DNA of 45,627 nt from an uncultured Anaeromyxobacter sp. (GTDB lineage: Bacteria > Myxococcota > Myxococcia > Myxococcales > Anaeromyxobacteraceae). A program made the translations under genes and the position numbers. The stretch covers positions 1-45,627 of the forward strand of contig CAIQRS010000266.1 in NCBI GenBank assembly GCA_903874275.1, given 5' to 3'. Below are positions 1-45,627 of this stretch, one piece after another; the first letter of the stretch is position 1, and each line of letters starts with the position of its first letter. Under the pieces are notes generated by a model that was not told where the DNA came from, did not search any database, and saw nothing but the letters and a program-made list of their open reading frames with translations.

Positions 1-2
1 AC

Positions 3-202
3 CCGCTCGACATGCCGGCGCTCGACGAGGTGGCCTTCGCGTCGGGCAAGCTGGTTCGCCCGGTGCTGGCGTCGATTGCCCAGATCGACGTCGCCATCGC
101 CCGGTTCCTGGGCACCGGGCGCCCCGACGCGCTCGACCTGCCGCCCGAGCCGCTCGAGGAGATGGAGCTGGTGGAGCAGATGCGCCCGCAGCGGTACTGG
201 AA

Positions 203-206
<4 letters not shown>
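3..206 (+). CDS. 3' end of an unidentified gene (partial)
   Basis: An open frame enters from the left edge and ends in TAG at 204-206, giving about 67 C-terminal residues. The ending (…LVEQMRPQRYWN) and the GC-rich third positions look like a genuine protein tail, with an acidic, proline-containing stretch before it. No motif identifies the family. The stop overlaps by a few bases the stop of the convergent sigma54 activator gene. An internal ATG at 12 is unlikely to be the start, because the frame stays open upstream of it. Confidence 0.55.
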
Positions 207-1852
<1,646 letters not shown>

Positions 1853-1888
1853 GATTGCCCCGGAGCCTATGCGAGGAACGGGCCGGGA

Positions 1889-2710
1889 TCACCCCGCCAC
1901 GAGCTGATCGAACGCGTCCCCGCCCCGCAGGGGGTCGAACACCGGGTCGGAGGAGAGCCACCCCCGGACCTTCTCCCCGTCGGCCTCGAGCGCCTTCCGG
2001 AGCGGCGCGAGCGCATCCGCGCTGCGCCCCCACTGGGCGTACAGCGACGCCAGGTCGTAGTTCACCACCGCGTCGTCCGGCTTCAGGGTTCGCGCCTTCT
2101 CGTAGGCCCGCTCCGCCTCGGCGTAGAAGCCTTTCTGTGCGTAGCAGAGCCCCAGGTCGAGGTGGATCTCGAAGCTCTCCGGCTCGAGCCGGGCCGCCTC
2201 GCGGAGGTGGCCGATGGCGGTCCGGTAGTCCCCCTCGTCCATGAGGAGGCTCGCCAGCTCGTGGCGCGCCATGGAGTCCTCGGGTGCGAGCCGGACGGCC
2301 ACCGCGAGCTCCGAGAGCCCCTCCTCGGCGCGCCCCATGTCGGCGAGCGCCAGGCCGAGCTCCAGGTGGGCATCGGCGTGCTCCGGGTCGGCGGCGATGG
2401 CCTCCCGGTACTCGGTCTCGGCCATCTCGAGGCCATGGGTGGCGAGGAACGACGCCAGGGTGAACCGCGCTCCGGGGCTCTCCGGCTCGACCTCGACGGC
2501 CTTGAGATGCGCGAGCAGCGCCTCCCGCCAGCGCTTGCGGCGGGCGTGGAGCATGGCCAGGTTCTCGTGGGGATGGGCCGAGGCCGGGTCGAGGGCGATG
2601 GCCTTGTGAAATTCCTTCTCGGCCTCGTCGAGCCAGCCGCGGTCGGCCAGCTCGATGCCCCGCTCGTTGTGCTGATCGGCCTGGGTCGGCCTGTCCCGGT
2701 CTTGCGCCAC
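1889..2710 (-). CDS. TPR-repeat protein
   Basis: A 273-residue protein built almost entirely of tetratricopeptide repeats: about six units with the W-L-G-Y-A-F-A-P pattern, for example NERGIELADRGWLDEAEKEF near the start and further units up to about residue 240. No signal peptide is seen, so it is likely a cytoplasmic protein-interaction scaffold. I place the start at GTG 2710. The frame continues upstream, but that extension is antisense to the next gene and does not look like protein. TAGACT lies seven bases upstream of the GTG and there is no Shine-Dalgarno sequence, so leaderless initiation is possible. The gene is divergent from the gene at 2762. The specific function is unknown. Confidence 0.85.
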   Translation of the reverse strand: MAQDRDRPTQADQHNERGIELADRGWLDEAEKEFHKAIALDPASAHPHENLAMLHARRKRWREALLAHLKAVEVEPESPGARFTLASFLATHGLEMAETEYREAIAADPEHADAHLELGLALADMGRAEEGLSELAVAVRLAPEDSMARHELASLLMDEGDYRTAIGHLREAARLEPESFEIHLDLGLCYAQKGFYAEAERAYEKARTLKPDDAVVNYDLASLYAQWGRSADALAPLRKALEADGEKVRGWLSSDPVFDPLRGGDAFDQLVAG

Positions 2711-2717
2711 GGGCGGG

Positions 2718-2723
2718 AGTCTA
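2718..2723 (-). promoter_or_regulatory. candidate -10 box (TAGACT) of the TPR gene
   Basis: TAGACT ends seven bases before the GTG at 2710, with no ribosome-binding site between. It is one of several such arrangements in the window suggesting leaderless transcripts. Confidence 0.35.
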
Positions 2724-2761
2724 CTCCAATGGAGTCCCGGGGCCGCCCCGGGAAAGGCGCC

Positions 2762-3238
2762 ATGAGAATCCCCCGGAACGTCGCCATCTTCGTCGTCGGA
2801 GCCCTCGTCGCGGTGGCCTGCCTCGTCGTCATCCGGGCCCTGCGGGATGGTCCCACCGACGAGGAGCAGATCCGCGCGGTCTTCGAGGCGGGCGCGCGCG
2901 CCGTGGAGGAGAAGCGCCCCGGTGACGCCATGGCCGGGGTGAGCGAGCGCTTCCAGGGCGAGGGGATGGGGCACCGCGAGCTGAAGCAGTTCATCACCTA
3001 CCAGGCCCTGCGCGGCTCCTGGAACGCTGTGGTGCCGGTGGCGGAGAAGGTGGAGGTGACGGGCGACCAGGCCGAGGCGGTCCTGGAGGTCGTCCTGGCC
3101 CGAGGCGGGAAGGGGGAGGGGGTGCTGGGCCGGCTGCCGGAGAATGGCGACGTCTGGCGCGTCGAGGCCACCCTGGCCCGGGAGAAGGGCGGGTGGAAGG
3201 TGGTCTCGGCCCGCTGGCGTCCTACAGGCCGGAGATGA
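2762..3238 (+). CDS. small membrane-anchored hypothetical protein
   Basis: 158 residues. The N-terminus has one hydrophobic segment at about 7-26 (NVAIFVVGALVAVACLVVI), followed by a soluble domain with alternating helices and strands (DEEQIRAVFEAGARAVEEKRPGDAM… and a WRVEATLAREKGGWKVVSARW tail). The helix-then-curved-sheet pattern and the C-terminal GGWKVVSARW strand resemble NTF2/SnoaL-like folds, but this is inference. The soluble part would face the periplasm. The ATG at 2762 follows GGAAAGG at good spacing. The 3' end overlaps that of the convergent lipoprotein gene by 17 bp. Confidence 0.75.
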   Translation: MRIPRNVAIFVVGALVAVACLVVIRALRDGPTDEEQIRAVFEAGARAVEEKRPGDAMAGVSERFQGEGMGHRELKQFITYQALRGSWNAVVPVAEKVEVTGDQAEAVLEVVLARGGKGEGVLGRLPENGDVWRVEATLAREKGGWKVVSARWRPTGRR

Positions 3239-3686
3239 TCTTCCAGGACTGGCCGTCGCGCTGGAGCAGGATGCGCTGGATGTCTGTGTCGCGCTTGGGG
3301 ATCTCGTGGCGCGGCGTCACCACCCGGTACTTGGCGTCGTAGAAGAGGTCGGCCTGCCCCTTGTCGCCGTTGACGATGATGTCGGTGATGCCGAACTCGA
3401 TGCGGACCTGGGTGATGCGCGAGAAGGTGTCGCGGAGGACCCCCGGGAGCGCCTTGTAGTCCACGTCGTCCGCCGCGTCCACCGAACCGGAGTCGTCGTA
3501 GTAGTTGGGCGATACGAGGGCCATCACCGCGTCGGTGTTGCGGGTGTCGAAGGCCTTCCGGTAGGCATCGACGACGGCGATGATGGCGCGGTTGTCGGGG
3601 GTGTCCCGGATCTCGGTGTTGGGGAGGTTCCTGGCGCAGGCGGCCGCGGAGAGCGCGGCCAGGACGACGAACGACGGGAATCGCAT
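3222..3686 (-). CDS. putative lipoprotein, NTF2-like fold
   Basis: 154 residues with a short signal peptide ending in a lipobox-like LSAAAC (Cys17). The mature part (…IIAVVDAYRKAFDTRNTDAVMALVSPNYYDD…, ending SWKIISGL) has the helix-helix-sheet layout and tail typical of NTF2/SnoaL-like proteins. It is probably anchored in the outer membrane or the outer face of the inner membrane. It converges on a protein of similar size and tail at 2762-3238, and the two could be distant relatives. No catalytic residues can be assigned. Confidence 0.78.
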   Translation of the reverse strand: MRFPSFVVLAALSAAACARNLPNTEIRDTPDNRAIIAVVDAYRKAFDTRNTDAVMALVSPNYYDDSGSVDAADDVDYKALPGVLRDTFSRITQVRIEFGITDIIVNGDKGQADLFYDAKYRVVTPRHEIPKRDTDIQRILLQRDGQSWKIISGL

Positions 3687-3777
3687 CCGCCCGTCAAACC
3701 ACGGTGGGCCCCGGCAGTCAATCGGCCGCCACCCGCGCGCGCCGCGCCATGCCCCGCCCCTGGACGGGCTCCCGGAT

Positions 3778-3783
3778 TACACT
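3778..3783 (+). promoter_or_regulatory. candidate -10 box (TACACT) of the SCP2-like gene
   Basis: TACACT is followed by six bases and then ATG 3790, with no Shine-Dalgarno sequence. It is consistent with a leaderless transcript. No clear -35 box is visible. Confidence 0.4.
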
Positions 3784-3789
3784 GCGTGG

Positions 3790-4248
3790 ATGACCGATCC
3801 GAGCGCCGAGGCCCTGGCCCGCTTCTTCGAGACCTCGCCCGCGGCGCGGAAGGCGACGCGGCCGCTGGCCCGCGACGCGCGTGTCGCGCTCTCGCTCCAG
3901 TCGGGCCCGGCCAGGTTCTCGATGGCGGGCGGGGAGGGGCGCGTCGAGGAGGGCGCCGAGGCCGACCCCGACTTCACCCTCACGATCCCCGACGAGGCGG
4001 TGAGGCAGATCACCGGGATCGCCGGGGACGACGTCGGCGAGTTCGGCATCGCCTTCTTCAAGCTGCTGCTGGCGCGCGAGCCGGAGAGGCGGGTGCGCGT
4101 GCACGTCAACGCCTCCACGGCGCGGCTCGTCTCGCACGGCTACCTGGGCGTGCTGGCGGCGGGCGGCGCCAAGGTGGGCTGGTGGCTCATCAAGAACGGG
4201 GTTCGGAACCCCAAGGCGGCCATCGACCGGCTGCGCGGCGGAAAGTAG
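3790..4248 (+). CDS. SCP2 sterol-binding-like domain protein
   Basis: 152 residues. The pattern of a short helix, a strand pair, GRVEEGAEADPDFTLTIPDEAVRQI and a C-terminal amphipathic helix resembles the SCP2 lipid-binding fold used to bind fatty-acyl or sterol-like ligands in the cytoplasm. In typical SCP2 proteins the segment after the 'ADxxxxxxxxD' strand is a helix like the one seen here. I chose ATG 3790; the upstream extension of the frame is not protein-like. It stands between divergently or convergently placed unrelated genes, so context gives no pathway. Confidence 0.7.
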   Translation: MTDPSAEALARFFETSPAARKATRPLARDARVALSLQSGPARFSMAGGEGRVEEGAEADPDFTLTIPDEAVRQITGIAGDDVGEFGIAFFKLLLAREPERRVRVHVNASTARLVSHGYLGVLAAGGAKVGWWLIKNGVRNPKAAIDRLRGGK

Positions 4249-4256
4249 CTCGGCCG

Positions 4257-6488
4257 TCAGCGCCCGCAGCGCAGCGAGGCGTGGCGGGCCCGCACGCGGT
4301 CGGCCTCGCGGTCGGTCTCCCGCTCGATCCGCGACCAGGCCTCCCGGGCCCCGGCCACGTCGCCCAGGCGGCAGCGCGCGGCTGCGAGCGAGGAGAGGGC
4401 CTCGACCCGGAAGGCGACCGAGGGCAACTCGCCCGCGAGCGCCCGCTCGAGGAGGGGCACCGCGGCGGCCGCGTCTCCCCGGGAGGCGGCGTACCGTCCT
4501 GCCAGGTAGGGGCCCAGGGGGTCCACCGATGTGGCGAGCGCGGGCATCACCGCGTCGGCCCCGGCCGTCCCCAGGAACCACGGTGCGGCCGCTCCGAGCG
4601 CGGATCCGGTCGCCGCCGCGACCTTGGTGGTGAGCTGCCGCGCCCGTGCCCGGTCGGGTTGGAGCGCCAGCGCCTCGCGGTAGCGCGCCGCCGCGGCGGG
4701 CCCGTCCCCGGAGCGCCAGGCCAGGTCCCCTCGGGACTCGAGCAGGCCCGAGCGCAGCGCAGGGGAGCCCTCACCGAGCGCCGAGAGGGCCTCGGCGTAG
4801 GCCGCGTCGGACGCCGCCGGATCGCTCCCCCGCAGTGCGTCGCCCAGGCCCCTCAGGTCCGACGGGTCGCCGGAGAGTCGCGCGGCCCGCCGCCAGAGGA
4901 GCGCCGCCGCCGAAGGGTCGCCGCGCCGCTCGGCGGTCCGGGCCCCGGCCTCCAGACCAGCCGCCTCCCGGGCGCAGCGCCGACCCAGGAGCCCGGCCGG
5001 GCGAAAGCGGGCCTCGGCGGCCACCAGGAGCTCCGGGGGGACCTGCATGGAGTCGAGGAAGGAGTGCCAGTCCCCCGTGAGCCGCTCGAGCGGCGCCCCG
5101 AAGGCCTCCGCGAAGGGGGCGCCGGAGTAGGCGCGGAGCAGCGGCCCCGGGCCGCGACGCTCGAGGAGGAAGGCCAGGAAGCTCCCCGATGCCCCGTAGG
5201 CCCGGGCCGCCGGCGCCGCGTAGAACCCGGCCGGCTCGACCAGGGTCGATGCCGCGGGGAGCAGCCCCAGGTCCTTCATGGCGCGGGCCCACTCGTGCGC
5301 CGTCCACTCGCCGCGCGGGATCTCGAGCGCCACGGCCAGCCCCTCGACGAGCCCGGCGTCCACCAGCACGCCGTGCCGCGCCGGGACGCCGAGCGGCCCA
5401 CCCGCCACCGCTCCCCCCACCGCGTGGACGATCTCGTGGCGCAGGGCCGGCGGGCCTCCCGGCGCGTCGAGCACCTGGATCTCGGCGAGCCAGGGCTTGG
5501 TGAACTCGGTCCGCCCGGCGCCGACGAGCCGCCGCTTCTCCTCCTCGGATCGGTGGACCCATACCTTCACTACGGGTGGATGGGTCACGCCCAGGGCCTC
5601 CGCCACCTCGGCGACGTCGGCCTCGCAGTCGCGGAAGAGCCGCTCGGCTTCGGCGGCCGGCTTCTCCCGGGGGAAGTGGAGGTCGCAGCGGGCGCCCACG
5701 CGCCTGCCGCCCAGGACCCGGTCCATGCCGGCGCGGGTGGCGAGGTCGCCGGTGCGCGCGCCCTCCACGCGGACCGCGGCGACGCCGAGGAGGGCCAGCA
5801 GGACCACGGCGAGCCCGGCCCGCGACCAGGCCGGCGGGGTGCGGCGCCGCGCCGCGGCCACCGTTGCGCCCCCCACCATCGCCGCGGTCCAGGCCAGCGT
5901 CGCGAGCCGGAAGAGCAGGAGCCGCCGGTCGAGGGCCAGCGCCTCGTCGTAGATCGGCCCGGGCCAGATGCCCAGGAACGGGTCGAGCAGGTAGGACGCG
6001 GGGCCGAGCCAGCCCTCGAGGAGCGTGGCCGAGAGCGAGGCCAGCAGCCCCGCCAGGTAGAGCCCGGCGGAGGGAAGCCCGCGACCGCGGCCGACGGTCC
6101 CGGCGAGCACGCCCAGCGCGGCGGCGGCGAGCGCCGAGGGGAGGGCGACCGCCGGAACGAAGGCGAATCCGTGGACGAGGCTGCACGGCGTGAGGAGCGC
6201 GGTCCGCAGGGCGGCGCCGCCCACCAGCGCGCACTGGAGGAGCGCCACCCGGACGCCCGCCCCGGCGAAGGCCCGCGGGGCCGACGGGTTCGCCCCGGCG
6301 AGCTCGCGCCGCGCCGCCGCGACACCCAGGGGACCGCCCAGGAGGACGGCGAGGAGGGCCGCCGCCATCCCCAGCTCCCAGCCCGGGGCCTCGAGGAGCG
6401 GGAGCCCGGCCAGGCGGAACCCCAGCGCGGAGAGCAGGCCGGCCAAGGCCGCCGCAAGGACGATTCGCCCCCTTCGACTATCGGTCAA
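4257..6488 (-). CDS. membrane-anchored gluzincin-type metalloprotease with TPR tail
   Basis: 743 residues. The first 240 are strongly hydrophobic, with roughly six to seven transmembrane segments. A soluble domain follows that contains HEIVH at 351-355, a downstream glutamate in VEGLAVALE at 382 and a YGASGSFLAFL segment at 431-441. This layout matches Peptidase MA-type gluzincins (two His plus a distal Glu binding zinc). The C-terminal 240 residues are helical repeats of TPR type (…WRSGDGPAAAARYREALALQPDRARAR). The protein would sit in the inner membrane with catalytic and TPR parts on one face. The start is TTG 6488 with GGGGGAG upstream. The substrate is unknown, and proteolytic activity is inferred from motifs only. 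Confidence 0.8.
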   Translation of the reverse strand: MTDSRRGRIVLAAALAGLLSALGFRLAGLPLLEAPGWELGMAAALLAVLLGGPLGVAAARRELAGANPSAPRAFAGAGVRVALLQCALVGGAALRTALLTPCSLVHGFAFVPAVALPSALAAAALGVLAGTVGRGRGLPSAGLYLAGLLASLSATLLEGWLGPASYLLDPFLGIWPGPIYDEALALDRRLLLFRLATLAWTAAMVGGATVAAARRRTPPAWSRAGLAVVLLALLGVAAVRVEGARTGDLATRAGMDRVLGGRRVGARCDLHFPREKPAAEAERLFRDCEADVAEVAEALGVTHPPVVKVWVHRSEEEKRRLVGAGRTEFTKPWLAEIQVLDAPGGPPALRHEIVHAVGGAVAGGPLGVPARHGVLVDAGLVEGLAVALEIPRGEWTAHEWARAMKDLGLLPAASTLVEPAGFYAAPAARAYGASGSFLAFLLERRGPGPLLRAYSGAPFAEAFGAPLERLTGDWHSFLDSMQVPPELLVAAEARFRPAGLLGRRCAREAAGLEAGARTAERRGDPSAAALLWRRAARLSGDPSDLRGLGDALRGSDPAASDAAYAEALSALGEGSPALRSGLLESRGDLAWRSGDGPAAAARYREALALQPDRARARQLTTKVAAATGSALGAAAPWFLGTAGADAVMPALATSVDPLGPYLAGRYAASRGDAAAAVPLLERALAGELPSVAFRVEALSSLAAARCRLGDVAGAREAWSRIERETDREADRVRARHASLRCGR

Positions 6489-6502
6489 GGGCTCCCCCGC
6501 GC

Positions 6503-6508
6503 TACCAT
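6503..6508 (+). promoter_or_regulatory. candidate -10 box (TACCAT) of the PilZ gene
   Basis: TACCAT is followed by six bases and GTG 6515 without a Shine-Dalgarno sequence, the same geometry as at 3778 and 20043. Confidence 0.38.
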
Positions 6509-6514
6509 GCGCCG

Positions 6515-6898
6515 GTGACCCAGGAACGCCGCGAGCACGCCCGGAAGCCCGTGGAGCTGCAGGTCGCCTACGAGAAGCTGAACGCCTTCTTCGCCGACTA
6601 CACGCGGAACATCTCCAAGGGCGGCACCTTCATCCCGTCCCGGCGATCGCTGCCGCTCGGCACCGCCTTCCGCTTCCGCCTGGTGGTCCCGGGGCGGGCG
6701 GACCCCTTCGAGCTCGAGGGGATCGTGATCCGCAACGGGACCGACGGCGACGAGCCGGGCGTGGGCATCCGGTTCAGCTGGAGCGACGAGGGGCGGCGCC
6801 GCGCGTTCGAGCAGGCGGTGGAGGCCATGATGACCGAGAGCTTCGGCCCGGTGGTGGCGCGGCAGCTGCTCGACCGTGGCGGCCAGGGCGATCACTGA
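6515..6898 (+). CDS. PilZ domain protein (c-di-GMP receptor)
   Basis: 127 residues forming a single PilZ domain. Both ligand motifs are present: the N-terminal RxxxR (RREHAR at 5-10) and the NISKGG motif at about 34-39, which matches D/NxSxxG. It therefore probably binds cyclic di-GMP in the cytoplasm. Stand-alone PilZ proteins of this size are common in Myxococcota and often affect motility or polysaccharide. The start is GTG 6515. The 3' end overlaps that of the convergent DUF192 gene by seven bases. Confidence 0.9.
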   Translation: MTQERREHARKPVELQVAYEKLNAFFADYTRNISKGGTFIPSRRSLPLGTAFRFRLVVPGRADPFELEGIVIRNGTDGDEPGVGIRFSWSDEGRRRAFEQAVEAMMTESFGPVVARQLLDRGGQGDH

Positions 6899-7356
6899 CG
6901 GGCTTCTGGGATCCCCTCGACCCGCATCCGGTCGCCGACCCGGACGCCGTGCGCCTCGGCCCAGCCCCCGGGCACCTCCAGCACCGTCCGGCTCGGCCCG
7001 CCGATGCGGGGCTCGAGGGTGAGCGGGCGCGCGCGGGCCACGATCCCGGTCACCCGCCCCGAGGAGTCGACGAAGATCAGGTCGAGGGGGATGAGGGTGT
7101 CCTTCATCCAGAAGGAGTGCTCCCCCTCCTCGTCGAAGAGGAAGAGCATGCCGCGGCCGTCCGCCAGCTCCTTGCGAAACATGAGCCCTCGCTCGCGTTT
7201 CGCCGGCGTGTCGGCGAGCTCCACCTGGACGACGTGGCTCTTGCCGCCCGACTCGAGGATGGCCCGGGGACCGCCGGAGGCCGCGCAGGCGGGAGCCGAG
7301 GCGAGCGCGAGGAGGACGAGGACCGAGGCGGCCCCCCGCCGGGCGATATCGACCAT
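6892..7356 (-). CDS. exported DUF192 family protein
   Basis: The frame can start at ATG 7380 or 7356. The later start gives a cleaner Sec signal peptide (MVDIARRGAASVLVLLALASAPACA) and a 154-residue product. The mature part carries the DUF192 signature: VELADTPAKRERGLMFR, GMLFLFDEEGEHSFWMKDTLIPLDLIFVD, then a C-terminal VLEVPGGWAEAHGVRVGD. DUF192 proteins are small periplasmic or secreted beta-barrel domains without an established function. A cysteine near the cleavage site could make it a lipoprotein, but the lipobox is not canonical. Confidence 0.9.
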   Translation of the reverse strand: MVDIARRGAASVLVLLALASAPACAASGGPRAILESGGKSHVVQVELADTPAKRERGLMFRKELADGRGMLFLFDEEGEHSFWMKDTLIPLDLIFVDSSGRVTGIVARARPLTLEPRIGGPSRTVLEVPGGWAEAHGVRVGDRMRVEGIPEARQ

Positions 7357-7486
7357 CGAGGTGCGGGAATTGCCGTGCATGGACGTTGACGGTTAGCACC
7401 CGGGCCGCGCCGCTTCAAGGCGCGCTTCCCGAGGTCGCGCAATTGCCCGGGTCGCCGGTAGGCGGGTACGATGCGGCCCAGACCCG

Positions 7487-10400
7487 ATGATCACGCCGAC
7501 CCGCACGATTTCGTCGAGTGACTCCATCGACGAAGCCGCGCGACAGAAGACCCAGTCGATCACCGTCCTCGAGCGGGAAGCGCGCGAGGAAGGGGACGGC
7601 GCGAGCGCTGCCGCGCTGCTGCGCCGGGGCGCGACCCTCGCGCGGGAGCTGCCGGACCTCGGGAGGGCGGAGTCGCTGCTCCTCCACGCGCTCGCCCGCC
7701 TGCCCGGCGACCCGGAGATGCTGCGGGAACTGGCGGCGGTGCGGGAGCAGCTGGGCGATCTCGCCGGAGTGGCCGCGGTGCTCGAGGAGGAGGCCGACCG
7801 GACCTCGCGTCCTGCCGAGGCCGCCCAGCGTTACCTGGCGCTGGCCCGGTGGTGGGAGGAGCGGATCGGACGGCGGGACCGCGCGGCGCTCTTCTACGGC
7901 CGGGCCTTCCGGCTCGACCCCGATCTGGCCGAGGCGCGACGCCGGGCCGTGTCGTGCGCCGAGGCGCTCGGGCGGTACGCCCAGGCGAAGAAGCTGCTCG
8001 ACGGCTGGCGCGACGCCGGGGGCGACCGGGCCGAGCTCGCGGTGGCCTACGCCCACCTGGGCGTCGGCCTCGTGGACGAGCCGCTCGAGCACGCGCTCGC
8101 CCTCGACGCCACCGTGGAGGCCATGCTCCTCGACCGGGGCGCGCCCGGGGCGGCCGAGACGCTCGAGCGGCTGCGCTCGGCGCCCCGGACCTGGCGCGAC
8201 CAGGCCGGCGCCCTGGTGCAGCGGGCCGCGGTGGAGAGGGACAGGAAGGAGGCCGCGCGGATCTGGCTCCGGCTCGCGGCCTTGCACGTCGCCTACGACC
8301 CCGACGGCGCCTCGCTGGCGCGCGAGGCCTTCGACAGGGCCTGGCTGGCCTCGCCGGGCCACCCGCGGGCGCTCGACCTCCTCGAGCGCTGGCACGGAGA
8401 GAGGGGCGACTGGACCACCCTGCGCGAGGAGCTGACCCGGCTGGCGCGCAGCTCGCGCGATCTGGCGGCCGCCGTGGCGGCGAACCTCCGGCTGTCCCAG
8501 CTGCTGCTCGTCCGGTTCGGCGACGCGGACGGCGCGCGCGACGCGCTGGCCCGCGCCCTCGACCTCGACCCCGCCAACGACGAGGCCGCCCTCCACCTCT
8601 TCGAGGCCCACGTGGACGCCGGGCGCGAGGCCGACGCCCTCTCGGTCCTGGAGCGGCACCTCGACGCGCGCTCCCACCGCCCCGAACACGCGCTGCTCCG
8701 GCTCCGGGGAGCGGAGATGGCCGTCGCCGCCGGGCAGCAGCCCCGGGCCCGCCGGATGCTGGAGGCCGCGCTGCGCGAGTCGCCCGGGTTCACGCCGGCG
8801 GCGCGGCTGCTCCTGCCGCTGCTCGAGTCGGCCGGCGACTGGCCGCAGCTCGTGGAGACGCTCCAGTCGGTCGCCTCGGCCGAGCGGGATCCGGCCGCGC
8901 GGGCCTCGCTCCTCCTGCGCGCCGCGGAGGTGGCCCTCGATCCCATCGGCGACGCGGCCGAGGCGATGCGCATCCTCACCTGGGCGCTCGTCTCCGAGCC
9001 GGCGCGCGCGGCGGCCCGGCGCCAGCTCGAGGCGGTCGCGGCCCGATCCGGGGACTACACCGGCCTCTCCCGGGCCTTCCTGGCCGGCGCTGCGGCGGCG
9101 GGGGCCGACCTCGGGACCAGGAAGGCGCTGCTCCGGCGGGCCGCCGAGATCGAGGAGCACGATCTCGGGCACGCCGAGGAGGCGGCGCGGGTTTGGCGCA
9201 CCCTCGCCGATCTCGACCCGTCCGACCGCGGCGCGGCCAGCGCCTACGAGGCCGCGCTCTCGCGCGCCGGGCGCCAGGCCGAGCTCATCGAGGACCTGAC
9301 CGGACGGCTGGCCACCGCCTCCGGCGCGGACCGTCGCGAGCTCTCCATCAAGATCGCCCGGCTCCACCTGGAGGCGGGCGACGCGCCGCGGGCCGAGGGC
9401 GCCTGGCGGGACGTGCTCGCCGAGGACGGCACCGATCCGGAGGCGCTGCGCGGGCTCGCCACGTCGCTGCGCGCCGACGGCTCCGAGGCGGCCGCCGCCG
9501 AGCTCTGCCAGGTCCTGGCGCGTCTCTCGGCCCAGGGAGCCCCGGACCGCGCCGACCTCGAGGCCGAGCGGGCGGCCCTCCTCCTCCAGCCGCTGGCCCG
9601 CCCCCTCGACTCCGCGGGCGCCTGGCTGGCGTTGCTCGACGCAGGCGGCCTCGCCCCTCCGCTGGCCGCCCAGGCGGTCCGGGCGCTCGAAGACCTCCTG
9701 GCGAGCGGCATCGACCCGGTGCGCATCGCCCGCGCCCTGGCGCCCGTCCACGCCGCTGCCGGCGACGCCGGGCGCCACGTCGAGATGCTCGAGGTGATCG
9801 CCCGCGACGAGTCGGCCGACCCGTCCGACCGGGCGCGCATGTGGCTCGACGTCTCGGCCATCCGCCAGGACCGTCTCGGCGACGCCCGCGGAGCGCTCGA
9901 CGCCGCCGCCGAGGCGCTGGGCCAGGCGCCCAGCCACCCCGAGGCCCGGCGCAGGGTGGAGGACCTGGCCACCCGCGCCAGGGCCTACACCGAGCTCCAC
10001 GCCCTGCTCGTCCGGGCCGCCGACGCACTCTCCGGGCAGCCCGCCGAGGAGCGGTCGCTGCGGATCCGCGCGGCCCAGCTCGCCGAGGAGGAGCTGGGAT
10101 CCCAGGAGCAGGCGGCCACGCAGCTCCGGCGGGTTCGCCAGGTCTTCCCGGACGATGCCGACGCGCTCGCCGGCCTCACCCGCCTGGCGCTGGCCGGGGA
10201 GCGCTGGGAGGAGGCGCGCGATCTGCTCGCCGATCGCGAGCGGCTCGAGCCGCCGCCGCCCGAGCGCGCCGCGCTCGCCACCCAGAGGGGCGACCTGCTC
10301 CTCGAGCGGCTCCATGACCCCGTCGCGGCGGTCGCCGCCTACCGCCACGCGCTCGAGTTCGTGCCCCGCGAGCAGTCGGCCCGGCTGCTCGCCCGGACCG

Positions 10401-13400
10401 CTCGTGCCCTCGAGGCCGCGGGCGACCGGGACGGGCTCGCCGAGGTCCTCGAGGACCTCTCGCACCATCCCAACCTGCCGCCCGGCCTCGAGCTGCCGAC
10501 GCTGCCGCCGCCCACCGACCCGCTGAAGAGGATGGAACTGGCGCGGGAACGGCTCGCCCGCGACCCCCACGACGTGGCGGCCGCGGCCGAGATGGAGCAG
10601 CTCGCCGAGGAGCTGGAGAGTCCGGCCGACCTGGCCTGGGCGCTCGAGCAGCGGCTCTCGGTGGCGCTCTTCGATTCCGACCTGGCCTTCCGGATCGCCG
10701 AGCTCCGGCGCGTCCGCCTGGGCGACCCCGCCGGCGCGCTGAGGCTCCTCGCCGAGGTGGCCGCCACCGATCCCGACCACCCCGGAGCGCGCCTCTCGCT
10801 CCTCCAGATGGCGCGCGAGCCGGGGACGATCGGACGGGACGCGCTCCTCCAGGTGGACCAGCTCTTCGTGTCGCCGCAGGACGTGGAGTCCCGGCTCACG
10901 GTCCGGGAGGACCGGCTGGCCGCCGAGGAGGACCCAGGCGAGCGGGCCCACCTCCAGGGAGAGATCCGGACGATCCTCGAGGTGGATCTCGCCGACCCCT
11001 CGCGCGCGCTCGACGCGGCGCGCGGAGCGTTCGCGGAAGGGGGGAGGGCGCGGGAGGAGTCGCTCGCCGACATCCCGCGGCTCGCCGAGAAGTCGGGGCG
11101 GCTCGACGTGCTGGCCGACGTGTACGCGGCCGCCGCCGAGGCCGCGGGCGGCGCCGCGGCAGTGGACTTCCTGCGGCTGTCGGCGCGCACCCGGGAGCGC
11201 ACCGGCGACGTGGCCGCCCAGCTCGACGCCTGGCGCAGGCTGGCCGAGGCGGTGCCCGGCGACGTCGAGCCGCTGGAGGCCCTCGACCGGGTCCTCTCCC
11301 GGGAGCGGCGCACCGAGGAGCTCGTTCCGGTCCTCGCCGGGCTCGCCGAGGCGCGGCGGAACGACCCGGCCCGGAGGCTCGAGGTCCTGCTCCGGCGGGC
11401 CGTGCTGCTCGAGGGGGTGGAGGATCCACAGGCCGCGGTGGACGCCTTCGCGGCGGTGATGGAGGAGTTCCCGCAGGAGGGCGCGGCACTGGCCGGCCTG
11501 GCGCGCGCGCTGGCACGCCCCGGCTCCCGCGCCGCCGCGGCCCGGCTCCTCGAGAAGGTCCACCGGGCCTCCGGAGACCAGGACCAGCTCGCCGACCTGC
11601 TCGAGCTCCGGCTCGAGGACATGGCCGCCGAGGAGCAGCCCGCCGCCCTGGCCGAGCTGGCCGGCCTGCGCGAGGGGGCCGGGAAGCTCTCGGCCGCCTT
11701 CGAGGCGCGGGCGCGCCAGTATGCGCTCGAGCGCGGGGACACCGCCGCCGAGCCGCGGTCGAGGGCCGAGCTGTGCCGGCTCGCCGACACGGCCGGGACC
11801 GAGGAACGGCTGGCCGAGATCCTCTCCGGATCGCTCGCGGAGGGGCTGCCCGACGAGGCCGCCATCTCGGTCCAGACGGCCCTGGCGGCCATCCACCGGT
11901 CCCGGCAGGCCTGGGCGCCGCTCGCGGTGGCGTTGCAGGGACGGGCCGGGCTGGAGCGCGACTTCCGGGTCCGCCGGGAACTCTGGCGGGAGGTCGCCGA
12001 GGTGTCCGCCGACCGTCTCTCCGACGCGGACGGCGCACGCGAGGCGTGGCGCGAGGTGGCCGAGCTCCTCGACCAGGAGGGAGACGAGGCCGCCGCCCGG
12101 CCGGGTGGCGCGGAGGAGGCCGCCGACGCGCGGCTCCGCGCCGGCCGGATCCGCATGACCCGGCTCGGCGACGGGGGCGGCGCGGTGGGCTCGCTGCGCG
12201 CCGCGCTCGAGTCGGTGCCGGGCCACGCCGGGGCGCTCGCCGCGGCCGAGGAGCTCTCGCGGGAGCCTGCGCTCCTCGCCGCCAACGCCCCGTTCTTCGC
12301 AGACGTCCTCTCCGGGGAGATCGCCGCGGCCGAGAACGCGGGGAAGGACGTGGAGGCGGACGGGCTCCGCATCCGGCTGGCCGCGCTCCGGGAGGAGCAC
12401 CTCCACGACCCCGCCGGCGCCCTCGCGCTCCTCGAGGAGGTGCTGGCCCGCCAGCCCGGCCACGCCGAGGCCCTCTCCCGCGTCGAGAGCGCCATGGCCC
12501 ACGACCCGGAACGGGCCGGGGCCATCCTCGAGAAGGCCTACACCACCACCGGGAGGCACGAGCCGCTCGCCGCGCTCCTCACCGACCGGCTCCCGCGGCT
12601 GGGTGAGGCCGGGGGAGGGGTTGCGCTCCGGCTCGGCGCGCTCCTCGAGGGGCCGCTCGGGCGCCCGTCGGAGGCGCCGCGCTTCTACGAGGAGGCGCGG
12701 CGGCTCGACCCCGCGCTCGCCCCGCGCGCGCTCCTGGCCCTGGAGCGGCTCTACCGGAAGCTCGAGCGATTCGGAGAGCTCGCCACCACGCTCGAGGCGC
12801 TGGCCGACGCCGAGCCGCGTCCGGAGGAGCGCACCGGCATCCTCTTCGTCCTGGCGCAGCTCTGCGAGGAGAGGCTCTCGTCCCCGGGGAGGGCGGCCGA
12901 CGCCTACCTCCGGATCCTCGAGGCCCAGCCCGGCCACCCGGCATCCCTGCGCGCGCTGACCCGGATCGCCGAGGCGACCGGCGGGAGCGATCCCGGCCTC
13001 GCGATCCGGCTGTGGGATCGGCTCTCCCGCTGGAACGAGGCCGACCGGCACCCCCTCGACGCCCTGCGCCGGCTCCAGGGGGAGCAGGGCGACCTCGTCG
13101 GCCTGGCCGCCACGCTCAGGAAGCTCATCCCCCTCGAGCCGGGGGCCGAGCGGGAGCTCCGGCTCGCCCTCGCCGAGACGCTCATCGCCTGTGGCGACGC
13201 GGCCGCCGTTTCCGAGGAGGGGCGGCGCGCCATGGCGCTCGGCACCGCCGGCGACACCGACCTCGACCGGCTGGGCGCCATCTTCCGTGCGGCGGGCGAC
13301 GCCGACGAGGGCGCACGGGTGCTCGAGGCCAGGGCCCGCCGTCTCGGGCCGGGGCCGGAGGGCGCCGAGGCGTGGCGCGCAGTGGCCGCCGACTGGGCAT

Positions 13401-16400
13401 CGCGCGGCCGGACCGTGGAGTCCTCCGCGGCGCTCGGCGAGGCCTTCTCCTGCGACCCGGGAAGTCGCGCCACCTTCGACGCGCTGCGCGCGCTCCACGC
13501 CGAGGCCTTCGACTGGGGAGCCTGGGCCCGTGTCACCGAGCTCTACGTCCCGCGCCTGGCCGAGGCGCCGGAGCGGGCGGGGCTGCTCCAGGAGCTGGCC
13601 GAGGTGCTCGAGACCCGCGCCGACCACCCCGCCGGGGCCTGGAACGCCTGGCGGAGGGCCTTCACAGAGGACCCCTCGTCGGAGCGGACGCTCTCGGCGC
13701 TGGAGCGGCTCGCGCCCTCGAGCGGTGGGCCGGGCGAGATCGTCCCGTTCCTCGAGCGGGCGGCCGAGGCGTCGAGCGGCGAGCGACAGGCCGCCCTGCT
13801 GCTCCGGGTCGCGGTGGCGCGCGGCGTGGACGGCGGGGACGCCGCCGCCGGCACCGAGGCGGTGCGTCGCGCCCTCCTCGCCGACCCGGTCTGCCTCGCC
13901 GGGGTCGCCGAGGACGACGCCCTCCCCGCGGACGCCCGGGCGCGCCTGCTCGGCTGGGGCGCCGCAGCGCTCGACGGGCGGGGCGAGGCGGGTCGCGCGC
14001 TCGGCCTCCTCGAGGCGGCGCACCGGATCGCCCCCGGCGACGGCGAGGTGGCCGCGTCCCTGGAGCGGTGCTACCGGGAGGGAGGCAACGTCGAGCGGCT
14101 GGCCAGCGTGCTGCGGATTCGCGCGTCGGTCGAGGCCGATCCCGCCGCGCGGAGCCGGACCCTGCTCGAGCTGGGCGAGCTGCTCGACGGAACGCTCGAC
14201 CGTCCCGAGGAGGCGGAGGGCGCCTTCCGCGAGGCGCTCGCCCTCGGCGTCGATCCGGCCGCGGCCGCGGGGCTCCACCTCCGGCTGGCGCGCATGCGCG
14301 CGCAGGCCTCGGGCGATCCGGCCGAAGCCCGTTCCGACTTCGAGAAGGTGCTCGCGCTCGAGCCCGGAAACCTGGTCGCCATCCGCGCCCTGGCCGACAT
14401 CCGATCCCGGGCCGGCGACCGGGCCGGCTTCGCCGAGATGCTCGCCGCCGAGGCCCGCCACGGCGACGATCCGTTCCGCGCCGCCGATGCGCTCGTCGAG
14501 GCGGCCCGGCTCCTCGATCTCGAGGGTCGTCCCCGAGAGGAGATCTCCGGACTCTACGAGGACGCGCTGTCGCGGGTTCCCGATCACCTCCCCGCCGCCC
14601 TGGCCCTCTCCGAGATCCTCGAGGCCCGCGGCGACCTGGCCGGGGTGGCCCGCCTGCTCGACCCCGCCGTGGCGCGGATGGGCCAGGCTGACCCGCGGGA
14701 ACTGCTCCGGCAGCTCTGCCGCCTGGGGAAGGCGCGGGAGCACAGCGGCGACGCCGCGGGCGCGCTCGCCGCCTACCGGAAGGCCCGCGAGATCGACCCC
14801 ACCTCGCTCCCGGCGCTCAAGGGGCTCGCGGCCATCCTGGGCCCGGGGGGGGACGCGCGGGAGGCGCTGCCGGTGCTGGAGGGGCTCCTCTCCCACCACG
14901 CCGACGCCCTCTCGCCGGCCGAGGTGGCGGTCGCGTGCGGGTGGGTGGGCCAGATCCTGGAGCGGCAGGGCGTCACGGAGCGGGCCGTGGAGAGCTTCGA
15001 GCGGGCGCTCGAGATCGATCCCCTCCACGTCCCCTCGCTGCGCGGCATGGCCCGGTCGCTGCTCGCGCGCGAGGACTGGCCGCGGGCGGTGGGCGTGCTG
15101 GAGCGGCTCCTGCGCATCCCCGAGGTGCAGGCCGACCACTCCGGCGCGGCGCGGCTCCACCTCCAGCTCGGCGAGATCCTGCGCGACCGGGTGGGGGACG
15201 AGGAGCTGGCGCTCCACCACCTCGAGCTGGCCCTCGACCACGATTCACGATTGGTGAAGGCATTCGCCGCCATGGAGCAGATCCTGGCCGGGAAGCGGCG
15301 CTGGCGCGACCTGGCCCGGGCCATCGAGCGGATGATCGCGCGGCTGCCCCGGGTGCCCGAGACCGAGAAGGCCCGCGCCGGGCTCTGGAAGGAGCTGGCG
15401 TCCCTGCAGCACCGCGCGCTGGGCGACCTCCCGGCCGCCCGCGTCGCCTACGAGCAGGTGGTGAAGGACAGCCCCGACGACCTCGATGCCCTGCAGTCCT
15501 ACGCCGAGCTCGCCGCCGGCGTCCCGGGGCTCGAGGGGGTCGCGGCCGATTCCCTTCGCTCCATCGCGCTCCGGCAGAAGGATCCCTCGCGCTCCGTCTC
15601 CCGGCTCCTCGCGGTCCAGATCGCCCGCAAGGACCTCGACCGCGCCTACGCCGCCGCCGACGTGCTCGCCCACCTTCTCCGCACCGCCAGCCCCGAGGAG
15701 CTCGAGACGGTGGACCGGCTGCGGCGGCTGGCCCGCGAGTTCGCCACCCGCTCGCTCGACGACGTCCTCTGGCAGCGACTCCTCCACGAGCGGCTCCGGA
15801 CCGGTCCGGTCCCGGCCATCCTCTCGCTCCTGGCACGGGAGGCCGGGTCGATCTTCGTCCAGGCCCCGAAGGACCTGGGGCTGAACCCGGCACGGGACGA
15901 GATCGACCTGGCGACCTCGGGGCTCGTCCTGGCCAACGGGATCAAGTACGCGGCCCGCTCGCTGGGGATAGAGGGGGTCCGGCTCTTCCGGGTGGTGGGG
16001 AGCCCGATGCGGCTCGGGTTCGCCAACACCGACCCGCCCTCGCTCGTGGCCGGCGAGGAGACCTACCAGGACCGGCCCCGCCGGGAGCTCTGGTACGTCG
16101 CGGCGCGCGCCGTTTCCTACTACCGGCCCGAGCTCCGCCTGGCGCGGCTCATGCCGCACGACCAGCTCCAGGCGGTCTTCCAGGCGGCCTGCTGCGTGGG
16201 CTCCCCGGCCTTCGTGCCCACCGCCGAGCCGCGCATGGTCCAGCGGATGCGGGGGACGATCGAGCGGGTCCTGCGGGAGCGCGGAAAACTTCCCGTGCTG
16301 GAGCGGCTCGCCGAGGAGTACGCTGCGACTGCGCGGCCCGGCGACGTCCGGGCCCACATGGATGCGGTCGAGCTGACGTCCAACCGGGCAGGCGCCCTCC

Positions 16401-16564
16401 TCTCCGGCGACCTGCAGGTTGCGCGGCGGCTCGTGTTGGAGGAAAAGGCGCAGGTGTCGAAGCTGCAGGACGAGGCCAAGGTGCGCGATCTGGTTCAGTT
16501 CTGCCTCTCCGAGGACTGGGCGGTCCTCCGCGATGCGCTCGGACTCTCGGTGGCGGCGAGGTGA
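7487..16564 (+). CDS. giant TPR-repeat protein (3025 residues), possible GltI-like gliding-motor scaffold
   Basis: One uninterrupted frame of 3025 codons. From residue ~20 to ~2700 it consists of degenerate TPR and helical-hairpin units, with recurring ALxLDPxxxEAL and GDxAGAL-type linkers. The last 325 residues are a distinct, non-repetitive domain (for example RELWYVAARAVSYYRPELRLARLMPHDQLQAV and a VRDLVQFCLSEDWAVLRDALGL tail). No signal peptide or membrane segment is seen, so it is cytoplasmic. It is followed after 12 bp by a zinc-ribbon/GYF protein. In Myxococcus, a large TPR protein and the zinc-ribbon/GYF protein GltJ (AgmX) are encoded together in a gliding-motility locus, so this pair may be its counterpart. 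That assignment rests on architecture and neighbourhood, not on an alignment. Confidence 0.88.
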   Translation: MITPTRTISSSDSIDEAARQKTQSITVLEREAREEGDGASAAALLRRGATLARELPDLGRAESLLLHALARLPGDPEMLRELAAVREQLGDLAGVAAVLEEEADRTSRPAEAAQRYLALARWWEERIGRRDRAALFYGRAFRLDPDLAEARRRAVSCAEALGRYAQAKKLLDGWRDAGGDRAELAVAYAHLGVGLVDEPLEHALALDATVEAMLLDRGAPGAAETLERLRSAPRTWRDQAGALVQRAAVERDRKEAARIWLRLAALHVAYDPDGASLAREAFDRAWLASPGHPRALDLLERWHGERGDWTTLREELTRLARSSRDLAAAVAANLRLSQLLLVRFGDADGARDALARALDLDPANDEAALHLFEAHVDAGREADALSVLERHLDARSHRPEHALLRLRGAEMAVAAGQQPRARRMLEAALRESPGFTPAARLLLPLLESAGDWPQLVETLQSVASAERDPAARASLLLRAAEVALDPIGDAAEAMRILTWALVSEPARAAARRQLEAVAARSGDYTGLSRAFLAGAAAAGADLGTRKALLRRAAEIEEHDLGHAEEAARVWRTLADLDPSDRGAASAYEAALSRAGRQAELIEDLTGRLATASGADRRELSIKIARLHLEAGDAPRAEGAWRDVLAEDGTDPEALRGLATSLRADGSEAAAAELCQVLARLSAQGAPDRADLEAERAALLLQPLARPLDSAGAWLALLDAGGLAPPLAAQAVRALEDLLASGIDPVRIARALAPVHAAAGDAGRHVEMLEVIARDESADPSDRARMWLDVSAIRQDRLGDARGALDAAAEALGQAPSHPEARRRVEDLATRARAYTELHALLVRAADALSGQPAEERSLRIRAAQLAEEELGSQEQAATQLRRVRQVFPDDADALAGLTRLALAGERWEEARDLLADRERLEPPPPERAALATQRGDLLLERLHDPVAAVAAYRHALEFVPREQSARLLARTARALEAAGDRDGLAEVLEDLSHHPNLPPGLELPTLPPPTDPLKRMELARERLARDPHDVAAAAEMEQLAEELESPADLAWALEQRLSVALFDSDLAFRIAELRRVRLGDPAGALRLLAEVAATDPDHPGARLSLLQMAREPGTIGRDALLQVDQLFVSPQDVESRLTVREDRLAAEEDPGERAHLQGEIRTILEVDLADPSRALDAARGAFAEGGRAREESLADIPRLAEKSGRLDVLADVYAAAAEAAGGAAAVDFLRLSARTRERTGDVAAQLDAWRRLAEAVPGDVEPLEALDRVLSRERRTEELVPVLAGLAEARRNDPARRLEVLLRRAVLLEGVEDPQAAVDAFAAVMEEFPQEGAALAGLARALARPGSRAAAARLLEKVHRASGDQDQLADLLELRLEDMAAEEQPAALAELAGLREGAGKLSAAFEARARQYALERGDTAAEPRSRAELCRLADTAGTEERLAEILSGSLAEGLPDEAAISVQTALAAIHRSRQAWAPLAVALQGRAGLERDFRVRRELWREVAEVSADRLSDADGAREAWREVAELLDQEGDEAAARPGGAEEAADARLRAGRIRMTRLGDGGGAVGSLRAALESVPGHAGALAAAEELSREPALLAANAPFFADVLSGEIAAAENAGKDVEADGLRIRLAALREEHLHDPAGALALLEEVLARQPGHAEALSRVESAMAHDPERAGAILEKAYTTTGRHEPLAALLTDRLPRLGEAGGGVALRLGALLEGPLGRPSEAPRFYEEARRLDPALAPRALLALERLYRKLERFGELATTLEALADAEPRPEERTGILFVLAQLCEERLSSPGRAADAYLRILEAQPGHPASLRALTRIAEATGGSDPGLAIRLWDRLSRWNEADRHPLDALRRLQGEQGDLVGLAATLRKLIPLEPGAERELRLALAETLIACGDAAAVSEEGRRAMALGTAGDTDLDRLGAIFRAAGDADEGARVLEARARRLGPGPEGAEAWRAVAADWASRGRTVESSAALGEAFSCDPGSRATFDALRALHAEAFDWGAWARVTELYVPRLAEAPERAGLLQELAEVLETRADHPAGAWNAWRRAFTEDPSSERTLSALERLAPSSGGPGEIVPFLERAAEASSGERQAALLLRVAVARGVDGGDAAAGTEAVRRALLADPVCLAGVAEDDALPADARARLLGWGAAALDGRGEAGRALGLLEAAHRIAPGDGEVAASLERCYREGGNVERLASVLRIRASVEADPAARSRTLLELGELLDGTLDRPEEAEGAFREALALGVDPAAAAGLHLRLARMRAQASGDPAEARSDFEKVLALEPGNLVAIRALADIRSRAGDRAGFAEMLAAEARHGDDPFRAADALVEAARLLDLEGRPREEISGLYEDALSRVPDHLPAALALSEILEARGDLAGVARLLDPAVARMGQADPRELLRQLCRLGKAREHSGDAAGALAAYRKAREIDPTSLPALKGLAAILGPGGDAREALPVLEGLLSHHADALSPAEVAVACGWVGQILERQGVTERAVESFERALEIDPLHVPSLRGMARSLLAREDWPRAVGVLERLLRIPEVQADHSGAARLHLQLGEILRDRVGDEELALHHLELALDHDSRLVKAFAAMEQILAGKRRWRDLARAIERMIARLPRVPETEKARAGLWKELASLQHRALGDLPAARVAYEQVVKDSPDDLDALQSYAELAAGVPGLEGVAADSLRSIALRQKDPSRSVSRLLAVQIARKDLDRAYAAADVLAHLLRTASPEELETVDRLRRLAREFATRSLDDVLWQRLLHERLRTGPVPAILSLLAREAGSIFVQAPKDLGLNPARDEIDLATSGLVLANGIKYAARSLGIEGVRLFRVVGSPMRLGFANTDPPSLVAGEETYQDRPRRELWYVAARAVSYYRPELRLARLMPHDQLQAVFQAACCVGSPAFVPTAEPRMVQRMRGTIERVLRERGKLPVLERLAEEYAATARPGDVRAHMDAVELTSNRAGALLSGDLQVARRLVLEEKAQVSKLQDEAKVRDLVQFCLSEDWAVLRDALGLSVAAR

Positions 16565-16576
16565 GGGAGGCGGTCC

Positions 16577-17347
16577 ATGCGGTTCAGTTGTGAAGGCTGC
16601 AGCGCGAAGTACATGATCTCCGACGACAAGGTCGGTCCCGCCGGCGTGAAGGTGCGCTGCAAGAAGTGCGGGCACGTCACCCTGGTGCGGCGGGGCGAGC
16701 CGGAGGGCGCGGTTGCCTCCGCGCCCGCGGGCCCCCTGTCGGCCGAGTGGTGGGTTGCCATCGCCGAGCAGCCCGTGGGACCGGTGGGGGTCGAGGTGCT
16801 CCAGCACCACTGGGACCAGGGCGAGATCGGCCCGGAGAGCCTGGTCTGGTACTCGGGGCTCTCCGAGTGGGCGCCCCTCTCCTCGGTGCCCGAGCTTCAC
16901 TCCCACCTCGGCGGCGGCATGGCCGTGGCCCCTCCGGCAGCTGCCCCGCTGCCCCCGGCGGCCCCTCCGCCGCCCCCCGCGCCCGACCAGGAGTGGCGCC
17001 CCGGGGCGGCCTCCGCGCTGGCCGCGCTGGAGGAGACCCGTTCGCAGGACGTGGACCTCCCGGCCGGCGAGACCGCCGCCAGGCCGGATGCCCAGCCTGC
17101 CGCCGCGCCGACTCCCACCGAGGGTCACGCCGTCGGGACCGACCCCACCGGGGTGAAGCCCTTGCCCATGGCCGGGCTCGAGCGGACGGGGGAAAGGCGC
17201 ATCTCCACCACTCCGGGGACGCGTGGCCAGAGGGTCCGGCAGCGGGTCCCGGAGCCCACCGAGAGCCGCTCGCTCACCGTGGTCCTGCTGGTGGCGCTGG
17301 CGGTCGTGGCGGTGGTTGCCGCCGGCCTCTGGTGGATGACGAAGTAG
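16577..17347 (+). CDS. zinc-ribbon/GYF-domain membrane protein (GltJ/AgmX-like N-terminal architecture)
   Basis: 256 residues. An MJ0042-type zinc ribbon is at 1-37 (CEGC at 5-8, CKKC at about 29-32). A GYF_2-type domain lies at about 54-105 (EWWVAIAEQPVGPVGVEVL … SLVWYSGLSEWAPLSSV). A long proline/alanine-rich linker follows, and a single C-terminal transmembrane helix ends in WWMTK. The two small domains would lie in the cytoplasm. Myxococcus GltJ/AgmX has the same zinc ribbon and GYF order but continues into a large periplasmic TonB-like part. That part is absent here, so this is a short form or a paralogue. GGAGG stands six bases before the ATG; the gene is probably in an operon with the giant TPR gene. 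Confidence 0.88.
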   Translation: MRFSCEGCSAKYMISDDKVGPAGVKVRCKKCGHVTLVRRGEPEGAVASAPAGPLSAEWWVAIAEQPVGPVGVEVLQHHWDQGEIGPESLVWYSGLSEWAPLSSVPELHSHLGGGMAVAPPAAAPLPPAAPPPPPAPDQEWRPGAASALAALEETRSQDVDLPAGETAARPDAQPAAAPTPTEGHAVGTDPTGVKPLPMAGLERTGERRISTTPGTRGQRVRQRVPEPTESRSLTVVLLVALAVVAVVAAGLWWMTK

Positions 17348-17360
17348 CGGGCCCTCCGGC

Positions 17361-18365
17361 GTGGACGTGGCCGACCAGGAGGTGCTCCGCCTCATCCTGA
17401 AGGGCGGCTCGGTGATCGACTGGCGCCGCCTGCACTTCCGGGACGCCGCCGAGGTGGACCGCTTCCTCCACCTCCACCTCTTCGACCTGGAGGACCCGCG
17501 CGACGAGGCGCGGCTGCGGGCCGTGCTGGCCCAGGCCGTCGAGTACCTCCGGACGGCCTACGGGTACCGGGTCGCGGCGGCGGTGGCCGCGCCCGAGGAC
17601 CTCCGGACCCTCTTCCTCCTGGCGAGCGGCGTGGCCGAGCCCTCCCGCTACCGCCGCATCGCCTGCGTGGTGCTCAAGGTGATGCACGTGGTCCACCACC
17701 TGGAGGCCCGGGAGCTGCTCTTCCGCACCCCCATGCGCGAGTCGGACCTGGCCGACCGGGTGGAGCGCAGGGTCATGGCGGTGGCCCGCCGGCTGGCCGA
17801 GGCCGGCCTGCCCGTGGTGGAGTTCCAGGGCAACCGAAAGTCGCGGGACTCGCTGGTGACCAAGCTGCTCGTGAAAAAGGAGTCGGTCGCGGCGCAGGTC
17901 TTCGACCGGGTCCGCTACCGCATCCTGACGCGGGGCGCGGCCGACGTCGCGCCGGTGCTCCGCCACCTCTGGCAGGAGCTCTTCCCCTTCAACTACGTGG
18001 TCCCGGGCCAGTCGGAGAACTCGCTCGTGCCCCTCCGCAAGGGAGATCCGGTGAGGTCCAGGCGGGGCAACCCCTTCAGCGAGGCCACCTACCGGGCCCT
18101 CCACTTCGTGGTGGACCTCCCGGTGCGCATCGACGACATCCTGCCCCAGGCGCCGCCGCCCGCCGACGACGATCTGGGGCGCATCGTCTTCGCCATGGTC
18201 GAGTTCCAGGTGATGGACGAGGAGACGTCGCGCCGGAACGAGCAGGGCGCCGCCAACCACAGGCGGTACAAGAAGCGCCAGGCCGTCTCGGCGCTGCGCC
18301 GGCTCTCGCGCGGCCTGGTGGTGCCCCGGAGGCGGAAGGCTCGGGCCAACCCGGCGGCGCTCTAG
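17361..18365 (+). CDS. TIGR04552-like family protein with RelA/SpoT-synthetase-like motifs
   Basis: 334 residues, starting at GTG 17361 just 13 bp after the previous gene. It resembles a Myxococcota-restricted family of unknown function. The C-terminal half reproduces, in order, the landmarks of the (p)ppGpp synthetase fold: RKSRDSLVTKLLVKK at 159-173 (compare RxKSxxSixxK), FDRVRYRI at 181-188 (catalytic Asp position D182), TYRALHF at 243-249 (compare GYRSLH), VEFQV at 280-284 (compare EiQiR, E281) and NHRRYKK at 299-305 (compare aHwxYK). The N-terminal 150 residues are helical and not a recognised HD hydrolase. Nucleotidyltransferase activity is therefore a motif-based hypothesis. Confidence 0.8.
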   Translation: MDVADQEVLRLILKGGSVIDWRRLHFRDAAEVDRFLHLHLFDLEDPRDEARLRAVLAQAVEYLRTAYGYRVAAAVAAPEDLRTLFLLASGVAEPSRYRRIACVVLKVMHVVHHLEARELLFRTPMRESDLADRVERRVMAVARRLAEAGLPVVEFQGNRKSRDSLVTKLLVKKESVAAQVFDRVRYRILTRGAADVAPVLRHLWQELFPFNYVVPGQSENSLVPLRKGDPVRSRRGNPFSEATYRALHFVVDLPVRIDDILPQAPPPADDDLGRIVFAMVEFQVMDEETSRRNEQGAANHRRYKKRQAVSALRRLSRGLVVPRRRKARANPAAL

Positions 18366-20012
18366 CTACCTCTTCTTGCGGGCCTTCTTGCGCGCCTGCC
18401 GCTCCCGCTTGCGCTTCTTGTTGCGGGCCTCGCGGTCGGCAGCACTCTCGGTGGAGATGGGCTCGGGCGCGTAGCCCATGAGCCGGGCCCGGGCCAGCGC
18501 GCCGGCCGGCAGCCGCGGCTGCATCCCCCGGGGCAGCCCGGCCATCTGGCCGGCCATCTGCGACGGGTCGGCGGAGCCGCCCTCCATGAGCTGCTCGAAC
18601 GCCGCGGCGTCGTCGCCGAGGACGTCGTCCATGCCCTGGCCCTTCGACTTGCGGAGGCCGGCCAGCTGCTTCATGCCGGGCAGCCGCGAGAGCAGCCCGG
18701 GCGCCGAGCCCACCATCTTCATGATGCCCTTCATGCCGTGGTACTGCTTGAGGAGGTCGCGGACCTCCTTCTCCTTGCGGCCGGACCCCTTGGCGATGCG
18801 GCGCATGCGCGACTCGTTGAGCGAGTCGGGGCGGGCCCTTTCACCCGGGGTCATCGAGTCCACCATGGCGACGATGCGCCCCAGCGCCTTCTCGTCGAAC
18901 TGGAACCCCTCGGGCATCTCCCCGAAGATGGGGAACTTCTCCATCAGATCGCCGATGGGCCCCATCTTGCGGATGGTGCGGATCTGCTTCACGAAGTCGT
19001 CGAGGGTGAAGTCGCCGGAGAGGAGCTTCTTGGCGTCGGCCTCGGCCTGCTCCTCGTCGACGTGGGCCTCGAAGTCCTTCATGAGGCCGACGACGTCGCC
19101 GAACCCCAGGATGCGGCCGGCCAGCCCCTCGGGGCGGAACTCCTCGAGCTTGTCGAGCTGCTCGCCCATGCCCAGGAACTTGATGGGCTTGCCGGTGACC
19201 TCCTTGATGGAGAGCGCCGCGCCGCCGCGGGCGTCGCCGTCGAGCTTGGTGAGCACGAAGCCGTCGATGCCGATGCGCCGGTCGAACTCGGACGCGGTGC
19301 GCACCGCGTCCTGGCCGATCATGGCGTCGCAGACCAGCAGGGTGTTCTCGGGCTTCACCGCGAGCTTCACCTGCTCCAGCTCGGTCATGAGGGCGTCGTC
19401 GATGGCGAGGCGGCCGGCGGTGTCGTAGATGACGACGTCGGTCTTCTCGCGGGACGCCTTCTCGTGGGCGCGGCGGCAGAGCTCGGGCGGGGCGATGCCC
19501 GGCTCGTGGAACACCGGCACCCCGAGCTTCTCGCCGAGCTGCCGGAGCTGCTCGACGGCCGCCGGGCGCTGCACGTCGGCGGCCACGAGGAGGATGGTCT
19601 TCCCCTCCTTGAGGTAGCGGTTGGCGATCTTGGCCGCGGTGGTGGTCTTGCCGGAGCCCTGGAGCCCCACCATCATGACGCCGGTGGGCTTGCGGGCGCC
19701 CACGGCGAGGGAGGTGTCCACCGGGCCCATGAGGGCCTCGAGCTCGTCGTGGCAGATCTTGACGAAGTGGTCCTGCGGCGTGACCCGGACGGTCCCCTTG
19801 CCGGTCTTGACCTTGGTCTCCACCACCTCGCCCACGGCCTTCTCGCGGACCCGGGCGACGAAGCGTTTCACCACGTCGAAGGAGACGTCGGCCTCGAGCA
19901 GCGCCACGCGGATGTCGCGCAGCGCGTCATCGACGACCTCCGAGGTGATCTCGGTTCGCCCCTTGAGCTTGTTCCTGGCGGCCTTGAAGCCTCTGGCGAC
20001 GGTTTCCAGCAT
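18366..20012 (-). CDS. ffh: signal recognition particle protein Ffh
   Basis: 548-residue SRP54 GTPase that binds 4.5S RNA and signal sequences and, with FtsY, delivers nascent membrane proteins. The N domain is residues 1-95. The G domain has P-loop GLQGSGKT at 116-123, DTAGR at 197-201 and TKLDGD at 255-260. The Met- and Gly-rich M domain starts near 325 and includes the conserved LNESRMRRIAKGSG segment. About 70 extra residues at the C-terminus end in a very basic Lys/Arg tail (…KRKRERQARKKARKKR). ATG 20012 gives the conserved N-terminus MLETVARGFK; a GTG four codons upstream is an alternative. It abuts the convergent gene with no gap. Confidence 0.98.
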   Translation of the reverse strand: MLETVARGFKAARNKLKGRTEITSEVVDDALRDIRVALLEADVSFDVVKRFVARVREKAVGEVVETKVKTGKGTVRVTPQDHFVKICHDELEALMGPVDTSLAVGARKPTGVMMVGLQGSGKTTTAAKIANRYLKEGKTILLVAADVQRPAAVEQLRQLGEKLGVPVFHEPGIAPPELCRRAHEKASREKTDVVIYDTAGRLAIDDALMTELEQVKLAVKPENTLLVCDAMIGQDAVRTASEFDRRIGIDGFVLTKLDGDARGGAALSIKEVTGKPIKFLGMGEQLDKLEEFRPEGLAGRILGFGDVVGLMKDFEAHVDEEQAEADAKKLLSGDFTLDDFVKQIRTIRKMGPIGDLMEKFPIFGEMPEGFQFDEKALGRIVAMVDSMTPGERARPDSLNESRMRRIAKGSGRKEKEVRDLLKQYHGMKGIMKMVGSAPGLLSRLPGMKQLAGLRKSKGQGMDDVLGDDAAAFEQLMEGGSADPSQMAGQMAGLPRGMQPRLPAGALARARLMGYAPEPISTESAADREARNKKRKRERQARKKARKKR

Positions 20013-20042
20013 CTGGGGATGCACCCTTTCGAGGAGGGGGCT

Positions 20043-20048
20043 TATAAC
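20043..20048 (+). promoter_or_regulatory. candidate -10 box (TATAAC) of the DUF2203 gene
   Basis: TATAAC, then six bases, then ATG 20055, in the 42-bp divergent space between ffh and the DUF2203 gene. There is no Shine-Dalgarno sequence, so a leaderless transcript is likely. Confidence 0.45.
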
Positions 20049-20054
20049 ACGGTC

Positions 20055-20510
20055 ATGGCTCCGCGACCGCCCCCACAGGGGCCCCGGATGTTCACCGTCG
20101 AAGAGGCGAACGACCTCGTTCCCGACCTGGAACTGGCCTTCGGCCACCTGGGCCGGCTGCGCGGCGAGGCCAGCGTCCTCGTCGAGGCGCTGGGGGGAGG
20201 GGCGGCCGCGATGGAGATCCTGAACGGCCAGGCTCCCGGGCCGGGGCTCGAGCCGCACGCCCTGCGCTTCAAGACCCTGGTCGAGGAGATCAACGGCGTC
20301 GTCGAGCAGGTGAACGAGCTGGGCTGCCTCGTGAAGGACATCGACGCCGGGCTGGTGGACTTCTACGGGATCCAGGAGGGGGAGCCGATCTTCCTCTGCT
20401 GGCAGTTCGGGGAGCCGGCCGTGGCCCACTGGCACCCGGTCGAGGAGGGCTTCGCGTCCCGGCAGCCCATCGAGGGGGTGTCGATCGAGCCCCCGCCGTT
20501 CCCGAACTGA
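20055..20510 (+). CDS. DUF2203 family protein
   Basis: 151 residues. It begins after a proline-rich leader with FTVEEANDLVPDLELAFGHL and ends with GLVDFYGIQEGEPIFLCWQFGEPAVAHWHPVEEGFASR, both hallmarks of DUF2203 proteins. It is a soluble, largely helical protein; the family function is unknown. It is transcribed divergently from ffh. Its TGA overlaps the ATG of the downstream lipase-like gene by one base (TGATG), suggesting coupled translation. Confidence 0.9.
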   Translation: MAPRPPPQGPRMFTVEEANDLVPDLELAFGHLGRLRGEASVLVEALGGGAAAMEILNGQAPGPGLEPHALRFKTLVEEINGVVEQVNELGCLVKDIDAGLVDFYGIQEGEPIFLCWQFGEPAVAHWHPVEEGFASRQPIEGVSIEPPPFPN

Positions 20511-21700
20511 TGTCTGATGTCCGGATGCGAATCGCGAATCCATGCGCGGCGCTGGTCCTGGTGGCCGTCCTCGGCTGCGCCGGCCCCATCCGCAAGCCCG
20601 ACGCCTTCTACACCCCGCCCTCGCCCATCCCGGCCGGCAAGCCCGGGGACGTGCTGCGCGTGGAGCCCGCCGACGGCGCCCCGGACGGCGCCCGGGCCTG
20701 GCGCATCCTCTACCGGTCCACCGGGATGAAGGGGGAGCCCGAGGCGGTGTCGGCCGTGCTCGTCGTCCCCGACGCCCCGGCGCCGGAGGGAGGGCGGAGC
20801 GTGGTGGCCTGGGCGCATCCCACCACGGGCGTGGTCCCGGACTGCGCGCCGTCCCTGCAGGCGAGATGGCGCAAGACCATCGCCGGGCTCGACCTCATGG
20901 TGAAGGCCGGGTGGGTCGTGGTGGCCACCGACTACCCCGGCCTGGGCACGCCCGGCGTGCACCCCTACCTGGTCGGGGCCAGCGAGGCCCGGGCCGTCGT
21001 GGACTCGGTGCGGGCTGCACGCAACGTGAAGGAGGCGGCCGCCGGGCGCCGGTTCGCGGTGTGGGGCCACTCGCAGGGCGGGCACGCCGCGATCTTCACC
21101 GGTCAGCTCGTCGGGCAGCTGGCCCCGGAGCTCGAGCTGGTGGGGGTGGCCGCCGCTGCGCCCGCCACCGACCTCGTGAAGCTCCTCCAGTCCGACCTGG
21201 GCACGAAGCTCGGGAACGTGCTGGCCGCCGAGGCGCTCTGGTCCTGGTCGCGGGTCTACGGCGCGCCCCTCTCGGGCGTGCTGGTCCCGGACGCGATCGG
21301 GGTGGTGGACCGGGTGGCCGCCGACTGCATCCGGGACGGGCGCGAGGGGGTGGTGGCGTTCCACGACGCGGCCCCGCTCCGCGATGGTTTCCTCTCCGTG
21401 AACATCACCGGGACCGAGCCCTGGGCCGGCGTCATGAGGGCGAACTCGGCGGGGGGCAAGCCCCTGGCGGCTCCGCTCTTCGTCGCCCAGGGGACGAACG
21501 ACGACGTGGTCCGCCCCGCGGTCACGGCTCTCTGGGCTGGCGGGGTCTGCGCCCAGGGGACGGCGGTGCGCTACCTGGCGGTACCGGACGAGAACCACTT
21601 CCTGGTGGCGTTCCACACCGCCGATCAGGCCGTGGCCTGGATGAGCGACCGCTTCGCCGGCAAGGCGGCTCCGGACGACTGCGTGCGCGGGACGAAGTAA
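20510..21700 (+). CDS. secreted lipase-like alpha/beta-hydrolase lipoprotein
   Basis: 396 residues. A signal peptide ends in a lipobox (VLGC, Cys23). The catalytic domain resembles the secretory lipase (LIP) group of alpha/beta hydrolases: nucleophile elbow GHSQG with Ser188, a likely acid in GTNDDVV (Asp331 or 332) and a likely His363 in DENHF. A DYPGLG motif at 141-146 is also typical. It probably hydrolyses esters or lipids at the cell surface; the substrate is not predictable. Its start overlaps the DUF2203 stop codon. An in-frame ATG five codons downstream would give the same signal peptide. Confidence 0.88.
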   Translation: MSDVRMRIANPCAALVLVAVLGCAGPIRKPDAFYTPPSPIPAGKPGDVLRVEPADGAPDGARAWRILYRSTGMKGEPEAVSAVLVVPDAPAPEGGRSVVAWAHPTTGVVPDCAPSLQARWRKTIAGLDLMVKAGWVVVATDYPGLGTPGVHPYLVGASEARAVVDSVRAARNVKEAAAGRRFAVWGHSQGGHAAIFTGQLVGQLAPELELVGVAAAAPATDLVKLLQSDLGTKLGNVLAAEALWSWSRVYGAPLSGVLVPDAIGVVDRVAADCIRDGREGVVAFHDAAPLRDGFLSVNITGTEPWAGVMRANSAGGKPLAAPLFVAQGTNDDVVRPAVTALWAGGVCAQGTAVRYLAVPDENHFLVAFHTADQAVAWMSDRFAGKAAPDDCVRGTK

Positions 21701-21799
21701 GGCCCCCCCCGGTCACGCAAGGAGCGTTGTCAAAAGGCGGTCTCTCGGCCAGGCTCCACCCGAGGGGCCGCGGTTCCGCGGTTCGAGGGGGGGTCGTCC

Positions 21800-22603
21800 A
21801 TGAGGCGCTGGGTCCTGTTCCTGGCCGTGTCCGCCGTCTTCGCCGGGTCCGCCTTCGCGGAGCAGCCCGGCTCCAAGAAGCGCAGGCCGCTGCCGCCCGA
21901 GTTCGGGCGCGTGATCATCAACAACACCTCGGAGAAGGCCGGCATGGCCGCGGTCTCCTTCGACCACTGGTACCACCGGGCCAAGTACACCTGCCGCGTC
22001 TGCCACGTGGACGTGGGCTTCGCCATGAAGCCGGGCGCCACCGGCATCAAGGCGGCCGACAACCAGGCCGGCTTCTACTGCGGGGCCTGCCACAACGGGA
22101 AGCTCGTGGTGGACGGCCGCACCGTCTTCGAGTCCTGCGGGAAGGCCCTCATCGGGGAGAACCGGCAGGCCTGCCTGCGCTGCCACTCGGTGGGGAAGAA
22201 CGTCCCCCCCTCCATCGACTTCAAGGCCTTCACGAAGAACCTGCCGGTCGGCCGGCTGGGCAACGGCGTGGACTGGGAGAAGGCGGAGGAGGCTGGCCTC
22301 ATCAAGCCGTCGGATTTCCTGGAAGGGGTGTCCATCCCGCGCCAGCCCATGACCGCCCAGAAGGACTTCGCGCTCACGGCCAAGCTGCAGGGGATGCCGG
22401 AGATCATCTTCTCCCACAAGAAACACACGGTCTGGAACGGCTGCGAGCTCTGCCACCCGGAGATCTTCGTGGGCGTGAAGAAGGGAGCCACCAAGTACTC
22501 GATGGTGGAGATCTTCGACGGCAAGTACTGCGGCGCCTGCCACGTGACGGTGGCCTTCCCGCTGACCGACTGCGGCCGCTGCCACACGAGGCCCGTCCAG
22601 TGA
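21800..22603 (+). CDS. periplasmic hexaheme cytochrome c (c3/c7-type)
   Basis: 267 residues with a Sec signal peptide cleaved after AFA20. Six CxxCH motifs lie at residues 65, 94, 125, 215, 244 and 258. The spacing 65/94 and 215/244 (29 each), and similar flanks (FDHWYHRAKYTC against FSHKKHTVWNGC), show an internal duplication of a three-heme c7-like unit. His residues at 56, 59, 206 and 209 are probable distal ligands. It should carry electrons in the periplasm, likely in anaerobic respiration. Start ATG 21800 follows a G-rich stretch. It is the first gene of a three-gene overlapping operon, with a paralogue as third gene. Confidence 0.95.
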   Translation: MRRWVLFLAVSAVFAGSAFAEQPGSKKRRPLPPEFGRVIINNTSEKAGMAAVSFDHWYHRAKYTCRVCHVDVGFAMKPGATGIKAADNQAGFYCGACHNGKLVVDGRTVFESCGKALIGENRQACLRCHSVGKNVPPSIDFKAFTKNLPVGRLGNGVDWEKAEEAGLIKPSDFLEGVSIPRQPMTAQKDFALTAKLQGMPEIIFSHKKHTVWNGCELCHPEIFVGVKKGATKYSMVEIFDGKYCGACHVTVAFPLTDCGRCHTRPVQ

Positions 22604-22923
22604 GTCGGGCGCGAGGATGGCTGGCCGCCTCGGTCCTCGGCGTGGCCGTGGCGGCGGTCGCCCTCCCGGGGCCGGTCGCGCTGGCCCAGGGGCAGGGCGC
22701 GCCGGCGCAGGACTGGAAGAAGGAGTTCGAGGAGGTCTGCGCCAAGACCCAGGACGCGATGGCGCTCCCCCTGAAGGAGCTGGAGTCCCTGGTCGCCCGC
22801 TGCGACAAGCTCAAGCCCACCATCGAGAAGCTCGACGAGTCCCAGCGGAAGGTCTACGCGCGGCGGCTCAAGGTCTGCCGCGACCTCTACCAGTTCGTCA
22901 TCGAATCCCGCGTGAAGGAATGA
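22600..22923 (+). CDS. small exported hypothetical protein
   Basis: 107 residues from GTG 22600, which overlaps the stop of the upstream cytochrome by four bases (GTGA). A signal peptide (…LGVAVAAVALPGPVALAQ) leads into a 75-residue helical domain with three cysteines (EEVCAKTQ, ARCDKLK, LKVCRDLY). There is no CxxCH, so it binds no covalent heme. Its position between two hexaheme paralogues and its coupled translation suggest a partner or chaperone of the cytochromes in the periplasm. I do not recognise a family. Confidence 0.82.
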   Translation: MSRARGWLAASVLGVAVAAVALPGPVALAQGQGAPAQDWKKEFEEVCAKTQDAMALPLKELESLVARCDKLKPTIEKLDESQRKVYARRLKVCRDLYQFVIESRVKE

Positions 22924-23714
22924 CCGGCGTGGACGGGCTCCGGCGCCTCGCCCTGGCGGTGCTCCTGGCGGCCCCGACGGCGTCGGCGGGCGTGAGCTTC
23001 GTGCCGCCCCAGCGGTACGGCCAGGTCGAGTTGTCGAGCCGGTCCTACGCGGCCAAGGTCCCACCGGTGGTCTTCGACCACTGGCGCCACCGGGCCCGCT
23101 TCACCTGCCGCCTCTGCCACGTGGACGTGGGATTCGCCATGTCGGCCGGACAGACCGAGATCTCCGCCTCCACCAACCGCTCCGGGTATCACTGCGGCGC
23201 CTGCCACAACGGCAAGACCGTGGTGGGTGGGACACCGGTCTTCGCCTCGTGCTCGGCGGGGCGCAACGTGGACGAGGCCCCGCGCTGCCGCCGCTGCCAC
23301 GCCACGCCCGACCCCGCCCGGCTCAAGAAGGACTACGAGGCGTTCGCCGCGAAGCTCCCGAAGAAGGGGGTGGCGGGCGGCGTGGACTGGGAGGAGGCGG
23401 AGTCGAAGGGGCACATCCGGCCCCTCGACTTCCTGGAGGGGGTCTCCATCCACCGCGCCCCGCTCCGGATGGACAAGGAGATCGTCATCGCCTCGAGCGG
23501 CTGGATGACCGACGTGCTCTTCTCGCACCGGAAGCACTCGGTGTGGAACGGCTGCGAGGTCTGCCACCCGGAGATCTACCCGAGCACGAAGAGCGGGACC
23601 AGGAAGACCTCGATGATCCAGATCTCGGCGGGGGATTCCTGCGGTGTCTGCCACACCAAGGTGGCGTTCCAGATCGCCGAGTGCCAGCGCTGCCACGTGA
23701 ATCCGGTCAAGTAG
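22920..23714 (+). CDS. periplasmic hexaheme cytochrome c, paralogue of the upstream cytochrome
   Basis: 264 residues, signal peptide cleaved near ASA23. Six CxxCH motifs at 63, 92, 123, 212, 241 and 255 have nearly the same spacing as in the first cytochrome, and segments such as CHVDVGFAM, CGACHNGK and DFLEGVSI are shared. The pair therefore arose by gene duplication. The ATG overlaps the upstream TGA (ATGA). The stop TAG is also the first three bases of a tRNA-like 26-bp repeat that marks the edge of the following island. It is probably a periplasmic electron carrier working with its paralogue. Confidence 0.95.
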   Translation: MTGVDGLRRLALAVLLAAPTASAGVSFVPPQRYGQVELSSRSYAAKVPPVVFDHWRHRARFTCRLCHVDVGFAMSAGQTEISASTNRSGYHCGACHNGKTVVGGTPVFASCSAGRNVDEAPRCRRCHATPDPARLKKDYEAFAAKLPKKGVAGGVDWEEAESKGHIRPLDFLEGVSIHRAPLRMDKEIVIASSGWMTDVLFSHRKHSVWNGCEVCHPEIYPSTKSGTRKTSMIQISAGDSCGVCHTKVAFQIAECQRCHVNPVK

Positions 23715-23737
23715 GGCCGCCCGGAGTCGAACCGGGA
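23712..23737 (-). repeat. tRNA 3'-end fragment (putative att remnant)
   Basis: On the minus strand it reads as a T-arm (CCCGG stem, TTCGACT loop, CCGGG stem) plus the 3' acceptor half CGGCCCT and A73. It differs from the tRNA-Leu copy at two adjacent positions within the T-loop (AG against GA on the plus strand). No matching 5' tRNA half can be found upstream on that strand, so it is a fragment and not a gene. Confidence 0.65.
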
Positions 23738-23880
23738 CCCAGGTGTGCGGGAATCCGCGGCGATCGGGATAACGCGACGCGTCATCCCCGGCGAAGGGGT
23801 CAGCCTTTCCTGCACCCATCCGGGGACCTTGTTTCACTGGGAGGGGAGGCGCACCATCCGTCGAAGGACGGGGGGTCCCC

Positions 23881-24375
23881 ATGGCGAACGAGGCAAGGAA
23901 GCTCACTCGTCGTGAAGTGCTGGCCCGCAGTTACTCGGTCGCGGTGACGAGCCTGCTGGCAGGGGCCGCCGCCAGCGGTTGCGGGGGGAGCGATCCGCCC
24001 GCCGCGGAGGCGAGCAAGCTCCTCTGCGACAACACCTGCACCACGCACGGGAACAGCCGGTGCGAGGACGGGGGAACGGGCTCCACCGCTTCCACCTGCA
24101 ACACCGGCACCGACTGTTCCGACTGCGGGGTCCGATACGGGCCGGAGGGGTATTCGAACCAGTATTCGAATGGCTACTCGAATTACTCCAACGCGTACTC
24201 CAACACCTATTCGAATACCTATTCGAATTACTCGAACACCTATTCGAACACCTACTCGAATTATTCCAATTACTACTCGAATTACTCGAATTACTACTCG
24301 AATTACTACAATACCGGCTACTACAACTATTACAACACGCCGAGCTACTACAACTACTTCGTCAACTCCTGGTGA
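23881..24375 (+). CDS. putative RiPP-like precursor: Tat-type lipoprotein with YSN repeats
   Basis: 164 residues in three parts. (1) Residues 1-34: a Tat-like export signal with TRREVLARS and a hydrophobic stretch, ending in a lipobox (AASGC, Cys34). (2) Residues 45-83: a Cys-rich segment with Cys at 49, 53, 61, 73, 79 and 82, of the form CxxxC…C…C…C…C, probably disulfide-bonded outside. (3) Residues 91-164: a low-complexity region of Tyr, Ser, Asn, Thr and Gly without any charged residue, with 14 Tyr-Ser-Asn triplets and 25 tyrosines, ending in W. Codons there are AT-richer than in neighbouring genes. Four radical SAM genes follow with overlapping starts, so I infer that the repeat region is their substrate. 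A surface or structural protein modified by those enzymes is the likeliest product. Confidence 0.85.
   Translation: MANEARKLTRREVLARSYSVAVTSLLAGAAASGCGGSDPPAAEASKLLCDNTCTTHGNSRCEDGGTGSTASTCNTGTDCSDCGVRYGPEGYSNQYSNGYSNYSNAYSNTYSNTYSNYSNTYSNTYSNYSNYYSNYSNYYSNYYNTGYYNYYNTPSYYNYFVNSW
24151..24303 (+). repeat. tandem YSN-coding repeats
   Basis: Fourteen TAY-TCN-AAY triplets, separated by zero or one variable codon (Q, G, A, T or Y). Synonymous variation (TAT/TAC, TCG/TCC, AAT/AAC) is mixed along the array. The repeats therefore are not fresh perfect duplications and the peptide sequence appears conserved rather than the DNA. Confidence 0.9.
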
Positions 24376-26063
24376 TGGGCCGCCCGGTTCGGTTCCTGTT
24401 CGTCCACGCGTGGCAGGGATTCAGCCTCGCCGAGTGGTCCCTGCGCGAGGCGCTCACGGCAGGGGTTCGCTGCACGCCCGCCGAGTTTCATGCGGTCGAC
24501 CTCTGGCGCGACCCGTCGCCGCTGGGCGATCTCCTGCCCCGCACGGTCGCCGCGCTCCAGCCGGACCTGGTGGGCTTCACCTGCCACGCCTGGTCCCTGT
24601 CGCGCATGCTGGAATGTGCCCGCTGCGTCAAGGACGTGGAACCGCAGGCGCGCGTCGTCCTCGGCGGTCCGCAGGTGAGCGATCCGCGGTCCGCGGAGGC
24701 GGTGCTCCGCGCGGCTCCGGCCGTCGACTTCGTGGTCCGGGGCCAGGGCGAGGGTCCCCTCGCGCGGCTGGTCGAGGCCATCCGAGAAGGACGGCCGCCG
24801 GATGACGTCCCATCCCTGAGCTGGAGGGACGGCACGCGCGTCGTCCACGCCCCGGTGGACCAGGATCCGTGGCGGCGAGGGCCCATCTTCCACGCAGGCA
24901 ATCCGCTGGCGCTGTCCCTGGAGCACGCCTTGCAGGCGTCCTACGAGACCACCCGGGGCTGCCGGGGCGCGTGCACGTACTGCGCCTACCGGACGACTCC
25001 GCGCGGGGAACTGGATCTCGGCCTCGTGAAGGACGAGCTGGCGTTCCTGACGGCGATGCGCATCCAGCATCTCCGGATCTGCGACGCGGAGTTCGGAGGC
25101 ACGAGGGAGCGCGCCAAGGACATCCTCCGCCACCTCTCGCGGGTGAACGCCGAGACGAGCGTGAAGGTCCACCCGGTGCTCGCGCACGTCGACGGGGAGT
25201 ACGTCGACCTCCTTCGCGCGGCCGGCGCCGTGCCGACGTCGATCGGCGTCCAGTCCACGAACCCCGGTGCGCTGGCGGCGGTTCGCCGGGGCTCCGCCCT
25301 CCGCAGGGAGGAGGCCGTGGAGCGACTGCTCCGTGCGTTTCCCGGGACACCCGCCGACGTCATCGTGGGCCTTCCCGGGGACGGCGTGACCGGCCTGGCG
25401 AGGACCCTGCGGGAGGTGCTCGACGCCGGGTTCTCCGCCGTGAATCTCTACCGGCTCGTGGCCTTCCCGGGGACGACGATGGCCGAGGACGTGAGCGCGA
25501 GCCTGGGGGGCGGGCCGGTGACCCACTCTGGCCAGGGACTCATCCTCACCTCCGCCTCCTTCCCGCGCAGCGTCCTGAGGGACGTGGCCCTGCTCACCGC
25601 GGCGGCCGAGGTGGCGGCGCCCCTCGTCCTCACCCGGCGTGCCATCACGCCGCGGCGACCGGGATCCGCTCTCCTCGACGTGGCGCACCGGATCCCGGCT
25701 GCGGACCTGCTCGTCCTGCAGGGCGCCATGTCGTCGTTCCGCCCCGCTCAGCTCCTCGCGCGGACCACGCTCCTCGCCGCCGTGGCCAGGGACCTCGCAG
25801 GGCCCGAAGCCGGGATCGAGGCCCTCGCCCAGGACGTCGCGGAGATCCTGCTCCGGCAGGCGAAGGCCGAGGGCCGTCGGTCCTTCACGTGGAGCGATCC
25901 GGGAGGGTGGGTGCGGGAGGTGGACCAGGTGGCGCTGCCCGCGCGCGGGGGGATCGTCCTCGACCTCGCGGAGGGAAGACTCCGCCCGGGGATCGCGACG
26001 GGGGAGCGCGTGCTCGCCATGGCCGCGGATCTGTCTCCCGTATCCACCGAGGCGACCGCATGA
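24375..26063 (+). CDS. B12-binding-type radical SAM enzyme
   Basis: 562 residues. The N-terminal part (about 5-140) has the Rossmann-like cobalamin-binding-domain pattern (LQPDLVGFTCHAWSLSRM … VVLGGPQVSDPRS … VDFVVRGQGEGPL). A radical SAM core follows with CRGACTYC (Cys196, 200, 203) coordinating the 4Fe-4S cluster. The C-terminal 200 residues resemble the extended region of the B12-radical SAM family with DUF4080-like helices, though I cannot name it. Enzymes of this type methylate unactivated carbons or do other radical chemistry. Its ATG overlaps the precursor stop (TGATG at 24373-24377), so the two are made together. Whether it binds B12 must be tested. Confidence 0.88.
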   Translation: MGRPVRFLFVHAWQGFSLAEWSLREALTAGVRCTPAEFHAVDLWRDPSPLGDLLPRTVAALQPDLVGFTCHAWSLSRMLECARCVKDVEPQARVVLGGPQVSDPRSAEAVLRAAPAVDFVVRGQGEGPLARLVEAIREGRPPDDVPSLSWRDGTRVVHAPVDQDPWRRGPIFHAGNPLALSLEHALQASYETTRGCRGACTYCAYRTTPRGELDLGLVKDELAFLTAMRIQHLRICDAEFGGTRERAKDILRHLSRVNAETSVKVHPVLAHVDGEYVDLLRAAGAVPTSIGVQSTNPGALAAVRRGSALRREEAVERLLRAFPGTPADVIVGLPGDGVTGLARTLREVLDAGFSAVNLYRLVAFPGTTMAEDVSASLGGGPVTHSGQGLILTSASFPRSVLRDVALLTAAAEVAAPLVLTRRAITPRRPGSALLDVAHRIPAADLLVLQGAMSSFRPAQLLARTTLLAAVARDLAGPEAGIEALAQDVAEILLRQAKAEGRRSFTWSDPGGWVREVDQVALPARGGIVLDLAEGRLRPGIATGERVLAMAADLSPVSTEATA

Positions 26064-27031
26064 ACGTCCTCGTCACCAGCAACTGCAATCGGCGCTGCCC
26101 GTACTGCTTCGCCGCCTCCCGGATCTCGTTCGGCGACGGGCCCCCCCGCCCAGCTCCCCGCGTCATCTCGAGGGACGACTTCCGCGAGGCCCTGGCCTTC
26201 GCCAAGCGTGGAGGCGTGCCGGTGCTGGGAATGCTCGGGGGCGAGCCGTCGCTCCACCCCGAGTTCGTCGACCTGGTGCAGGAGGTCCTCCAGGAGGGCG
26301 TCGAGGTCAAGGTCTTCACGAACGGGATCTGGCGGGAAGGGGACGTCGAGCGCCTGAGCGAACGGGTGAAGGACGCCGGCCCCCGCCTGCGGCTCGTGGT
26401 GAATACGAACCATCCCGACATCACGCCGGAGCGGGAGCAGCAGGCCCAGCGACGCCTCTTCCGCGCCCTGGGGAGGTTCTGCACCCTGAGCTACAACATC
26501 TACCAGGCCGAGCCCGCGATGCTCTTCCTGCCGGACCTGATCCTCGAGTACGGGCTGGTCCGCCACGTCCGGCTCGGGCTCGCCCAGCCGCTCGCCGACG
26601 GGGAGAGCAGTCACGTCCCGGTCGAGGACTATTCGCGGGTCGCCCCGCACATCCTCGACCTGGCGCGGCGGTGCGACGAGAGCGACATCACGCTCGGCTT
26701 CGACTGCGGCTTCACGCTCTGCATGTTCACCCCCGAGGAGGTCGGGCAGCTCCAGCTCGCCGGGTGCGCGGTTCGAGCGACCTGTGGCCCTGCCGTCGAC
26801 GTGGGGACGGACCTCTCCGTGTGGGCCTGCTTCCCGCTGGCAACGCTGGACCGCGGTGCACGGCTCTCCGAGTTTCCCGACATGCGTTCGCTCACGACCT
26901 ATTTCGACGAGCGCTTCCGCCGTCTCTACAGGACCGGTGCGATGGAGAAGTGCGTCGACTGCCGCCACCTGCGACGGGGGCAGTGCTCGGGCGGCTGCGC
27001 CGCCCACGTGTATCGGAGCGTGAACCCATGA
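26060..27031 (+). CDS. radical SAM/SPASM-type enzyme
   Basis: 323 residues. The radical SAM cluster motif CNRRCPYC (Cys9, 13, 16) is close to the N-terminus, followed by GMLGGEPSLHPEF, the GGEP-type motif for SAM binding. The C-terminal third has many cysteines, ending in CVDCRHLRRGQCSGGC (Cys298, 301, 309, 313), as in SPASM domains that hold auxiliary 4Fe-4S clusters. SPASM enzymes commonly install thioether or carbon-carbon links in ribosomal peptides. The ATG overlaps the previous stop (ATGA). There is no RiPP-recognition element at the N-terminus, so substrate recognition may come from elsewhere. Confidence 0.9.
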   Translation: MNVLVTSNCNRRCPYCFAASRISFGDGPPRPAPRVISRDDFREALAFAKRGGVPVLGMLGGEPSLHPEFVDLVQEVLQEGVEVKVFTNGIWREGDVERLSERVKDAGPRLRLVVNTNHPDITPEREQQAQRRLFRALGRFCTLSYNIYQAEPAMLFLPDLILEYGLVRHVRLGLAQPLADGESSHVPVEDYSRVAPHILDLARRCDESDITLGFDCGFTLCMFTPEEVGQLQLAGCAVRATCGPAVDVGTDLSVWACFPLATLDRGARLSEFPDMRSLTTYFDERFRRLYRTGAMEKCVDCRHLRRGQCSGGCAAHVYRSVNP

Positions 27032-28923
27032 CCGGCGCACCCGCAGCCCGTCCGGGGTCGACCGCCCTGACCGTGATCTTCAAGGGGACCAACGCCTGCA
27101 ACGGGGGCTGCGAGTTCTGCTCGGTGGGATTCGGGGGCCGCCGCCGCATCGGGTGGGAGGCGTTCGAGGAACTCGCGGTCCAGCTCGAGCGGATGGTGGA
27201 AGGCGCGGGCCTTCGTCGAGTGGACTTCACGTTCCACGGGGGCGAGCCGACGCTGCTCGGCCCCGAGTTCATCGACCGGGCCTGCCGCAGGCTCGAGCGG
27301 ATTCCCGTGGATGTCGCCTTCTCGATGCAGAGCAACCTCCTCGCCGTCACCGACGATCTCATCGCCGTCGCGCGGGCGCACCGGATCCAGATCGGTTCGT
27401 CGATCGATCCCATCGGATCGGGGCGCAGGACGCGGTTCGGAGGCGACGCCTTCCCGCGCTGGCTGGAAGGGTACGAGCGGCTGGTCCGGGCGGGCTTCGG
27501 CGTCGGCGCGATCTTCGTGGTGACGCGCGCCGCGCTGGGGCGGGAGAGGGAGGTCTACCGCGCCGCGGAATCGCTCGCCGTCTTCGGAAGCCCCCCCGGG
27601 CTCCAGGTGAATCCGATCTACCCCCAGGGCGAGGCGGGATCCCGGCAGCTCATCACGCCGGAGGAGCTCGGGCGATTCCTCGTGAATACCTGGCGTCTCT
27701 GGGAGGATTCGGGCCGTTCGGTCCAGGTCTCCCCGCTGAGCTCGCTCGCGAGGTGGTTCGAGGAGGGACCCGGCGAAGGCGTGCCGCTGTCCTGCGCGTT
27801 CGCAGGTGACTGCTCCCGAAGCCATGTCGGGGTGGACCACGATCTGCGCGTCGCCGGCTGCGGTCGGCGTCTCGACAGCGGTGCCTTCCTGGGGATGCTC
27901 GGGAACGCCGAGATGCACGCGATCCTGGGCGCGAGCGCCGAGAAGTCGCTCGTCGCCGGTCGCGCATCCCGCCTGGCGGCGGGCGCCTGCCGCGCGTGTC
28001 GCTTCTTCCCGCTCTGTCACGGCGGGTGCCCGGACGACGCGGCGCTGGCGGGCGACATCGCCGGTCGTACGCCGTGGTGCGAGGGCTACCGGGCCCTCTT
28101 CGAGGCCATGGAGGCGGGGGTGCGATGCCAGGGACCGCTCGCGCGACCTGCCGGGAGGGTGCGCCAGACGCTCCTGTTCGCCTCCCTGGATGCTTCCAGC
28201 CCCGACCCGGAGCAAGGGCCGAACGAGGAGCTCGAGCGCTGGCTTCTCCCCTCCGAGGACGGGAGCGCCCTGCGCTTCGACGCGGGACTCGAGAGGATTC
28301 TCGCGAGCCGTGCGGCACGGATCGTGATCTGGATCCACTCCAGGAACCTCCGCTCGCTGACGATGTGGCGGGACGTCCTGCGGGACCGGCGCGTCGCCGT
28401 GGGAGTGTTCGACGCGGGATCGGCTCTCCCGGCCGTGCTGAACGCGTTGAATGGCCTGGGAGCGCCGATCCTCCTCGACATGGCCTCCGAGGTGGCACGG
28501 GAAGGTGGCTCCGCGCGGCTGCAGGCGGCCTGGCAAAGGTTCCTCTCCGACCCGCTCTGGCACGTCCCGATCCAGCCGTTCGCCGCCATGCTCCGCGCAG
28601 GCGTGGAGCGTGTGCAGGCACCGCTCGCGGACTGGCGCGGCCTGTCCCGCGAGGGGTGTCGGGTCGTCGTCGCCGAAGGTGCCGGAGACGCGTTCCGGCG
28701 ACTGGCGCCGGACCTCGCCGGCCGCGAGGTCCGCAGCCAGGGCGCGGCGCGCTGGATGGCGGAGCACAGGGGTTGCATCCGATGCGACGCGTTCTCCCTG
28801 TGCGGAGGGGCGCTCGCGGAAGGTCCAGCCGGGTGCGCCGCGCCGCTCGCCGACCTCGTCCATTCGATCGGCGCACGCTCCGCCGAGATTCGCGAGGTCC
28901 TCCGGGAGATGCCGGCCGCATGA
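27028..28923 (+). CDS. radical SAM/SPASM enzyme with a large C-terminal extension
   Basis: 631 residues. Residues 1-370 form a complete peptide-maturase-like enzyme: CNGGCEFC (Cys24, 28, 31), FHGGEP at 69-74, and a SPASM region ending with CRACRFFPLCHGGCPDD. A second unit of about 260 residues follows. It is alpha/beta in character and ends in CIRCDAFSLCGGALAEGPAGC, again a SPASM-like cysteine cluster, but without its own CxxxCxxC motif. The extension might be a degenerate second radical SAM/SPASM module or a precursor-binding domain. It overlaps both neighbours by ATGA. Confidence 0.88.
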   Translation: MTGAPAARPGSTALTVIFKGTNACNGGCEFCSVGFGGRRRIGWEAFEELAVQLERMVEGAGLRRVDFTFHGGEPTLLGPEFIDRACRRLERIPVDVAFSMQSNLLAVTDDLIAVARAHRIQIGSSIDPIGSGRRTRFGGDAFPRWLEGYERLVRAGFGVGAIFVVTRAALGREREVYRAAESLAVFGSPPGLQVNPIYPQGEAGSRQLITPEELGRFLVNTWRLWEDSGRSVQVSPLSSLARWFEEGPGEGVPLSCAFAGDCSRSHVGVDHDLRVAGCGRRLDSGAFLGMLGNAEMHAILGASAEKSLVAGRASRLAAGACRACRFFPLCHGGCPDDAALAGDIAGRTPWCEGYRALFEAMEAGVRCQGPLARPAGRVRQTLLFASLDASSPDPEQGPNEELERWLLPSEDGSALRFDAGLERILASRAARIVIWIHSRNLRSLTMWRDVLRDRRVAVGVFDAGSALPAVLNALNGLGAPILLDMASEVAREGGSARLQAAWQRFLSDPLWHVPIQPFAAMLRAGVERVQAPLADWRGLSREGCRVVVAEGAGDAFRRLAPDLAGREVRSQGAARWMAEHRGCIRCDAFSLCGGALAEGPAGCAAPLADLVHSIGARSAEIREVLREMPAA

Positions 28924-30041
28924 CCTCCGGGCGCCGATCGACCGGCACGGGACTCTTCGTGGTCCTGCTGCCGACGTTCGAGTGCAACCTGGCCTGCGAC
29001 TACTGCTTCGAGGACCATCCTCGTGGCAGGTGGACCGCGGACGAGGCGGGACGGGTCCTCGCCCAGGTCTTCCGGTTGTCCGCGTCGGAGGGGTTCGACG
29101 AGGTTCGCCTCCACTGGCAGGGCGGCGAGGCGCTCCTTCTCGGCGAGGACTTCTGGACGCGCGTCCTGGCGCTTGCCGAGGACATCGCGGGCGAGTTCGG
29201 GATCGCGATCGACCAGCGAATGCAGACCAATCTGACCCTCTACGAACCCTGGCTCGCCCCGCTCGCCCGACGCCACTTCGGGGGCCAGATCGGGACATCC
29301 TACGATGGCACGGGGGAGCGCCGCACGCTCGGCGGAGGGGTGGACGATTTCGAGCGCCGGTTCTGGCGGGCCTTCCGGGAGGCGACGGACGCGGGAGTCG
29401 AGATCGGAGTCCTCGCGGTGGTGCGCCCACAGGCGATCCGCGAGGGACCGGCTCCCTACCTCGCCCGGCTACGGGAACGGGGGATCGCACGGCTCCGCCT
29501 CAGCCTCCCGTTCGCGACGTCCACCGGAAGGGGAGCCTGGCTGGAGCCCGGACCGGCGGGCCGATTCCTGGCTGGCGCCTACCGGACGTGGGCTCGTTCG
29601 GGCAAGGACCGATGGATGCAACTGCGTCCCTTCGGCTTCCTGGAGAGCCGACTTTCGGGGCAGGCGCCGACCGAGCCCGGGCTGTGCAGCTTCTCCGGGA
29701 ATTGCGCCGACGGTGGCCTGGCCGTCGATCCGGGTGGAGGCGTGTGGCTGTGCGATAGCTGCATCGGCACCCGGGCGTCCTACGGGAATGCGCTCTCTGG
29801 CGAGCTTCGCGAGGCATGGCGCGGGGCCGGCCGCGCGGGAACGCGCCACGCCTGTGCGCAGCTCGTCGGCGCCCGGTGCCTCGAATGCCGGTGGCTGCCC
29901 GTCTGCAGTGGCGGGTGCCTCGTCCGTTCGACGCCCGACGACGATGGCGCGCTCGTGGACCATTACTGTGACGCCTACCGGGAGCTGTTCCATGCCGTCG
30001 AGCAGGAGCTTGCGGGGGTCCGGGCCTCACCCCCACCCTAG
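28920..30041 (+). CDS. radical SAM/SPASM-type enzyme
   Basis: 373 residues with CNLACDYC (Cys22, 26, 29), WQGGEALLLGEDF as the GGE motif, and a C-terminal SPASM-like set of cysteines (CSFSGNC, CDSC, CLECRWLPVCSGGC). The layout is that of anaerobic-sulfatase-maturase-like peptide modifiers. It is the last gene of the five-gene overlapping cassette that starts with the YSN-repeat precursor. Its stop overlaps by four bases the stop of the convergent glycosyltransferase gene. The reaction on the YSN region is not predictable from the sequence alone. Confidence 0.9.
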   Translation: MTSGRRSTGTGLFVVLLPTFECNLACDYCFEDHPRGRWTADEAGRVLAQVFRLSASEGFDEVRLHWQGGEALLLGEDFWTRVLALAEDIAGEFGIAIDQRMQTNLTLYEPWLAPLARRHFGGQIGTSYDGTGERRTLGGGVDDFERRFWRAFREATDAGVEIGVLAVVRPQAIREGPAPYLARLRERGIARLRLSLPFATSTGRGAWLEPGPAGRFLAGAYRTWARSGKDRWMQLRPFGFLESRLSGQAPTEPGLCSFSGNCADGGLAVDPGGGVWLCDSCIGTRASYGNALSGELREAWRGAGRAGTRHACAQLVGARCLECRWLPVCSGGCLVRSTPDDDGALVDHYCDAYRELFHAVEQELAGVRASPPP

Positions 30042-31006
30042 GACCCGCGCATGGCAAGCAGCTCCCGGGCAGCGGAGAGGATCGCCTCGGGCGCGAAGCG
30101 GAGCGGGACCCCGGGAGGTCCGTCCCGGCCCGGCAGTACGCGCTTCCGGGTCGAAGGCGCGAAAGGACCCCAGGAACCATCTCCCTTGCCCGGCGCGAGC
30201 AGGCCGACCACGGGAGTCCCTACGGCCGCAGCGAGGTGAAGGGGGCCCGACTCGCCCCCGACGAGGAGGGAGCAGGCCTCGAGGTGAGCGCCGAGGTCGT
30301 CGAGGCGGGGATCGTAGTCGACGATCCGGGTGTCGACCTCGCGAGCGAGCGCCGGAGGCACGTCGTCGCCGATGGCGACGGTCCGCGCTCCGAGCGCCTC
30401 GCGCAGAAGGTGGGCCGCCCGGGCGACGTCGCCAGGGTCCGGATTCTTGCCGGCATCCCGCTCCCGGGTCCGGCAGTGGAGCGCGATGACCGGTCGACCG
30501 TCCTCCCCGCGAAGTGCCCCCGCCCATGCGGCCGCTTGCGCCCGGGCGTCCGGCGTCGGCACGAACCGAGGATAGATGGCCCCTCCCGCGAGTTCGGCCA
30601 GGTGGGAGTAGGGTTCGACGAATCTGCAGCCTTCCGCCTCACGTGCGACTCCCGCCCCTGGAGGACCGTGGCAGATGGTCTCGACCTGCCCCGCCCATCC
30701 GAAGGCCGCCAGGCCCGAACGCTGGACGCGCTGGGCCAGGGGGACGACATCGTCCGGGGGAAGCTGGTCCAGAACCCATACCTCGTCGGGGGCGATCGGG
30801 TACCGGCGGGCGTCGTACTCGTCATCGTGAAACGGGATGACGGCGACGATCCGCTTCCTGCCGGCCGACCTCTCGATGGCAGCGCGGACGATCGCCTCGA
30901 ACACGATCCGATCGCCCAGGCCGCCGTGGACGAAGAGCAGGAGCGTCGTGCCCTCGGGCGCGAATCGCTCCGTGCGGACGGTTCTCCGGAGGCGAAGATG
31001 CTCCAC
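30038..31006 (-). CDS. GT9-family glycosyltransferase (heptosyltransferase-like)
   Basis: 322 residues from GTG 31006. It has two Rossmann-like halves. The N-terminal half opens with LLLFVHGGLGDRIVFEAIVRA, and the C-terminal half carries GGESGPLHLAAAVGTPVVGLLAPG at about 250-273, the GT9 nucleotide-sugar signature as found in ADP-heptose:LPS heptosyltransferases. It is probably a cytoplasmic-face enzyme adding a sugar to a glycolipid or perhaps a protein. It lies in the island and converges on the radical SAM operon, so any link with the YSN precursor is speculative. TAGGGT lies eight bases before the GTG and there is no Shine-Dalgarno sequence. Confidence 0.85.
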   Translation of the reverse strand: MEHLRLRRTVRTERFAPEGTTLLLFVHGGLGDRIVFEAIVRAAIERSAGRKRIVAVIPFHDDEYDARRYPIAPDEVWVLDQLPPDDVVPLAQRVQRSGLAAFGWAGQVETICHGPPGAGVAREAEGCRFVEPYSHLAELAGGAIYPRFVPTPDARAQAAAWAGALRGEDGRPVIALHCRTRERDAGKNPDPGDVARAAHLLREALGARTVAIGDDVPPALAREVDTRIVDYDPRLDDLGAHLEACSLLVGGESGPLHLAAAVGTPVVGLLAPGKGDGSWGPFAPSTRKRVLPGRDGPPGVPLRFAPEAILSAARELLAMRGS

Positions 31007-31116
31007 GGGGGAAAACCCTATCCCGGAGTCGGCCCGTGGAGAAGCGCGAGGTGGGCAGGGGCACCCGTTCGCTTCCCATTGCACCAGGCCGCCCGAGGCC
31101 CCGCATGGATGGCGCG

Positions 31117-31607
31117 TCAATTGAAGACGAGCACGCTCGTCTGGCCCGAACCATTGTAGTCCCACGTTCCGTCGAACATCTCGACTTGGAACTGCTGACG
31201 AAGATCTTGTTGCTGGACACAACCGTGACACTGGCGGTCGGCGCCACGAAGCGCCACGTTCCGTCGCTGACCAGGGCAGGGGTGTCGCCTTCCATGTAGG
31301 CCCATCCCACGACTCCGGAAGCCCCCGTGGGCCCCTGCGGACCGGTTGGTCCCGGTGCACCCGCCGGTCCGGTATCCCCCTTGGTACCGGCCGCCCCGTT
31401 GCAAACGTACTCGACGGCGCCGCCGTTCACCGTCACGGAGATGCCGCCCGTCGGTCAATGACTGTCGCCAACGGGAAGGACGACCCTGGCCAGCGTCTGG
31501 ACGTCGGGGGCAGCCGGTGGTGGATTGGACGAGCTCGTCTTGTCGGTCGAACTGCAGGCGGTGATCCCAAGGGAAAGAAGGAAGGCCAGAGGCGTTCGAA
31601 ATGTCAT
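31117..31607 (-). pseudogene. collagen-like lipoprotein gene, broken by a stop and a frameshift
   Basis: ATG 31607 opens a lipoprotein signal (MTFRTPLAFLLSLGITACSS). The frame stops at TGA 31455-31457 after VLPVGDSH, then continues in the same frame as PTGGISVTVNGGAVEYVCN and a collagen-like Gly-X-Y run (GTKGDTGPAGAPGPTGPQGP). Near 31190 a one-base shift is needed to reach the plausible end VEMFDGTWDYNGSGQTSVLVFN with its stop at 31117. Two lesions in 490 bp indicate a pseudogene, or two sequencing errors. The intact ancestor would have been a small surface lipoprotein with a collagen-like spacer. Confidence 0.7.
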
Positions 31608-31640
31608 GGAGTCCCCCGTATCGGATGGCCGGCTCACCAC

Positions 31641-31820
31641 GTCTCCGGGCTGGTGTCGGGGGGTTGACGCTGGGTGAACTTCTCGGTGCGGTTCGACAGG
31701 CAGCCCCCCCCCGTCACCATCGAGGACCGGTTCTCGCGCAGCGCGTCTAGATGGCGATCAATTCGGGCGCGGGAAGCCGCTTCGGCTTCCCCCTTCACGA
31801 ACCGCAAGAACCCAAAACCT
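31641..31820. other. non-coding stretch between pseudogene and tRNA-Leu
   Basis: 180 bp with a run of C at 31704-31711. No convincing ORF, hairpin terminator or RNA gene was found. Confidence 0.5.
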
Positions 31821-31846
31821 TAGGGCCGCCCGGGATCGAACCGGGA
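31821..31846 (-). repeat. tRNA-Leu 3' end, partner of the 23712-23737 repeat
   Basis: This is the functional copy of the putative attachment sequence, the last 26 nt of tRNA-Leu(UAA). Similarity with the other copy stops sharply on both sides. Confidence 0.6.
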
Positions 31847-31906
31847 TGCTGCTCTCGCAGCAGGGGATTTTAAGTCCCCCGCGTATGCCAGTTCCGCCAC
31901 GGCCCC
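31821..31906 (-). tRNA. tRNA-Leu(UAA)
   Basis: 86-nt class II tRNA on the minus strand. The 7-bp acceptor stem is GGGGCCG/CGGCCCU (first pair G-U), with A73. The anticodon stem-loop GGGGA-CUUAAAA-UCCCC gives anticodon UAA. A variable arm with GCUGC/GCAGC pairing follows, and a T-arm with UUCGAUC loop. CCA is not encoded. Its 3' end is duplicated at 23712-23737. Confidence 0.95.
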
Positions 31907-31959
31907 AGGGGATCGACCGTACCCCGGGCTAGCCTGAAGTCCACTTCGATGTCTACAAG

Positions 31960-32063
31960 AACGTTGCAATAATAGGCATATGTATGTGAAAATATATAGG
32001 ATTATTAGCACATTATGCTGCTTACTTCGTAATGCGAATCGTTGCATGCTACCTTCGTGAGGG
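31960..32063 (+). promoter_or_regulatory. AT-rich control region upstream of the HipA-family gene
   Basis: About 80 bp are strikingly AT-rich for this genome (for example GTGAAAATATATAGGATTAT). It contains TTGCAA at 31964 and an imperfect inverted repeat CATTATG…CGTAATG with a 10-base spacer at 32011-32034, a possible operator for the HTH of the downstream protein. No unambiguous -35/-10 pair can be fixed. Confidence 0.4.
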
Positions 32064-33380
32064 ATGACCGACACCCGCGACCTCCTCGACCTCCTCGCCC
32101 GCATGCGGGTGGCGGGGGCCGCCGACCTGCTCGCCGCCCTCGGGGTCTCTCGCGCCACGCTCTCACGCCTGGTGGCGGAGGCGGGTGTCGAGCAGGTCTG
32201 CCGGATGGGCAGAGCCCGGGCGACGCAGTACGCGCGCACCCGGTCGGTCGAGGGACTCGGTCATCACGTGCCGCTCTTTCGCGTCTCGGAGGTGGGCGCT
32301 GCATCCGTGGCCGGAACGCTGAACCTCCTCTGGGCGGGTCAGCACTGGCTCGACCGGCCAGGCGAGGGCGGTCTCTTCGCCGGTCTTCCCCCGGCGCTCG
32401 CCGACATGGCGCCGCAGGGCTACATCGGGCGCGCGTTTCCGGAGCGTTTCCCGGAACTCGGTCTCCCGGCGAACGTCTCCGACTGGTCGGACGACCACCG
32501 GCTCATCGCACTCGCCAGACGCGGCGAGGACTGTGCGGGCGACCTCGTCCTGGGGGACGAGTCGCTGGCCCGGTTCCTGGCGTGGAGGCCGGTCGAGGTG
32601 GAGCCGGACGCCTACCCGGCGCTCGCCGCAAGCTCGGCGACGCAGGCCGCAACCACGTCCGCGGGCGGGGAGCGCCCCAAGTTCGGGGCATTCACCCGGG
32701 GTCGGCACGTCCTGGTGAAGTTCTCGCTCGGGGACGATGCCCCGGCCGCGCGCCGATGGCGCGATCTCCTCTGGTGCGAGTGCCGGGCCCTGGAGGCGGT
32801 CGCAGCGGCCGGCCTCTCCGCCGCGAGGGGCACCACCGTCGACGTCGGGGGCGCACGTTTCCTGGAAGTGGAGCGGTTCGACCGCGTCGGGGTGCGCGGC
32901 CGCCGGGCGGTGTTGACTCTGGGTGCGCTGGAGGACGAGTACTTCGGCGGGCGCGACAGCTGGACGGCGGCGGCGGGCCGGCTGGCGCGGACGCGCCCCT
33001 TTCTCCTGTCGGCGGACGACGCGCGGAAGCTCCGCTGGCTCGACACCTTCGGCCAGCTCATCGGCAACACCGATCGACACGCGGGAAACGTCGCGTTCCT
33101 GGTGGGGGAGGGTGGGGCGCTCCGTCTCGCCCCGGCCTACGACATGCTCCCGATGATCCTGGCGCCGTCGGGCGACACCGTCGTGGTCCGGGAGTTCCGT
33201 CCCGCCCCGCCGACCGGGAGCACGATCGATGTCTGGGCCGACGCGGCCGCCTGGGCCCGGCGCTACTGGCGCGCCCTCGCCGCGAACGGGTTGCTCGAGC
33301 CGTCCCTGCGCGCATTCGCCGAGCAGGCACTCGGCTCCGTCGAGCGCCTGGCGAGCCAGGTTGCCGTCCCGGCTGGCTGA
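32064..33380 (+). CDS. HipA-family kinase with fused N-terminal HTH (YjjJ-like)
   Basis: 438 residues. The N-terminal 55 residues look like a winged HTH (ADLLAALGVSRATLSRLVAEAG, then a RMGRARATQYA wing). The rest is a HipA-like Ser/Thr kinase: Gly-rich GGERPKFGAF at 201-210, putative ATP lysine K219 in VLVKFS, LGALE at 286-290, catalytic loop GNTDRHAGN (Asp337, Asn342) and AYDMLPM with Asp360. In HipA systems the kinase phosphorylates a tRNA synthetase and a separate HipB antitoxin binds DNA. YjjJ-type proteins carry the DNA-binding part in the same chain, matching the absence of a hipB here. TGAGGG lies directly before the ATG. It is preceded by an AT-rich region with a possible operator. 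Confidence 0.88.
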   Translation: MTDTRDLLDLLARMRVAGAADLLAALGVSRATLSRLVAEAGVEQVCRMGRARATQYARTRSVEGLGHHVPLFRVSEVGAASVAGTLNLLWAGQHWLDRPGEGGLFAGLPPALADMAPQGYIGRAFPERFPELGLPANVSDWSDDHRLIALARRGEDCAGDLVLGDESLARFLAWRPVEVEPDAYPALAASSATQAATTSAGGERPKFGAFTRGRHVLVKFSLGDDAPAARRWRDLLWCECRALEAVAAAGLSAARGTTVDVGGARFLEVERFDRVGVRGRRAVLTLGALEDEYFGGRDSWTAAAGRLARTRPFLLSADDARKLRWLDTFGQLIGNTDRHAGNVAFLVGEGGALRLAPAYDMLPMILAPSGDTVVVREFRPAPPTGSTIDVWADAAAWARRYWRALAANGLLEPSLRAFAEQALGSVERLASQVAVPAG

Positions 33381-33384
33381 ACGA

Positions 33385-34407
33385 TCACCGCACGAATCGC
33401 GCCTCGAAGTGGGCCCGCAGCTTCGGGTTCTTCCGCAAGAGCCCCAGCGCCAGGTCGGCGTGGCCGGGGACGTACCCGTTCCCGATGAGGAGCGTGGCGT
33501 CCTTGCCCACCCCCTCGGCCCCCAGCGCGGCGGTGGTGAAGCTCGTCGCCATCGAGAAGAAGATCACCGTGCCGCCGTCGCGGACCAGGAGCAGCGACGA
33601 GATCTCGGTCCCGGGCACGTTGGCGCAGTTCACCACGAGGTCGAAGAGGCCGCCCGCCGACTCGACCCGGTGGAGCGCGTCCACGCCGCGGGTGGCGTCG
33701 AGCGACAGGGTCCGGTCCACCACCCCGATGGCCTGGAGGTCGGCCAGCGCCTTCTCCGACAGGTCGGCCGCCACCACCTCGCCCGACCCGGCCATCGTCT
33801 CCTTCGCCTGCGCGCAGACCAGCGCCCCGGATTTGCCGGCCCCGATGACGAGGACGCGTGCGCCGGGGCGGGCGTGGCGGGCCACCAGCGCGGGCGCCCC
33901 GCAGACGTCGAGGGCGGCCAGCGCCAGCGCGTCGGGCATGTCGCCGGGCAGGCGCGCCCACAGTCCGGTGGCGAAGAGGATGGCGATGCCGCGCACGTCG
34001 ACGCGGTCCACCCCTGGGTGGACGCCCAGGAACTCGTCGATGCGCAGCGGGGTCAGGGTGAGCGAGACCAGCGTGGCGATGCGGTCCCCCACGGCGAGGT
34101 CGTCGGCGGCCGGATGGCGCGGCCCCACCTCCCGGACCCGGCCGATGAGCATGCCGCCCGAGCCGGTGACCGGGTTGTGCATCTTGCCCCGCTCCCGGAC
34201 GATGCGGGCCACCTCCTCGCCGATGCGGGCCGGGTCGCCCCCGGTCGCGTCGGAGAGCTGCTTGAAGCTCGCCGAGTCGATGTTGAGCGCGTCCACGTCG
34301 ATGGCGAGCTCGTCGTCGCCGATCGGCAGGTCGGGGTCGAGCCGGTCGGCCCGCTGGGGCAGCACGCCGGCGGGGGAGACCACGCGCCTCAGTCCATAGG
34401 GGTCCAC
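33385..34407 (-). CDS. kdd: L-erythro-3,5-diaminohexanoate dehydrogenase
   Basis: 340 residues from GTG 34407. The N-terminal sequence PYGLRRVVSPAGVLPQ, the segment LNIDSASFKQL, and RGKMHNPVTGSGGMLIGRV followed by GDRIATLVSLTLTPLRI are characteristic of Kdd, which oxidises 3,5-diaminohexanoate to 5-amino-3-oxohexanoate in lysine degradation by the aminomutase route. A Rossmann motif (VLVIGAGKSGALV) binds the NAD(P)+ cofactor. The other pathway genes (kamA, kamD/E, kce, kal) are not in this window, so the gene stands alone here. TATTCT lies nine bases upstream of the start. Confidence 0.87.
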   Translation of the reverse strand: MDPYGLRRVVSPAGVLPQRADRLDPDLPIGDDELAIDVDALNIDSASFKQLSDATGGDPARIGEEVARIVRERGKMHNPVTGSGGMLIGRVREVGPRHPAADDLAVGDRIATLVSLTLTPLRIDEFLGVHPGVDRVDVRGIAILFATGLWARLPGDMPDALALAALDVCGAPALVARHARPGARVLVIGAGKSGALVCAQAKETMAGSGEVVAADLSEKALADLQAIGVVDRTLSLDATRGVDALHRVESAGGLFDLVVNCANVPGTEISSLLLVRDGGTVIFFSMATSFTTAALGAEGVGKDATLLIGNGYVPGHADLALGLLRKNPKLRAHFEARFVR

Positions 34408-34416
34408 GGTGGGTCG

Positions 34417-34422
34417 AGAATA
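34417..34422 (-). promoter_or_regulatory. candidate -10 box (TATTCT) of kdd
   Basis: TATTCT is nine bases before GTG 34407 and no Shine-Dalgarno sequence intervenes. Confidence 0.35.
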
Positions 34423-34446
34423 GCAGATCGTCCGCGGGTTTCCGGT

Positions 34447-34452
34447 TAGCAT
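34447..34452 (+). promoter_or_regulatory. candidate -10 box (TAGCAT) of the M61 peptidase gene
   Basis: TAGCAT is eight bases before ATG 34461 in the 53-bp divergent region shared with kdd. There is no Shine-Dalgarno sequence. Confidence 0.35.
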
Positions 34453-34460
34453 CCGGCCAC

Positions 34461-36200
34461 ATGCGCTACCGCGTTTCCATGTCGGAACCCCACTCCCACC
34501 TCTTCGAGGTCGAGGCGGTCCTCGAGGCCCCCGGGGCGTCGCCCGTGCTCGCCCTGCCGGTCTGGACGCCGGGCAGCTACCTGGTCCGCGAGTTTGCTCG
34601 ACATCTGGAGTCGATCGAGGCCGACGACGGCGCGGGTCGGAAGCTGCCGTTCCTCCGGCTCGACAAGCACCGCTTCCGGGTGGACGCCTCCGGGGCCGAC
34701 CGGGTGCGCCTCCGCTACCGGGTCTACGCCAACGATCCCACCGTGCGAACCTCCCACCTCGACGGGAGCCACGGGTTCTGGAACGGCGCCAACCTCTTCC
34801 TGTACGCCGAGGGGAGGGTGGAGGAGCCGGTGGAGCTCACGGTCGTCCCGCCGGCCGGGTGGCAGGTGTCCACGGCGCTGGACGGGGGCCCCCTCCGCTT
34901 CACGGCTCGTGACTATCACGAGCTGTGCGACTCGCCGGTCGAGGTGGGGACCCACGCGCTCGCCCCCTTCGAGGCGCTGGGGAAGCGGCACGAGGTGGCG
35001 TTGGCCGGGCGCGGCCACCTGGAGCTGCCGCGCTTCGTCGCCGATCTGAGGCGCATCGTCGAGCAGCTAGGCGCCCTCATGGGCGGGCTCCCCTACGAGC
35101 GCTACCTCTTCATCGTGCACCTCTCCGACCGGCGCCGCGGCGGCCTCGAGCACGAGCGAAGCACCACCCTCGACGTGGCCCGCAACGCCTTCTTCCCGCG
35201 GGAGGCCTACGAGGAGACCCTCTCCCTGGCGGCGCACGAGTTCCTGCACCTCTGGAACGTGAAGCGCCTGCGCCCCGCGGCGCTCTTGCCCTACGACTAC
35301 GCCCGCGAGCAGTACACGCGCCTGCTCTGGTGGTTCGAGGGGGTCACGAGCTACTACGACCGGCTCACCCTGGTGCGCACCGGCCTCTCCGACGCGCGCG
35401 GGTATCTGAAACATCTGGGAGAGCAGTGGACGGCGCTGGGGCGGCAGCCCGGCGCGGGCAAGATGTCCCTGGAGGAGGCCAGCCTCACCGCCTGGGTGAA
35501 GTACTACCGGCCCGACGAGAACAGCGCGAACAGCGCGGTCTCCTACTACCTCAAGGGGGAGTTGGTGGCGCTCTGCCTCGACCTCGCGCTGCGGCGCGCC
35601 GGAGGCTCCCTCGACGACCTGCTTCGCGGACTTCACGCGCGGTACGCGACGACGGGACTCCCCGAGGACGGTGTGGAGCAGGCCGTGGCCGGGGTGATCG
35701 GGGAGGGCGCGGCCCGGGAGTTCTTCGACCGGTTCGTGCGCGGGACCGCGCCGGTGGAGGCCGGCCTCGACCTCGTCGGCCTCTCGATGGAGCGGAGGTT
35801 CGCCCAGTCGCTCGACGACAAGGGGGGCGCTCCGGCGCGCCGGAACGGCGACGACGGGCGGGCCGGCTGGCTCGGGGCCGAGATCCCTCCGGGGCCGAAG
35901 CTCGTCGTGCGGACGGTGCGGGAGGGGAGCCCGGCCGGGAAGGCGGGGCTCTACGCCGACGACGAGATCCTGGCCGAGTCGGGATTCCGGTTGGACCGCG
36001 CCGCGCTCTGGGACCGGATGCGCCAGGTGGGGCCGGGCGGAAGGCTTCGCCTCACGGTGTTCCGGCGCGACGAGCTCCAGGAGGTCGAGGTGGCTCTGGG
36101 GCAGCCTCCCGTGGAGGTGGCCTGGCTCGAGCCCGTGCCGGACCCCTCGCCGGCGCAGCGGGCGGCCTTCCTGGCCTGGACCGGCGCGGCGCTTCCGTGA
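34461..36200 (+). CDS. M61-family metallopeptidase with PDZ domain
   Basis: 579 residues. The M61 N-terminal beta domain (residues 1-170, with VWTPGSYLVREFARHLE at 34-50) precedes the catalytic domain. The zinc site is HEFLHLWNVKRLRP at 259-272, with Glu293 in WFEGVTSYYD as third ligand; GLEHERS at 228-234 is also conserved. A PDZ-like domain is at about 475-555 (KLVVRTVREGSPAGKAGL). M61 peptidases are glycyl/acidic aminopeptidases. No signal peptide is seen, so a cytoplasmic location is likely. The stop is 23 bp before the Xaa-Pro aminopeptidase gene, suggesting an operon of two peptidases. Confidence 0.94.
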   Translation: MRYRVSMSEPHSHLFEVEAVLEAPGASPVLALPVWTPGSYLVREFARHLESIEADDGAGRKLPFLRLDKHRFRVDASGADRVRLRYRVYANDPTVRTSHLDGSHGFWNGANLFLYAEGRVEEPVELTVVPPAGWQVSTALDGGPLRFTARDYHELCDSPVEVGTHALAPFEALGKRHEVALAGRGHLELPRFVADLRRIVEQLGALMGGLPYERYLFIVHLSDRRRGGLEHERSTTLDVARNAFFPREAYEETLSLAAHEFLHLWNVKRLRPAALLPYDYAREQYTRLLWWFEGVTSYYDRLTLVRTGLSDARGYLKHLGEQWTALGRQPGAGKMSLEEASLTAWVKYYRPDENSANSAVSYYLKGELVALCLDLALRRAGGSLDDLLRGLHARYATTGLPEDGVEQAVAGVIGEGAAREFFDRFVRGTAPVEAGLDLVGLSMERRFAQSLDDKGGAPARRNGDDGRAGWLGAEIPPGPKLVVRTVREGSPAGKAGLYADDEILAESGFRLDRAALWDRMRQVGPGGRLRLTVFRRDELQEVEVALGQPPVEVAWLEPVPDPSPAQRAAFLAWTGAALP

Positions 36201-36223
36201 CGAAGGGGCTATAAGGAGCCTCC

Positions 36224-37542
<1,319 letters not shown>

Positions 37543-37546
<4 letters not shown>

Positions 37547-38298
37547 AGGGCGAGTCGCAGGCGCAGCGCATTGCACTGTTCGTGGACTTCGAGAACCTGG
37601 TCACCCGCACCGGCATCGCGCCGGAGGCCTTCGACCTCCAGCCGGCCATCGACACCCTGCTGGAGAAGGGGAAGGTGGTCTACCGCCGGGCCTACGCCGA
37701 TTGGGCCCGCTTCGCCGACGCCGCCGCGCGGCTGCACGACCTGGGCGTGGAGCTCATCGACGTGCCGCCCTCCACCCGCTCCGGCAAGAACGGAGCCGAC
37801 GTGCGCCTGGTCATCGACGCGCTCGAGCTCTGTTACCTGCGGGAGCACATCGACACCTTCGTCATCGCCTCGGGCGACTCCGACTTCTGCCCGCTGGCCC
37901 ACAAGCTCCGGGAGAACGACCGGACGGTGGTGGGCATGGCGGTGAAGGAGTCCACCAGCCCGCTCTTCGTGAAGGCCTGCGACGAGTTCATGTACCTGCG
38001 CGGCCCCGGCCAGCGCCGCCGCGACGGCGGGCGGGAGAAGGAGAGCGAGCGGGAGAAGCCCAAGGAGAAGGTGATCCCCGAGGTGGCCCGCGAGGCCGCG
38101 GCGGCGCTGCTCGGCAAGGCCACCGCGCCGATCAACCCCTCGGCCATCAAGGAGGCCATCGTCCGCAAGTCGCCCGACTTCGACGAGCGGGACCACGGCT
38201 TCTCCTCCTTCAACCGGCTTCTCGAGGCCATGGAGAAGGAGGGCTTGCTGCGGCGCGAGCAGGGGGCCAAGGGGCAGTGGTACGTGCACCCGGTCTAG
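37543..38298 (+). CDS. NYN-domain ribonuclease-like protein with C-terminal OST-HTH/LOTUS-like domain
   Basis: 251 residues. The NYN (PIN-like) domain occupies about 5-150: IALFVDFENL, NGADVRLVIDALEL and VIASGDSDFCPL carry the conserved acidic residues. A charged linker (about 165-190) precedes a 65-residue C-terminal domain (PINPSAIKEAIVRKSPDFDERDHGFSSFNRLLEAM … KGQWYVHP) typical of OST-HTH/LOTUS RNA-binding modules. It is probably an RNA-processing or RNA-binding factor. Start ATG 37543 overlaps the stop of pepP. Confidence 0.9.
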
Positions 38299-38400
38299 CG
38301 CGGCGAGTGGGTCCTCAAGCAGGGCCGATGGATCTTGACTCGATCCGGGGAGTCCAGTAGATCCGCCCGGTTCCACGGACGCGCCTCCCGGGCGCGGCGA

Positions 38401-39846
38401 TCACAAAGCTTCCGTCGGGGAGTGGCTCAGCCTGGTAGAGCACTTGGTTCGGGACCAAGGGGTCGCAGGTTCAAATCCTGTCTCCCCGACCATCACCTGG
38501 CCCCGCGATTCCCTAGGAGTCGCGGGGCTTTCCATTTGGTCCCCCGCAGTTCCGGAAGCCGTCCAGGCGGCGCTCCCGGGCGACCTTTCGGAGGATTGCA
38601 GTTCCGTGCAGTCCGCGCCCCCGGCGGACGTGGTGCCCGAGGGCGTACCGAAGGCGCCGGTGAGGCCGGCTCGGACGTCCTTGGTGTCGAGGTGGCCGTA
38701 GGTGTGAATGGTCAGGCGCACGTCGGAGTGGCGCAGGGCCTTCTGCGCGACGGCCGTCCCGGCCGCCCTCACAACCGCCGTGCCGAAGCTGTGTCGCGTG
38801 TCGTGGAACCTGACATGCCTGGGGATCGGCTTGGACCACGCGGTGGGCTTCCCGCAGCGCGGGCAGGTCGCGGGGGCGGTGGGGTCCTGGCGTTGCTCGC
38901 GCCAGCCACAGCGCCAGGCCCTGCAGCGATGCTCGTAGCCTCCGAGGAGGCCGGCTGCCGCGATGGCGCGACGCAAGATCTTCCCCAGCCGGAGTTCCCG
39001 CGGCTGCATCGAGCCGTCAGCCTTCGGGAAGACGAAGACCCCCGACGACTTCATCGCCTCCCTCAGGAATGGGACGAGCTGGGGCACGATGGGGATGCGA
39101 GCGACCTTGTTGTCCTTGGTCCGCTCGGCGTCCCAGGAGCGATGAACTCTGAGTTCCAGTGCGTCGAAGTCCAAGTCGGCCTTGAGGAGGCCGAAGATCT
39201 CGCCTTCCCGCAGGCCCCCATACACTGCGGTGGCGACGGGCCCTCGCCAGGTGGAGGGCGTCTTGTCGAGGACCGGCTCGAACTCCGGGACGGTGAGGAT
39301 GTTCCTGGCCGGCTCTTCTTGCTTGCGGCGGCTGACGTCGGCGACCGGGTTGGTGCGGCCCGCCCACGGGCCACCTTCCTTGCGCGCAAACTCGTAGATG
39401 TTGTGCATGAAGCCCCGGAGGTGGTTCAGGGACCTGCCCGAGAGCTCCCCCTTGGCCTCCTTCTCGGTGAGGACCCCCTCGATCTTGACGGTCGTGACCT
39501 CCCGGAGCGGGAGACGACCGAGCTTGGGGCTGAGGTGCTTCTTGAGGAAACCGCGGATTGCCGGCGACTTCAGCGCCTGGCCGTGACTCTCCCACCACCA
39601 GTCGACGAGCTGGTCGAAGAGCATGTCGAGCGATGCGGTCGGCAGCGGCTCGAGTCCCTGACGCTGGCGCCTGGCCTTGCCCTCGTAATCGACGAGGCGG
39701 TTCCGACCCTCCCGCTCGGCGCCCTTCTCGGTGAGGGGCTTCCCGTCCTTCCCGTTTCTGGGCAGCGTTTCCTGCCGCTGGCGGCCGCTCCCGTCGATCC
39801 ACTGGATGACCGTCCGGCCGCTCTTCCGCTTCATCACCGAGCCCAT
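38401..39846 (-). CDS. int: tyrosine recombinase / integrase of the tRNA-Pro element
   Basis: 481 residues. SAM-like core-binding domain at about 65-160, then a catalytic domain with Arg213 (GGLREGEIFGL), His348-x-x-Arg351 (HDTRHSFGT), His373 and Tyr383 (IHTYGHLD). A four-Cys zinc-ribbon-like insert (CRAWRC and CPRC, about 308-331) sits between the first Arg and the HxxR box. It catalyses site-specific recombination between tRNA-Pro and the element's attP. The last 30 residues (from Val453) are read antisense through the tRNA and the left flank, so the integrated gene has a host-derived tail. AGGAGG precedes the ATG by six bases. Confidence 0.95.
   Translation of the reverse strand: MGSVMKRKSGRTVIQWIDGSGRQRQETLPRNGKDGKPLTEKGAEREGRNRLVDYEGKARRQRQGLEPLPTASLDMLFDQLVDWWWESHGQALKSPAIRGFLKKHLSPKLGRLPLREVTTVKIEGVLTEKEAKGELSGRSLNHLRGFMHNIYEFARKEGGPWAGRTNPVADVSRRKQEEPARNILTVPEFEPVLDKTPSTWRGPVATAVYGGLREGEIFGLLKADLDFDALELRVHRSWDAERTKDNKVARIPIVPQLVPFLREAMKSSGVFVFPKADGSMQPRELRLGKILRRAIAAAGLLGGYEHRCRAWRCGWREQRQDPTAPATCPRCGKPTAWSKPIPRHVRFHDTRHSFGTAVVRAAGTAVAQKALRHSDVRLTIHTYGHLDTKDVRAGLTGAFGTPSGTTSAGGADCTELQSSERSPGSAAWTASGTAGDQMESPATPRESRGQVMVGETGFEPATPWSRTKCSTRLSHSPTEAL
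38416..38492 (+). tRNA. tRNA-Pro(CGG)
   Basis: 77 nt including encoded CCA. The acceptor stem is CGGGGAG/CUCCCCG. The anticodon stem-loop CUUGG-UUCGGGA-CCAAG gives anticodon CGG (CCG codon), and the T-loop is UUCAAAU. Its 3' half is repeated perfectly at 45439-45485, so it is the integration site of the element to its right. Confidence 0.96.
38447..38493 (+). repeat. attL core (47 bp, within tRNA-Pro)
   Basis: Runs from the anticodon stem-loop to one base beyond CCA and is identical to 45439-45485. The flanks differ on both sides (G against C before, C against T after). Confidence 0.95.
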
Positions 39847-39855
39847 GCGGACCTC

Positions 39856-40074
39856 CTACCTTCGGCCAGGATCCCCGGCCACGCCATCGCTCCGGGCGAA
39901 GCCTCGGACGGTGTCGGGTTGAAACCTGAACAGGGCGCCGACGCGAACGGCCGGGAGCGAGCCTTGCCGGCGGAGCTTGTAGACCATCGACAGCGAGACG
40001 CGGAGGAAGGCGGCTACGTCCTCGGCGGTCCACAGTGGATCGGCGACTCGCGGCGTTGCGCTCCGTGCGTCCAT
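39856..40074 (-). CDS. xis: excisionase-like HTH protein (MerR/AlpA type)
   Basis: 72 residues. The central part, LWTAEDVAAFLRVSLSMVYKLRRQGSLPAVRVGALFRF, is a classical excisionase/helix-turn-helix_17 pattern with a wing. Start ATG 40074 is preceded by AAGGAG at seven bases. It lies nine bases upstream of the integrase start in the same direction, so the two are probably co-transcribed. It likely biases the integrase toward excision or controls transcription of the element. Confidence 0.88.
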   Translation of the reverse strand: MDARSATPRVADPLWTAEDVAAFLRVSLSMVYKLRRQGSLPAVRVGALFRFQPDTVRGFARSDGVAGDPGRR

Positions 40075-40094
40075 GGCGGGCTCCTTCGGGAAGC

Positions 40095-41318
40095 TCACGG
40101 GCCCACCGCCCTTCCGGGCAACTGAGGCGGTGCTGCCCGGTCGCACAGGATGAGCTTCCGCAGGTAGTCGAGGTCGGTCCTGGGGAGGGCGTCGAGGTCA
40201 AATCTGCAGTGGCCGGCTCGCTGGTGGAGGTCGATGGCTTCGTAGGCGTCCGAGAGCGCCTCGTCCACGCGCTCCAGGGAGTCGCGCAGGAGGAGCAGCT
40301 CGCGCTCGTCCACGGCCAGGGCGAACCTGGGCGGGGGAGGGGACGGCACCGTGGCTGCCGCCGTCGGGGGCTTCGAGGGGGACGGCGCAGCAGCAGGAGG
40401 CCGGCTGGCCGGGACGGTGGAGGCCAGTCGGTCCGGGAAGTACCCGAGGAGCCTACGAGCGGCCTCGGCGAAGGTGAGGACGATGACCTCGAACGCTCGG
40501 TGCTCCATTCGGGCCCTGACCTCCGGGAAGCTCGTGCCGTCGAGGCATGCCTTCACCGCATGCTCCACCCGCCGCCTTCGATCGAGGGAATGGACGACGA
40601 AGACGAGGCGCGGAGCGAACCCGTCCGGGAAGGCGCGAACGTACCAGCTGGCCTTGCGGTCGTCGGAGAGGACGTCGAAGTACTGCCGGTATCGCCGCAC
40701 CTTGGAGACGATGGCCCCGGTTCGCTCCGGATGGGCGGTGACGATGCTCTGCGTGCCCGTCTCGGCCTCGATGAAGAGCCGGCGGCCCCGGCCCGGGACC
40801 TCCAGGATGGCGTCGGGCTTGAGGACGGCCTGGTGGGACTCCCCGAGGTGGTGGCCCAGGGCGCGGAACTGGAGGACCTCGTCGTTCTCGGCGCGCCAGC
40901 GGAAGGGCAACTCCGCGAGCAGCGCCGTCTCGGACCGCCTGAGCGAGAGGACGAGCTCGAGGAGGACGTCGTTGAGGAGCAGCGTGTGCTCCAGGAACCG
41001 GGCGCCGACGTCGCTCGCCGGGGCCGGGAGCCAGGGGAGGCCCGGGGTGACAAGGCTGCGGCCGTAGGGCGTGAGCGCCCAGACCGGGACGCTCGTGCCC
41101 TCGTAGCGCCGGTAGTGCAGGCGGCGCAGGCAGGCCCCCTCACCAGGGCGGCCACCGGGCAGGCAGAGCTTCGCGAGGCGGCGGTAGACGAGCTTCTTGC
41201 TGCGGTCGAGCGCGATGAGCCGGTGGACCTGGTCGGCCGATGTGTAGCGGGCGATGCCGACGTAGGCGAGGAGGGCGCGATCGCGATCGGTGAGGACGGC
41301 TCCCTTGACGTTCGGCAT
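40095..41318 (-). CDS. replication-relaxation family protein
   Basis: 407 residues. The N-terminus (LTDRDRALLAYVGIARYTSADQVHRLI … KLVYRRLAKL) is a winged-helix segment, followed by WALTPYGRSLV and a larger nuclease-like alpha/beta domain (ILEVPGRGRRLFIEAETGTQSI). This order matches the replication-relaxation proteins of mobile elements and plasmids. A C-terminal Pro/Ala-rich linker leads to a helical end. It probably initiates or regulates replication of the excised element. A GGAGG Shine-Dalgarno sequence lies seven bases before the ATG. Confidence 0.72.
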   Translation of the reverse strand: MPNVKGAVLTDRDRALLAYVGIARYTSADQVHRLIALDRSKKLVYRRLAKLCLPGGRPGEGACLRRLHYRRYEGTSVPVWALTPYGRSLVTPGLPWLPAPASDVGARFLEHTLLLNDVLLELVLSLRRSETALLAELPFRWRAENDEVLQFRALGHHLGESHQAVLKPDAILEVPGRGRRLFIEAETGTQSIVTAHPERTGAIVSKVRRYRQYFDVLSDDRKASWYVRAFPDGFAPRLVFVVHSLDRRRRVEHAVKACLDGTSFPEVRARMEHRAFEVIVLTFAEAARRLLGYFPDRLASTVPASRPPAAAPSPSKPPTAAATVPSPPPPRFALAVDERELLLLRDSLERVDEALSDAYEAIDLHQRAGHCRFDLDALPRTDLDYLRKLILCDRAAPPQLPGRAVGP

Positions 41319-41354
41319 GGCGCGCCTCCGGGCGGCGCGGCCCCGTTGGGGTCG

Positions 41355-41696
41355 CTACCGCTTCCTCCCTGGATTCGAATTGGGGCCGTCGAAGCCAGGC
41401 TCCTGCTCGCGGAGCACGAGGGCGCGCTGGAAGAGGAGGTGGAGCAGGTACTCGTATCGCCCCATCCCGAGCGCGCTGCGATCCGCATCCAGGAGCGCCA
41501 CGGCGGCAACTGGCAGGCCGAACCAGGTCCGGAGCCCGTCGAGGTGCCGGACGACGTGCGCCGTGAGGTCCACGCCGCGGGCGTCCGCCTCGCCGCGGAG
41601 GAAGGTGACGAGCTCGCGCGGCATGCGGATGGTCTGCATCAGCTTCTCCGTCGTGGAGAAGGGGCCGTCGGTGCGTGGCTTCTTACGGGATGCCAT
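41355..41696 (-). CDS. small element-encoded protein, possibly ribbon-helix-helix regulator
   Basis: 113 residues starting at ATG 41696, with AGGAGG seven bases upstream. The segment TIRMPRELVTFLRGEADARGVDLTAHVVRHLDGL fits a short strand plus two helices, as in CopG/Arc-type ribbon-helix-helix proteins. The rest is helical (GRYEYLLHLLFQRALVLREQEPGF). A perfect 13-bp palindrome overlapping its -10 box could be its own operator. It lies directly before the replication-relaxation gene (36 bp gap). I do not recognise a family. Confidence 0.65.
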   Translation of the reverse strand: MASRKKPRTDGPFSTTEKLMQTIRMPRELVTFLRGEADARGVDLTAHVVRHLDGLRTWFGLPVAAVALLDADRSALGMGRYEYLLHLLFQRALVLREQEPGFDGPNSNPGRKR

Positions 41697-41715
41697 AACG
41701 AGTCCTCCTGACATA

Positions 41716-41728
41716 CGTATAGTATACG
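41716..41728 (-). promoter_or_regulatory. palindromic operator overlapping a -10 box
   Basis: CGTATAGTATACG is a perfect palindrome around one central base. On the minus strand it contains TATACT, a near-consensus -10, 20 to 30 bases before ATG 41696. It suggests an autorepressed promoter for the small regulator and replication genes. Confidence 0.5.
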
Positions 41729-41775
41729 CGTCGCCCTGACGCAAGAGTTCCAGGGTTCCGAGGGACGGCCGAGGT

Positions 41776-42219
41776 TCAGGAGACCAGGGGCGCGAGCGAG
41801 ATCAACTCGTCGAAGCGACGGAAATCGCTCCCGTTGAGCGTGGCGAGAACCGTGACGCCGTGTGCCCGCATCGTGGCGACGATGTTGGCGTCGTGCACCT
41901 GCTTGCCCCGGACGGCGAAGCGACGAATCAGGTCGAGCAACTCCGGAAGGACGGGTTCGCCATCGTCCAGGAGTTCGCAAGCGGACGTCCAGTCGCCGAG
42001 GGCCGCCAACGCTTCCTCGACGCCGAACGTCCTATCCTCGACAGGGCCGCGGGTGAGCACCGCGAGGAATTCGCGGCACACCTGGGTGGAAATGCACGCG
42101 TTGGCACCGTCACGTGCGAGTCGCTCCAGGAACGCGGTCGCGACGGCGTGGCTGGGGTGGGCCTCGACCGAGGCGGCCACGAGGACGTTGGTGTCGATGA
42201 AGATGCGGTCAGCGGCCAT
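41776..42219 (-). CDS. PIN-domain toxin (VapC-like)
   Basis: 147 residues with the PIN-domain acidic residues: FIDTNVLV near the N-terminus, a conserved Glu in VCREFLAVL, Asp in VHDANIVATM and Asp in NGSDFRRF. VapC toxins are Mg2+-dependent ribonucleases, often cutting tRNAs or rRNA. It overlaps by 11 bp the small upstream gene that should encode the antitoxin. The pair would stabilise the integrated element. Confidence 0.9.
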   Translation of the reverse strand: MAADRIFIDTNVLVAASVEAHPSHAVATAFLERLARDGANACISTQVCREFLAVLTRGPVEDRTFGVEEALAALGDWTSACELLDDGEPVLPELLDLIRRFAVRGKQVHDANIVATMRAHGVTVLATLNGSDFRRFDELISLAPLVS

Positions 42220-42424
42220 CGTCGCCGTAGAGACTCTCGCGACGGAGGTCGCCGCCGATCCATCGGCCGCCGCTGGCCTTCAGGAGCGGTGGCCGGAAGC
42301 TCTTCGGGAGGGGCCGAGCGGCGTGGCGGTGGCGAATCTCGGCCATCACCCGCGCCCGGTCCTCGGGCGACAGGGAAGCCAGCTCCTCGGCCAAGCGCTT
42401 CAGGTCTCGCGGGTCGCGCGCCAT
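42209..42424 (-). CDS. putative antitoxin partner of the PIN toxin
   Basis: 71 residues, highly basic with a helical start (DLKRLAEELASLSPEDRARVMAEI), followed by a flexible RPLPKSFRPPLLKASGGRWIGGDL tail that could wrap the toxin. No clear AbrB or RHH fold is visible, so the family is uncertain. The 11-bp overlap with the PIN gene and the order antitoxin-toxin support the role. Confidence 0.72.
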   Translation of the reverse strand: MARDPRDLKRLAEELASLSPEDRARVMAEIRHRHAARPLPKSFRPPLLKASGGRWIGGDLRRESLYGDDGR

Positions 42425-42484
42425 GACGGGAAGATACCACCAGGCGGGGCAGCCTGCCGAGTGGGTGGGTACCAGAGGGCCCCT

Positions 42485-42622
42485 TCAGGAACTCACTCCT
42501 ACCAACGGGATCACCTGCCCCCACTCGAATGCCAACCGATCCTGGTCACGCCACCGCTGCTTCTCGGCTTTCCGCCGCTCGAAGCGCACCTTCTCGACCC
42601 GGACCCGATTCTTGCCCTTCAT
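42485..42622 (-). CDS. possible small basic protein (45 residues)
   Basis: ATG 42622 to TGA 42485 encodes a charged peptide rich in Lys/Arg/Glu and Trp (KVRFERRKAEKQRWRDQD), of amphipathic helical type with a hydrophobic end (VIPLVGVSS). It lies 60 bp upstream of the antitoxin gene on the same strand. No Shine-Dalgarno sequence is seen and an overlapping frame exists, so this is uncertain. Confidence 0.28.
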   Translation of the reverse strand: MKGKNRVRVEKVRFERRKAEKQRWRDQDRLAFEWGQVIPLVGVSS

Positions 42623-43168
42623 GACTCAAAGAGCCAAACGCAGCCCGAGCACGACGACGACGCTCCCCAGGACAGACGACCCCCATAAACCCTGCCTCCT
42701 TTCTACTTTGTCTGTTCTCCCCCATCCTTGTGATTCCTCGAATCTGTATTCTTCCCAAAGTGAACCCTGACCAACCAGACCCAGCCCCGCCCCGCCGCCC
42801 CGAGCTCCAATTTGCTTCCATCAGGTGACAGCAACCCGATCCCACAATCCCACGTAGTGGTTGGGAGTGTGGGATCGGGCTGCTGGCACCCGTCCTGACG
42901 CACGCTCCGTCACGACGGGGCGGCGGGGCGGGGCGCCCGGATTGCGCAGGGTTGCCCGATCGAGTCGGTGTGTCGCCCTGTAGACCAACCATGGGCAAAC
43001 GTCGTCGATCCCGGACTCCGGCGCCCGTCAACAGGGAACCGTCGACAGGGCTGGTTCATCTGTAGAGCGGTCGGCGGGGATGTGGGCCTCCCATCTGCTC
43101 CTTATCCCGCGGTGCGATCAGGACCTGCGGTAGCATGGCCATTCTCATCGGCCGACGAGGTGGAAGGC
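42623..43168. other. non-coding region of the element with nested palindromes
   Basis: About 545 bp without a convincing gene. It contains an outer perfect 18-bp inverted repeat at 42785-42802 and 42917-42934 and a long inner hairpin at 42830-42886. It may be a replication origin, a regulatory or boundary structure, or a small non-autonomous mobile sequence. Confidence 0.55.
42785..42934. repeat. nested inverted repeats (18-bp outer, ~25-bp inner)
   Basis: The outer arms are GCCCCGCCCCGCCGCCCC and its exact reverse complement at 42917-42934. The inner arms 42830-42854 and 42861-42886 pair over about 25 bases with two mismatches and a one-base offset around the loop GTAGTG. No T-run follows, so it is not a standard terminator. 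Confidence 0.85.
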
Positions 43169-44230
43169 ATGCACCGCGACAGGGACGAGGCGCAGCAGCG
43201 AGCAGACCAGGTGCGCGCATTCCGCGCGGAGGTCGAGGCGCTCGCCCGGGAAGGCTTGGTGGCGATGCCCCCGGACCAGGCGGCTCTCGTATCGTCTCAT
43301 CATGACCGGCTCCTGGCTGCGATGTCTGAGGCCTTCGATGTCGACATCACTTCCCCGCAGAAGCAGCTTTCGTGGGGCATGCGGATCGCCGCCTTCCTGG
43401 GAGCGTCGGCCATGGCGGCCGCCATCTTCTTCCTCTTCTACCGGTACTGGGGATTCCTCGGGACCACCGCCCAAGTGAGCGTGTTGGTGACGGCGCCGCT
43501 GGTCGCCATCGTGGGCGTCGAGGTGGCGGCACGGCGCGAGAGGACCGGCTACGTGGCGGCCATCGCGGCGCTCGTAGCCTTCGCCTGCTTCGTCCTCGAT
43601 CTCTCGATGCTCGGGCAGATCTTCGCGCTTGCGCCTACCCAGAACGCGATGCTCGCCTGGGGCGCCTTCGCGTTCCTGCTCGCGTACGGTTACGGCCTGC
43701 GACTGATGCTGATTGCGGGGATCTTGTGCTCGTTGGGCTGGCTCTCTGCAACGGCAGGCAGTTGGCACGGTCTCTACTGGATCTCGGTGGATCGGCAGCC
43801 CGAGCACTTCATTCCGGCAGGAGCCGTCATCTTTGGTCTGGGCTTCATTCCGGACCGCGCGCATCCGAGCTTTCCTGGGGCCTACCGCTTCTTCGGCCTG
43901 CTTGCGATTCTCGTCGCGGTGTTGGTGCTAGGACACTGGGGCGAGGCAAGCATGCTCCCGCTCTCTCCAGGAGCGGCCGAGCATTTCTACCAAGTGGCCG
44001 GGTTCGCCCTCTCTGGGGTCGCCATCTGGGCCGGGCTCCGGTTCGCGTGGCCCGGAATCGTCAATCTCGGGGCTACTGCTTTCGCAGTGCTCCTCTTCAC
44101 GAAATTCTACGACTGGTGGTGGGAATCCGTGCCGAAGTACCTGTTCTTCCTGCTCGTGGGCTTGACGGCCCTCCTCTGCCTGATGGTCATGAGGCGGCTG
44201 CGGGCGGCGGCCCAGGGAGGCCAGCCATGA
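43169..44230 (+). CDS. DUF2157-type polytopic membrane protein
   Basis: 353 residues. After a soluble N-terminal 75 residues (helical, ending DITSPQKQLSW) come about eight to ten transmembrane helices, for example RIAAFLGASAMAAAIFFLFY and several others. The layout and the aromatic FTKFYDWWWESVPKYLFF segment fit DUF2157 membrane proteins, whose function is unknown. Start ATG 43169 is the best choice; GTG 43160 is an in-frame alternative. The stop overlaps the next ATG by four bases. It is probable cargo of the tRNA-Pro element. Confidence 0.83.
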   Translation: MHRDRDEAQQRADQVRAFRAEVEALAREGLVAMPPDQAALVSSHHDRLLAAMSEAFDVDITSPQKQLSWGMRIAAFLGASAMAAAIFFLFYRYWGFLGTTAQVSVLVTAPLVAIVGVEVAARRERTGYVAAIAALVAFACFVLDLSMLGQIFALAPTQNAMLAWGAFAFLLAYGYGLRLMLIAGILCSLGWLSATAGSWHGLYWISVDRQPEHFIPAGAVIFGLGFIPDRAHPSFPGAYRFFGLLAILVAVLVLGHWGEASMLPLSPGAAEHFYQVAGFALSGVAIWAGLRFAWPGIVNLGATAFAVLLFTKFYDWWWESVPKYLFFLLVGLTALLCLMVMRRLRAAAQGGQP

Positions 44231-45069
44231 GACGGTACTTCGGCTACGGAGCGGCGATTCTCGTCATCCTTGTCAATGCGTGGGTGCTGACGGGCGTCGC
44301 CCGGAATCGGCTCGGTGAGCCGGATGCCACCCTCACTCTGAGCGAGCGGGAGGCATTGGCTGAATGGTCGACGATGCCGGAGAGCTCCGCCGTGATCCTC
44401 CGTCTTGCGGTGATTCACTGGATGCCAGGTCGACCCGTTACGGCCGGTCAATACGAGTCATCCGAGGGAACGGTCGTTGTCGAGCCTCCACGTCTAGCCC
44501 AACTCGGATTCGACGTCGTGCTGCCCCTAGGCCTGGAGGATGCTCGGCGTTCCGCCGTCCGCCAGTTGCCGCGGCGAGCCTGGGCGGTCGTGCAGTTCGA
44601 TGGCGACCGCAAGAAGGCCTGGACCGCTGCGGTAGCTGAGGAGATCGCGCGGCGAGACAGAGCTGCCGCAGAAGGAAAGCTCGGCGAGTCTGGACGTGAG
44701 GAAACGAGGGCGCTGGAGCGCAGGCTGCACAATGCAACCCGACTCTTCCTGGTCGACGTGGGACCGGACCCAGACGCGCTTCGAAGGCAGTACCCGGACC
44801 GCAGCGCGTACGTCATCCTCCCGTGCGAAGTCGACGTAGAACTTTCAATCGACAAGGATGCGCCAGCTTGTGAGCCGGCCGTCTGTCGTCTAAGGGGCCG
44901 AGTTTCGCTCCTGACGAAGGAACTGCTCGTACCCCTCCACCTTCGGGCGCAACTTCCGCGCGCTGGACCGCATTCGGGGACTACTGGCCGCCCCGTGTTT
45001 GAGGCCGTCGTGAAATCAGGCGCGAGGAGGGAACTGTGGATCGAGGCCATCCGGCCGGGCGCTCGCTGA
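44227..45069 (+). CDS. membrane-anchored protein of DUF4824-like type
   Basis: 280 residues. The N-terminal membrane helix (FGYGAAILVILVNAWVLTGVA) leads into an extracytoplasmic domain starting with LTLSEREALAEW, similar to the LTEREL motif of DUF4824 proteins, which often lie beside DUF2157 genes. The rest is beta-rich (AVVQFDGDRKKAW, RLFLVDVGPDPDALR, AYVILPCEVDVEL). ATG 44227 overlaps the upstream stop (ATGA), so the two are translated together and are likely a complex. The function is unknown. Confidence 0.78.
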   Translation: MRRYFGYGAAILVILVNAWVLTGVARNRLGEPDATLTLSEREALAEWSTMPESSAVILRLAVIHWMPGRPVTAGQYESSEGTVVVEPPRLAQLGFDVVLPLGLEDARRSAVRQLPRRAWAVVQFDGDRKKAWTAAVAEEIARRDRAAAEGKLGESGREETRALERRLHNATRLFLVDVGPDPDALRRQYPDRSAYVILPCEVDVELSIDKDAPACEPAVCRLRGRVSLLTKELLVPLHLRAQLPRAGPHSGTTGRPVFEAVVKSGARRELWIEAIRPGAR

Positions 45070-45438
45070 ACGCCTCGATCCGCCACTTCCATGAGGCAGT
45101 TCCGGCCAGGTCATGACCGGCCTCCAGTTGCCTGTGCACCGAGCAACAGCAGCGCTACCTGGTCGCATGCGCGCCGGAGGATCGCCTCGATTTCGACGCG
45201 GCTTCCTGCGCCGCGTACCGCCCGCTCGGCGGCGATGGCGCCCGCCTGGATGAAGAGCTCCGCGCCCAGCGCGGGGAGGGGAGGGGCTCCTGCCCGCAGT
45301 CCACCAGCAGTCCACGCGTCGCGTCCGGGTGCCTCGCCGTGCATCGCGTGCGATCCAGTCGGATCCCCCGCTCCAACGAAATCAGCCGCTTGACGCTCCG
45401 TGCACTCCGGTGAAACCGGTGCAAGCGCCGCGAGCCCC
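45070..45438 (-). other. attR-proximal stretch; possible integrase 3' tail in the circular form
   Basis: No independent gene starts here. On the minus strand, a frame runs from the 47-bp att core at 45485 to TGA 45111. After excision it would be joined in phase to the integrase gene, adding about 110 residues in place of the host-derived end. The helical part AELFIQAGAIAAERAVRG looks protein-like. Confidence 0.5.
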
Positions 45439-45485
45439 GTTCGGGACCAAGGGGTCGCAGGTTCAAATCCTGTCTCCCCGACCAT
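45439..45485 (+). repeat. attR core (47 bp)
   Basis: Exact copy of 38447-38493, the 3' part of tRNA-Pro(CGG). No 5' tRNA half precedes it, so it is the non-functional end left by integration. Confidence 0.95.
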
Positions 45486-45627
45486 TTAACACTACTGCGT
45501 CACAAGTTCCTCGGGCGATGACAGGCGGGGCAGCGAGGGAGCCATGAAGCGACGCTTCGCGCGATGGAGAGCCGAACGGTGATGAAGCTGTCGGAGAAGT
45601 GTCGCTCGGGCCGCGAGCGGGTCCGAG
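45486..45627. other. chromosomal right flank of the element; no clear gene
   Basis: A frame from ATG 45564 (or 45582) stays open to the window edge (MESRTVMKLSEKCRSGRERV), but too little is visible to tell whether it is a gene. Confidence 0.25.

Follow-up and report, generated by a model that had tools for sequence, protein, structure and literature searches.

A five-gene cassette from an uncultured Anaeromyxobacter encodes a Tyr-Ser-Asn repeat protein and four radical SAM enzymes: a candidate system for surface protein modification

In this study, we found that a 45,627-nucleotide stretch of DNA from an uncultured Anaeromyxobacter sp. (the window) contains a cassette of five overlapping genes, A to E, at positions 23881-30041, encoding a precursor protein and four radical SAM enzymes. 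In three genomes, D-type radical SAM/SPASM enzymes are encoded together with exported-type precursors bearing Tyr-x-(Asn/Asp/Glu) repeats. Since the relatives in two other bacteria keep this design, the cassette seems to represent a genuine kind of modified surface protein that has not been described. On balance we favor, by a modest margin, the reading that A to E form one operon making a post-translationally modified surface protein, the chemistry of which is inferred.

The cassette and its repeat protein

The features of the cassette are as follows.

23881..24375, + strand: gene A, 164-residue precursor or substrate protein (open reading frame; 14 YSN, shuffle test; homologues before B or D in genomes G195 and G196)
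23881..23982, + strand: signal region of A, with twin-arginine motif TRREVLA, hydrophobic stretch and lipobox-like ASG-Cys34 (sequence; layout common to four precursors)
24025..24129, + strand: Cys-rich module of A, CDNTC...GTDCSDCG (pattern scan; weak Myxococcota matches)
24151..24303, + strand: YSN repeats, 14 copies spaced by 3 or 4 residues, presumed modification sites
24304..24372, + strand: Tyr/Asn-rich tail of A ending in NSW (end common to the G195 precursor)
24375..26063, + strand: gene B, radical SAM enzyme with a B12-binding domain, probable C-methyltransferase (Pfam PF02310, PF04055)
26060..27031, + strand: gene C, MoaA/twitch-like radical SAM enzyme; four cysteines conserved at the C-terminus (PF04055)
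27028..28923, + strand: gene D, radical SAM/SPASM enzyme (residues 1-366) with C-terminal extension (367-631), proposed crosslinking enzyme
28126..28920, + strand: extension of D, ~260 residues, CxxC...CGG motif (structure models of low confidence)
28920..30041, + strand: gene E, radical SAM/SPASM enzyme in which the Cys-Asp pair of anaerobic sulfatase maturases is retained

The initial annotation had claimed that each start overlaps the previous stop, and this held at all four junctions: A stops at 24375, where B starts with ATG (or with GTG at 24372), and the ATG starts of C (26060), D (27028) and E (28920) precede the ends of B (26063), C (27031) and D (28923), respectively. Its count of 14 YSN triplets in the last 74 residues of a 164-residue protein was also exact. 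These triplets lie between residues 91 and 139, and 100,000 shuffles of the same 74 residues gave a mean of only 1.4 and a maximum of 8; thus, composition does not explain the repeats. Their synonymous codons are mixed (TAC/TAT, TCG/TCC, AAT/AAC), which argues that the repeat is kept at the protein level and is not a recent DNA expansion. What had been overlooked is the Tat/lipobox-type signal and the Cys-rich module of A, as well as the C-terminal extra region of D.

In place of a RiPP leader, all four precursors found in this study carry a twin-arginine, lipobox-like signal (by inspection, an RR motif, a hydrophobic stretch and then a Cys). One of them, the YAD-repeat peptide of G196 described below, scored 15.9 bits against the TAT signal model TIGR01409, the cut-off of which is 16.7. 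A is probably a Tat-exported lipoprotein, judged by eye and by this single sub-threshold match, with export and lipidation being inferred. The Cys-rich module is present in three of the four precursors, and is also found in unrelated exported proteins. A matched nothing in NCBIfam or Pfam, and as a query it found no relatives among viral contigs. Its matches in Myxococcota were weak and apparently due to the Cys module.

The four radical SAM enzymes

The CxxxCxxC motif is present in all four enzymes, as had been annotated, and C, D, and E all score with Pfam Radical_SAM, E slightly under the curated cut-off. The B12-binding N-terminus assigned to one enzyme was confirmed in B, where the B12-binding (PF02310) and Radical_SAM (PF04055) domains are both above their cut-offs. 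B resembles B12 radical SAM C-methyltransferases, it is TokK/CysS-like in comparison with the PDB, and an orthologue (46% identical) follows the G195 precursor. The three SPASM-type C-termini also held, for D and E by scores above the cut-off of the NCBIfam SPASM domain, and for C, which did not pass that cut-off, by cysteines only (298, 301, 309, and 313). Orthologues of C at loci L017 and L019 are 51-54% identical with 13-14 cysteines conserved, and we describe C as twitch/SPASM-like on the cysteines alone. None of the four enzymes reached the curated family cut-off of any NCBIfam model, and the claim that no family had been described thus held for the NCBIfam and Pfam libraries.

The best scores of D were to sulfatase maturases and DynA/DarE, and its structure model is closest to an anSME, anSMEcpe, and also resembles the multiple cyclophane synthase ChlB (identity from references in PMC12636437). 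Such likeness, along with the matches of both D and E to TIGR03942, speaks for a rival explanation in which D and E are sulfatase maturases of a sulfatase-maturation or small-molecule cofactor pathway. However, these matches reach 100-107 bits (E-values 1e-28 and 1e-30) against a cut-off of 349. The Asp of the Cys-Asp pair is catalytic in anSME, and D has lost it (Cys-Gly), whereas E and its orthologue retain the pair. With scores below the cut-off and no sulfatase in the cassette, neither D nor E qualifies as a sulfatase maturase. Furthermore, a control sulfatase maturase of Myxococcota adjoins a sulfatase-like gene, not a repeat protein. This rival can be set aside almost entirely.

Against the models for three-residue cyclophane (triceptide) enzymes, GrrM, XyeB, FxsB, AmcB, and YhhB, D and E scored at best 48.5 bits (cut-offs at least 310), and no YxdB model was seen. 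Searches of plasmids with D matched only ~27% identical generic enzymes. Weak viperin matches were attributed to superfamily background, and an antiviral reading was rejected. Whether the extension of D is a degenerate SPASM domain could not be decided (hhalign probability 9.7%, low-confidence models).

Relatives and the genomic island

When ~85,000 genomes were scanned with D, three orthologues (41-45% identity) were found, all on MAG contigs, one of them full length including the extension. G195 has all five genes in the same order and with the same overlaps, spread over two contigs, A'-B' at one contig end and C'-D'-E' on another; the contigs do not overlap, and the linkage is inferred. Its A' has the RR signal, the Cys module, six YSN and the NSW C-terminus seen in A. 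In G196, a YSD/YSE-repeat protein directly precedes D, and a second cassette encodes a 78-residue RR/lipobox peptide with YAD/YVD/YGD repeats before a D homologue (33%), along with a separate protein resembling the D extension, which is thus encoded by its own gene there. The enzyme of this YxD cassette found nothing in plasmids. The five-gene order is therefore conserved in one of the two other genomes, the GC contents of which are about 47% and 73%. L019 has C-D, and no precursor was found in its genome. Both D and the YSN-triplet DNA pattern are absent from 194 other Myxococcota genomes.

Three candidates were discarded. A run resembling YSN at the edge of contig C365 in G196 looks like a short tandem DNA repeat to which no gene could be assigned, the nearest Myxococcota D homologue is a sulfatase-maturase-like gene adjoining a sulfatase-like gene and not a repeat protein, and G060 holds, by inspection, a different RiPP-like cluster.

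In total, a precursor is co-encoded with a radical SAM maturase in four pairs from three genomes. The initial annotation had inferred that the repeats are the substrate, and asked whether precursor homologues occur without the enzymes. In the genomes reached, coding Tyr-x-(Asn/Asp/Glu) repeat proteins lie directly upstream of B- or D-type radical SAM genes, at three places in two other genomes. The substrate claim is supported by this comparison between genomes, not by experiment, and the chemistry remains an inference. Alternatively, A may be an ordinary Tyr/Asn-rich surface protein whose gene stands first by chance, with the enzymes acting on another substrate. The occurrence of the Cys module in unrelated exported proteins and the abundance of Tyr-rich low-complexity proteins speak for this, but repeat proteins following the same rule stand before D- or B-type enzymes at three unlinked sites, in genomes of about 47% and 73% GC, and none of the 194 other Myxococcota genomes has the YSN pattern. 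We consider this alternative very improbable.

The cassette lies between two copies of the end of a tRNA-Leu.

23711..23737, - strand: copy of the tRNA-Leu 3' end, presumed left (att-like) end of an island (24/26 identical to 31821-31846; 30/30 to the tRNA of congener G002)
30038..31360, - strand: gene for a family 9 glycosyltransferase, within the island and convergent with E (PF01075)
31820..31907, - strand: tRNA-Leu(TAA), right end of the island (ARAGORN; empty site in G002)

The copy at 23711 is the only such place within the window, and the island site is empty in G002. With a displaced tRNA end and an empty site in a relative, the cassette set, which seems to be rare and mobile, meets what is expected of a tRNA-targeted genomic island. 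An integrase within the element would also be expected, but none could be recognised in the genes and reading frames inspected from 23738 to 31820. The glycosyltransferase is not conserved with the cassette, not being found after E in L017. The cytochromes immediately upstream were rejected as members of the system, because the tRNA-end copy separates them from the cassette and the region preceding the G195 cassette showed no cytochrome gene.

Repeat rule, proposed modification and significance

The rule common to the four precursors is Tyr-x-(Asn/Asp/Glu), which occurs 14, 9, 31, and 14 times versus shuffle means of 4.2, 3.6, 8.2, and 3.0. S, A, V, G, and N all occur in the middle position, but Tyr and the third residue do not vary, which fits the expectation for an i to i+2 link. 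YxdB connects C3 of Tyr to Cbeta of Asp, and Trp/Phe is joined to Cbeta of Asn/Asp by other enzymes that form three-residue cyclophanes (PMC11002830). Our inference is that D acts in the cytoplasm and joins the Tyr ring to Cbeta of the second residue after it, which is Asn in the window and Asp/Glu in the relatives, producing a string of three-residue cyclophanes, as with triceptide enzymes. B, a cobalamin-type enzyme, may perform C-methylation, and E and C may oxidise or crosslink further sites, perhaps Ser; these roles of B, C, and E are guesses. The stiffened protein would be exported by Tat, attached to the membrane through the lipobox Cys, and stay as a surface lipoprotein without release as a small peptide. 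We lean slightly towards this scheme as a whole, the chemistry of which is inferred without a mass spectrum or NMR. Weighing against it are the very small number of orthologues, all on MAG contigs, the C-D pair of L019 without a precursor, the inferred linkage of the G195 contigs, and the scores of D, which are best for sulfatase maturases and DynA/DarE and far below all triceptide-enzyme cut-offs.

A possible, though rather unlikely, rival is that the repeats are modified without Tyr-Asn crosslinks, with B methylating and E, like an anaerobic sulfatase maturase, converting the central Ser by oxidation into formylglycine or a dehydro residue. For this, E and its orthologue keep the anSME Cys-Asp pair, and in the two cassettes that are known to have E the middle residue is Ser, namely in 14/14 motifs of the window and in the G195 YSN copies, whereas the YxD cassette, the enzyme of which has Cys-Gly-Arg, has Ala, Gly, Val or Ile in the middle. 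Against this, no C/S-x-P-x-R sulfatase motif or sulfatase gene is present in the cassette, and the enzyme type common to all cassettes is D, not E. Ser oxidation and crosslinking could also coexist.

In another rival, the modified repeats would be cut by host proteases and released as a small natural product, like multi-core RiPPs such as the TVGG-repeat peptide. The precedent is TvgA/TvgB, in which one radical SAM/SPASM enzyme acts on many repeats (PMC9062424). However, the cleavable leader, protease or exporter that is usual, though not universal, in radical SAM RiPP systems is lacking here. The conserved gene set contains no protease, ABC transporter or other export gene, and the precursor brings an export and lipidation-type signal of its own, together with a Cys-rich module. 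Release is thus unlikely, and for the same reasons the label RiPP in the initial annotation is doubtful if it means a small released peptide.

The crosslinking scheme brings the cassette closest to triceptides (YxdB, XncB, OscB/GrrM, ChlB), with which it shares an aromatic-x-(Asn/Asp) motif, a SPASM enzyme adjoining the precursor and the likeness of the D model to ChlB. Unlike these, it has up to 14 copies of YSN, a Tat/lipobox signal instead of a leader, a Cys-rich module, four radical SAM enzymes including a B12 enzyme, the D extension, and scores far below family cut-offs. The TVG repeat RiPP likewise uses one sulfatase-maturase-subfamily SPASM enzyme repeatedly on a tandem repeat, but has TVGG, cyclopropylglycine, no Tyr, and oxygenase and transporter genes. 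DarE and DynA, the darobactin and dynobactin enzymes, gave some of the highest scores of D and E to RiPP enzymes (59-112 bits), but these systems lack such repeats and D/E are far below the cut-off. Darobactin and dynobactin cores are short and Trp-containing, with a leader and an exporter. His-Xaa-Ser (Hxs) and GRRM systems resemble the cassette in pairing a repeat-bearing precursor with radical SAM/SPASM maturases; however, the repeat differs, and Hxs/Grr models match the cassette enzymes weakly. In bufferins (MNIO-modified RiPPs) a signal peptide also replaces the leader, and ~16% of Buf2 members are predicted lipoproteins (PMC12452194), but they use Sec, not Tat, with Cys motifs and MNIO in place of radical SAM enzymes.

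Most known radical SAM RiPPs are short and come with a leader and an exporter. In these cassettes, an entire exported lipoprotein bearing as many as ~30 modification motifs appears to be the substrate. Its route would be Tat, which is able to carry an already folded or crosslinked protein. In a bolder reading, which we lean slightly against for now, this would be the first family of Tat-exported lipid-anchored proteins in which a set of four radical SAM enzymes staples each repeat of a long YSN tail and C-methylates the tail. The product would be a rigid surface polymer, a chain of cyclophanes that serves in structure, metal binding or redox chemistry rather than as a secreted antibiotic. If the crosslinks are true, three-residue cyclophane chemistry would be widened from small peptides to surface proteins, and the repeats would provide a scaffold for processivity and for substrate sharing between B12 and SPASM enzymes. 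The natural variants YSN, YSD/YSE, and YAD/YVD/YGD could readily be used to find out which residue is read by each enzyme.

Putative precursor and enzymes of the cassette

Five genes (A to E) follow one another at 23881-30041 (+) of the window (45.6 kb, 72% GC; host genome 5.07 Mb), every start overlapping the preceding stop. The initial annotation had reported a YSN-repeat precursor (A) followed by four radical SAM enzymes (B, C, D and E), and this held exactly. The 164-aa product of gene A has no match in Pfam or NCBIfam, and by reading of its sequence it consists of four blocks.

Blocks of the putative precursor A (window + strand)
Signal block: putative twin-arginine signal, hydrophobic stretch and lipobox-like Cys34
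Residues 49-83 (window 24025-24129): Cys-rich module
Residues 91-141: repeat block, 14 YSN triplets at a spacing of 3 or 4 residues
Tail: Tyr/Asn block, ending in NSW

The last 74 residues of A hold the 14 YSN triplets, whereas 100,000 shuffles gave 1.4 on average and never more than 8. The YSN codons are mixed; the repeat is therefore maintained at the protein level. The Cys-rich exported module (CxxTC...CDDGG...GTDCxDCG), which matched no model in Pfam or NCBIfam, was seen in the precursors and also in an unrelated protein of G195, a genome from another phylum (loci L021, L018, L022 and window 24025-24129).

B contains B12-binding and Radical_SAM domains and resembles KedN5-type and RiPP C-methyltransferases as well as the solved TokK and CysS, all under the family cut-off. 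The radical SAM protein C is short; its orthologues keep 13-14 cysteines, four of them near the C-terminus. D and E are both radical SAM/SPASM proteins with 30% mutual identity, and they score 59-112 bits on the sulfatase-maturase, DarE/DarW and DynA models against cut-offs of 349-650. The Cys-Asp pair of the anaerobic sulfatase maturase anSME is present in E and its orthologue, and D orthologues have Cys-Gly-Arg. D is also extended at its C-terminus by ~260 residues, which include a CxxC...CGG motif. Solved structures ranking first for a low-confidence structure model of D (mean pLDDT 58) were anSMEcpe and ChlB, the latter a multiple cyclophane synthase according to references in PMC12636437. 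As to the claim that no such family had been described, the cassette lies outside every modelled family tested.

Related cassettes in other genomes

Within 195 Myxococcota genomes, the window's own included, only that genome has either D (at a strict threshold) or the YSN-triplet DNA pattern. A search for D across genome contigs gave three orthologues (L017, L018 and L019), all from 'Deltaproteobacteria' MAGs; that of L017 is full length, and the other two are truncated by contig ends. In G195 (L017), counterparts of C, D and E are consecutive with window-like overlaps, followed by opposite-strand open frames. On a separate contig of G195 a counterpart of A, with an RR motif, the Cys module, six YSN and the NSW end as in A, adjoins a counterpart of B, in which the contig terminates. 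Since the start of L017 reads as the end of that B counterpart running into C, the five-gene order is conserved in G195, albeit on two contigs without overlap.

In a second genome of that phylum, G196 (L018, contig of 47% GC), a 240-aa protein immediately upstream of D combines an RR/lipobox signal with two Cys modules and ~30 repeats of the YSD/YSE/YNE type. G196 also has a second cassette (L044, ~277-3063, minus strand), where a 78-aa peptide with an RR signal, a lipobox-like Cys and YAD/YVD/YGD repeats is followed by a radical SAM/SPASM enzyme 33% identical to D (the YxD enzyme) and then by a stand-alone protein similar to the D extension. This three-gene cassette appears to be a minimal form of the system. 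L019 has a C-D pair with an unrelated gene upstream; no precursor was found in its genome, nor a close B among the genomes searched. Two more samples of the G195/G196 phylum (284 and 379 genomes) yielded no further close D, and searching the 284-genome sample with the YxD enzyme gave none either. Separately, locus L010 of genome G060 (~7055-12807, minus strand) holds a different RiPP-like cluster, by inspection only: a short peptide, then a B12 radical SAM protein, more radical SAM proteins and a ThiF/TOMM-like protein.

Genomic setting at tRNA-Leu

The tRNA-Leu(TAA) gene at 31820 has its 3' end repeated in a 26-bp stretch at 23711-23737 (24/26 identical), with no other copy in the window; this left copy matches the tRNA end of the congener G002 at 30/30 positions. 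In G002 the tRNA directly follows the lipase gene (window counterpart 20510-21700); other congeners have related yet different arrangements. The repeat and the G002 arrangement together indicate that these 8.1 kb are an island in tRNA-Leu, which explains the absence of the cassette from every close relative searched. Besides A-E, the island contains small frames and a gene for a glycosyltransferase; no integrase was recognised within it. Just beyond its edge are two genes:

21800-22603, + strand: triheme c7-type cytochrome gene
22917-23714, + strand: triheme c7-type cytochrome gene

These cytochrome genes have relatives elsewhere in the family, in G004 and G005 (72% DNA identity). The tRNA-Leu(TAA) locus (21710-31820) appears to be an insertion hotspot of the genus, being empty in G002 and holding ~3 kb of other DNA in the relative G003 and ~10 kb in the window, possibly from two tandem events. 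Also inside the island, a collagen-like GxY repeat frame (30825-31436, minus strand; PF01391 slightly under cut-off) seems to be a broken or short gene. Farther along, a phage-type integrase gene (PF00589; 38401-39846, minus strand) overlaps or abuts tRNA-Pro (38416-38492, +) near a Replic_Relax protein (40095-41318), which suggests a second integrated element.

Repeat rule and proposed maturation

Y-x-[DNE] exceeds shuffled expectation in all four precursors. Tyr and the third residue are retained and the middle position varies (S, A, V, G, N, I), which suggests, as an inference from sequence, a link from i to i+2. Enzymes that form three-residue cyclophanes link a carbon of the aromatic ring to Cbeta of the Asn, Asp, Ser or Arg at i+2; in the case of YxdB the bond is between Tyr C3 and Asp Cbeta (PMC11002830). 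In a survey of the sulfatase-maturase subfamily, Aro-Xaa-Asn motifs recur, and TvgB modifies its TVGG repeat many times (PMC9062424). The claim that the repeats are the substrate is well supported by comparison, at the sequence level only. Orthologues are few and all MAG-derived, and there is no chemistry. In inferred function the cassette is most like triceptide (three-residue cyclophane peptide) systems; its precursor is of a different type and its enzymes are more numerous.

The sequences themselves show the gene content, gene order, conservation, repeat rule and signal-like N-termini; the pathway built on them is a proposal. Judging from family knowledge, D would form the crosslink and B would methylate. 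Roles for C and E are purely inferential; E may oxidise the repeat Ser, because it has the Cys-Asp pair as in anSME and the YSN Ser is kept in both known E-bearing cassettes. Signal peptides are reported to be rare in bacterial RiPP precursors, and known cases use Sec (PMC12452194); no Tat-linked radical SAM RiPP system was found in the open-access literature searched, most subscription papers being outside its scope. In the proposed order, modification in the cytoplasm would be followed by Tat export and then lipidation, with retention of the product at the surface again pure inference, and the Tat route could fit a chain already stiffened by crosslinks.
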